Shown here piece after piece: positions 1-38,890 of a DNA stretch of 38,890 nucleotides (position 1 is its first letter; the number at the start of each line of letters is the position of its first letter). Under the pieces are notes generated by a model. The model saw only the letters and a program-made list of their open reading frames with translations. It made no database searches and had not been told where the DNA came from. The translations under genes and the position numbers were made by a program. The stretch is from a virus: positions 1 through 38,890 of IMG/VR virus record IMGVR_UViG_3300023109_002463, one strand, 5' to 3'.

Positions 1-5
1 ATTCT

Positions 6-602
6 TCAATCAACATCTTCTAATACCTCGATACATTCATCCACAATAGAGTCAACGCTCCCAGTAGTGTCAATAACATATAATTCGTATGGCACCTCAT
101 AATCCCCATAAGCGATGTCTCTGTATTTATCATAGACCTTCTTTCGGAAATCACTGTTCTTTTTGAACTTGTCATGGTTATCGTTCCTCGCCAATATCCT
201 CTCATTGATCGTATCCCAGTCAGTCATAAATAGAAAAATAATATCTGGGGTTCGGAAATGACAAACACTTTCCACATCCTTAATTAATTGTTCCTGACCC
301 TTGAGCAACCCTTGGTAAATCAATGTGGATAATGGTCCCCTATCCTGTATTACAGTCTTGTTGTCGTTAAGACTCTTCTCAACGTATGTCATCAACTCTT
401 GTCGTAGCGCAAAGAACATCATTGTCTCTGCCATTGGGGACATGTCGATATTTTTTACAAACTGGCGGAGTTGTTGCCAATCCTCCAGATCTTCCTTGAT
501 ACCAGGGTCAAAGTATCTATCCACATTGCCTAGTCTCTTTTCTAGTGCCTCAGTGATAGTTGATTTGCCGACCGCATCTGGTCCTTCAATTTGAATATAC
601 AT
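6..602 (-). CDS. tmk: Thymidylate kinase (dTMP kinase-like)
   Basis: Predicted to phosphorylate dTMP to dTDP for phage DNA synthesis in the cytoplasm. The 198-aa protein has an N-terminal P-loop (GPDAVGKS, residues 7-14), the DR motif followed by S-x-x-x-x-YQG (87-98) typical of thymidylate kinases, and a basic lid-like stretch near residues 135-155. Its length is close to the usual 200-210 aa. The third residue of the usual DRY/DRW motif is Gly here, so another deoxynucleotide specificity cannot be excluded. The start codon overlaps the stop of the upstream Cas4-like nuclease gene as ATGA, indicating translational coupling. With the dUTPase gene at 5.6 kb it forms a dTTP-supply function. Confidence 0.85.
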   Translation of the reverse strand: MYIQIEGPDAVGKSTITEALEKRLGNVDRYFDPGIKEDLEDWQQLRQFVKNIDMSPMAETMMFFALRQELMTYVEKSLNDNKTVIQDRGPLSTLIYQGLLKGQEQLIKDVESVCHFRTPDIIFLFMTDWDTINERILARNDNHDKFKKNSDFRKKVYDKYRDIAYGDYEVPYELYVIDTTGSVDSIVDECIEVLEDVD

Positions 603-1378
603 CAGTCTTCTTTCCCGTCACATTTTTCATTTAAAAAACAACACCCGCCATATGCACCGCAATGCTTCGGGTTCTTCTCTATATCTAGTTCCATATAATC
701 GTCTGGTAGTTCCTTTACATACTCAACCATGACGGATACAGTTTTCTCTACATGCTCTGCCCAGTAATCATAAACATAATCCCTACTAACAACATCCTCG
801 ATAAACTGACTCTGGTCTGGGTCCTTCTTAAAAAATTGATTGTGACGAACAACGATCTCCTTCTTAGTTGGCAACTTCCTCATCGCCCAGTAACAATAGA
901 TCATTAACTGGAGGTTGTCCTTCAACTCTTCCTGCTTAACCGCCCACTTCCAGTCGCCAATAGTCTTATGATCCTCTATCCTGTTCTTGTTCACATTATA
1001 AAAGTCAATGAACCCCCGCATGATACCGTAGTCACCGATAGGGACCTTGATCGACTTCTCGATAAGTTTCTTAGGGGGATTAATAAGGATCTTGTTTTGC
1101 CATCCAGCGATTGCCATGTCAATATGTTCATCACCGTATTTGTTTAACTTCCGAAGACTTTTCTTTAACCCACCTAGGTCTACGCCCTCATCCAATAACT
1201 CATAGGTCTTCTCAATACATGAGTGGAATTTTGACCCATATGCAAGCGCAGGCGTGATCTTTGTCTGATGCCCCTGTACCTTATTAATGAACCAAAAATT
1301 AGGGCAATTTTGAAAGGACTGTATCTGTGATGCCGATACCTTCAATCTTCCCTTGTCGTCGAATAATTTACTTGTCAT
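602..1378 (-). CDS. Cas4/RecB-like PD-(D/E)XK nuclease with likely Fe-S cluster
   Basis: The 258-aa protein has the layout of Cas4/AddB-type nucleases. It starts with SASQIQSFQNCP (Cys25), then a GS-x-FH segment near residue 48. The catalytic core is G-F-I-D-F followed by IEDHKT (Asp and Glu-x-Lys type), then a QLxIYCYW helix. C-terminal cysteines (C240, C246, C247, C253) with Cys25 could hold a 4Fe-4S cluster. The family cuts single-stranded or end DNA, so roles in recombination or host DNA breakdown are possible. No Cas1 or CRISPR array is present, so a CRISPR role is not supported. The start has no Shine-Dalgarno but a TATAAT box 7 nt upstream. Confidence 0.75.
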   Translation of the reverse strand: MTSKLFDDKGRLKVSASQIQSFQNCPNFWFINKVQGHQTKITPALAYGSKFHSCIEKTYELLDEGVDLGGLKKSLRKLNKYGDEHIDMAIAGWQNKILINPPKKLIEKSIKVPIGDYGIMRGFIDFYNVNKNRIEDHKTIGDWKWAVKQEELKDNLQLMIYCYWAMRKLPTKKEIVVRHNQFFKKDPDQSQFIEDVVSRDYVYDYWAEHVEKTVSVMVEYVKELPDDYMELDIEKNPKHCGAYGGCCFLNEKCDGKED

Positions 1379-1385
1379 GCAAGTA

Positions 1386-1391
1386 ATTATA
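1386..1391 (-). promoter_or_regulatory. Candidate -10 box (TATAAT) giving a near-leaderless mRNA
   Basis: The minus strand reads TATAAT, then 7 nt, then the ATG of the Cas4-like gene. A transcript started at the usual distance would begin at or next to the start codon, and no Shine-Dalgarno is present in the spacer. The -35 region is poor. The spacing matches that at 21406-21411. Confidence 0.4.
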
Positions 1392-1409
1392 ACTGATCAA
1401 AAAGAATTG

Positions 1410-1973
1410 CTACGATATTGCGTCGTCAATCCCTTCGGCATTTTTTATAGCATATGGGGTGCCTTGATCATCCCTCATATCTTTGATCGCCTTCTTAAGT
1501 GCGCTCACGACTGCCTTCTCCACAGGGGTCGATGCCCTCTTAGAGAAATGCTTTTTCTCAACCTTGCCCTTGTCGAAGATAGACATGGGGATACCCCTCT
1601 TTACAAGGTCGTTCTTTTCGGATGGGGATGATGGTTTAACGATCCCTCTGCGATGAAAGTCATCTTTCCTCCTGTCATATTCAGATTCACTCGTCTCATC
1701 TGGACCGCCGTAAACCACAAACAAGTGATTACTTGCCCTGTCCCATATAGGGTAAACACTCCCTTGAGGGACGCCCATCTGACCCTTTTCCTTTATCCCA
1801 CCCTCACCAAACAGTGACTTTAACAATGGTGAATATTCAACTGCGGCGTCATAATCCGAGGTACGGACATTCACTAACTGTTCAGTGAAAGGGTTCCTGA
1901 TGACCATATCAGGGGCAAATGTAGTAGCAGGATTCCCTGCCATCTCATATAGATAAAAAGTCTTAAACCCCAT
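1410..1973 (-). CDS. Hypothetical protein, late gene
   Basis: The 187-aa protein is not recognised. It starts MGFKTFYLYEMAG and has a charged, lysine-rich C-terminal third, with no membrane segment and no cysteine cluster. The ATG lies 5 nt downstream of a perfect T4-type late promoter box. Its late mRNA should therefore start at the A of the ATG and be leaderless; no Shine-Dalgarno is visible. Late control suggests a virion, assembly or lysis-stage role. The first codons resemble those of the SWIM-like gene at 36.46 kb (both start MGFK and both follow a late box), although the rest of the two proteins is unrelated. Confidence 0.75.
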   Translation of the reverse strand: MGFKTFYLYEMAGNPATTFAPDMVIRNPFTEQLVNVRTSDYDAAVEYSPLLKSLFGEGGIKEKGQMGVPQGSVYPIWDRASNHLFVVYGGPDETSESEYDRRKDDFHRRGIVKPSSPSEKNDLVKRGIPMSIFDKGKVEKKHFSKRASTPVEKAVVSALKKAIKDMRDDQGTPYAIKNAEGIDDAIS

Positions 1974-1992
1974 GCATGTATTTATACATGGG
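1969..1992 (-). promoter_or_regulatory. Inverted repeat enclosing late promoter and start codon
   Basis: On the minus strand CCCATG (1987-1992) can pair with CATGGG (1969-1974), which contains the start codon. An alternative inner palindrome spans 1975-1990 (7-nt arms). The late box lies between the arms. Read-through RNA could fold and hide the ATG, whereas RNA started at the late promoter would lack the 5' arm. Confidence 0.5.
1979..1986 (-). promoter_or_regulatory. T4-type late promoter box TATAAATA
   Basis: A perfect late box on the minus strand lies 5 nt upstream of the ATG at 1973. T4 late RNA starts about 6 nt past the box, which here is the start codon itself. It lies between genes, in the 24-nt gap after the 64-aa gene. 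Confidence 0.7.
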
Positions 1993-1997
1993 AGCGT

Positions 1998-2192
1998 TTA
2001 CCTTATAGTCATTATCTTTTCAGCATCCCACCCGTGGAAGATGTATTCCTTGTCCCAATCTGTAGACTCAAGGATAAACCTTCGGAGTTCTGGGGTATCC
2101 ATCGCCCCACGCTCCTTCTCGATAGCGATATGATCATCTACCGTCTCAAGGACCCTCTCGGCAGTCCCATCCTTGTTTAGTATCGTTTTCAT
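1998..2192 (-). CDS. Small hypothetical acidic protein
   Basis: The 64-aa protein has no recognised domain. It is charged, with a central ELRRFILES helix-like stretch and a WDAEKIMTIR end. It is supported as a gene by a perfect Shine-Dalgarno (AAGGAGGT) about 5-6 nt upstream of the ATG, one of the strongest in the window. It is the first gene after the UUCG terminator at 2247-2270, so its transcription must come from read-through or from a promoter I could not identify in the roughly 50 bases between. Confidence 0.7.
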   Translation of the reverse strand: MKTILNKDGTAERVLETVDDHIAIEKERGAMDTPELRRFILESTDWDKEYIFHGWDAEKIMTIR

Positions 2193-2238
2193 CGCCTACC
2201 TCCTTTCCCCCATTGTACTCAGAGATTAAGTTTGTCCA

Positions 2239-2271
2239 ATAAAAAAGGGAGACCACCGAAGTGACCTCCCC
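2239..2271 (-). terminator. Rho-independent terminator with UUCG tetraloop
   Basis: The minus strand has a 10-bp stem (2247-2270; GGGAGGTCAC pairing with GTGGTCTCCC, two G-U wobbles) capped by TTCG in the C(UUCG)G context. Six T residues (2241-2246) follow immediately. It sits just after the stop of the winged-helix-like gene and is the only clear intrinsic terminator I see in the window. Confidence 0.92.
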
Positions 2272-2294
2272 TTGAAATATAGATAACTGACCTA

Positions 2295-2588
2295 TCAGGT
2301 CTTGATGATGCCTTTCTTCTGGGCATATTTCATCCCAGACTTGTTGAGTCGATAAACGACTCGACCAGCACGTTTGACCTTTTGGATCCTGCGATTCTTG
2401 ACGTGACCCATGAGGGAACCATGCCAATAGGACACTGGGCAAGTGGTGTTGTCCTCACCTTTGTTGTTAACGGTCCACAGCATCTTTGCGATCTGCGATT
2501 GCGTCAACTCTTTGCCCTTTGCCAATTCACGGTAAAGTTTCTTGGTAGTAGGGGCAACCTTGCGAACTGCCTTCTTCATAACTGTCAT
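2295..2588 (-). CDS. Basic winged-helix-like DNA-binding protein
   Basis: This is a 97-aa, strongly basic protein. A helix-turn-helix-like segment (ELTQSQIAKMLW, about residues 31-42) is followed by a second helix and a wing-like strand pair (VKRAGRVVYRLN, about 76-87). That is the layout of a winged helix. It could be a phage transcription regulator or architectural DNA binder. I chose the ATG at 2588 because AGGAGT lies 4-5 nt upstream; an upstream TTG at 2612 has no ribosome-binding site. It ends at a strong UUCG terminator, so its transcript level is likely set separately from downstream genes. Confidence 0.7.
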   Translation of the reverse strand: MTVMKKAVRKVAPTTKKLYRELAKGKELTQSQIAKMLWTVNNKGEDNTTCPVSYWHGSLMGHVKNRRIQKVKRAGRVVYRLNKSGMKYAQKKGIIKT

Positions 2589-2612
2589 ATAGACTCCTAT
2601 AAAAGTGTACAA

Positions 2613-2630
2613 TGCCTATTGTAACAGGCA
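2613..2630. other. Short hairpin between the 103-aa gene and the winged-helix-like gene
   Basis: An 18-nt inverted repeat (7 bp plus a TACA loop, one G-U pair) lies in the 52-nt gap between two genes. There is no clean T-tract on either strand, so it is a weak terminator at best. It may be a leader hairpin or an operator. Confidence 0.35.
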
Positions 2631-2640
2631 AATAATTTTA

Positions 2641-2952
2641 TCAACCCTTTCCTAGTATTTTTGAGACAATCCCTACCGCCAACAGAAGACCGGAGATAGA
2701 ATTCTCTAATTCTTCCTTCCTCTTCCCATTAGTTTTAAGTTTGTCTCTCCTCTTTTCCATCTTCTCGATCTCAGTGTACATATCAGCAACAATGTCAAAG
2801 GTTTTAATATCGATCTTAGATTTTCTTGGGATATTAAATGATAGGTTATTATCCTCGTCGATGTTAACATCTACCTGATGAGAAGAAGAGAGATGTTGCA
2901 TAAGAGCATCTAAATTCTCCCTGTTCAAGGTCACCCTATATAAGTCACTCAT
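2641..2952 (-). CDS. Hypothetical protein with coiled-coil and hydrophobic C-terminus
   Basis: The 103-aa protein is not recognised. Residues about 60-85 are a charged heptad-like helix rich in Glu and Lys. The C-terminus (ISGLLLAVGIVSKILGKG) is a short hydrophobic segment that could be membrane-associated or a helical pack. I chose the ATG at 2952 because GGGAG lies about 6 nt upstream. The gene overlaps the end of the RmlD-like gene by 8 nt. The longer start at 2985 would extend further into that gene without support. Confidence 0.65.
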   Translation of the reverse strand: MSDLYRVTLNRENLDALMQHLSSSHQVDVNIDEDNNLSFNIPRKSKIDIKTFDIVADMYTEIEKMEKRRDKLKTNGKRKEELENSISGLLLAVGIVSKILGKG

Positions 2953-3688
2953 CTTCACTCCCAAATATTTCGTCGTAATGGGCACAATTTAAACTTGTGT
3001 CCCTAGGTATCTTATAAGCACCCGTAACAATATCGTCGTAGACATCTGGTTCAACACTTGGACGATTCTTCTTAGCGTATTCATAGACACTCTGTGGTTT
3101 GCTCCCAATATTAATAGTTTCGATACCATTGCCGATAGTTATTACCTTCGCTAACCTCTTTGCGAATTCAGTCACTGGTAGTTTGCTAGTATACCGATTA
3201 GTATATGCTTTTGGGTAAGGGAATATGTCTTCCCCAAATGATCCACGCACGATTGTGTGATTATCACATAACGCCACGCTTGCCTCGCCCCCTAATTTTG
3301 ACCATGCATACTTATTACATGGGTTCACGCCGTGATCCTCTCTATTATAACCATCCTCCTCACCGTAAACGTAGTCAGAGGACATATAAACCAATCGAAT
3401 GTTGTTGATGATGCAATACGTCGTAATATGTGCGGTTGCCATAATATTGCTCTCTATCGCACGTATAGCACCATGATCTGTTGTCTCGCATGCCTTGGTG
3501 TCGGTCTCAGCGGCGAGGTGGACAAATGTATTTACGTGGCCTTGAGGGATACCAGCAAAATAGTATTCGATGCTACCATATGATTGGAGGTCTAATTCCC
3601 TGCGGGTCGGAAAGTGCGAATCCTGGAAATGACTTTTCATCGCAGTTCCCAACATTCCGGAACCACCCGTAAATACAATGTTCTTCAT
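2945..3688 (-). CDS. RmlD-like NAD(P)-dependent sugar-nucleotide reductase (extended SDR)
   Basis: The 247-aa extended short-chain dehydrogenase/reductase has the Rossmann motif TGGSGMLG (7-14), a strand ending in YMSSDYVYG, and the catalytic Y-x-x-x-K pair in KYAWSKLGGE. This is the arrangement of dTDP-4-dehydrorhamnose reductase (RmlD), although it is shorter than the usual 290-300 aa. The substrate is unknown. It lies 4 kb away from the glycan island, coupled by ATGA overlap to smpB upstream, with AGAGGAAGAG as ribosome-binding site. RmlA, B and C are not seen in the window, so a rhamnose pathway is not established. Confidence 0.7.
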   Translation of the reverse strand: MKNIVFTGGSGMLGTAMKSHFQDSHFPTRRELDLQSYGSIEYYFAGIPQGHVNTFVHLAAETDTKACETTDHGAIRAIESNIMATAHITTYCIINNIRLVYMSSDYVYGEEDGYNREDHGVNPCNKYAWSKLGGEASVALCDNHTIVRGSFGEDIFPYPKAYTNRYTSKLPVTEFAKRLAKVITIGNGIETINIGSKPQSVYEYAKKNRPSVEPDVYDDIVTGAYKIPRDTSLNCAHYDEIFGSEDE

Positions 3689-4146
3689 GATCTCTTCCTC
3701 TCTCGACTAGCGTCCCTGACTAAATCTTTCTGCTTAATATCCTCACGTTTATCGTGTAACTTTTTACCACGACATACCGCAATGCTCACCTTAATCTTCT
3801 TCGAGGTACTGTAGTGAATGTCCAGAGGTATAATTGAGATTGACTTCTCCCTAGACTGCTTCGCTATCTTTTTTATCTCATCCTTATTCAGTAGAAGACG
3901 GCGATCTCGGGACTCACTTATCTTAGAATGGGAGAGGTCCACGTTTGCATACCTTGCGATATGGACTTGCTTCAACCATACGTTGTTCCCCTCGACCCTG
4001 ATCCAACCTTCAGCGAGAGAGACCTCACCTGCTAACACAGATTTGACCTCTCCCCCTAGAAGACTTATCCCCGCCTCGAACTGGTCTATGACCTCGTAAT
4101 TAAAAAGCGCCTTTCGATTCTTCTGTAAAATTTTCATCATAGTCAT
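3685..4146 (-). CDS. smpB: SmpB, SsrA (tmRNA)-binding protein
   Basis: SmpB binds tmRNA and brings it to stalled ribosomes for trans-translation. The 153-aa protein matches the family along its length: KILQKNRKALFNYEV at the start, GGEVKSVLAGEVSL (the GxEVKS core), VWLKQVHIARY, a RRLLLNKDEI helix, VSIAVCRGKKLHDKRED, and a basic helical C-terminal tail. Cellular SmpB is usually about 150-160 aa, so it is full length. Three ATGs lie within the first four codons, and the gene overlaps the helicase gene by 47 nt without a clear Shine-Dalgarno. No ssrA gene is visible here, so the RNA partner must come from the host or from elsewhere in the phage. Confidence 0.93.
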   Translation of the reverse strand: MTMMKILQKNRKALFNYEVIDQFEAGISLLGGEVKSVLAGEVSLAEGWIRVEGNNVWLKQVHIARYANVDLSHSKISESRDRRLLLNKDEIKKIAKQSREKSISIIPLDIHYSTSKKIKVSIAVCRGKKLHDKREDIKQKDLVRDASRERKRS

Positions 4147-5599
4147 CTAGAACGTATTGGAGACTTTCATTTAGGATCAAACTCTTTTGGGCACGGGTCA
4201 GTGCTACATAAAGAAGATTAATCTCCTCTTCTTTAGGTGGAAAATAATCTGGTTCACCTTCCTTGGTGTAATCAAAGAAGTCATTTTCCATCATTACCGT
4301 ATCGAACTCAAGACCCTTACTCTTATGTGCCGTAGTGAGGACAACATCTGCCTTTGAAACGTGAACAGATGCCTTCTTGATCTCTGAGATAAGGTACGGG
4401 ATGTCCGACTTATACTTGTTGACCTCCAGTGCCAGTCTCATGATCTCAATATCTTCTGCCTGTTTAGCATATGCCATCATCCCGTCTAAGTCATAGAATG
4501 TTTTCATGAACGGATCTTTAATCTCAGACTTGTTGTTGCAGAACACGTTGTACGCATCCATGATCAAATCAATGCCACTATTCTCTACCCCACCTACGAT
4601 CCCGAATTTCTTATCGCTCTGGAGTAACTCTACAGCATTCTTAAATAGGGCAGAATTTGTCCTATGGATAATGGTGTATTTATTAAAGTCATGGATGTCC
4701 TTGACGAGTTCATCTTCGCCACCTGACCCCACTAGAGGGATCTTCTCATCCTTCTCCCTACGCAGGAGAGCATTGGCAACGTAAGCAACATTCTCCCCGA
4801 AACGAAAACTTTGGGAGAGATAATACTCATGATCGATTGTGATGGATTTAAAGGCATTGCTACTACCCCTAAACTGGTAAATAGACTGGTGATCGTCCCC
4901 GATCCAAACCTTAGAACATCTCTGCCCATTGACCAACTCGACAACAGCAGGGTTTGAGTCCTGTGCCTCATCGATCATGATCATATCGTATTCCTTAGAG
5001 ATGTCAGGGTTGGACAACTGGTACAACTTCAAGTACCCATCATGGGTCATTGGCATCGCCCTGTCATCCTTATCTTTCATCCTCCTCCAAATGGTAGAGG
5101 CATACTTCAGGATCTTAGGACGGAGTGCTTGGAATGCATCGGAAGGCACCATGTTGATATCGATCTTCTTATTACCTGAAGCGATAAAATTACAGACAGT
5201 GTACCATGAATTCCTAGCGATGTCCCACTTGTCCCTACCATTAAGGGATAGTTCCTTAACGATACTCATCAACCTCACCTTAGGTTTCAGTTTATGCCGA
5301 TAGAACTTTCCCTGTTCACCATATGCCATAGAGTGAGTCGTTCGACAGATGACATTCTTACCGAATTTCTTCTGTGCTTCCTCTTGGATTGACTTGTTGA
5401 ATGCTAAGTATAATACCTTCCACTTCGGGTTAGTTACGCCCAAGGCATTAGATAGTAGTTGGAGGGTAGTTGTCTTACCTGTCCCTGCGAATGCTTTCAC
5501 AGCAACAGACTCCCCTTTCTTATAATCGTGCTCAACGATCTTTTCCTGCTCCTCGGTCATTTGAAAACCGCTAGGATTAAACTGCTTCTTTTTAGGCAT
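4100..5599 (-). CDS. UvrD/Rep-like superfamily 1A DNA helicase
   Basis: The 499-aa helicase shows the SF1A motifs in order: Q-motif region MTEEQEKIV, Walker A AGTGKTT (about residues 38-44), motif II MIDEAQDSN, motif III GDDHQSIYQFRGS, motif V TTAHKSKGLEFD and motif VI YVALTRAQKSL. It is shorter than UvrD (about 720 aa), lacking most of the 1B/2B insertions, and resembles compact phage and FBH1-type enzymes. A likely role is unwinding recombination or repair intermediates. I chose the ATG at 5599, just after the dUTPase stop, with CAGGGA upstream and an AATAAATA sequence in between. The longer start at 5638 would overlap dut. Confidence 0.88.
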   Translation of the reverse strand: MPKKKQFNPSGFQMTEEQEKIVEHDYKKGESVAVKAFAGTGKTTTLQLLSNALGVTNPKWKVLYLAFNKSIQEEAQKKFGKNVICRTTHSMAYGEQGKFYRHKLKPKVRLMSIVKELSLNGRDKWDIARNSWYTVCNFIASGNKKIDINMVPSDAFQALRPKILKYASTIWRRMKDKDDRAMPMTHDGYLKLYQLSNPDISKEYDMIMIDEAQDSNPAVVELVNGQRCSKVWIGDDHQSIYQFRGSSNAFKSITIDHEYYLSQSFRFGENVAYVANALLRREKDEKIPLVGSGGEDELVKDIHDFNKYTIIHRTNSALFKNAVELLQSDKKFGIVGGVENSGIDLIMDAYNVFCNNKSEIKDPFMKTFYDLDGMMAYAKQAEDIEIMRLALEVNKYKSDIPYLISEIKKASVHVSKADVVLTTAHKSKGLEFDTVMMENDFFDYTKEGEPDYFPPKEEEINLLYVALTRAQKSLILNESLQYVLDDYDENFTEESKGAF

Positions 5600-5603
5600 A
5601 TAT

Positions 5604-6047
5604 TTATTTCCCTGATGAACCAAACCCATCTTCACCACGGTCGGTGTCGATGCTAAAATCTTCTACCTCGGTAATCTCTTCAACCCCTTCTGGCAGTTTG
5701 GGTAAGAGGTGAGGCATAACAACCATTTGAGCGATCTTATCCCCCTTTTGGAAGGTATAAGGTTCTGTCCCATAATTAACCATCGCTACGAGATATTCTC
5801 CACGGTAGGCATTATCTATTACACCTGCTTCTACCCCAAGGTCTTGTTTAACCGCTAACCCAGACTTAGAAAAAATCTTAATCCAGATCCCTTGAGGCAT
5901 CTCAATAGCGATGCCAGTATGTACAACCGTGACCCCATTCACTTGGATAACGGTCTCCTCGGACGCATACAGATCAAACCCAGCGTCGGATTCGTGTGCC
6001 TTTGTGGGGATGGTGGCGTAGTCGGACAGTCTTTTAACTTTTAACAT
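5604..6047 (-). CDS. dut: Deoxyuridine triphosphatase (trimeric dUTPase)
   Basis: Hydrolyses dUTP to dUMP and pyrophosphate, keeping uracil out of phage DNA and feeding dTMP synthesis. All five family motifs are present in 147 aa: DAGFDLYA (1), FSKSGLA (2), GVIDNAYRGE with the catalytic Asp and Tyr (3), KGDKIAQMV (4) and the C-terminal Phe-containing RGEDGFGSSG arm (5). The start has a good Shine-Dalgarno (AGGAGA), but this lies in an 8-bp hairpin directly before the ATG (6048-6070), so translation may be controlled. Confidence 0.96.
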   Translation of the reverse strand: MLKVKRLSDYATIPTKAHESDAGFDLYASEETVIQVNGVTVVHTGIAIEMPQGIWIKIFSKSGLAVKQDLGVEAGVIDNAYRGEYLVAMVNYGTEPYTFQKGDKIAQMVVMPHLLPKLPEGVEEITEVEDFSIDTDRGEDGFGSSGK

Positions 6048-6070
6048 GATTTCTCCTAGTAAGAGAAACC
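6048..6070 (-). promoter_or_regulatory. Leader hairpin sequestering the dut Shine-Dalgarno
   Basis: On the minus strand GGTTTCTC (6063-6070) pairs with GAGAAATC (6048-6055), one G-U pair, with a 7-nt loop. The 3' arm contains most of the AGGAGA ribosome-binding site and ends at the base before the ATG. It could be a translational switch or a RegA-type operator. Confidence 0.55.
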
Positions 6071-6091
6071 AGTTTACCCTACAAATAACTT

Positions 6092-6463
6092 TTACAAGTC
6101 GTAATCTTCATCTTCGTCTTCATACTGCTCTGGGACGGCTGCATCAGACAAAATGGTATTCATCAATCTAAGGGCGAAATTCACCCTTTCTGAGGGAGGG
6201 AAATCCATAAGGTAACCTTCTAAGGAAGATATCATATCGTCCTCTGTGTACCCGTTAGAGAAGTCAATTGTGCCGTAAAGATCGGCGTCCAGCGCATCAT
6301 CATCGTTCATAGAGGACTCCAAGTCTTTTATGCAGTAAACAAACAACTCAAATCCACGATCTTCCATCTGCTCAATGAAATCACGGATAACTAAAGGGGA
6401 AGGGGTTGGGTGTACAACGATCTTACCCTCTTTTGTAATCTTTGTCTGTTCCTTTATATACAT
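6092..6463 (-). CDS. Hypothetical protein with acidic C-terminus
   Basis: The 123-aa protein has no recognised domain. It is overall acidic, with a very acidic tail (EQYEDEDEDYDL) of the type often used by phage proteins for binding basic partners or mimicking DNA. The start codon overlaps the stop of the upstream gene as TAATG, with GGAG 5 nt before it, so the two are probably translated together. It is the last of three small unknown genes between the membrane protein and dut. Confidence 0.75.
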   Translation of the reverse strand: MYIKEQTKITKEGKIVVHPTPSPLVIRDFIEQMEDRGFELFVYCIKDLESSMNDDDALDADLYGTIDFSNGYTEDDMISSLEGYLMDFPPSERVNFALRLMNTILSDAAVPEQYEDEDEDYDL

Positions 6464-6825
6464 TAAGACTCCATACCTTCTATAAGGTAGTTATAGATAG
6501 CGTCATTTATTTTATGATTTAGGATCTCACGATCACCTAAGCATAGATAGCGGATCTCATCTACCCCCCTATCCTCTAAATATTCCTGAGTTATGCTTGT
6601 TTGCAAGATCATGATACCGTAGGAGAGACCAAGTTCGTCGCATGTTTCGCTTGGGGTTATCTTGAAATATTTACAGAGTTCTTTTAACTCTACGTCACAG
6701 TTGAGGAAGAATGTCATCTTTAAGTTGTCAGACCATTCCGATATGGGACCGTCTTCGTCCACATACATCACTTTTAAATCTTCTAAGTTATTCCTGATTC
6801 TCTCGGATATAAATTGGACTTGCAT
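6463..6825 (-). CDS. Hypothetical protein
   Basis: The 120-aa soluble protein is not recognised. It is acidic and rich in predicted helices (for example ELKELCKYFKI and LNHKINDAIYNYL), with no metal-binding cluster. It has a GGGGAG ribosome-binding site and overlaps the preceding gene by 38 nt. It is translationally coupled to the 123-aa gene downstream; the shared arrangement suggests they act together. Confidence 0.75.
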   Translation of the reverse strand: MQVQFISERIRNNLEDLKVMYVDEDGPISEWSDNLKMTFFLNCDVELKELCKYFKITPSETCDELGLSYGIMILQTSITQEYLEDRGVDEIRYLCLGDREILNHKINDAIYNYLIEGMES

Positions 6826-7240
6826 CGTCGATCTCCCCTGGAGATGCGTCTTCTTCGCCAGAATGATCGATTAGAGTTTTCAATACATCCGTATAAAAAA
6901 CCATCTCATCATTTCTATCAAATCGGTCGCATAACTCACCGTGTAATAATGATTTAAATTTCTTCCCGTCACCTCCAACTTGCTCAACTGCTTGGGATTC
7001 TGTCATTAATCCCTCATTTGTGGGAGAGTTCTCCCTAAAGAACTCAACCTTGTTCTCGCTAACTACAAACTTAATATTGTCTAACTTTGCCTCGAATGTC
7101 CTAGATTTTCCCTTTGGGACTTGGGTCCATTCAAGTTCTACCAATCGCAACATCTCCTTTGCGATCTTCTCCTTAACGCTATCAACCGTATTGGTTAATT
7201 TAAACCTAAGGGTATTCTTATCTGTCTTCGGTTTTAACAT
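6788..7240 (-). CDS. Hypothetical protein
   Basis: The 150-aa soluble protein has no recognised family. A mixed helix/strand N-terminal part (residues about 8-70) is followed by an acidic tail (SGEEDASPGEIDDASP). The start overlaps the membrane-protein gene by 23 nt. A perfect late promoter box lies 46 nt upstream of the ATG, inside that gene, so it can be expressed late on its own short leader. The ribosome-binding site (GGTGG) is weak and close to the ATG. Confidence 0.72.
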   Translation of the reverse strand: MLKPKTDKNTLRFKLTNTVDSVKEKIAKEMLRLVELEWTQVPKGKSRTFEAKLDNIKFVVSENKVEFFRENSPTNEGLMTESQAVEQVGGDGKKFKSLLHGELCDRFDRNDEMVFYTDVLKTLIDHSGEEDASPGEIDDASPIYIRENQE

Positions 7241-7610
7241 GCCACCATTGTTTGAAAATAATTAACATCACTGTTAGTACAAATGTATTTATAAGATGAG
7301 GAACAGTTAAATCTGAATAATGGAATAACCATAGCAAATAACCGATACTACCATATAAAAATAAAAACTGGGCAGTGAATACAACAAGGAGCATTGCGAT
7401 CACCCCCTTTGGTTTCCACTTTAGAACCTTCTTAGGTTGATTCTCTAGTCTCGCATCATTTATAATCTTTTGATACTTAGCAATCTCTTCCTGCTCCTCG
7501 GAAGAATCAACATATGAGGACTGAAAATGATCCGCCTCCTCCTCGACGTGGTTGAATACCTTCTCTAGGAGGGATTCATTCGTTACGTCTATTTTTTCCT
7601 TATCTTTCAT
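7218..7610 (-). CDS. Small membrane protein, two transmembrane helices
   Basis: This is a 130-aa protein. The N-terminal half (about 65 residues) is charged and acidic, followed by a basic stretch (KKVLKWKPKG). Two hydrophobic helices follow (about residues 70-94 and 99-118), then a short charged tail. The basic stretch before helix 1 predicts a cytoplasmic N-terminus. The function is unknown; it could modify the host membrane, act in lysis, or anchor the glycan enzymes encoded next to it. The ATG at 7610 overlaps the stop of the epimerase-reductase gene as ATGA, which fixes the start; the earlier TTG at 7628 is less likely. Confidence 0.7.
   Translation of the reverse strand: MKDKEKIDVTNESLLEKVFNHVEEEADHFQSSYVDSSEEQEEIAKYQKIINDARLENQPKKVLKWKPKGVIAMLLVVFTAQFLFLYGSIGYLLWLFHYSDLTVPHLINTFVLTVMLIIFKQWWHVKTEDR
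7286..7293 (-). promoter_or_regulatory. T4-type late promoter box TATAAATA (inside the membrane-protein gene)
   Basis: A perfect box on the minus strand, with predicted start near 7280 and a leader of about 40 nt to the 150-aa gene. A weak repeat (7279-7285 with 7246-7251, one bulge) reaches the region just upstream of that start. Confidence 0.6.
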
Positions 7611-8539
7611 TTCTCCAACCAATCCCAACCACTTTCTTCTAATGCGGATATAGTTCTTCTAACCCCATCTTCTAATGTGATTTTACTTTCCCACCCTAGT
7701 TCCCGTAATTTAGAAACATCAGAAACCTTCTTGGCGGTACCATTTGGTTTACTAGGGTCATACACCAACTTACCTTCGTATCCCATTATATCCATAATAG
7801 TCTGGTATAATTCTGTAATCGATTTTCCCTCACCAGTGCCGACATTAACAAATCCTTTAGAACCATCATAACTGTCCGATAAGAAAATCAAAGCATCCGC
7901 CAAATCATCTACGTACATGAACTCCCTAACCGGACTTCCATCTCCCCATACCTCTATTTCTTCAATACCACTATCCTTCGCCTCCTTTACCTTCCTAATA
8001 ATAGCAGGCACAGCATGGCATTTTTTAGGATTAAAATTGTCATTCTCCCCGAATAAGTTAGTAGGCATTACAGAGATAAAGTCACATCCATACTGACTAT
8101 TGTAATACTCGCATAACCTGAGCGTGGATATCTTTGCCAGAGAGTATCCTTCGTTTGTAGGTTCCAACTCGCCAGAAAGAAGATGCTCTTCTTTCATTGG
8201 TTGAGGACAATCCTTTGGATAGATACAGGTACTGCCTATGTTAATTAATTTATTGACCTTGCATGCATGCGCCGACTTAATGACATTTAACCCCATCTGC
8301 ATGTTGTCAGTAAAGAACCCTACTGGATCTTCCTTGTTTGCCAGTATGCCCCCTACACGTGCCGCACAGTGAAACACAATGTCTGGGGAATTCGTCTGGA
8401 AATAATCAGATACGTCAGCACTGGAGAGAAGATTCAACTCGCCACTAGAGGGCGTCAGCAGTTCATTGCCATCCCTTAGTCTCTTCACAAGAGATCTACC
8501 TACCAACCCATTTGCACCAGTTATTAGTATCCTAGGCAT
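7607..8539 (-). CDS. GDP-4-keto-deoxysugar 3,5-epimerase/4-reductase (GDP-L-fucose synthase / ColC type)
   Basis: The 310-aa extended SDR is closely similar in layout to E. coli GDP-fucose synthase. It has GANGLVG (8-14), HCAARVGGI, the GSTCIYP loop (Ser103, Cys105), Y132-x-x-x-K136, and His175 in PKKCHAVPA. Each catalytic residue lies exactly four positions before its E. coli counterpart. It would take GDP-4-keto-6-deoxymannose to GDP-L-fucose or, after the ColD-like step encoded just upstream, make GDP-L-colitose. It overlaps that upstream gene by 8 nt. The sequence alone does not separate fucose synthase from ColC; the ColD-like neighbour favours colitose. Confidence 0.9.
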   Translation of the reverse strand: MPRILITGANGLVGRSLVKRLRDGNELLTPSSGELNLLSSADVSDYFQTNSPDIVFHCAARVGGILANKEDPVGFFTDNMQMGLNVIKSAHACKVNKLINIGSTCIYPKDCPQPMKEEHLLSGELEPTNEGYSLAKISTLRLCEYYNSQYGCDFISVMPTNLFGENDNFNPKKCHAVPAIIRKVKEAKDSGIEEIEVWGDGSPVREFMYVDDLADALIFLSDSYDGSKGFVNVGTGEGKSITELYQTIMDIMGYEGKLVYDPSKPNGTAKKVSDVSKLRELGWESKITLEDGVRRTISALEESGWDWLEK

Positions 8540-9713
8540 TATTTAATATTCCCGTTATCGTCTTAATATCATCTCTGGTAATATACTGATGGTTGCCGAT
8601 ATACAAACCGTAGTAATGTATGTGATCAGCATTTTCAAAATCCTCTGGGTTCCCATACCCCTTTCCTTGGAGGTAAGGTTGTCTTAATTGATTGCCGCCT
8701 CCAGCAATCCCTCTTCGGTAACCAACCTTATTCTCTTCTAGGGTTTCACATATCCTCCCAACTAGGTCTGCATCCTTCTCCCGTAAAATAATAATCAACC
8801 CAAAATTAGAATTACCTTCTAAATTAAAATCTGTAAAGAATTTATTACTATCTAGCAGTTCCAAAAACAACTCGAAATTATTCCTACGAACCTCAATATT
8901 ATTGTCAATATAACTTATCTGTTTTTTACCTAAGAATCCGCCAATCTCGGTGCCACGGAAGTTAAATCCTGGATAAGCAAATACAAATTCGGGTGCTGGT
9001 TCAGGATTAACCTCAAAATATTTTTCCTGCATTTTCTTATCTGTACACTCCCTAACTAATCCATGAGATCTCATCATACGGAGAACTTGATACATCTCAT
9101 CATCATTAGTACACACCATCCCACCCTCTACTGTAGTAATATGATGACCATAATAAAAAGAGTAATTGCAAACATCCCCGAATGAACCAATCTTACCGCC
9201 GTTATGGGTAGCGCCATGTGACTCACAGCAATCCTCAATAAGCAAGATGTCCCTTTCTTTGCATAGTTTAATCAACTCGTCTGTAAGGGCGTTAAACCCC
9301 ATCAGGTGCGTCAATAATACCGCCCTTGTTCTTATGGTTAAAGCATCCAGTATTTTTTGTGGGTCCATGGACACATTGTCTAGACTCACATCAACAAATA
9401 CTGGCGTAAACCCGCAGAGAATTACAGAAGAGATGTCAGTCACCCAATTCACTGACGACACTATCACCTCTCCGAGATTGGCAGGACTACACCCCTTCTC
9501 AATCAACATCTCCCTGATAGAGAGGAGAGTGATCAAGTTAGCATTCCCTCCAGAATTGACGTATACGCTATATTTTACCTCTGCCCAATCAGACCACCGT
9601 TCTTCAAACTCACGCACTTGCGAACCGTTTGTCAACTTTGGATTTCCCCTGATGAACTCAGCAAGTTCGTCTAGATCCTGCTGGGGGATGTTGTTGTCCA
9701 TTAAATTCCACAT
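8532..9713 (-). CDS. ColD-like GDP-4-keto-6-deoxymannose 3-dehydratase (DegT family, active-site His)
   Basis: This 393-aa protein is a DegT/DnrJ-fold B6 enzyme. PLP-binding residues are visible: NSGG near 53-56, IEDCCESHGA with Asp161, and the loop SFYYGHHITTVEGG (185-198). In aminotransferases of this family the sixth position of that loop is the Schiff-base lysine; here it is His190. Histidine at this position marks the 3-dehydratases ColD (colitose) and RfbH/E1 (CDP-sugars). Since the gene lies between gmd and the epimerase-reductase, the likely reaction is removal of the 3-hydroxyl of GDP-4-keto-6-deoxymannose using PLP and glutamate. The start has GAGGATT upstream and lies directly after the gmd stop. 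Confidence 0.85.
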   Translation of the reverse strand: MWNLMDNNIPQQDLDELAEFIRGNPKLTNGSQVREFEERWSDWAEVKYSVYVNSGGNANLITLLSIREMLIEKGCSPANLGEVIVSSVNWVTDISSVILCGFTPVFVDVSLDNVSMDPQKILDALTIRTRAVLLTHLMGFNALTDELIKLCKERDILLIEDCCESHGATHNGGKIGSFGDVCNYSFYYGHHITTVEGGMVCTNDDEMYQVLRMMRSHGLVRECTDKKMQEKYFEVNPEPAPEFVFAYPGFNFRGTEIGGFLGKKQISYIDNNIEVRRNNFELFLELLDSNKFFTDFNLEGNSNFGLIIILREKDADLVGRICETLEENKVGYRRGIAGGGNQLRQPYLQGKGYGNPEDFENADHIHYYGLYIGNHQYITRDDIKTITGILNNA

Positions 9714-9714
9714 A

Positions 9715-10713
9715 CTAAATCCTCGCTAAATCATGTTCCATCATATCGGTTACTAACTCCTCTAGGGTGATCTTCGCTTCCCACCCTAGAACCTCTTTTG
9801 CCTTTGTAGGGTCTCCTACTAGTAGATCTACCTCAGCAGGACGATAGTACTTAGGATTCACCTTAACAACTATTTTTCCATCGACCTTGCCCACTTCATC
9901 GACACCTTCTCCTTCCCAAACTATATTTGCACCAATTCGGGAAAATGCCATCTCAACAAATGTCCTGACCTTCTCGGTTCTTCCCGTGGCGATCACATAA
10001 TCATCAGGGGTATCTTTTTGTAGGATCCTCCATTGCGCTTCAACATATTCTTTGGCATGCCCCCAGTCCCTCTTTGAATCTAAATTTCCTAGTTCTAATA
10101 CATCCTGTTTCCCAGCATGAATATTTGCAACTGCCATTGTAATTTTACGTGTAACGAATGTCTCTCCTCTGCGTGGGGACTCGTGATTAAAAAGGATCCC
10201 GTTACTAGCATGCATCTCGTAAGATTCTCTATAATTTTTAACAATCCAAAATCCATATATCTTCGCCACCCCATAGGGGGATCTCGGATAAAAAGGAGTA
10301 GTTTCAGACTGGGGGATCTCCTGTACCTTCCCGTATAGTTCAGAAGTGGATGCTTGATAAAATCTACAGTCTGGTTTAATATTTCGGATCGCTTCTAGAA
10401 AACGGAGGGTACCTACCGCATCTACCTGAGCAGTATATTCTGGGACATCAAATGATACCTTAACATGTGACTGTGCGGCGAGATTGTATACCTCATCTGG
10501 CATTATCTTTCTCACGAGATCGTTGATATTGGAGGTATCAGTCACGTCCCCGTAATGAAGTGTTATATCTTTGAAAATATGATCAAGACGACCAGTATTA
10601 ATTGTGCTCGACCTCCGGATAATCCCGTGGACATCATAACCCTTTTCGAGTAGTAACTCCGCAAGATAACTACCGTCTTGACCTGTAATTCCTGATATTA
10701 ATGCTTTTTTCAT
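9715..10713 (-). CDS. gmd: GDP-mannose 4,6-dehydratase
   Basis: Converts GDP-D-mannose to GDP-4-keto-6-deoxy-D-mannose, the first committed step to GDP-fucose, colitose, perosamine and related sugars. The 332-aa extended SDR has GITGQDG (8-14), IIRRSS with NADP-type arginines (31-36), LHYGDVTD, the ASTSELYG loop (121-128) and Y147-x-x-x-K151. Length is slightly below the bacterial 350-370 aa. It has an AGAGGATAT ribosome-binding site. The host must supply GDP-mannose, since no ManC/ManB is seen here. The next two genes continue the pathway. Confidence 0.95.
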
Positions 10714-10727
10714 TTTATATATCCTCT

Positions 10728-11390
10728 CTATATCTTATATTCCTTATGCAAAAATTCTGCAAATTTAAAGTCCAATGGTGTATCGATATCTACTGCTGAC
10801 ATCTCATCGATGACCTTTAATAAAGGTTTTTTACCAACAATATTTTTGTTATCGAATAACGATGTTGACCTTATCATATTAAAGGCGAAATTCAATGCTA
10901 GTATATCTGGAAGATCTTGCGAATTAGGAGCATTTTCTGCTGAGTAGTTTAAGGGTTTCTCATCAATCCACATGAACTCTTTTATTAAACTACATGTATT
11001 CACAGAGTCGTAACCCTCAATGCTTAGAAATTCTTCTATCAACTCATCGATCTTGGTACTAGTAATCATGGGCGACGTTACTGGAGAATACACAATATAC
11101 TCGCACGTTGTACATGTTGACAGATATTTAAAAAAATCACTCCCAGAAATAGTATCGCTTGCATACTCTTCGTCCCTTTTTTGAAATATCACATTATTCT
11201 CTAATGCTATTCTTTCTGCTTCATCGCTGTCACTATTAATGATTATCTCATCAATGTTTTTTGCTGCTTTTAGCGTTTCAATCTTATACTCCAATAGAGA
11301 TTTTTCATTGAATTTTTTAAAATTCTTATTGGGAACCCTTTTGCTTCCCGCTCTTACCGCAATTATGGATGAAACTTTACCATTACTCAT
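10728..11390 (-). CDS. neuA: CMP-nonulosonate (CMP-N-acetylneuraminate-like) cytidylyltransferase
   Basis: The 220-aa NeuA/KdsB-type cytidylyltransferase has the signature [17 protein letters not shown] (about residues 9-25), where Arg and Lys bind the triphosphate, and [10 protein letters not shown]. The C-terminal [15 protein letters not shown] carries the Asp residues for Mg. It should activate a sialic or related nonulosonic acid as its CMP form. No NeuB or NeuC homologue is seen in the window, so the free sugar must come from the host or from genes outside. The gene overlaps the GT42-like gene by 8 nt. I chose the second ATG (11390) because GGGAG lies 6 nt upstream. Confidence 0.85.
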
Positions 11391-12141
11391 CATCCTCTCC
11401 CACGATGACCTCTAAATCTTTATACTCTATAAAGTTGTTTATGTAACCACCGGGCGAGGAAGATATAACTTCTATATCATCCTGTTTATTTAGTTGCTTA
11501 AGTACATATCCCCATATATTCTTGACATTTTCATCTATTGCTTGACCCGTTTTTTGTCCCTTTACATAGTAATCTTTGTGGAAGTGATTCGGCGAAGGCA
11601 TGTCATCTTTATATACCCAGTTTGCGTTATTATGTTTGTCGAATAAATGATCCCATGCTGCATAGTTGGCATCGCATCCTATCAGAACAAATCTCCTGTA
11701 CCCCATCGCATAGAACAATGGAAAATGGAAACACCCGGCATTTTCTAAATGTAATTTTGTGTGTATATGTTTTTTGTTAACATTTAATTTTTCGTCGAAG
11801 CAAAACAAAGAATCATCTTCAGTACTCGTGCATTTACACCAGTCCCCATGCTCACCAGTAATAGAAACGTAAGAAATATTATCAAGACCTAAACTATCAA
11901 AGAATCCTACAGGCTGATTACCTATAAACGCTCTCTTGAACTTGGGAAGATATTTTACAATATCACTTTTAACAGAATCAAACATAGCACGATCTATACA
12001 TGCGTAATATGTAGGAACAAACCCCCATTCCTCATAAGCAACAAACGCTCTATTGAACGAAAGCGTATCTTTACTTCTAAGAGAAGTAATATCTACTTTA
12101 TTTACTGAAGGTCCGTTCGCTACTACATACAATGTTTTCAT
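11383..12141 (-). CDS. GT42-like sialyltransferase or related Rossmann-fold protein
   Basis: The 252-aa protein starts MKTLYVVANGPSVNKVD, closely resembling the opening of Campylobacter GT42 sialyltransferases (xxGNGPSLKEID). Further matches in layout are SFNRAF, a YYACID strand, and the later hydrophobic helix and strand (FYAMGYRRFVLIGCDANY). MAF/DUF115 flagellin-modifying proteins share the same NGPS opening, so both are possible. The gene directly upstream of neuA favours a CMP-sugar transferase. A late promoter box lies 29 nt upstream, making this the first gene of the nucleotide-sugar block (GT42-like, neuA, gmd, colD-like, epimerase) expressed from that promoter. Confidence 0.6.
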   Translation of the reverse strand: MKTLYVVANGPSVNKVDITSLRSKDTLSFNRAFVAYEEWGFVPTYYACIDRAMFDSVKSDIVKYLPKFKRAFIGNQPVGFFDSLGLDNISYVSITGEHGDWCKCTSTEDDSLFCFDEKLNVNKKHIHTKLHLENAGCFHFPLFYAMGYRRFVLIGCDANYAAWDHLFDKHNNANWVYKDDMPSPNHFHKDYYVKGQKTGQAIDENVKNIWGYVLKQLNKQDDIEVISSSPGGYINNFIEYKDLEVIVGEDDE

Positions 12142-12152
12142 TTCATTCTCTG

Positions 12153-12977
12153 CTATAAAATAGTTTCTATATTTATATCCTTACTAAATACGGTGCGTAC
12201 ATCTCCCCAACACTCTTCTCTAGTATCCTTTAAATTTTTTCCTTTATACATATATTCTTTTCTTGCACCATCCGCAAACTCATCTATTCCTCTTAAACAA
12301 TATAGATTAGATTTCGAAAGAATATGCGTAGAGATACCACCAGCGTTTGATGGCGAAAAAACAAACTTTGCTCGTTCCATATATGCTAATTGTTCATTGT
12401 AGCATCCGTATAGTTTCTCAGTATTCAATTCATGTTTGTAGGAAGACTTATAGTTTACAAAAGATAAGGTTCTAATTCCTCTATCGTTTAGTGATTTTAT
12501 CGTATCACTAAAATCAGCATTTCTTCCCATATTCTTTTCTTGCTTGTAATTTCTATTGAGAAATACATAGTCATAGTGGTCGTTTACCTGATACGAACTC
12601 TTAAGATATAAATCAGTTTCCCTAATTATCTCACATGTCGTCTTAAAGATAAATTCGTAAGGATGAACTGATATTTCCTTTTTATATTCATACACCTCGT
12701 CGAAACCTTTAGCGAATTCATTTATTTGTAATTCTCTAGAATTGTTAAACTCATCCTGCACAACACCGCCCTTATCTAAAATTTCAGGAGCGTACTCTAA
12801 ATCACCCACAATAACTTCATCACATAACTGATAGATAATCTCATGGCTTTTATTAAAACAATAAGCGACTGTTTTAAAATCTCTGTATTTCTTCTTACAT
12901 TGATACGCCATTAAAGACGATATTATAACGCTATTAAACTCGTCATTTAAAGAGGGATAGATGAAAATCTTTTTCAT
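12153..12977 (-). CDS. Putative glycosyltransferase, GT-B-like
   Basis: The 274-aa protein is not firmly assigned. A C-terminal segment (AKFVFSPSNAGGISTHILSKS) resembles the nucleotide-sugar-binding loop of GT-B enzymes such as heptosyltransferases, where a surface Ser/Gly loop precedes a helix. The N-terminus has an alternating strand-helix pattern (KKIFIYPSLNDEF). Acceptor and donor are unknown. It is transcribed with, and 3 nt from, the preceding DxD glycosyltransferase gene; no Shine-Dalgarno is visible, so it probably depends on translational coupling. Confidence 0.5.
   Translation of the reverse strand: MKKIFIYPSLNDEFNSVIISSLMAYQCKKKYRDFKTVAYCFNKSHEIIYQLCDEVIVGDLEYAPEILDKGGVVQDEFNNSRELQINEFAKGFDEVYEYKKEISVHPYEFIFKTTCEIIRETDLYLKSSYQVNDHYDYVFLNRNYKQEKNMGRNADFSDTIKSLNDRGIRTLSFVNYKSSYKHELNTEKLYGCYNEQLAYMERAKFVFSPSNAGGISTHILSKSNLYCLRGIDEFADGARKEYMYKGKNLKDTREECWGDVRTVFSKDINIETIL
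12154..12177 (-). promoter_or_regulatory. Inverted repeat around the late promoter of the nucleotide-sugar block
   Basis: On the minus strand TATAAA and ATAG (12167-12177, one T bulge) pair with CTAT and TTTATA (12154-12163), closing an AAA loop. The 5' arm is the late box itself. The repeat ends 12 nt upstream of the ATG and overlaps the previous stop codon. It does not reach the start codon. Confidence 0.4.
12170..12177 (-). promoter_or_regulatory. T4-type late promoter box TATAAATA
   Basis: A perfect late box on the minus strand near the end of the 274-aa gene. Predicted start is near 12164, giving a leader of about 22 nt to the GT42-like gene. It would place neuA, gmd, the ColD-like gene and the epimerase-reductase under late control. 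Confidence 0.7.
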
Positions 12978-12980
12978 AAT

Positions 12981-13856
12981 TCAGAACCACTCTTTAACAG
13001 ATAATAGTTTTTTATACTGATCTACATCTATGCCTATATCCTCATTATAGAATATTTTACAGTAAAGCGCATATCTGTCTAACGCATATTTCTTATATCC
13101 ATCTGGTATATTAACATTTCGGTTATTAAAAATATTCATACCAGAACCCACCGCAGAAAAATGCACTACTTTTCTTCCAAAGTCAATTTTAAAGGGAGTT
13201 TCCATATTATTTAAGTCTTTAAACTCATTATTCCTAGAACCCTCAATATTACATCCCCCAACATCATCATGATCCAATAAAAAAACTCTTCCTCCGTTCT
13301 TTATAATATCAAAAGACACCGGATCAAAGAAATCAATCACTGGGTGTCCGAGGGGATTAGTTGTTCCTTGGCACATTTCAGCTAAGATATTGTATGGTCT
13401 TTTCGTAACTAACTCTTTATTAAACGAAAAACAGTAGGTCTGACAAATGTCATCTAGATGTCTTACATCATTCCTATTATTCGGGTTTTTCTTATAGCAC
13501 CTTGTCGGACCAACTAGGCCATGTTCCTTCGTCTCTTCTATGATCTGATCAAAGATGTTCCCCCTAAATATCACATCGCTATCGAAATGAGAAATAAACT
13601 TTTCGTCTACCGTCTGGATCAATTTGGCCCAAAGCATAGCGGTTCCACGGTGCCCGTGACCGAATCCTAGTGTTATAGGATCGGCTTCGCCGTATACGAT
13701 CTTCTTAACCCGTGGGTCGTCAACTATATGCTCTAGGTCCTTTTTTGTCCCAATGACATTGACTGTTAAACCATTATGATATTTGAGGAAAGAATCCACG
13801 GCGATCTTGCCAATTTTTCCACAGTTAAACACCTCCGTGAAAATAAAATTATCCAT
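12981..13856 (-). CDS. Putative GT-A glycosyltransferase (DxD)
   Basis: The 291-aa protein has HFDSDVIF (about residues 90-97), a D-x-D motif at the end of a strand as in GT-A enzymes. It is preceded by RGTAMLWAKLI and followed by a His/Asp-rich segment (LLDHDDVGG) and a late VVHFSAVGSG strand carrying a possible metal-binding His. It resembles GT8- or GT2-like folds but I cannot assign the family. It has a good ribosome-binding site (AGGAG) and overlaps the preceding SDR gene by 8 nt. Confidence 0.6.
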   Translation of the reverse strand: MDNFIFTEVFNCGKIGKIAVDSFLKYHNGLTVNVIGTKKDLEHIVDDPRVKKIVYGEADPITLGFGHGHRGTAMLWAKLIQTVDEKFISHFDSDVIFRGNIFDQIIEETKEHGLVGPTRCYKKNPNNRNDVRHLDDICQTYCFSFNKELVTKRPYNILAEMCQGTTNPLGHPVIDFFDPVSFDIIKNGGRVFLLDHDDVGGCNIEGSRNNEFKDLNNMETPFKIDFGRKVVHFSAVGSGMNIFNNRNVNIPDGYKKYALDRYALYCKIFYNEDIGIDVDQYKKLLSVKEWF

Positions 13857-14493
13857 TTGAACTCCTACAATATTTTTCTACTACCATCTGGTTATACCCT
13901 TTGATCGTCTCAAAATCACCATCTACTTCATAAAGAGTGTCTTCGCTGGGGACAATATCCAATTCATAGTCCTCACAGAGACATTCCCCCATCAATATTG
14001 CTAATTCTTTCACTTCGATTGGACGATCTAATATCAAATTATAGGCACCTGACTTCTCTAGACATCTCATTACATATCCCTTAACATCATCAACATCAAC
14101 CAAGTACCTAAAACTATTTTTAAATATCTTGACCCGTTTCCCACTCTGGGTACTAGACCTTAAGTAGTTAAATAAGGTATTTGGATTACTACTGTTACTT
14201 ACAACGTTAGGCAGTCTGACAATACAATGAAAAGGAAATTCCTTTTCAATAATGGTTTCCATGTTCAATTTATGTCCGATATAGTCCTCTCCTCGGTAGT
14301 GACTATCATATATGGAGCATGTACTAAAGTAGACTAATTTTTTGTCTCGGTCCTGTTTTAACAATAAGTCTACTTCTCGGTTATATTCTCTCTCCCTTGT
14401 CTCATTGGAATTAGATACGCCGGACGCAAACACGATAACATCCTCGGCCTGTATGTCGCACTTACTTGCTAATAATCCGTTTCCAACAATCAT
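13849..14493 (-). CDS. Short SDR / NAD-dependent epimerase-like protein
   Basis: The 214-aa protein has an extended-SDR-like core. A Gly-rich first loop (MIVGNGLLAS) is followed by VIVFASGVSNS, the strand-loop LVYFSTCSIYDS containing the catalytic Ser/Tyr region, and Y-x-x-HK in DYIGHKLNME supplying the Tyr-Lys pair. It is much shorter than typical sugar epimerases (about 300 aa), so the substrate domain is reduced. The substrate is unknown; it may modify a sugar nucleotide of this island. Confidence 0.6.
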   Translation of the reverse strand: MIVGNGLLASKCDIQAEDVIVFASGVSNSNETREREYNREVDLLLKQDRDKKLVYFSTCSIYDSHYRGEDYIGHKLNMETIIEKEFPFHCIVRLPNVVSNSSNPNTLFNYLRSSTQSGKRVKIFKNSFRYLVDVDDVKGYVMRCLEKSGAYNLILDRPIEVKELAILMGECLCEDYELDIVPSEDTLYEVDGDFETIKGYNQMVVEKYCRSSNG

Positions 14494-14495
14494 TT

Positions 14496-15233
14496 TTAAA
14501 GTTTATCCAATCTTATATATTTTCTTTTATTTCGGACGAATTTTTCTAACTCACGCTGTCGTTTTTCATTGACAGTACCGTCTCTAGTAACATTAGCAAC
14601 GTTATATATCAGAGTGATTTCTTCTATATACCTACTTCGCTCACCAGACATCTCTAGCATAGGGAATTGAAATGCCATATCCCCACATGTGTCTAACCAT
14701 TCGCCGTCATTTCTTTTAAAGTCATGCCTATCTATACGGTTAAATAGTTTTTTCCTAAATGTTCTTAGATGAGAACCTAACCACCTATGTTCTCTGAAAC
14801 CGTTACTGCGTATGACGCTATCTGGGTACTTCTCATAGATATGCGAAACCGATCTATATGGGTACTCTTCATATGTACCGTATGTCATCCACACCTCATC
14901 TGTGTAGTACCTATTTAGTAGTTTTAAAACATCTGTATTAGGAAACCAATCATCTCCATCTAAAGATACAAAGATAGTATCTGGATTATCACACATGTCT
15001 ACAAGATTACATATGTTTGCAATTTGTGGAACACGTATATCGTTTCTTCGTATTTTTAGTTTAGGATCTATATGGCGATACTTCTGAATTATATCCCACG
15101 TCCCATCGCCCGACTTGGCATCTACTACCACAATATCGAAATTGTCGTAATCCTGTCTAATGGCGCTATCTAAACTTTTAGCGATCCAGTCCTTCTGGTT
15201 ACACACATCTATACCAATGGTAAAGTGATTCAT
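14496..15233 (-). CDS. Glycosyltransferase family 2
   Basis: The 245-aa GT2 enzyme has the opening FTIGIDVCNQKDWIAKSLDS, a strand IVVVDAKSGDGT matching the usual D-x-S-x-D-x-T of family 2, and VSLDGDDWF (DxDD) for UDP/GDP-metal binding. The start is fixed at 15233 by an ATGA overlap with the FkbM gene upstream; the longer TTG start at 15254 is unlikely. Donor and acceptor are unknown. No transmembrane helix is seen, so it works in the cytoplasm or at the membrane face. Confidence 0.82.
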   Translation of the reverse strand: MNHFTIGIDVCNQKDWIAKSLDSAIRQDYDNFDIVVVDAKSGDGTWDIIQKYRHIDPKLKIRRNDIRVPQIANICNLVDMCDNPDTIFVSLDGDDWFPNTDVLKLLNRYYTDEVWMTYGTYEEYPYRSVSHIYEKYPDSVIRSNGFREHRWLGSHLRTFRKKLFNRIDRHDFKRNDGEWLDTCGDMAFQFPMLEMSGERSRYIEEITLIYNVANVTRDGTVNEKRQRELEKFVRNKRKYIRLDKL

Positions 15234-15850
15234 TTTAATACCCAATGTTCCCAAACATAATAATAATCAAACACCAACCGATGCGTCTTTTCTAATCTAT
15301 TCCTTATTTGTTGTCTTCTTTCATGGAAGTTTTCTATATTGAATTGATAGTGAAACTGAACTTGTATATTGTCAATATTTGAATAATCCTCTATGCCTTC
15401 CATAAACTCATATTCACCGCCTTCAATGTTTACCTTCAACACATCGATAAAATTTATATCATGCTTAATTAAATAATCTTCAAATTTAACTCTATTGACG
15501 GTAATCGTACTATTAGTGTCTTTATTGTACATAGAAATATCGTCGGTACTGTCTTCGTTAATAGAAACATCTTCTTGTCCATTATATGCACCTAACGCAC
15601 AATCATTAATTATTATATCTGATGAAGAAAATCTTTTTCTTAATTTATCTACATACTCAGGAAAAATCTCAAAGATATGATAAGTTCCTTTATAAAGAGA
15701 ACTCATTTTAGAGGTCCAATCCCCATTGAACCCTCCCACATCAAAAATTATTCCTTTAGAATTCTTGATATTATATTCATATCGCAATTTTTCTTTGCCG
15801 GACTTACCCCAGACAATCGCCTCTCTTTTATATCGAGCAATATCAAACAT
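15230..15850 (-). CDS. FkbM-family SAM-dependent methyltransferase
   Basis: The 206-aa protein has the FkbM fold signature: IIFDVGGFNGDWT (34-46) as SAM-binding motif I, HIFEIFPEY as motif II, the FEDYL region, and LKVNIEGGEYEFMEG, matching the VDVEGxE motif of the family. FkbM enzymes O-methylate sugars or polyketides. In this island it most likely methylates a hydroxyl of the glycan, possibly capping the chain. The start is a TAATG overlap with the GT10 gene, with AAGGAG upstream. Confidence 0.85.
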   Translation of the reverse strand: MFDIARYKREAIVWGKSGKEKLRYEYNIKNSKGIIFDVGGFNGDWTSKMSSLYKGTYHIFEIFPEYVDKLRKRFSSSDIIINDCALGAYNGQEDVSINEDSTDDISMYNKDTNSTITVNRVKFEDYLIKHDINFIDVLKVNIEGGEYEFMEGIEDYSNIDNIQVQFHYQFNIENFHERRQQIRNRLEKTHRLVFDYYYVWEHWVLK

Positions 15851-16680
15851 TACACAAACTCCTTATACACAATATCAAATATGTAGTCTTCTATCACCGA
15901 ATATTTTTTTGCTACCCCTAGGTTCTTATCGTTCACAATACCATACCTTCCGCCCTTTAGTATCCCCAACAATTCATCGGTGTCCTTAAATTTAATTATA
16001 CCGTCTTCGGAAAAAAAGTCCCCGATGTTAGGGCAACCCCAATAAATAGGGATAGTTCCTACATTGAAGCAATCTACAATTTTTTCAGTAAAGTAATTTT
16101 TTCTAGAGGTATTCTCTATCACAATAGAATATTTGTAATCCTTCAGCCCATCTTCTTTACTTGATATTGGGTTGATTCCTCTCCCGTACACATCCACGGG
16201 TATCTTCTCTGTTCGCAACCTAGATAATACACTATGTCTAAGTTTATGACCATCCGTCCTATTTTTATTAGACATAATAAATGATACATCCTTAGTTTTA
16301 GGATGCATCTTCATGTTTTCTGGTCTAATCCACGAACCCGCCAACGGTATCAACTTTGCCTTCTCAGGAAAAGACCGTAATATGTTTTCATCGTGAGTAA
16401 GTATAACGTCGAAATCATTTATTACTGATCTTATATGTTCTGTTGTAATACCATTTATCAAACCGCACTCTATTAACCACCCAACCTTATATTTACTTTT
16501 TACCTTTTTATGTATACCACTAATAACCATCCTCTCGGTGAATACGGTTATACCATCCCAATTCATTCTATCGTGAACATATTTAACTGTATCCGGAACC
16601 TGTCCGTGTATAGCAGAATATCTCCCATCAGGAGTTCTTAAATGAGCCACCGCTTGGTCAAATAAATTAATTGTCAACAT
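15850..16680 (-). CDS. GT10 family (alpha-1,3/4-fucosyltransferase-like)
   Basis: The 276-aa GT10 enzyme carries the family hallmark in residues 183-222: YSIVIENTSRKNYFTEKI, then GTIPIYWGCPNIGDFF. In this segment the Glu-Asn, Tyr, Thr-Glu-Lys and Tyr-Trp-Gly residues shape the GDP-fucose site. Upstream SNKNRTDGHKLR (137-148) corresponds to the first conserved block. It should transfer L-fucose or a relative such as colitose from GDP to a glycan. It is slightly shorter than bacterial GT10 enzymes (Helicobacter FucT, over 400 aa), lacking heptad repeats and the membrane tail. Confidence 0.88.
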   Translation of the reverse strand: MLTINLFDQAVAHLRTPDGRYSAIHGQVPDTVKYVHDRMNWDGITVFTERMVISGIHKKVKSKYKVGWLIECGLINGITTEHIRSVINDFDVILTHDENILRSFPEKAKLIPLAGSWIRPENMKMHPKTKDVSFIMSNKNRTDGHKLRHSVLSRLRTEKIPVDVYGRGINPISSKEDGLKDYKYSIVIENTSRKNYFTEKIVDCFNVGTIPIYWGCPNIGDFFSEDGIIKFKDTDELLGILKGGRYGIVNDKNLGVAKKYSVIEDYIFDIVYKEFV

Positions 16681-17578
16681 AATACTTTTCCAGAATTTTG
16701 CTTTTCATTTCTATAATATACAACTTTTGTTTGTAGTCACACGACCAAAACTCTACTAACAAATCATGCATTTTCTGATGATGAGGGTTATTGCTCTTTT
16801 CATTAGTATGGAATAAATGGTAGAGGTTCATATCTTCAGAGTCTGCATACATTGCCCCCCCTTGATGACATTCTCTAATGGCCCCTATCGACTTTACACA
16901 ACATTCTAATTTTACCCAAAACATAGAGTCTTCGGGGGCATATCCATAAAAAATTTCAGGGTCGAAGCCACCAACATTTTTGAAAATATCATTTCTAACA
17001 ATAATAGATCCTCCCGGTGCTCCGGCCTTATTTTGCGTATTCGCCCAAAAGGTTCTGTCAGTAAAATTTACATTTTCACCAGAAAACAATCTATCCGTCG
17101 TTTCTTTAGATAAATTTATTACCCGTCTTCCAAAATAAGGCTGTAACCACATCGGATTGTTTTTTAAACATCTATCAATATGTGAGAAAAAAAACTCATC
17201 CATAATTAAATCTGAATCATGGTACATAAACCATTTTGCATTAGTCGCCCTATATAGAAAACCAATATTAGCGATTAGTGCTCTGGAATACATCCCTTCA
17301 GTGCTTGTTGTCTTTAGATCGATAAATATCTTATCTTCCTCGATCTCTATCGAAGGTTCCTTATCACTTTCTACTACCACTATTTCTATATTTAAAGAGG
17401 TATTCTCTCTAGCCTTGTTTATAGTTTCTATAGTCTTCTTTAAGTACTTATGCCTTCCCTTTGTCCCTATACAGATAACCAAATCACATGGATTATTATT
17501 TATTTCTATATTATTGTCGCTAAAAATTTTGTGATAATCTACTTTGCGGGTTTGTATTTGATTAATTATCCCTTTCAT
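16667..17578 (-). CDS. Glycosyltransferase family 2 / GT7 C-terminal-like
   Basis: This is a 303-aa GT-A enzyme. It has LVICIGTKGRHKYLKKTIET as the nucleotide-binding opening, IVVVESDKE, a YHDSDLIM DxD motif, and a C-terminal block APGGSIIVRNDIFKNVGGFD then GYAPEDSMFWVKLE. The last part is the Gly-Gly-F-D ... E-D layout of the galactosyltransferase C-terminal domain. Donor and acceptor are unknown. I chose the ATG at 17578, close to the upstream stop; a TTG at 17590 is possible. Another GT with the same architecture is encoded at 18.3-19.1 kb. Confidence 0.8.
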   Translation of the reverse strand: MKGIINQIQTRKVDYHKIFSDNNIEINNNPCDLVICIGTKGRHKYLKKTIETINKARENTSLNIEIVVVESDKEPSIEIEEDKIFIDLKTTSTEGMYSRALIANIGFLYRATNAKWFMYHDSDLIMDEFFFSHIDRCLKNNPMWLQPYFGRRVINLSKETTDRLFSGENVNFTDRTFWANTQNKAGAPGGSIIVRNDIFKNVGGFDPEIFYGYAPEDSMFWVKLECCVKSIGAIRECHQGGAMYADSEDMNLYHLFHTNEKSNNPHHQKMHDLLVEFWSCDYKQKLYIIEMKSKILEKYYVDN

Positions 17579-18342
17579 ACTTTGACCCAACCTTCACAAT
17601 AAATATCATCGTACCCACCTCTATATCCAGCCCCAAACCACTCTTTAGGACAAATAACCGTCTTATCGACCTTTGTATTTAGCCATGCTCCCCACCAACT
17701 AAAACTAGAGTTTGCTATTATATGATTTTTACATAAAGACATAGCATACATCTCTAGATAATCTTTATCATTAAAAAAAACCACATCTATATCTGAAAAA
17801 TTTTCTCTACACCAATTAATATCATCGCTAAAAACTACATATTTTTGATGTTTTCCTAATATATCAATTCCTTTTTTATAATACTCCATATTACATAGTT
17901 TATGTATATGTGTAAGTTTTATATAGTCACCTCTTCTTACATGTATAGAGTTTCGTTCTCGTATATCAGATACTTTATAAACTATGTGCTTCAGATCCTC
18001 TTCTCTAGGCGTAAATAAGTTTAAAATATGTTCTCGATACTCTTTAAAATATTTCTCCGACTGATAATATCCGTGAAGTATTAAATTAGGTCTATATGGT
18101 ATTGTCTGAAACACTAAAGGATCATACTTATACCAAATCCCCGTATCTTTGAATTTTTCTTTTTTTATATGTCTTAAAATATTATCGTTATAATCACTAG
18201 CCGGAGCTTGTGGTCGAGGGGAACTAGAATGTAACTCTAAATCAAAATAACACTGATCATTATTTTTTATAGATAACGATTCTGTTGCAGAAATCTGAAA
18301 TAAAATATTTCCAAGACCTCCTATAATTCTACAAGTTATCAT
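17575..18342 (-). CDS. GT11 family (alpha-1,2-fucosyltransferase / colitosyltransferase-like)
   Basis: The 255-aa GT11 enzyme shows all family motifs: IIGGLGNILFQ (6-16), HVRRGDY (134-140) for GDP binding, VVFSDD (169-174) and NSSFSWWGAW (211-220). It transfers L-fucose from GDP to a 2-hydroxyl. Family members such as E. coli O55 WbwK transfer colitose instead, so the ColD-like gene in the same island makes colitose a real option here. It is linked to the preceding gene by an ATGA overlap. The length is at the short end of the family. Confidence 0.92.
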   Translation of the reverse strand: MITCRIIGGLGNILFQISATESLSIKNNDQCYFDLELHSSSPRPQAPASDYNDNILRHIKKEKFKDTGIWYKYDPLVFQTIPYRPNLILHGYYQSEKYFKEYREHILNLFTPREEDLKHIVYKVSDIRERNSIHVRRGDYIKLTHIHKLCNMEYYKKGIDILGKHQKYVVFSDDINWCRENFSDIDVVFFNDKDYLEMYAMSLCKNHIIANSSFSWWGAWLNTKVDKTVICPKEWFGAGYRGGYDDIYCEGWVKV

Positions 18343-19148
18343 TTAATCAATTCACTTTGTATATATTTCTCTAGAGATGCTCTGTCTAGAGATCTTACTT
18401 TATTCAACTCGTGTAGGTTATTTGCAGTATGCGCATGTTGCATCTGACTATCCTTTCCCCTGCGATGATTCAGATGGTAACAATTACTATTCTCTATTTT
18501 GAATAAAGGGTCGCCCATAGCACTAAACCTGTGACATATCTCATTGTCTTCATGTCCCCATGATATGAATTTTTCATTATAACCGCCCAATTGCAGGAAC
18601 CTTTCTCTATTATAGAATAATGCTCCACCAACACTGTTATTTACAATACACCGTATCAGGTCACCATGAATAGTATTTCCCCTCTGAACTAGATGAGGGA
18701 CCATTGGCAGAAACTCCGCATCAAGACTTTCCACTACTTGAGTTTTTGCTGTTCTTGCGACATCTAAGAATATTCCATTGAATGGTAATACATAATTTTT
18801 ACCACTACGCAATGCATCCATCGTTCTTTTAGTGTCGTCTCTTTTGAAGAATACATCTGTATCATATGCGCCAATGAATCTCGTTTTTGCTATCTTAGCG
18901 CCATCATTTAACATTTTAGTGCGATGCATTAGTCCAGGCTCTTCCCTAAATTCATAATGCACATTGTGCTGACCCTCGAACTCCTTTCCCCTCTGCTCTA
19001 CACCAGACTCAATTATTACGAATTTGGTATCAATAAAGTTTTTTTTGTAATACTTAAGTACAAATCTTAGGTTGTTAATTCTATCTTCCGTATCATACTT
19101 AAACGGTATAACTAATGTTAAATCACTCAAATCAATCAAATCAATCAT
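18339..19148 (-). CDS. Glycosyltransferase family 2 with galactosyltransferase-like C-terminal domain
   Basis: This is a 269-aa GT-A enzyme. It has LTLVIPFKYDTEDRINNL as N-terminal opening, a YDTDVFF DxD motif, and a C-terminal block GGALFYNRERFLQLGGYNE followed by WGHEDNEICHRF and HLNHRR. This is the GT7 C-terminal layout in which Glu-Asp and His bind acceptor and metal. The start is fixed at the ATG overlapping the upstream TGA; an upstream GTG at 19157 has no better ribosome-binding site. The specificity is unknown. Confidence 0.82.
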   Translation of the reverse strand: MIDLIDLSDLTLVIPFKYDTEDRINNLRFVLKYYKKNFIDTKFVIIESGVEQRGKEFEGQHNVHYEFREEPGLMHRTKMLNDGAKIAKTRFIGAYDTDVFFKRDDTKRTMDALRSGKNYVLPFNGIFLDVARTAKTQVVESLDAEFLPMVPHLVQRGNTIHGDLIRCIVNNSVGGALFYNRERFLQLGGYNEKFISWGHEDNEICHRFSAMGDPLFKIENSNCYHLNHRRGKDSQMQHAHTANNLHELNKVRSLDRASLEKYIQSELIK

Positions 19149-19894
19149 ACTTCCCACCCTTCTTTTCTTAAATATTTCAACATCTCTATCTTTAGTGATG
19201 CAATCCCACTATGCCAGACCGTCATGTCTTTACCGTCGTTGTGTGTAGGGACAACCTTCGCCTTACTACCCTTCAATTTCCACCCCGACGTATGTCCTAC
19301 ATAACTTAACCATAAGTCCTCGATGAACCAATATTTTTTAGGACAATCGAATACCCTTTGTTCTCCAAAGATGGAGATATCTATTACCATACCACCAGTA
19401 CCACAATACTGGCAGTCCTGGTCGAACCCTACCTTTCTCCTGACCTGATAGTTCTGACCCTTACACAAGGCGTGTCCCCAGATGCTAGTCATCTTTTTTG
19501 GTTCTGCCTCTGAAAGAAAATCATCGACCATGGTCTCATTAAAAGTCTCGTCATCATCAATAAATATTGAATACTTATAGTGTTTCAACTTATTTAACGC
19601 TCTAGACAGATAAAATCTACCATACCCACCTATATTCTCTTCATGGTTATACAGGTATATATTAAAGTTTGCAGACACATTATTAAGCATACCATCCAAA
19701 ATATTCTTTATGTCTCCGTTGTTATTCCAGAGGAAGAGATCAAAATCCTTATTCTTTTGTTTATTCAGCAACTCAATTGTCTTACTTAGATTGTCTTGCC
19801 TTTTCCAAACACACATGATAACTGGAACACCACGTAGCGTACCCGTGTCTAGTTTCCAGAATTCAGATAAATCAGTGATTATCTTGAAACTCAT
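19145..19894 (-). CDS. Glycosyltransferase family 2-like
   Basis: This is a 249-aa GT-A enzyme. The opening GVPVIMCVWKRQDNLSKTIELL is typical of family 2, FLWNNNGD corresponds to the base-binding strand, NIGGYGRF follows, and FIDDDE is the metal-binding DxD. A C-terminal YWFIEDLWLSYVGH supplies a likely catalytic Glu-Asp pair. It overlaps the preceding gene by 23 nt and has AAGGG as a ribosome-binding site. The substrate is unknown. Confidence 0.8.
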   Translation of the reverse strand: MSFKIITDLSEFWKLDTGTLRGVPVIMCVWKRQDNLSKTIELLNKQKNKDFDLFLWNNNGDIKNILDGMLNNVSANFNIYLYNHEENIGGYGRFYLSRALNKLKHYKYSIFIDDDETFNETMVDDFLSEAEPKKMTSIWGHALCKGQNYQVRRKVGFDQDCQYCGTGGMVIDISIFGEQRVFDCPKKYWFIEDLWLSYVGHTSGWKLKGSKAKVVPTHNDGKDMTVWHSGIASLKIEMLKYLRKEGWEV

Positions 19895-20654
19895 TAATAA
19901 ACCCTTCTAGTTGCTCCAATCTTTTTTTATAATTGTCAGATACCACACTACGGAACTCTCCCCACAAGGGGTGCCTCTTTATAGTATCATATCCTTCTAC
20001 TGTGCTCTTATTTATATTCCACCCAAAATCTTTTGCTAGGGCATTGGGTCTGGATTGACTCATATGGATGCCATGTATAGGTCTTTTCTTTGTTATCAAC
20101 TTCTTGTCGATAGAAAACTTATCTGCCATCATATGAAACAACAATTGTTGGTCGCACCGAAACCTAGGCAGTAAAGAATAGTACCTATCCAACTCAGGAT
20201 AGATGTCGATATATGCATCTGTCTTATAAAAATGAAGTCCCGTTAACATATCATAACCATTGTCTGTTTTGACCTGATTTGAAAATGGGAGTCCTGTCCT
20301 GTCCATTTCAGCGAGATGGTAACTAGACACCTCTTCCGTTACCATTACATCAATATCTCCGATATATGTATACTCACGCTTTATCTTAGGTTCCTCTAAA
20401 AACCTAAGCGCATTCCTTATTAACCTAAAATGATTATCGTCTATAGGTTTCTCGATAGATCGGATTAAATACTTATCTTTGAAATTCCTACTGAGAAAAT
20501 CTAACTCTCTACTATATTCTTTCTCTAATACTTCGAGATCATCAACCATTACCTCGACCATAGAGTCAGGATTGGTTACTTGGGCATAGAAGATATAGGG
20601 GACTACAAAGTCGTACCAACCGCCCCTACTTGCCAATACATGGAAGAGCGTCAT
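19872..20654 (-). CDS. Putative GT-A glycosyltransferase (DxD), family uncertain
   Basis: The 260-aa protein has YTYIGDIDVMV (about residues 93-103), a strand ending in D-x-D typical of GT-A enzymes. A conserved-looking central part (GLHFYKTDAY ... RCDQQLLFHMM) resembles GT8-type acceptor-binding segments, and a later HGIHMSQSRP could supply a metal-binding His. I cannot assign the family. The ATG lies directly after the preceding TAG with no Shine-Dalgarno, so translation is probably coupled. A TATAAATA inside this gene is probably chance. Confidence 0.55.
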   Translation of the reverse strand: MTLFHVLASRGGWYDFVVPYIFYAQVTNPDSMVEVMVDDLEVLEKEYSRELDFLSRNFKDKYLIRSIEKPIDDNHFRLIRNALRFLEEPKIKREYTYIGDIDVMVTEEVSSYHLAEMDRTGLPFSNQVKTDNGYDMLTGLHFYKTDAYIDIYPELDRYYSLLPRFRCDQQLLFHMMADKFSIDKKLITKKRPIHGIHMSQSRPNALAKDFGWNINKSTVEGYDTIKRHPLWGEFRSVVSDNYKKRLEQLEGFINEFQDNH

Positions 20655-21398
20655 CTAGTCGTAAAACCCACTATTACTCTTAAACTGACCAGATGCTTTC
20701 AGCGTGGTTGCCTGATGCACCTTCCAACTATGATACTGTTGAGTATGCTCCCCTATATGGTCACATACGCCCTCTACGGACAGCGCAGTTAACTTCTTCA
20801 GTCGTTTAGTTACTTGAGCAACAACCCACCCATCGTTACCGCCGAATATATTGTCAAACTCCGCATAACCACCAACCGCTTTCCACGTATCATTTTTGAT
20901 CATCAAACAACTACCAGCAGTCCCTCCTATAGGGGAGCACATGTACGTGTGTCCAGCGTTCTCTAACTTAGTTGTTAGCATTGACCTCTTATGTATGCTC
21001 CCCTTATCTTGCTCCGCACACACTAACCCGATCTTGCCATCAAAATTATCCAAACCATAGGTCATGTGGTCAAAAAAGTCCTCGTTCTTGATCATCATAT
21101 CCGAGTCCATCGAACACACATAGTCACACTTCCGTGCGCTTTTGTGTACATGATTAACGATTCTCGCCTTACCGATATTCTCATTAGACAAGAACAACTT
21201 AAACTTCTTATCATAGGTATCTAATAACCACTTCTTGAACTCAAGGGGACTGTTGTTATCGCATATATGTACCTGAATGTCGAACTTCTCCGCATCTACC
21301 TTATCTACCACCTCTGCTAGTCGGTTGATAACCATCTTCTCAGAGTCTAGTCGGTGAGGACCATACGTGATACAGTATACGTTAATAATCTTCTTCAT
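20655..21398 (-). CDS. Glycosyltransferase family 2-like
   Basis: This is a 247-aa GT-A enzyme. It starts KKIINVYCITYGPHRLDSEK, has VHICDNNSPLEF, NIGKARIVNHV, and YVCSMDSDMMI with the DxD pair. A GGTAGSCLMIKNDTW block and GNDGWVVAQV, the likely catalytic base region, follow. This is the first gene of the island in transcription order, after the PhoH stop. I chose the ATG at 21398; a longer reading from 21479 would run deep into phoH and begins with an atypical sequence. A TATAAT box lies 7 nt upstream and no good Shine-Dalgarno exists, so the mRNA may be leaderless. Confidence 0.8.
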   Translation of the reverse strand: MKKIINVYCITYGPHRLDSEKMVINRLAEVVDKVDAEKFDIQVHICDNNSPLEFKKWLLDTYDKKFKLFLSNENIGKARIVNHVHKSARKCDYVCSMDSDMMIKNEDFFDHMTYGLDNFDGKIGLVCAEQDKGSIHKRSMLTTKLENAGHTYMCSPIGGTAGSCLMIKNDTWKAVGGYAEFDNIFGGNDGWVVAQVTKRLKKLTALSVEGVCDHIGEHTQQYHSWKVHQATTLKASGQFKSNSGFYD

Positions 21399-21405
21399 AC
21401 CACTA

Positions 21406-21411
21406 ATTATA
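21406..21411 (-). promoter_or_regulatory. Candidate promoter (-10 TATAAT) at the head of the glycan island
   Basis: TATAAT on the minus strand lies 7 nt before the ATG of the first island gene. A partial -35 (TTGTAA, 21427-21432) lies 15 nt upstream and overlaps the phoH stop codon. The layout predicts an mRNA with almost no leader. Confidence 0.45.
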
Positions 21412-21426
21412 CGGCAACAAAAATAA

Positions 21427-22839
21427 TTACAAAAGTTCTGCTGCGGCGGCACTGACCTCCGATCTCTCGCATTTAACAAATGAGATATGCCCGTAAAACT
21501 CTTGACCCCTGAACTTCCTAATCAGGTGCGCTAACCCATTATTGTTCTTACTCAAATAACTAACATCGATCTGTGATGGGTCACCACTACAAATAATAAG
21601 GGTGTTCTGCCCTACCCTAGATAGGATAGTCTTAACTACATCACTTCCTACGTTCTGCATCTCATCAACGATGATGATACAGTCATTAAAGGACCGACCT
21701 CGGATATACGATATTGCCTCGACCTCGATCTTACCATCCTCAACCATATCCTCAAAAGATTTGGTTGTTTCCTTGTAACCTTCATGATGCGACTTCCTCA
21801 GTGTCTCAAAGTTGTCGATATATGATTTCATGAATGGTTCCAATTTAGAACTAACATCTCCGGGTAGATAACCCATGTCATTAGCAACGGAAACTACTGG
21901 TTTAACAAGGATTATCTTTTCGTACTGACTCCCCTTCTCCAATAGTTTAGTCATTGCGCATGCCATACTGAGGAAGGTTTTCCCTGTACCCGCAGGCGAG
22001 GATAGGGTTACTACCTTTATCTCCTCACTCATTAGGATATCCATACCAACAGACTGTTCTAGATTCCTCCCAGTGATACTGCCAAATAGATTCTTAAACT
22101 TTAAATCCCTGTACATAAGGACACCGTCCATGTACCTGTAAACCTTCTTTAACTTCTTCAGGTCCCTGTTGGTTAACTCATCGGACAGTTCTTCTTGGTC
22201 TACCTCGATGAGTATAAACTCATTCGGAGCGATATCATCTTCCGATAGTCCAACATCATCTAGATACAACACATCCTGATGCTCCCTTTGTTCAAATTTA
22301 CCCTCGACCTCTGTTCCAAAAAAGGACAGTGGTAGGTTTAGGGTCCTGTACCCATTGTATTCTACCGCCTCTCTAGGGATAGCAGAGTTCTTGTATATCT
22401 CGGTAGGGAGGTCATGGATAATTGCCTTTAACCTAGCGTTAGTGTCGTTAGACACGAACACAGTCTTCCCTTCCATCTCCTTAACACACTTCAGCGCAGT
22501 AAGAACGATCAAGTCGTCCTTCTTATCCATAGCAAAATTGAAGTCATTCAGTTCCTTAACGTCGTCCTCATTCATGGATACAATCCTGAGGATACCACCT
22601 AAATCGTTCCTAGAGATACCACGACGAACATTCTTATCCTTGCTTTGGAAGATAAGATTATCCAGAATCCTGAACACCTCTCTTGCTTGGTAACCCCTGT
22701 TCTGGGATTCCTTTTTTATATTGTCCACCTCTTCAATTACAGCGAGAGGTATTACCAAATTATTTTCGTCAAATCCTTCAGTGATACACTTTGGATCCGT
22801 CAATAATACATTTGTATCTAACACAAAATTCTTACTCAT
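21427..22839 (-). CDS. phoH: PhoH-like protein: PIN RNase domain fused to PhoH ATPase
   Basis: This is a 470-aa two-domain protein. Residues 1-150 form a PIN nuclease domain (FVLDTNVLL with Asp8, acidic residues at 36-37, KDDLIV, VFVSNDTN). Residues about 260-450 are a PhoH P-loop ATPase with SPAGTGKT (281-288) and IIIVDEMQN as Walker B. Such PIN-PhoH proteins of bacteria are thought to be RNA helicase-nucleases. phoH is widespread in marine phages, but its role in infection is unclear. The ribosome-binding site is AAGGA; the gene overlaps the peptidase gene by 8 nt, suggesting joint expression. Confidence 0.92.
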   Translation of the reverse strand: MSKNFVLDTNVLLTDPKCITEGFDENNLVIPLAVIEEVDNIKKESQNRGYQAREVFRILDNLIFQSKDKNVRRGISRNDLGGILRIVSMNEDDVKELNDFNFAMDKKDDLIVLTALKCVKEMEGKTVFVSNDTNARLKAIIHDLPTEIYKNSAIPREAVEYNGYRTLNLPLSFFGTEVEGKFEQREHQDVLYLDDVGLSEDDIAPNEFILIEVDQEELSDELTNRDLKKLKKVYRYMDGVLMYRDLKFKNLFGSITGRNLEQSVGMDILMSEEIKVVTLSSPAGTGKTFLSMACAMTKLLEKGSQYEKIILVKPVVSVANDMGYLPGDVSSKLEPFMKSYIDNFETLRKSHHEGYKETTKSFEDMVEDGKIEVEAISYIRGRSFNDCIIIVDEMQNVGSDVVKTILSRVGQNTLIICSGDPSQIDVSYLSKNNNGLAHLIRKFRGQEFYGHISFVKCERSEVSAAAAELL

Positions 22840-23299
22840 GTGATTCCTTTATAGTAAGTATGTCTTCTTTTGTTAACTCTTCGGTAGGTACCAAGAGCAA
22901 TGCTTTTTTAAATAGGTTGAAACACCTAGTATGCTTATAGTACCATACTAACATGTTCATCGCAGATACCTCTGCCCTCTTCTCAACAACGTCATAGTAT
23001 TTATCATCCCAATTCTCATAATCATGAAAATATACATGAAAGATCTCATGTAAACATGTAATGAATTTTTGCTCAATCGGTTGATCACCATCTAGCAGGA
23101 TTGTGCTTTCATCCTCAGTGATCATTGTGCCGTATAACCCGTAACGTTTGTACATCCCGTGTTTAAAAACAATCCTATCGACCTTCTTAAACTTAAAGCA
23201 CCCCATAACGAATTTATGAACATTGTTCATATTATATGAGTCTTCCGATATTAACAAACTAACATCATTTCTCCATCGTTTATAGCGACGATGATTCAT
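22832..23299 (-). CDS. HExxH metallopeptidase, ImmA/IrrE-like
   Basis: The 155-aa protein has the zinc-peptidase motif HEIFH (84-88) in a hydrophobic helix. A downstream helix (VVEKRAEVSAMNMLVWY, about 104-120) carries the likely third ligand Glu, as in ImmA/IrrE peptidases. The N-terminal DNA-binding domain of many IrrE proteins is absent. ImmA-type enzymes cut regulators such as repressors or antitoxins, so a host regulator is a plausible target. It is coupled by ATGA to the upstream gene and overlaps phoH, with AAGGG as ribosome-binding site. Confidence 0.75.
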   Translation of the reverse strand: MNHRRYKRWRNDVSLLISEDSYNMNNVHKFVMGCFKFKKVDRIVFKHGMYKRYGLYGTMITEDESTILLDGDQPIEQKFITCLHEIFHVYFHDYENWDDKYYDVVEKRAEVSAMNMLVWYYKHTRCFNLFKKALLLVPTEELTKEDILTIKESHE

Positions 23300-24249
23300 C
23301 TAGAACCCTTGTACCGTTTTCGCCTTTCTTGTATTACGTTATTCAATGCTTTTCTCCAAGAATTTCTCTCAGATGCCTTGCTGTTGCTTGCTTGCTGTAA
23401 TGCTGTCCTTAGGGTGATGGCGATATCACTCTGATTCCATTTTCCACCACCTGCTAGTCGTATAAACCCATCGCCAAGTAAAATATCTTTCTTTTGCTTA
23501 GGAGCGAAATGGTCAATATCAGTATATGAGGTCAGTCTCTTTAAACTATATCTTCTCATGATCACCTTAAACATCCTAAAGTATCTGTTGTTTATTGCTG
23601 TGATCGCACCCCAATCTAATCCCTGTTTGGACATAACCGACGTTGATACTATTTTCTGTAACTGCATCGCTTCCTCACTGGTTAATTGTAAGTACTTAGA
23701 TTCCGCCTCATCGATATCCACGCCTTGTTCTTGGAAGATATTATCCCTCATGTCCTCACCTATAGCAAGACCTAACTTCTGCTTAATTACATTTACGATA
23801 GTAATAGCGATCTCCCTTGTGCCTACAGGATCACTCTCGTCCTCCCCAAAAGGCAAATATATGTCGCTATCCGAACCGCCAGGTTCACGGAGTGGTTCGT
23901 CGTCATCATACGAAAGGGGCATAGTAAAGTGTAAGTTCAACCCAAGAGCAGTTGGTCCCGCTGGGGGACGCCTACTCGCATAAGAACCATTCTTAGGTCT
24001 AGTTGCCGTACCGTACCACCCTAGAAAAATAAACAGGGGTCTATAATCATGCAATGGTAAAAAGTTAAGTTCTTCCAATACATCACCAGTCTTGCCTAGA
24101 GGTTTAAAATACTCCCCTGTGTAGACATTCCCAAAGATAAGGTCATCTCTGCCCCTACCCTTAATGCCTAACCTAGAACCCGACTGTATCACCCTCCTCA
24201 TCGGAAAGTTAAAACTAGTCCCCGTATTGAGACTTAAGTTACTATACAC
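23296..24249 (-). CDS. Hypothetical protein, possibly structural
   Basis: The 317-aa protein is not recognised. The N-terminal part is rich in aromatic and Gly residues (RVIQSGSRLGIKGRGRDD, then FIFLGWYGTATRP). The middle is acidic (DDDEPLREPGGSDSD) and the C-terminal third is basic and helical, ending RRKRYKGSR. Its place after the tail-tube-fold and zinc-ribbon genes, in a run begun by a late promoter, suggests a virion or assembly protein. The start is GTG, 2 nt after the zinc-ribbon stop, with a weak ribosome-binding site. Confidence 0.6.
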   Translation of the reverse strand: MYSNLSLNTGTSFNFPMRRVIQSGSRLGIKGRGRDDLIFGNVYTGEYFKPLGKTGDVLEELNFLPLHDYRPLFIFLGWYGTATRPKNGSYASRRPPAGPTALGLNLHFTMPLSYDDDEPLREPGGSDSDIYLPFGEDESDPVGTREIAITIVNVIKQKLGLAIGEDMRDNIFQEQGVDIDEAESKYLQLTSEEAMQLQKIVSTSVMSKQGLDWGAITAINNRYFRMFKVIMRRYSLKRLTSYTDIDHFAPKQKKDILLGDGFIRLAGGGKWNQSDIAITLRTALQQASNSKASERNSWRKALNNVIQERRKRYKGSR

Positions 24250-24251
24250 GA

Positions 24252-24392
24252 CTATCCGAATAGAACGTCACGCTCATCGCCCGCAGACTCTCGAACGTTT
24301 TCCTTCCCACATTTTGGGCACGTTCTCTCTGAGGGCGCAACTGCTTCTTCGCACTTAGGGCAAATCCATCCAGTTTTCTTCGCTTCTTCCAT
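24252..24392 (-). CDS. 46-aa zinc-ribbon microprotein
   Basis: A short gene below ordinary ORF length cut-offs. The protein (46 aa, starting MEEAKKTGW) has CPKC at residues 11-14 and CPKC at 25-28, a complete four-cysteine zinc ribbon, with an acidic tail ending RDVLFG. It fits exactly between its neighbours: 2 nt after the tail-tube-fold stop and 2 nt before the next start. It has a GGAG ribosome-binding site 8 nt from the ATG. Zinc ribbons of this size bind nucleic acid or protein; an assembly or transcription accessory role is possible. Confidence 0.85.
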   Translation of the reverse strand: MEEAKKTGWICPKCEEAVAPSERTCPKCGKENVRESAGDERDVLFG

Positions 24393-24394
24393 AT

Positions 24395-25015
24395 TTATGT
24401 CTCCAACTTAACACTATAAGGGTCACCATTATGCTTTCTCGGCATAAAATAAGAATATGTCCAATTTACCGTCAGGGTTATCTCATCGCCGGGATTAGAA
24501 TAACTAAGTGGGATGGCACCAACAGAAATCGGTCTAAAATCATAAAAATCAAAACTCATCACGGGTTCAAACTCTTTACCCAGATCATCTCTTAAGTTCT
24601 CTCTTAACATTATCGTACCTGTTGTTGTAGTACGTCTGAAAGTTTCATCCGCTTTGAATTGATTGAATTCTTCGGGGTTTTTAATGAGGTGCATCCATAA
24701 TATCATCAGTTTGTAAACTAAGAAGTCCTTATCAACCCTTATTTCGGTTGTGATCGGGTCATAGTTGTAAACCATATCCACATGAGCAATAGGGGAGAGC
24801 ATCGTTGGCACCTTCAAGTCACCCATCGACAATCCAGGCAACTCCACGCCCTGAAGACTCAGCATGAAATAGTTCTGATCAGTAATAAGATCCTTATACC
24901 TACCCTCCTGCGTCTCTTCATCACTCAGGAGTTCAGACGAGGGGATATTTGGGAGCACAAGGGAAAACTTATCCGGGTGCGCTCGATTGAGATTTAATCC
25001 AAATTCAGCAGACAT
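24395..25015 (-). CDS. Tail-tube-fold protein (gp54/gp19-like)
   Basis: The 206-aa protein resembles T4 tail-tube family members, especially gp54. FMLSLQGVELPGLSMG matches the start of the tube fold, and ITTEIRVDKDFLVYKLMILWMHLIKNP matches gp54's strand-plus-helix. The C-terminal YDFRPISVGAIPLSYSNP, then ITLTVNWTYSYF, matches the gp54/gp19 ending. gp54 (320 aa) starts the tail tube on the baseplate; this protein is shorter, closer to gp19 (163 aa). Late expression is supported by a TATAAATA box 8 nt upstream. Confidence 0.62.
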   Translation of the reverse strand: MSAEFGLNLNRAHPDKFSLVLPNIPSSELLSDEETQEGRYKDLITDQNYFMLSLQGVELPGLSMGDLKVPTMLSPIAHVDMVYNYDPITTEIRVDKDFLVYKLMILWMHLIKNPEEFNQFKADETFRRTTTTGTIMLRENLRDDLGKEFEPVMSFDFYDFRPISVGAIPLSYSNPGDEITLTVNWTYSYFMPRKHNGDPYSVKLET

Positions 25016-25042
25016 AACTCTAGTATTTATAAGAAATCTGCT
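25007..25042 (-). promoter_or_regulatory. Inverted repeat enclosing late promoter and start codon of the tail-tube-fold gene
   Basis: AGCAGA (25037-25042) on the minus strand pairs with TCTGCT (25007-25012), which is codons 2-3 of the gene. The late box and ATG lie between. RNA read through from upstream can form the stem around the start codon; RNA begun at the late promoter cannot. Confidence 0.45.
25024..25031 (-). promoter_or_regulatory. T4-type late promoter box TATAAATA
   Basis: A perfect late box lies in the 39-nt gap between genes. The predicted RNA start is 2-3 nt before the ATG at 25015. It fits late expression of a tail protein. Confidence 0.72.
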
Positions 25043-25054
25043 CTTAATTTGGGG

Positions 25055-25672
25055 TTACCGCATTTGCATGTGTTCTTCTTCCGTCATTTGAACGATAGGG
25101 ATGCCACCTACATTCTTTGGAAATCCTGGGTGTTTAGATGCAACTACCGCCACAAAATGGTCCCCGTTGTTCTCGCAGAAAATTATCTCTTCGGACGTTC
25201 GTTCCATATCCTCACTGAACTTAACGAAAAGTTCATCACGCTCTGCTTGCGTGTATGGTTTATTTGTTTTTGGGTTAATGACCTGAGGGACCTTGCTCTC
25301 CAGCATGCTCACTGAACTAGTAGATGCGGTCGTCCCTTCGGCAGTAGTCATCTTATTGGCCACTGGAGCAACGGGTGCTATCTGGTTATTTAATGGCGGA
25401 AAGGCAGGACCTGCCGATGGCGTTGCAACACTTGGGTCACCTACGGGCGCAGGTGTGCCTTGCGTCATCAACTCTTGAAGTTTCTGCTGAAGGATCTGCT
25501 GTTGCATTTGTAAATCCATGATCTGGAATTTCTTCATCTCTTCCTCAAAATGCTCTTTCGACATCGGGGTTGAGTGGTACACCTCGAACTCAGTAAATGA
25601 CTCCTCGGTAATCTCCGAGGACTCTACCTCGTTAATCTCTCCGGATGCTCTTGATCTTAGCAAGTATGTCAT
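25055..25672 (-). CDS. Hypothetical protein with coiled-coil and Pro/Ala-rich linker
   Basis: The 205-aa protein is not recognised. After an acidic start, a helical Gln/Lys/Met-rich coiled-coil (about residues 35-68, MQQQILQQKLQELM) leads into a Pro/Ala/Val-rich low-complexity linker (about 70-105). A C-terminal domain follows that contains IIFCENNGDHFVAVVASKHPG. I chose the ATG at 25672 because GGAGG lies 5-6 nt upstream; the longer TTG start at 25684 lies before that site. It overlaps the primase gene by 41 nt. Confidence 0.65.
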   Translation of the reverse strand: MTYLLRSRASGEINEVESSEITEESFTEFEVYHSTPMSKEHFEEEMKKFQIMDLQMQQQILQQKLQELMTQGTPAPVGDPSVATPSAGPAFPPLNNQIAPVAPVANKMTTAEGTTASTSSVSMLESKVPQVINPKTNKPYTQAERDELFVKFSEDMERTSEEIIFCENNGDHFVAVVASKHPGFPKNVGGIPIVQMTEEEHMQMR

Positions 25673-26780
25673 GTTTACCTCCAAATTTTTTCTTTTTAAA
25701 ATCTTCTTTAATAATTATACCGTACTGCTTCATTTTTGCTACCCCAAGGATCCCTTGGAATGAATTTTGTTCTACAAACTCTGTTAGATCACGGGTCTCT
25801 AACATAATAGCAAGATCATTAAGATCTTTAATCTCCTTATATTTTGCGGGGAATATTAAGCACTTAAAGTTGTCCTTTAATAATTGTCTAGTCTTCTTCC
25901 AACCGGACTCATCATTGTCCATACAAAATATTCTATTCGGATACTTATCACAATAGTAATCAATCTTCTCACTGCTCATCGATACGCCCAGTGTCGATAT
26001 TGCATTATCTACAAATAAAGAGTCCAGAAGACCCTCTACAATGTAAACATCCTTTTTCTTATCGACATGGTGTTCGTTGTACTCCGGTTTGCTCTCGGAC
26101 TCTTCCTCGTCTTTGTCCCGCCAGTTTAAATACTTTGGGGTCTGATGGTCCATAGTAGATCGTGCCTGAAAATAAAATATCCTCTTGTCCTTATCGAAGA
26201 ACGGTATAATCACACGATCCTTATACCGATCACCATGACTATAGTAAAGAGAGTCCACTACTGCTGGATCTATCCCACGTTCTAGGAAATACTTTCTTTG
26301 TCTATTAATCTTACCCTGAAAACTTACACCCTGATCCCTTTTTAGCGGTACGGCAAATTTCTTCAGATATTTTTCAACTGGGGTACCTTCACCTTCAGCA
26401 CCAACCTTCTTCTTTTTCTTTCTACGCTTCTGAACCAACCTCTTGAATTTATCCTCGTCACTCTCTGCCTTCTTCTTAGGACCATTCAAGGGGTTCAGAA
26501 GTACGTTATAACTTATACATTCCGATCTAAACCTGTCGAAATGCTCTGGGTAGAAATCACGGACAAAGAAATACATTGAACTAGAATATGCACAGTTATG
26601 GCAATACACATACCAACCCTGCTTATCCAGAAGATACATCCTTTTTATGTCACGCCTACGTGCGGAGTCTCCGCATACTGGGCAACGAGCAACATATTGA
26701 CCAGAGGCAGGGGTACCGCCAACATAGGTCTGAAAGAATGATACCGCTAGATGTTCTGGTATCTCAAAATTCTTTGCCAT
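25632..26780 (-). CDS. 61: DNA primase (T4 gp61-like)
   Basis: The 382-aa primase makes RNA primers for lagging-strand synthesis with the gp41 helicase. An N-terminal zinc ribbon (CPVCGDS at 33-39, CHNC at 60-63) is followed by a basic linker (KRRKKKKK). The Toprim core follows, with VYIVEGLLDSLF (Glu) and FCMDNDESG (Asp-x-Asp). The length is a little over T4 gp61 (342 aa). Unlike T4, it lies after regA and a membrane-protein gene, away from uvsX-41. The start is a TAATG overlap. Confidence 0.92.
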   Translation of the reverse strand: MAKNFEIPEHLAVSFFQTYVGGTPASGQYVARCPVCGDSARRRDIKRMYLLDKQGWYVYCHNCAYSSSMYFFVRDFYPEHFDRFRSECISYNVLLNPLNGPKKKAESDEDKFKRLVQKRRKKKKKVGAEGEGTPVEKYLKKFAVPLKRDQGVSFQGKINRQRKYFLERGIDPAVVDSLYYSHGDRYKDRVIIPFFDKDKRIFYFQARSTMDHQTPKYLNWRDKDEEESESKPEYNEHHVDKKKDVYIVEGLLDSLFVDNAISTLGVSMSSEKIDYYCDKYPNRIFCMDNDESGWKKTRQLLKDNFKCLIFPAKYKEIKDLNDLAIMLETRDLTEFVEQNSFQGILGVAKMKQYGIIIKEDFKKKKFGGKHDILAKIKSIRRD

Positions 26781-27067
26781 TAATCTATTGTATCCCCTGT
26801 GATCCTAGATGCAATAGCGATAAACCCATAACATGCTAATCCAAAGACCACGGATAGTGATGCATTGAGGGTAACGATGCCGCATAGAATTAAACCCAAC
26901 CAAAACCCCATGCATAACTGGCAGTTCAGTAACGACATTAAGACCTTAGATATACGGATTGGTAATCTAGTTGCCAACTCACACAATCCTGTATGGGCAT
27001 AAAGAAAATCCTTAACCGCAAATATATGAACCAGTGCATACACACTCAGAACACCAAACCACATCAT
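26780..27067 (-). CDS. Small membrane protein with Cys pair, DUF1360-like
   Basis: The 95-aa protein has an N-terminal hydrophobic segment, then a block LLNCQLCMGFWLGLILCG where C-x-x-C-x-GFW-x-G resembles the DUF1360 family. A last hydrophobic segment (about 70-86) follows. Two or three membrane helices are likely. The function is unknown; a membrane or redox role is possible, and holin-like activity cannot be excluded. It has a clean AAAGGAG ribosome-binding site 6 nt from the ATG and is coupled to regA by overlap. Confidence 0.65.
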   Translation of the reverse strand: MMWFGVLSVYALVHIFAVKDFLYAHTGLCELATRLPIRISKVLMSLLNCQLCMGFWLGLILCGIVTLNASLSVVFGLACYGFIAIASRITGDTID

Positions 27068-27456
27068 AATACACTCCTTTTAAACAAATACTTATGACAG
27101 ATACGATACATTCCCTTATCTTTATGAGGGAGGATATCTACCTTCTCTACCAAAATCTCTTTTGCATCATCCCCAGCGGGGTCCTTCACCTTTATCAATC
27201 CCCATTTCTGTAAAAGAAAACAAATTGTATTTCTACGGAACCTGTCTTTCTCTACATAACTCGAATCGTTACCATCTTTTAGAAATAACTCTTTAAAATG
27301 ATAGATACGATACTCTCCTTCGTCCTCTACAAGATAACAAGACGGATAGAACTTCTTCTTCTCTCTTGCATTAATACCTATTCGTTCTAGTGTCTCTTTT
27401 ATTACGGAAAAATTTCCGAGGAGTTCCACCTCAACACCTAACCTTACGTCTTCCAT
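27064..27456 (-). CDS. regA: RegA translational repressor
   Basis: T4 RegA binds AU-rich sites around the start codons of many early phage mRNAs and blocks their translation. The 130-aa protein matches it: VIKETLERIGI, FYPSCYLVEDEGEYRIYHFKEL, RFRRNTICFLLQKWGLI, and a KYLFKR-type ending. Its leader has a late promoter and a hairpin that covers its own AAAGGA ribosome-binding site. As in T4 it is encoded after gene 62, but it is followed by the membrane protein and primase, not by the polymerase. Confidence 0.92.
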   Translation of the reverse strand: MEDVRLGVEVELLGNFSVIKETLERIGINAREKKKFYPSCYLVEDEGEYRIYHFKELFLKDGNDSSYVEKDRFRRNTICFLLQKWGLIKVKDPAGDDAKEILVEKVDILPHKDKGMYRICHKYLFKRSVL

Positions 27457-27462
27457 TTATCA

Positions 27463-27505
27463 TCCTTTTAATAAACACGATCTTCTCTCATATTTATAAA
27501 AAGGA
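27463..27505 (-). promoter_or_regulatory. regA leader hairpin hiding the Shine-Dalgarno, with a late promoter in its 5' half
   Basis: On the minus strand TCCTTTT (27499-27505) pairs with AAAAGGA (27463-27469), the regA ribosome-binding site. Inside it ATAAA (27493-27497) pairs with TTTAT (27471-27475), one T-T mismatch between, with a 17-nt loop. The 5' arms are upstream of and within the late box. RNA started there (about 27485) lacks them and has a free ribosome-binding site. Confidence 0.62.
27491..27498 (-). promoter_or_regulatory. T4-type late promoter box TATAAATA
   Basis: A perfect late box lies in the 50-nt gap between gene 62 and regA. The predicted start is near 27485, with a leader of about 29 nt that keeps the regA ribosome-binding site. 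Confidence 0.72.
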
Positions 27506-27506
27506 C

Positions 27507-27974
27507 TTAACTTTCTATCCCGTAAAGGAGTTTTATATTTGTAATAAGTTCTTTACGATCTTTTTTATTCAGCGTCAGGTAGTAACCATATGCCTTTGAT
27601 TGCGACACCCTAAATTGTTTCTCTATCCATTCAAGGTCATCAGTAACCTCATCTATCCTCGGGGTGTATTTTACCTTCTTTCCATTTAAAAAGAATTTTG
27701 CTTCAATAGGGCACAAGTAAATAGCGGTTTCATGGAATTGATATTTATCCATGTGTCGTAGATGCTTGTTCATAAAGTCACAGAACTCCAACAGACCCTG
27801 TGAGGTCGAGAGAAACCTCAATATCATGAACGGACTGTAAAGATGCTCATTCTCAGGGGACAAGATATTTTTCTTGCCATACGTGATGTCGTTTAAGAAA
27901 TCAAATATGGTGGTCCCGTTGGAGACCTTTTTCTTTTTTGGTAGACCCTTACGTGTCGGTTTCTTCGTCGTCAT
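27507..27974 (-). CDS. 62: Clamp loader small subunit (gp62-like)
   Basis: Forms the clamp-loader complex with gp44 that opens and loads the gp45 clamp. The 155-aa protein has the gp62 opening FDFLNDITYGKKNIL, followed by YSPFMILRFLS, and a helical C-terminal half (DDLEWIEKQFRVSQSKAYGYY). It is shorter than T4 gp62 (187 aa). The order 44-(extra gene)-62-regA supports the call. It overlaps the 88-aa gene by 26 nt with a weak ribosome-binding site, so synthesis is probably coupled. Confidence 0.87.
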   Translation of the reverse strand: MTTKKPTRKGLPKKKKVSNGTTIFDFLNDITYGKKNILSPENEHLYSPFMILRFLSTSQGLLEFCDFMNKHLRHMDKYQFHETAIYLCPIEAKFFLNGKKVKYTPRIDEVTDDLEWIEKQFRVSQSKAYGYYLTLNKKDRKELITNIKLLYGIES

Positions 27975-28215
27975 AATCTTCTAGGTCAAAACTTTCACGT
28001 AAATACTTCTCAGTGTTTTTCTCTATGTCCAACCCATGCATTACATCTAATATAGCACGTTGCTTCTCAGAATAATTATAGGTTACCGTTAGACCATTCT
28101 TCCGAATCTTTTTCCCGTAGACTATCCCTTCGGGAATTTTATCCAGTTCATCATGAATCTTTATTTGATCTTCGTGAGAAAATGCTTTCTCTACATCCTT
28201 GCGAATATCTGTCAT
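27949..28215 (-). CDS. 88-aa hypothetical protein inserted between genes 44 and 62
   Basis: A short acidic protein of unknown family. It has a central NGLTVTYNYSEKQRAIL segment and a very acidic C-terminus (EDYDDEETDT). T4 has genes 44 and 62 adjacent and translationally coupled; here this gene sits between them, joined to 44 by an ATGA overlap and to 62 by a 26-nt overlap. The position suggests it acts with the clamp loader or tunes the 44:62 ratio by coupling. The function is otherwise unknown. Confidence 0.75.
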   Translation of the reverse strand: MTDIRKDVEKAFSHEDQIKIHDELDKIPEGIVYGKKIRKNGLTVTYNYSEKQRAILDVMHGLDIEKNTEKYLRESFDLEDYDDEETDT

Positions 28216-29147
28216 ATCATTTGTATAATAGAGTATATTGTTGAAATCAAACCAATATCTTTATCCACGCCAATCTTCATCCGATACTGACCTTCGCATA
28301 GTTCATAACATATGTCAGGCCATTTTGTCTTCGAAAGCGTCTTAATGTTTTTAAAAATATATCTGATAGCATCATCACCGTCGATATTATTCTCACCGAC
28401 AAGGATCCTAACATGCGCCATGTCCCTCTTCTTGATGCATTCAAGCAACTCCCTGAACACATCCTCTCCGGTATTAAACGACGATAGTACCTTCCCATCA
28501 TTTTGCTTAACTGTAAACTTCTGTATGGATTGGAGCATGCTACGAATATCACTCTTGTGATGTTTAATAATACTCGCAACATTCTTTTTGTCGAACTCGA
28601 TACCTTCTTTGCTCAAAATTTGGAACAATCTCTTTGCTGTTTTAATATGATCAATGTCACCGAACATAAACGTTTGGCAACGACTCACGATAGGGTCAAT
28701 TACCTTGTTTATGTGGTTACACGTCAGTATGAACCTAACATCCTCACTGTATTGCTCCATTAGGTCTAGGAGTGCTTTTTGGGCGTCATACGTGATGTTG
28801 TCAAACTCTTCGAACAGCACAATCTTAGACCCGCCGTCCATCGACATTGTGACACAGAAATCCTCCACCCTAGTCCGAATAGTATCGATCCCACGGTTGA
28901 GCGATGCGTTCAAATAAAGAACGGTACGAGAAACACCCTTTGCTAAGATACGGGCAACTGTTGATTTTCCCGTTCCTGGACTTTTACTTGCGAACAAGAG
29001 GTTAGGTATGTCCTTATCCTCTAGATACTCCTCAAACTTCTGGAGCATCATAGTATCGCCCAACAAGACATCTTCTAGTCTTGCCGGACGATACTTCTCA
29101 ACTAGAAGAGTATTATTTACTGTCTCCTCTAACTCATCAATTTCCAT
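28212..29147 (-). CDS. 44: Clamp loader ATPase subunit (gp44-like)
   Basis: This AAA+ ATPase loads the sliding clamp. The 311-aa protein has EKYRPARLEDVLLG (17-30), Walker A SKSPGTGKS (54-62), Walker B IVLFEEFDN (109-117), sensor 1 LTCN (141-144) and the SRC arginine-finger motif (155-157). In T4 gp44 the Walker B reads DEFD; here the first acidic residue is Glu (EEFD), a conservative change. The length matches T4 (319 aa). It is 3 nt from gene 45 and overlaps the 88-aa gene. Confidence 0.94.
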   Translation of the reverse strand: MEIDELEETVNNTLLVEKYRPARLEDVLLGDTMMLQKFEEYLEDKDIPNLLFASKSPGTGKSTVARILAKGVSRTVLYLNASLNRGIDTIRTRVEDFCVTMSMDGGSKIVLFEEFDNITYDAQKALLDLMEQYSEDVRFILTCNHINKVIDPIVSRCQTFMFGDIDHIKTAKRLFQILSKEGIEFDKKNVASIIKHHKSDIRSMLQSIQKFTVKQNDGKVLSSFNTGEDVFRELLECIKKRDMAHVRILVGENNIDGDDAIRYIFKNIKTLSKTKWPDICYELCEGQYRMKIGVDKDIGLISTIYSIIQMI

Positions 29148-29150
29148 TAA

Positions 29151-29948
29151 TCACTTCTTCTTTGGAATGTTTGGTGAAATGTAATAATTCATGTCGTACC
29201 CACCTTTGTCATAATAAAAGTGAAGTATTGTTGGTTTCCCACGGAGAGAGTAAAGACGAATCTTAAACTTGTCGTTCGTCTCTAGCACACTCTTGATCTT
29301 GATCTTACCGAAGTCCATAGAGAAGTCAGATTCCACATTAGCGTCTTCCACTGTAGAGGAACCAGAGTTCTGATTTGGAACATCCGGAGAATGTACCTTG
29401 GTTAGGATGCGACCGTCCTCGGAACTTCCGGTGAAAGTAACAGTGCCTTGCTCAGTGTACACATCAATGTTAGAGAGGATCCTGACCAAATCGGTTCCCT
29501 CAAGATCAAAGCAACAAGTCTCGGTTAACTTAGAGGTATCAATACCCCTACTCCCTTGACGGATTTGCTTCGTTGATGCTGTGTGGAAAACATCTTCCTC
29601 ACTACCAGAACTAATGATATACTTATTGTCCTGGAAGTCGATTTGGATGTCGTTGTCGTCGTCATACAATTTGAGGTACTTCTTGAAAATCTTGGTGAAC
29701 TGGGTTGTGTCCCAGATACCGATCTTATCCTTAATTACCTCGTAATCGGTGAACACAGACTCTACGTTGATCCGGTAAGAGACGAGGACAGTGTTGTCCT
29801 CGTCTGAATTACCGACATAGATTCCGTCGTCGTCAAACTCCTGAATAAACGATGTTGGGAGTTTGAGAGCGTTGAAGATCTTTGATGCGGATTCAATAGG
29901 TTCCACCAAAGACTGGAGCGACTCCTTGCTTTTGAGAATAGATTTCAA
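29151..29948 (-). CDS. 45: Sliding clamp (gp45-like), TTG start
   Basis: The trimeric DNA clamp gives processivity to polymerase and links late transcription to replication in T4. The 265-aa protein is assigned from its position before 44-62 and from a clamp-like strand pattern, including SMDFGKIKIKSVLE, IRLYSLRGKPTILHFYY and a short C-terminal basic tail. It is a little longer than T4 gp45 (228 aa). No ATG exists near the start; TTG at 29948 follows a strong AAGGGGG ribosome-binding site 6 nt upstream. A TTG start for such an abundant protein is unusual. Confidence 0.88.
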   Translation of the reverse strand: MKSILKSKESLQSLVEPIESASKIFNALKLPTSFIQEFDDDGIYVGNSDEDNTVLVSYRINVESVFTDYEVIKDKIGIWDTTQFTKIFKKYLKLYDDDNDIQIDFQDNKYIISSGSEEDVFHTASTKQIRQGSRGIDTSKLTETCCFDLEGTDLVRILSNIDVYTEQGTVTFTGSSEDGRILTKVHSPDVPNQNSGSSTVEDANVESDFSMDFGKIKIKSVLETNDKFKIRLYSLRGKPTILHFYYDKGGYDMNYYISPNIPKKK

Positions 29949-29959
29949 TCTATACCCCC

Positions 29960-31003
29960 TTACTCGTCGTCGTCGTCGAAGAGTTCTGCATACTCTTCAT
30001 CTGCGAGATCGTCATCGTCATCTTTGTCCATCTCGTAGTCTTCATCGTCAACGTCCTTGTCTGCTTTAACCTTTTTTGGGCTACGCTCTTGGACACTCTT
30101 TTTCTTAGAGGTCTCGAATTTCTTTACGACCTCCTCTTCGTCATCATCGTCATCGTCATCATCGTCAGAACTTTCTTGTCCCTTCTTAGGATAACCTTGG
30201 TTCTCATAAATCTTATTGAGATCGCCATATGACTTGAATAAATCATCGTTGAGCAACTTCTCTTGGAGATTGAAGGCGCCATTGACACCCTCTTCCAATG
30301 TACCGTCCATGAAGTCATCGATAGTATCCTCATCAAGGTCATTACCATTTGCAAGACGCAGTGGTTTTCCTGATCGGATAAATTTCGAATCATCGTAGTT
30401 AGGATACCCCGCTACACGCTTGATGGAGATCTTGAAATCTGCACCTTCGAGTGGATCGTAGTAGATCACAATGTCATCTTCCGACACGTCATCATCCTCA
30501 TCTACTTGCATGGACTTTAGGCACAACTCATAAATAGTTTTGCCATACTCGTACATCATGATTTTGCCTTCATTCTCACCCTCATTACGAGGGTCCTTGA
30601 CGACATATACATTACTGAAAAAGCGTGCCTTAGCATACTGATCAAGTGCTACCTTCTTCTCGGCATCGCTACCTTTGAATAGAGGATTAACAACCTCACA
30701 GATTGGGCATGAATCCGCTTTGCCATTACGCTTAGGGCAAGGTTCAGACACGAAGTTTCCACTTGACTGGAACTTAATCATGTGTGTTGGTCTACTAACG
30801 AAGTGGATGTCATCGTCCGCTTCTTCGTTATTGTTAGGCAGGAAACGAACGATGAACTCACCGCTGTCCTGATCCTTTTCTAATCCCGGTCTCCAGAATT
30901 CGGTTTTGTAACCTCCTTCACCAGAGGAAGTCGTCTTCTTCATGCTATCAACAATCGAAGATGCCTTCTTCTTGAACCCAGTAAATCTACTCTTTTTTGC
31001 CAT
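29960..31003 (-). CDS. 32: Single-stranded DNA-binding protein (gp32-like)
   Basis: Coats ssDNA in replication and recombination. The 347-aa protein has a basic N-terminus for self-binding and an OB-fold core with a zinc site (His74, Cys89, Cys99, Cys102; T4 uses His64, Cys77, Cys87, Cys90). A long acidic C-terminus binds partner proteins. It is longer than T4 gp32 (301 aa). The extra length is an acidic run of nine Asp (about residue 280), then a basic patch (KKSVQERSPKKVK), then a second acidic tail ending LFDDDDE. The ribosome-binding site AAAGGAG is good. Confidence 0.95.
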   Translation of the reverse strand: MAKKSRFTGFKKKASSIVDSMKKTTSSGEGGYKTEFWRPGLEKDQDSGEFIVRFLPNNNEEADDDIHFVSRPTHMIKFQSSGNFVSEPCPKRNGKADSCPICEVVNPLFKGSDAEKKVALDQYAKARFFSNVYVVKDPRNEGENEGKIMMYEYGKTIYELCLKSMQVDEDDDVSEDDIVIYYDPLEGADFKISIKRVAGYPNYDDSKFIRSGKPLRLANGNDLDEDTIDDFMDGTLEEGVNGAFNLQEKLLNDDLFKSYGDLNKIYENQGYPKKGQESSDDDDDDDDDEEEVVKKFETSKKKSVQERSPKKVKADKDVDDEDYEMDKDDDDDLADEEYAELFDDDDE

Positions 31004-31655
31004 ATCCTACTCCTTTAAACAAACGGTTAAACTTGGCGACACTATGTTTCATTATACTATTAAGATGGTCGCTGTCAAATATAAACTGTTTCAATTTTCT
31101 CTGCTTGGCAGAGTTGTATCGTCCTAGATATATTTTCGCCCATCTTTGTTTCTGTATTGTAGCCACCTCAAAAACAAAAGCAAATGAATAATCATCAACT
31201 TTTTTCTGTTTCCAAAGTTTTACTATAGGGGGCGGGTGTCCAGTCATCAGGTCCTGCGCCTCTGTAATGTTGTTTATAATGCAGTATTCTTCGATTTCAG
31301 AGAAACTCTTTTCAATAGCATTCCCTTCCTCTTTGAACATCTGCTCATAATTTTTAAACTTGATCATGATCTTATCAAAGTCATCCAAGAATGTTCTGAA
31401 GTGAAAACTATTCTCGTCATATAGTACAGTACACACATTGATGAACTTATTAAAGGTCCTTTTCTGTGTGATCTCGTTCTTTGCCAATGTCTTGACAAGT
31501 GCATGAAGCATTTTCCCTTCACCAGGATTGTTCTTCTTTAGATTGTTTGTTGACTTGGGTAACTTAAACGGTCTACCGCTAACAAACGCTAATCCTATCA
31601 GATACTCATGATAGAATCTTAACATTGAATCTTCGCTCATAGTTCGATAGTACAT
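30987..31655 (-). CDS. Probable helicase loader, gp59-like
   Basis: The 222-aa protein is close in length to T4 gp59 (217 aa) and lies directly upstream of gene 32, as gene 59 does in T4. Similar patterns are visible in the C-terminal half: FLDDFDKIMIKFKNYEQMF against T4 REYIGRLKQIKFKFEEDI, and PIVKLWKQKKVDDYSFAFVFEVATI against the T4 KLLQSNIISFETFILLDSFLNII region. gp59 loads gp41 helicase on forks coated with gp32. Similarity is weak by eye; synteny makes the case. The start is a TAATG overlap with the preceding gene. Confidence 0.6.
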   Translation of the reverse strand: MYYRTMSEDSMLRFYHEYLIGLAFVSGRPFKLPKSTNNLKKNNPGEGKMLHALVKTLAKNEITQKRTFNKFINVCTVLYDENSFHFRTFLDDFDKIMIKFKNYEQMFKEEGNAIEKSFSEIEEYCIINNITEAQDLMTGHPPPIVKLWKQKKVDDYSFAFVFEVATIQKQRWAKIYLGRYNSAKQRKLKQFIFDSDHLNSIMKHSVAKFNRLFKGVGYGKKE

Positions 31656-32074
31656 TAAAGGAAAAGTTCCCGCATGTTGATCGCATCACCATCGACCTTC
31701 TTGCCCTTCTTTATTTTCTTTTCTATTTTCTTCAATTTTTCCTTCTTAATGTGGTAAGAGGTGTCAAAATTATTGTTTGCATAGTTCCTGAGTTTAGTCC
31801 TGTTCTCATTACTGAGGCACATGAAAAAACTCTCGGGGTTAATATTAAACTCATTAATAATGAGGAATGCTAGACTAAAAAGATCTTGGCATGCTGTAGA
31901 CTTGAGACTAAACAACTCATTGATCTCTCTACGATATTTCTTTCTCAGTTTAACGGGGGTATTTTCCTCAGAGACCGTCATGTCATCCGCATCAATGATA
32001 CTTTCGATATGATCGATAAGTTCACTGCTCCCGTTCAACTTGAACATGCTCTTAAAGATGTCTTCTTCTTTCAT
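31655..32074 (-). CDS. Possible late-transcription coactivator, gp33-like
   Basis: The 139-aa protein lies where T4 has gene 33 (order 33-59-32). It has a helix pair ACQDLFSLAFLIINEFNINPESFF that resembles the T4 gp33 segment SYLEATTAFLEENSIPETQF. It ends with NMRELFL, a hydrophobic C-terminal motif like the clamp-binding LDFLL end of T4 gp33. gp33 bridges gp45 clamp and host RNA polymerase at late promoters, and the window has many late boxes. A long Lys-rich stretch (KKEKLKKIEKKIKKGKK) before the end is extra. The call rests on position and these two features. Confidence 0.5.
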   Translation of the reverse strand: MKEEDIFKSMFKLNGSSELIDHIESIIDADDMTVSEENTPVKLRKKYRREINELFSLKSTACQDLFSLAFLIINEFNINPESFFMCLSNENRTKLRNYANNNFDTSYHIKKEKLKKIEKKIKKGKKVDGDAINMRELFL

Positions 32075-33492
32075 ACTATAATACCATCATTGTTGAGTTC
32101 ATCTGGATTGCCCTGCTCACGGTTTCGCTTCTTGCGTTCACGTATTGCCTTAACGGTTTCCTTCGTCTCTTCTTCTGCTTCTGATTCAAATCCACCATGT
32201 TCGCATTTTAACGTCATCTTATCATAGTCAACATCTATTATCACAAATTGTCCTTCTTTACACATCCTAGACTTTGTGATCTTAAATCTTAGTTGACTTT
32301 GTTCGTCCAGTGTCTCTGGTTTCGTAATACTGATGATAAGGTCTGCGGTCATACCGATACCGAATGAGTCAGATAGTGATTCCATACCAACATCCATCTC
32401 TCCAATAGCAGAGCGATTATTCTGGGAACCAGTAATAACAGGACATTCGTGTCGATACCCTAACCATCGAAGGTTCTCAGATACTTCCTTACCTTTATCA
32501 TAATTAGAGGTCGCATTCTTATCAATAGGTTTCATGATCCCAAGGTAGTCAACAACGATCAGGTCAGGGGAAAAGTTCCTCTTCAATTTCAACTCATTTA
32601 AATAGTTGTCCAGTTGTAGTGCTGTAACACTTGACGGAGGAAACTCAGCAATTACAAACTCGCCGATCTTCTTCTCTTCATATGCTGTTCGGATCCTATC
32701 CTTCACTTCCTCACGCATATCCACCAATTTTTGCATACTTAAATTAGTGAATGTAGAGGTGAACCTTTGGTGGATATGCTCCTTTGTGATCTCGAAGGAT
32801 ATATAGATTACGTTCTTTCCTGCCTTAATCGCATTACAAGCAACGTTACCCATAATCATTGTTTTACCAGTACCTGCCGTACCTGCAATAACATTAAGAC
32901 TCTTATTGATGATCCCACCGCCTATCGCATCATCTAGTTTTGGTATGCCTAGTGGGATACGTTGATTCATGTCCTCCAATGTATCATAAATACTATCAAA
33001 GGTCATCATGTCGGAATAGAACACTCCTAAGTCTTCGTCCCAACTAATAGAAACGATGTCCTGCATACGCTTAGACAATGTCTCCATATCCATGTTCTGT
33101 TCCTCAGAGTACACGTTCTCGGCACACTCAGTAACAAAATTGTACATCGACTTTTCTTTAACGTAGTCCTTGGTCGATTCAAACAACCACTCTTCTTCTT
33201 TTATAGGACTAAAGTCTTTGTCCTTGCATTCCTGCAAGAGACGGTTGACCATTTTTATCTGCTTCTCGTTGTCACTTGCATTTTGAACGATCTTTTTGAC
33301 AACAGAGTAAGAAGGGATCTTGCTATACTTTTCGTAGTACTTCTTGACTACCTTCAGGATAGTTGCGGAGGACGAAGAAAAATATTCCTTCTTGAGATTC
33401 GTAACAACCTTTCGGAAATACGCCTCGTCCTCCAACAACCCCTTAATAATAAACTTTTCGGTTTCATACCATTTTTCGTTAACGTCTGACAT
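32071..33492 (-). CDS. 41: Replicative DNA helicase (gp41, DnaB-like)
   Basis: This is the 5'-3' hexameric fork helicase. The 473-aa protein has an N-terminal helical domain, Walker A GTAGTGKT (204-211), the strand NVIYISFEITKEHIHQRF, and Walker B LIVVDYLGIMK. A TGSQNNRSAIGE loop follows, matching the RecA-core glutamine/arginine region. The length equals T4 gp41 (475 aa). It follows uvsX directly, as in T4, though T4's gene 40 is missing between them. No Shine-Dalgarno is clear; the ATG begins right after the uvsX stop, so translation is probably coupled. Confidence 0.94.
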   Translation of the reverse strand: MSDVNEKWYETEKFIIKGLLEDEAYFRKVVTNLKKEYFSSSSATILKVVKKYYEKYSKIPSYSVVKKIVQNASDNEKQIKMVNRLLQECKDKDFSPIKEEEWLFESTKDYVKEKSMYNFVTECAENVYSEEQNMDMETLSKRMQDIVSISWDEDLGVFYSDMMTFDSIYDTLEDMNQRIPLGIPKLDDAIGGGIINKSLNVIAGTAGTGKTMIMGNVACNAIKAGKNVIYISFEITKEHIHQRFTSTFTNLSMQKLVDMREEVKDRIRTAYEEKKIGEFVIAEFPPSSVTALQLDNYLNELKLKRNFSPDLIVVDYLGIMKPIDKNATSNYDKGKEVSENLRWLGYRHECPVITGSQNNRSAIGEMDVGMESLSDSFGIGMTADLIISITKPETLDEQSQLRFKITKSRMCKEGQFVIIDVDYDKMTLKCEHGGFESEAEEETKETVKAIRERKKRNREQGNPDELNNDGIIV

Positions 33493-34605
33493 TTAGTTTT
33501 CGTCATCATCCTCTACAATATCGTCTGCTTCTGCATCTTCATCGAAGATTTTAACGAACGCATATTTTTGTCTACAGTATTCATCCAATTTATCCAAAAA
33601 CTCTGGCGTAAAAACCTCTTTCTTGTAGGTAGTCATTAGTTCTTTCAGTCTGAGTTTTTTTTCCAAGTGTATCACGTTATAATACCCCTTAGTGCTTGTG
33701 TCAATCAAACCCGCCTCGGAACAGTCCTCCATGATCCCGTGATATTTGTTAGGACCATTAGCAAATGATAGGTACATCTCAACCTGCTCACCTTCTGGAC
33801 AAAGACGATTCTTTTCTGACTTACATACCAGGGTGTTACCAAGTAACTTCTTACTCGCCTTATCCCTATCCTTACGCTTGTGCATGAATATCACCGCTGA
33901 AGACATGTAGGTAGGTTGTAACCCGCCTGATTGTACTTTCGTTGGTGCAGACATCGGATTCATCGCAGGTTTCTCATACACGTGGTTCGTGTAAATGAAT
34001 GGTATCTTCATTTTCCCACAGAACCTAGTCATCTCACGAAACATCGCCTTGCCCGTCTTGGCACGTTGACCCATGTCCCCGGCTTCCTTACCATCTGCAA
34101 CGTCACGCAGTTCTTTCGCACTAGAGAGATTAGCATAACTGTCCAAGACAATCAGGATTTTTTGCTTTGGGTTCTTTGCAAGTAATTCCTTACTCCCGTT
34201 AACCGCAAAGTTTCTAAACTGCTCCATCCCGTCTACAGGGAATGAATATACCTTAGATAAGTCTACCCCGATATTCCCTAGGGTGTCTTTTAGGTCAGTT
34301 GCTTCTGTATCGAAGTAAAGGGTTATGTAGTCCATCTTTTGGGCATTCTTAATAATCCTGCCACATATGTAAGACTTCCCAGTACTAGGTTCCCCAGCAA
34401 AACCAACAACTTTACCACAAGGGATGCCGTCGTAGATACTGCCAGTAATAAGGCGATTAAGGGCATAACTACCAGTATCAATATACTCATCGATCTCACC
34501 GAATGCGGTCGAATCCAATCTACCACCGTATACCCCTGCGTCTCCGCCGTATTTTTTTGCCGCTGATGCGAGAATGTCACCGTATTCGTCCTTTTTATTC
34601 GCCAT
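33493..34605 (-). CDS. uvsX: RecA-like recombinase UvsX
   Basis: Forms filaments on ssDNA and carries out strand exchange for recombination-dependent replication. The 370-aa protein has Walker A GEPSTGKS (71-78), Walker B ILIVLDSYANL (150-160), the AKTGKAMFREMTRFCGKM region, and a C-terminal acidic tail (DAEADDIVEDDDEN) that in UvsX affects DNA binding. The length is close to T4 UvsX (391 aa). The start overlaps the upstream stop as TAATG, with AAGGAT as ribosome-binding site. Confidence 0.95.
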   Translation of the reverse strand: MANKKDEYGDILASAAKKYGGDAGVYGGRLDSTAFGEIDEYIDTGSYALNRLITGSIYDGIPCGKVVGFAGEPSTGKSYICGRIIKNAQKMDYITLYFDTEATDLKDTLGNIGVDLSKVYSFPVDGMEQFRNFAVNGSKELLAKNPKQKILIVLDSYANLSSAKELRDVADGKEAGDMGQRAKTGKAMFREMTRFCGKMKIPFIYTNHVYEKPAMNPMSAPTKVQSGGLQPTYMSSAVIFMHKRKDRDKASKKLLGNTLVCKSEKNRLCPEGEQVEMYLSFANGPNKYHGIMEDCSEAGLIDTSTKGYYNVIHLEKKLRLKELMTTYKKEVFTPEFLDKLDEYCRQKYAFVKIFDEDAEADDIVEDDDEN

Positions 34606-35321
34606 TATCCTTCACCGCCTTCATCCGTCATCCCTTGGGTTGCTGACGGATTAGGCAAGGGTCCTTCTGGTGATCCTGCGTTTTCCTCAGGTTTCACAAA
34701 AGTCTTAAAAAGATCCTGACGTGCCTTCTCATATAAGTTGATTGCCTCAGAGAACTCCAAGAATTTCTTTTTGTCCTCGGTGGGTACCCCGTCGTTATTG
34801 ATCCTCTCTTGTAGAGCGGCGAATCCTGCTTGGCGTTTAACCATCTGACTGTTTACTTGCCCGTTCCAGAACTTATACATTACTCCGTGCGCATTAACTA
34901 GCAAATCTGCTTTGTCGGTAGCATTCTCCATGAAACTACAAAGGATATTCAGTGCTACATTAGCAGATGTCAATGCAACCTCTAGCGACATATCATTTAG
35001 TTCTGGGGTCAATGATCTCTCTTCTTCCCATACCTCTTTTGCGGTTCGTGAGAAATATCGAATCTCTCGCTCTACCTGTGCTGGGATTGCAAATACAATG
35101 TTTTTAATATTGGTATCGTATGGTTCGGGAAGTGTAGGAAGGAATGTTCCGACATCTTGCTCCTGTTTGTTGTTTACCAGAAAACGCTTGAAACTGTTTT
35201 CAGCAGAATGCTCAACTGGTCCCCAATTTAGGGAATACCTACGAATAGTCTTGTCTTCACCCTGATCTTGTAGGAATTGAAGAATTGGAAATGGCAAATT
35301 ACCTGAACGTGAAAAAATCAT
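34605..35321 (-). CDS. Hypothetical protein
   Basis: The 238-aa soluble protein is not recognised. The middle (residues about 65-180) looks largely helical (EREIRYFSRTAKEVWEEE, ANVALNILCSFMENA). The last 30 residues are a Pro/Gly-rich disordered tail. It has the strongest ribosome-binding site in this block (AAAGGAGGT) and is coupled by ATGA overlap to the preceding nuclease-like gene and by TAATG to uvsX. The position suggests a recombination-linked role, but no function can be read from the sequence. Confidence 0.72.
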   Translation of the reverse strand: MIFSRSGNLPFPILQFLQDQGEDKTIRRYSLNWGPVEHSAENSFKRFLVNNKQEQDVGTFLPTLPEPYDTNIKNIVFAIPAQVEREIRYFSRTAKEVWEEERSLTPELNDMSLEVALTSANVALNILCSFMENATDKADLLVNAHGVMYKFWNGQVNSQMVKRQAGFAALQERINNDGVPTEDKKKFLEFSEAINLYEKARQDLFKTFVKPEENAGSPEGPLPNPSATQGMTDEGGEG

Positions 35322-35962
35322 AAAACCTCCTTTGTTTCGGTCATTGTATCTAGTATATTTTTTATTTCAATCTGTTTGGGTATATCTTTTTCTATGAATT
35401 TGGAATATTTGATTACACGCTTCCCATCTCGTAGTCCCCTCTTAACGGGGATCTCAAACATGTTGTTCTCAAATAAAACCTTGAACTGTTGCACAATCAA
35501 TATCTCTGATGCGCCCGTATCGATATCCATCGTACCGAAGACAACATAGTCGGTGTCGCTTTCCCTTAGTTTCTTATCATTCCTTTCTAGGTAGTTTTTT
35601 TGGAATAACCACCCGTACCCGAATGTCTTAGCGGTGTAAGGCGAGATGCTTTTACAATGAAACTTAAGACCACCGTGGACAACAATGTCAGGGTCGTGCT
35701 TAAAGTCTTCCTTCATCTCATTCGTTCCATCATAAACATAAGGTTCTTCAACTAAGTCTTCACCAAAATTTTCACATAGATAGGGATAAGCACTCCCTAG
35801 TTCAAAAGAAAGACCAGTCGCCATGTCTTGATTAATCTTCTTGGCATTAAACTGATTTCTCTGTGCATACTTCTTAGCGTTCTGCTCATGATAAGCATCC
35901 GCATCAAATTGCGCCCTTTTAATGACAGAGGGTTCAACTGTACAACTATAGATTTTTTCCAT
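35318..35962 (-). CDS. Possible PD-(D/E)XK-type nuclease
   Basis: The 214-aa protein has the layout of a restriction-endonuclease-like fold. A Glu in the GLSFELGSAYPYL helix is followed about 45 residues later by DPDIVV and then LKFHCKSIS, which resembles the P-D-x(n)-(D/E)-x-K core with His replacing the second acidic residue. A GWLFQKNY segment follows at the spacing of the core's later helix. If active it may cut DNA. The unusual His makes the call uncertain. Its start has no Shine-Dalgarno but a TATAAT box 6 nt upstream. Confidence 0.45.
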   Translation of the reverse strand: MEKIYSCTVEPSVIKRAQFDADAYHEQNAKKYAQRNQFNAKKINQDMATGLSFELGSAYPYLCENFGEDLVEEPYVYDGTNEMKEDFKHDPDIVVHGGLKFHCKSISPYTAKTFGYGWLFQKNYLERNDKKLRESDTDYVVFGTMDIDTGASEILIVQQFKVLFENNMFEIPVKRGLRDGKRVIKYSKFIEKDIPKQIEIKNILDTMTETKEVL

Positions 35963-35968
35963 AGTCCC

Positions 35969-35974
35969 ATTATA
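35969..35974 (-). promoter_or_regulatory. Candidate promoter TTGTAA-16-TATAAT
   Basis: On the minus strand a TATAAT lies 6 nt before the ATG at 35962. TTGTAA (35991-35996, overlapping the previous stop codon) lies 16 nt further upstream, a plausible host-type promoter. The predicted mRNA is almost leaderless. Confidence 0.5.
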
Positions 35975-35990
35975 AGATTGCGGGATCTAA

Positions 35991-36464
35991 TTACAAATAT
36001 TGTCGCATCGCCGCAAGATGCTTACATACAAACAGGTCGCCGTCTGGGTTCGTTGTTTGTGTCCACGCCTGCGTGTGTGAGCGTGCATCTGCGGTGAGAT
36101 ATTTGGATGATAATGAGTACGAGGATAACCCTGCCTCTACAAGGGGTGCCCATAACCGATAGTAGAAATCCTTGCAGTCACAGTACATTTTATGGATCTC
36201 GCCCTCGGTATGGATGATGTACCCCTTGTGCCTCTTCATTTCTACTGAAGGGTACGATTTGAAGTTGTATTCCAACTTCTCGCTCCCATCTACAAAATCG
36301 AAGGCACTAGGGGGATTCTTTCTAACCTCGTCTTCCGCCTTGCGCAACCTCTCTTCATCGGTATTGCTAAGGAGTTGAGAAAACTTCGTCTCTAAGAAAA
36401 CATCTCCCTTGAAGATCTCAACAGGGAAGATTGGTTCCTGTACAGTGTAATCCTTAAAACCCAT
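35991..36464 (-). CDS. SWIM-like zinc-binding protein
   Basis: The 157-aa protein has CDCKDF (Cys95 and Cys97, counting from the ATG) and FVCKHLAAM (Cys147, His149), the C-x-C ... C-x-H set of a SWIM zinc finger. The spacing between the two halves is about 49 residues, longer than usual, so an insertion loop is implied. SWIM domains bind DNA or protein. I chose the ATG at 36464; a GTG at 36467 is also in frame. Both lie just behind a late promoter box, with no Shine-Dalgarno, so late mRNA is nearly leaderless. Confidence 0.7.
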   Translation of the reverse strand: MGFKDYTVQEPIFPVEIFKGDVFLETKFSQLLSNTDEERLRKAEDEVRKNPPSAFDFVDGSEKLEYNFKSYPSVEMKRHKGYIIHTEGEIHKMYCDCKDFYYRLWAPLVEAGLSSYSLSSKYLTADARSHTQAWTQTTNPDGDLFVCKHLAAMRQYL

Positions 36465-36484
36465 CACATATATTTATATGCGAT
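36463..36484 (-). promoter_or_regulatory. 9-bp hairpin with the late box in its apex, covering the start codon
   Basis: ATCGCATAT (36476-36484) on the minus strand pairs with ATATGTGAT (36463-36471), one G-U pair, with an AAAT loop. The late box fills the apex, and the 3' arm contains the GTG and most of the ATG start. RNA from upstream would be folded at the start; late RNA would not. Confidence 0.6.
36471..36478 (-). promoter_or_regulatory. T4-type late promoter box TATAAATA
   Basis: A perfect late box lies 6 nt before the ATG at 36464, between clpP and the SWIM-like gene. The predicted RNA start is at or one base from the start codon. Confidence 0.72.
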
Positions 36485-37134
36485 TATTTCTTAGAAGTTT
36501 TCCTCTTTGTTGCAGGTTTCTTTGCTCTGGGTTTTTTGTAGGTTTCCCACTTCCCAGATAGGGGTTTGATGATCTCATCGACCAACCCAAACTCTAATGC
36601 CTCTTTTGGGGTCAACCACTTATCACGCAAGGTCGCTTCCTTGATCTCCTCGTAGGTTTTTCCACAGTGAACTGCCATTTGCTCTGCCAACTTACGGTCA
36701 ATATCCATTGACTGCTTCATGGTAATTTCCATGTCAGCAACCGTGCCACGGGCACCAGATGATACCATGTGAATCATAACCCAAGAGTTATCAGTAGCGA
36801 ATCGCTTACCTTTAGTCCCTGCTGAGAGCATGAATGCTCCCATACTGCATGCTTCGCCGAGAACAACAGTTTTGATGTCATTCGGGATCATTTGCATAGT
36901 GTCGTAAATCGCTAAACCTGCGGTACAACTACCACCAGGAGAATTGATCCACATCGTAATGTCCTCTTCTTGGTTCTTGCTAGAGAGGGTCTGGAGTTGC
37001 ATGATCGTGGCAGATGCCGTCTGATCATTAAAATCTTGATCTAAAAAAATGATTCGATCTTCGTTTAACCTAGAATAAAGGTCAAATTGTAATAACCCAT
37101 CATCGGTTTTTTCTCGAACAGTAATAAAATGCAT
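36484..37134 (-). CDS. clpP: ClpP-like serine protease
   Basis: The 216-aa protein resembles bacterial ClpP throughout. It has YSRLNEDRIIFL, the oxyanion-region INSPGG, GEACSMGAF with catalytic Ser, WVMIHM with catalytic His, and LRDKWLTPKEALEFGLVDEI with catalytic Asp aligned to E. coli Asp171. ClpP barrels degrade proteins fed by ClpX or ClpA; no Clp ATPase is seen here, so host ATPases may be used. T4's own prohead protease (gp21) is of another family. A Lys-rich C-terminal tail is extra. The ribosome-binding site GAGG is inside a hairpin. Confidence 0.95.
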   Translation of the reverse strand: MHFITVREKTDDGLLQFDLYSRLNEDRIIFLDQDFNDQTASATIMQLQTLSSKNQEEDITMWINSPGGSCTAGLAIYDTMQMIPNDIKTVVLGEACSMGAFMLSAGTKGKRFATDNSWVMIHMVSSGARGTVADMEITMKQSMDIDRKLAEQMAVHCGKTYEEIKEATLRDKWLTPKEALEFGLVDEIIKPLSGKWETYKKPRAKKPATKRKTSKK

Positions 37135-37139
37135 ATTTA

Positions 37140-37157
37140 CCTCAAAGTGTTTCGAGG
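37140..37157 (-). promoter_or_regulatory. Leader hairpin covering the clpP Shine-Dalgarno
   Basis: On the minus strand CCTCGAA pairs with TTTGAGG (7 bp, one G-U pair) across a 4-nt ACAC loop. The 3' arm is the clpP ribosome-binding site, 5 nt before the ATG. It may lower clpP translation until it is opened. Confidence 0.5.
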
Positions 37158-37169
37158 AAATTTTAACCC

Positions 37170-37892
37170 TTATCTAGGTTTGGCAATAGTTTTATTCACA
37201 TCTTTTAAGAATACATGATCACCAATGTATTTGGTAATCGAAACTGCTCGTTGTCTACCGTCTATATGGGTCTTTCCCCCTAAAGTGGGATGTGTCCAAC
37301 TTGGTTTGCACTCTGATGGACCTTGAAATACATGGTAATGATCTGCACCGCCTGTTACATCATTTATCTCACCACGCAGTGATTTTTCAACTATCCCAAT
37401 TGCCTCCTCCCATTTAGAATGAGTGCCTGCCCTCTTGATGCTATTGTCTGGGGTTCTTCCATTGTGGCAGGAAAATTGTAATGGTTTCATGCATACCTCC
37501 GCATATCTCTTAGGGTCCCTACCTGCACGATTGTGAATAACATTCATTATCGCAATCATAGCATCCTTTTCGGTTTCACCGCCTGCTTCGAGGATAAGGG
37601 TAGACGCAACGATCTTTATCTCCTGTTCACTTATGGGAAATTTCTCTTTATTTAAATCAACAGGTTCTTCCTTTTTAACCACCTTTGGGTACTCTCGGTG
37701 AACATCAACCTTCTGCGGTACCTCTTGGTGGGATGGCGCTTTGGGCGGAGACAATCTCTGCTGGACTGCCTGACCTGCCGACAACCCTATCCCAAGACCT
37801 AATGCACCACCCTTTAGGGATGGAAGGATAGTGTCTTTCCATTTTCCTTCTAACACAAAAATCTCGTCTAATCTTTGTTCGAATGAATCCAT
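37170..37892 (-). CDS. SleB-like cell-wall hydrolase
   Basis: This 240-aa protein has a C-terminal SleB/Hydrolase_2 domain (about residues 88-228). The conserved Glu lies in LILEAGGET (E102 and E106), followed by IMNVIHNRA, LQFSC (138-142) and ADHYH (183-187). SleB enzymes are peptidoglycan lytic transglycosylases or amidases. The N-terminus has a Gly-rich hydrophobic segment (28-43) and a Pro/Lys linker. It may be the phage lysin or a virion-associated wall enzyme; late expression from the promoter just upstream fits either. The ATG has no clear Shine-Dalgarno (CCCCCTATA precedes it). Confidence 0.87.
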   Translation of the reverse strand: MDSFEQRLDEIFVLEGKWKDTILPSLKGGALGLGIGLSAGQAVQQRLSPPKAPSHQEVPQKVDVHREYPKVVKKEEPVDLNKEKFPISEQEIKIVASTLILEAGGETEKDAMIAIMNVIHNRAGRDPKRYAEVCMKPLQFSCHNGRTPDNSIKRAGTHSKWEEAIGIVEKSLRGEINDVTGGADHYHVFQGPSECKPSWTHPTLGGKTHIDGRQRAVSITKYIGDHVFLKDVNKTIAKPR

Positions 37893-37902
37893 TATAGGGG
37901 GT

Positions 37903-37926
37903 TAAATACTTGTCAACCAGTATTTA
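37903..37926 (-). promoter_or_regulatory. Inverted repeat around the late promoter of the SleB-like gene
   Basis: TAAATACT (37919-37926) on the minus strand, mostly late box, pairs with AGTATTTA (37903-37910) across an 8-nt loop. The 3' arm ends 10 nt before the ATG, so it could hinder but not directly bury the start. Confidence 0.45.
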
Positions 37927-37928
37927 TA
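37921..37928 (-). promoter_or_regulatory. T4-type late promoter box TATAAATA
   Basis: A perfect late box lies directly after the DNA polymerase stop codon. Predicted RNA start is near 37915, about 23 nt before the SleB ATG. It would also drive clpP. Confidence 0.75.
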
Positions 37929-38890
37929 TCAGACAAACAGACTTGACATATCCATCGCTTCCTCAAAGAAGTTTGGCATCCTCCACCCAACAACATTAAT
38001 GATCGGTTGAAGTGGTTGGATATAACATAACTCAAAGTGTTTCCTGCGATCAATGTTCTCTACTGACAATCCAAATTCAGCAGGGATCTTTGTTAGGAAT
38101 CCTAATGCTTTAATTGGAAAATCATGATGCTTCCTCAAATAAACCATCCGGAATTTCTCACCCTCTTTAATAGGTTCATCATCGACCAACCCATAGTCCC
38201 TTAAGAAATAATTAAATGCAATAGCAGAATTCACATGACCAGGGGTGCCCTTTATACCCTGCAACCCTCCTGCTTGGTCATAGTGTGCTAGTTTATTGCA
38301 AGACTTGGGTAGGTATATTTGTCGAAGGTCCCAACTCATAAAATCATCATATACTCCAAGAGAATGCTCTTTAAACTCATCCGCAGTCATACCCTTCATC
38401 ACCAATTCAATTGTCTTCTTAATTGACTTTTGAAAAGGGGCAGGGGTGGATGATCTAATAGCGTCCAACCCCTTGATAAGAATCTCGTCTACATCAAACC
38501 CGTCCTTAACCTTGACGTGTGCGCAATACTTCTTCTTCTTCAAGAAGAGAGCACGTGGCATTAGCAACTCATTATCCCACTCAATACGGTTATTATCTGA
38601 GTTGAAAATATTCGTGGATATGTGATTACCATAGGCGTTCATTTTTTGAACGGATAGGTTTGCTAGTTGCTGGGTAGTCTTGAAGTATTTCTCCTCAGGG
38701 ATCCCCATGTTGTCCATTACCTCTCGGAATGTCAGGAATGCAGAGTCAGTATCATTATAACCACAAACAGGACCCTCAATATCTTTAGGGGTTGCATTAG
38801 GGAACTTCTTCTTGACTAGTTTAGATTTTAAGAATTCGTGCTTGAAGTAATCTTCAATCATGTCCGAACTATCACACGTGATAGTCTGAC
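37929..38890 (-). CDS. 43: DNA polymerase family B, C-terminal part (gp43-like), cut by window edge
   Basis: The reading frame is open to the right edge of the window (QTITCDSSD precedes the first internal Met), so only the last 320 or so residues are present. The catalytic motif C reads YNDTDS, with Asn in place of the usual Gly of YGDTDS. It is followed by the thumb-region KKKKYCAH motif and YDQAGG, matching the T4 KYDVGG segment. The protein ends MSSLFV, a hydrophobic clamp-binding tail like T4's SLFDMFDF. The exonuclease and motifs A and B lie outside. A late promoter follows the stop. Confidence 0.93.
   Translation of the reverse strand, partial: QTITCDSSDMIEDYFKHEFLKSKLVKKKFPNATPKDIEGPVCGYNDTDSAFLTFREVMDNMGIPEEKYFKTTQQLANLSVQKMNAYGNHISTNIFNSDNNRIEWDNELLMPRALFLKKKKYCAHVKVKDGFDVDEILIKGLDAIRSSTPAPFQKSIKKTIELVMKGMTADEFKEHSLGVYDDFMSWDLRQIYLPKSCNKLAHYDQAGGLQGIKGTPGHVNSAIAFNYFLRDYGLVDDEPIKEGEKFRMVYLRKHHDFPIKALGFLTKIPAEFGLSVENIDRRKHFELCYIQPLQPIINVVGWRMPNFFEEAMDMSSLFV

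Follow-up and report, generated by a model that had tools for sequence, protein, structure and literature searches.

A full-length SmpB, probably active in ribosome rescue, encoded by a virus with a T4-like replication block

The window analysed here is an entire IMG/VR record of 38,890 bases and is probably a fragment of a virus genome. It carries a gene for the tmRNA partner protein SmpB in a run of overlapping genes, together with a set of T4-type replication genes:

2945-3688, minus strand: RmlD-like sugar reductase, downstream gene (ORF; Pfam RmlD_sub_bind, E 6e-21)
3685-4146, minus strand: smpB, full-length SsrA-binding protein of 153 amino acids (ORF; Pfam, NCBIfam and PHROG matches; residues; predicted fold)
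3688-3768, minus strand: part of smpB for the conserved basic tail, with GKKLHDKR at residues 127-134 and a predicted C-terminal helix at 133-152 (alignment; predicted secondary structure)
4100-5638, minus strand: UvrD/Dda-like helicase, upstream gene (ORF; Pfam UvrD-helicase, E 8e-15)
5604-6047, minus strand: dUTPase, a member of this run that overlaps the helicase gene's start (ORF; Pfam dUTPase, E 3e-28)
27064-27456, minus strand: RegA translation repressor, a marker of the T4 lineage (phrog_242, E 5e-31)
27507-29948, minus strand: gp62, gp44 and gp45 clamp-loader and clamp genes (phrog_225, phrog_168, phrog_223)
29960-34605, minus strand: gp32-like single-stranded DNA-binding protein, gp41-like helicase and UvsX recombinase, the T4 replication core (phrog_224, phrog_19, phrog_97)

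The smpB frame has three in-frame start candidates (4146, 4140 and 4137), and its 153-residue product matched the Pfam family SmpB (PF01668) over residues 8-151 with an E-value of 2.3e-46 (157.7 bits, cut-off 27) and scored above the cut-offs of two NCBIfam equivalog models, NF003843 (158.9 bits, cut-off 130) and TIGR00086 (156.6 bits, cut-off 119.1, residues 7-150). The protein also matched PHROG 6791 (E 2e-39), and its sequence matches in the PDB were SsrA-binding proteins throughout (best E 5e-32). These family scores are far beyond chance, and a lone chance ORF was considered and rejected. A preliminary description of this DNA had placed a full-length SmpB at 3685-4146; the coordinates are correct, the Pfam match covers nearly the whole protein and both equivalog cut-offs are passed.

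Based on an alignment with Escherichia coli SmpB, we located the residues predicted to contact tmRNA and the ribosome. The equivalents of E31, L91 and N93, which we take to be tmRNA-contact positions, are kept as E24, L85 and N87; those of G132, K133, K134 and H136, presumed functional positions of our own choice, are kept as G127, K128, K129 and H131; and the D137-K138-R139 motif is present as D132, K133 and R134. According to a review, changing all three residues of the DKR motif to alanine abolishes trans-translation (PMC8012679). That the checked functional positions, from E24 to the motif at 132-134, are all retained at no more than 46% identity to any SmpB found suggests purifying selection, and a degenerate SmpB was considered and rejected. 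The earlier claim of an intact core and basic decoding tail is therefore borne out, and the alignment, in which a loss of tmRNA-binding residues had been named as grounds for abandoning the proposal, has them in place. The AlphaFold model (mean pLDDT 86.8) has a C-terminal helix at residues 133-152, and all 21 Foldseek matches in the PDB at E <= 0.001 were SmpB chains (E down to 4.5e-13), several of them in complex with tmRNA or the ribosome. The predicted structure is the beta-barrel/OB fold of SmpB; the input alignment of the model holds SmpB sequences, so that the model supports this fold without constituting independent proof.

The same residues bear on the suggestion that the phage protein might compete with host SmpB. 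Such a decoy would bind host tmRNA or stalled ribosomes without tagging and thereby block host quality control, and inhibition of this kind has precedents, as a molecule similar to the phage DS6A tmRNA, which consists of a tRNA-like domain only, inhibits tmRNA (PMC4131195, PMC11915505) and isolated SmpB tail peptides block the binding of tmRNA-SmpB to the A site (PMC8012679). However, a decoy does not require the residues needed for activity, among them the DKR motif, in which the triple alanine mutant is inactive (PMC8012679), and their integrity argues mildly against competition, which we consider very unlikely.

The gene is embedded among phage-type genes on both sides. The helicase gene and smpB share 47 bases, the 3' end of the former covering the start of the latter, and the smpB stop codon overlaps the ATG of the reductase gene by four (ATGA), while the GC content of smpB (0.44, and 0.52 at third codon positions) resembles that of the upstream helicase gene (0.51 at third positions) and of the surrounding region. 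The overlaps with phage genes and the local-like composition argue that smpB is a resident phage gene. In many named prophage records smpB lies beside an ssrA integration site, and the smpB genes of named E. coli, Klebsiella and Staphylococcus phages resemble host flank, as in the bamE-rnfH-ratA-smpB order of E. coli phage 500465-1 and in several other cases at a record edge; the window gene could by analogy be host DNA or an artefact of a prophage flank. Against this origin stand the overlapping phage-type neighbours in a strand-uniform run, an identity of at most 46% to any bacterial SmpB found and the T4 core on the same contig, and we rejected misassembly or a prophage flank on these grounds, leaving this explanation a negligible chance.

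Elsewhere in the window, a cluster on the minus strand (7607-18342) encodes an epimerase, an RfbH/PseC-like aminotransferase, a GDP-mannose 4,6-dehydratase (Gmd, above its NCBIfam cut-off), a cytidylyltransferase and glycosyltransferases of families 2, 10 and 11 (fucosyltransferase-like), with a GC content falling to 0.32-0.37 in its later part. Its gene content suggests that this phage-borne cluster may direct a fucose-type glycan on the virion or the host surface. A PhoH2-like protein of 470 amino acids (21427-22839) matches phrog_2765 over its full length.

The lineage of the virus is indicated by the replication genes. The gp45, gp44, gp62 and RegA genes are arranged in the T4 order, and the window also encodes a gp19-like tail tube protein, a gp21-like protease and a piece of a DNA polymerase; a Gp23-type major capsid gene is absent from the 38.9 kb, an incomplete genome. 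In the best matches listed, gp41, RegA and gp44 of the window are about 30-43% identical to their counterparts in named phages. Scans of IMG/VR for close relatives with the gp41-like helicase, the UvrD-like helicase, gp44 and PhoH, which are seeded with short peptide patterns and may overlook relatives, returned a single distant helicase relative. Judged from gene content, the T4-like label of the window is well supported by the replication block.

We found SmpB in more than 80 other viral or phage-labelled records. Among 50,697 records of a phage collection, 66 had an SmpB relative, comprising Lak phages, uncultured huge phages, short unverified fecal or wastewater scaffolds and prophage-type records, and no T4-like isolate appeared among these 66 in the organism tallies or the rows listed; RegA was matched in 2,294 records of the same collection. 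An alignment-based scan of IMG/VR gave 220 stretches that encode SmpB relatives, 80 of which were kept. Many SmpB-bearing IMG/VR contigs carry Gp23-type capsid genes, the long matches being clear (G016, G048, G051, G080, W02 and W03) and the short ones doubtful. We tested 56 other SmpB-bearing records for RegA and found it in none, though many of them are fragments; SmpB together with RegA in one virus looks an unusual combination. The statement that SmpB is unusual for a T4-like phage thus stands for RegA-bearing T4 relatives and fails for large phages with Gp23 capsids, in which SmpB is recurrent. As a claim of rarity or novelty for phage SmpB in general it was overstated, since tmRNAs and SmpB were already reported for huge phages (Al-Shayeb et al., 2020; PMC7162821) and more than 80 further records are at hand; smpB has also been named among the genes of human-gut phages (PMC10294663). 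In two huge-phage contigs, G003 (267424-268926) and G034 (85979-86713), in-frame TAG or TAA codons lie inside Gp23-like or gp44-like matches, possibly reflecting stop-codon recoding, introns or sequence errors.

In a tree of 95 rows, the window SmpB joined three phage rows (L138, L172 and L174) at 94/88, within a set of phage rows, on a long branch (0.86) and without a starred placement. None of the window proteins matched the 20-kb surroundings of these tree sisters. The best bacterial identity was 46%, to Echinicola (Bacteroidota). Tree placement had been proposed as a means to name the donor; holding the window protein with Bacteroidota (p-AU 0.489) or with Cyanobacteria (p-AU 0.377) was rejected in neither case, both groupings are compatible with the data, and we name no donor.

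A search for ssrA or a tRNA-like element, likewise proposed, found none in the window: ARAGORN, Rfam models at the gathering threshold and at a permissive E-value, and scans for permuted alpha and beta forms were all negative for tmRNA in the 38.9 kb, and no tRNA genes were detected there. tmRNAs above threshold occurred in 6 of 9, 9 of 50 and 3 of 29 SmpB-bearing records of three record sets. We set aside three of these (L090, L131 and L179), whose SmpBs group with bacterial ones and which are probably host DNA, leaving about 15 SmpB-bearing viral records with an above-threshold tmRNA. Distances between smpB and tmRNA, computed from the listed coordinates, were about 297 kb (Lak-B5), 281 kb (Lak-A2), 259 kb (LR756504), 257 kb (G047), 250 kb (G002), 118 kb (G034), 114 kb (G001), 67 kb (G043), 63 kb (G017), 43 kb (G030) and 37 kb (G033), and fell below 1 kb in two measured records only (G037 and G045). 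The window extends 3.7 kb beyond smpB in one direction and 34.7 kb in the other; because the tmRNA of relatives usually lies far from smpB, a missing tmRNA in the window is weak evidence.

ARAGORN confirmed the tmRNAs of several relatives, with tags such as DDEIDFRMAA (Lak-A2), DDTTTYRMAA and EDALAFVDGEFALAA, and several of the tags end in Ala-Ala. The ends of these RNAs form a GGGG...CUCC-type acceptor stem, the third pair being G:U in most cases, and a TTCGA T-loop is usual. Tags ending in RMAA occur in three different large phages (L094 1503-1895, from Lak-A2; L203 1501-1854; L205 1501-1907), unlike the E. coli tag, which ends in ALAA. In the viral contig G037 (L202, L146; 35.9 kb), which also has a Gp23-type capsid gene, the gap between tmRNA and smpB is about 144 bases, an adjoining arrangement that contrasts with most phages having both. 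The 353-kb phage contig G001 has a candidate tag of 31 residues (L099 1501-1865), unusually long by the ARAGORN frame call.

These records bear on whether the virus might possess a full trans-translation module, with its own tmRNA elsewhere in the genome and perhaps a phage-specific tag; this would be a special case of an active SmpB and not an alternative to it. The roughly 15 viral records with both components, mostly 37-297 kb apart where measured, speak for such a module, whereas the 38.9-kb fragment has no tmRNA, and 7 of the 18 SmpB-bearing records of at least 250 kb have one above threshold, with a weaker full-length match in 3 more. Taken together, a full module is a reasonable prospect at somewhat less than even odds. 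Several SmpB-bearing genomes of more than 340 kb have no above-threshold tmRNA, and may carry SmpB alone or an RNA too divergent for the models. Large phages that have SmpB without tmRNA would also suit a protein whose main role is to bind RNA or DNA and regulate phage or host genes without tmRNA, and SmpB of Aeromonas veronii has been reported as a transcription factor (PMC7270562). Such a role needs none of the ribosome and tmRNA contact residues, yet they are conserved, and we regard it as quite unlikely. Both the regulator and the decoy are possible readings, less supported than an active SmpB.

We propose, with a probability of roughly 0.7 and on the strength of the sequence, the structural model, the gene context and the large-phage relatives that pair SmpB with tmRNA, that the gene encodes an active SmpB, expressed from a phage operon, that feeds ribosome rescue in infection. 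The protein would bind the tRNA-like domain of a tmRNA and help bring alanyl-tmRNA and EF-Tu to ribosomes stalled on broken mRNAs, at the 3' end, where its basic tail would enter the empty mRNA channel; this would free the ribosomes and tag truncated proteins. The virus would probably benefit by having ribosomes at its disposal when nonstop mRNAs arise through infection, host RNases or RNA-cleaving defences. We infer, for the window protein, that it is expressed, binds tmRNA, acts in rescue and benefits the virus. The partner tmRNA would be the host copy or a phage copy outside the fragment. SsrA of the host persists at high abundance in E. coli infected with T4 (PMC9697503), which would make host tmRNA accessible to the virus, and Helicobacter pylori SmpB works with E. 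coli tmRNA, replacing the E. coli protein for growth and for plating of lambda-immP22, a phage that depends on trans-translation (PMC2862035). Since a distant bacterial SmpB can stand in for the E. coli protein and host SsrA is abundant, a phage SmpB could use host tmRNA. Against an active SmpB stand the lack of a tmRNA in the window and the several SmpB-bearing large phages with no recognisable tmRNA. Bacterial hosts normally already encode SmpB, which leaves the need for an extra phage copy unexplained. A T4-lineage phage with SmpB and no tmRNA of its own might take over, retune or boost host tmRNA rescue, for example against RNA-cleaving defences, a tentative and rather doubtful extension of the active-SmpB proposal.

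Compared with known systems, the window protein is closest in kind to SmpB of huge phages and Prevotella Lak phages (PMC7162821), which is likewise full-length, encoded by large tailed phages and 40-45% identical to it. Several of those phages also encode tmRNA, and the full module appears complete in Lak phages; they differ in their very large genomes, their remote Gp23-like capsid genes and the lack of RegA in those tested, whereas the window has the T4 clamp-loader and RegA block. It belongs to the same family as the bacterial SmpBs (E. coli, Thermotoga, Aquifex, Bacteroidota) and resembles them in predicted fold, in contact residues and in its basic, helical tail, but it is encoded by a phage, its gene lies between those of a helicase and a sugar reductase with no adjacent ssrA, and its identity to them is 46% at most. 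The tmRNA genes of mycobacteriophages, phage G and methylophage Melnitz (PMC4131195, PMC9004378) are also phage-borne parts of trans-translation; those reports concern the RNA, whereas in the window the protein gene is present and no RNA was detected. SspB of the T4-like Pseudomonas phage pf16 (PMC5587285) is an ssrA-pathway protein in a T4 relative without its own ssrA, but acts on tagged proteins, whereas SmpB acts at the ribosome with tmRNA.

The survey points to large phages of both kinds, some having SmpB and a recognisable tmRNA and others SmpB and none, and the window is a modest extension that adds a RegA-bearing virus with a T4 core to the known SmpB-bearing giant phages. mRNA-cutting defences and phage enzymes strand ribosomes, and a phage rescue factor would be a simple way to sustain translation. 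If the protein is active, the phages that supply ribosome rescue would include, besides giant phages, a virus that has the classic T4 replication genes together with RegA.
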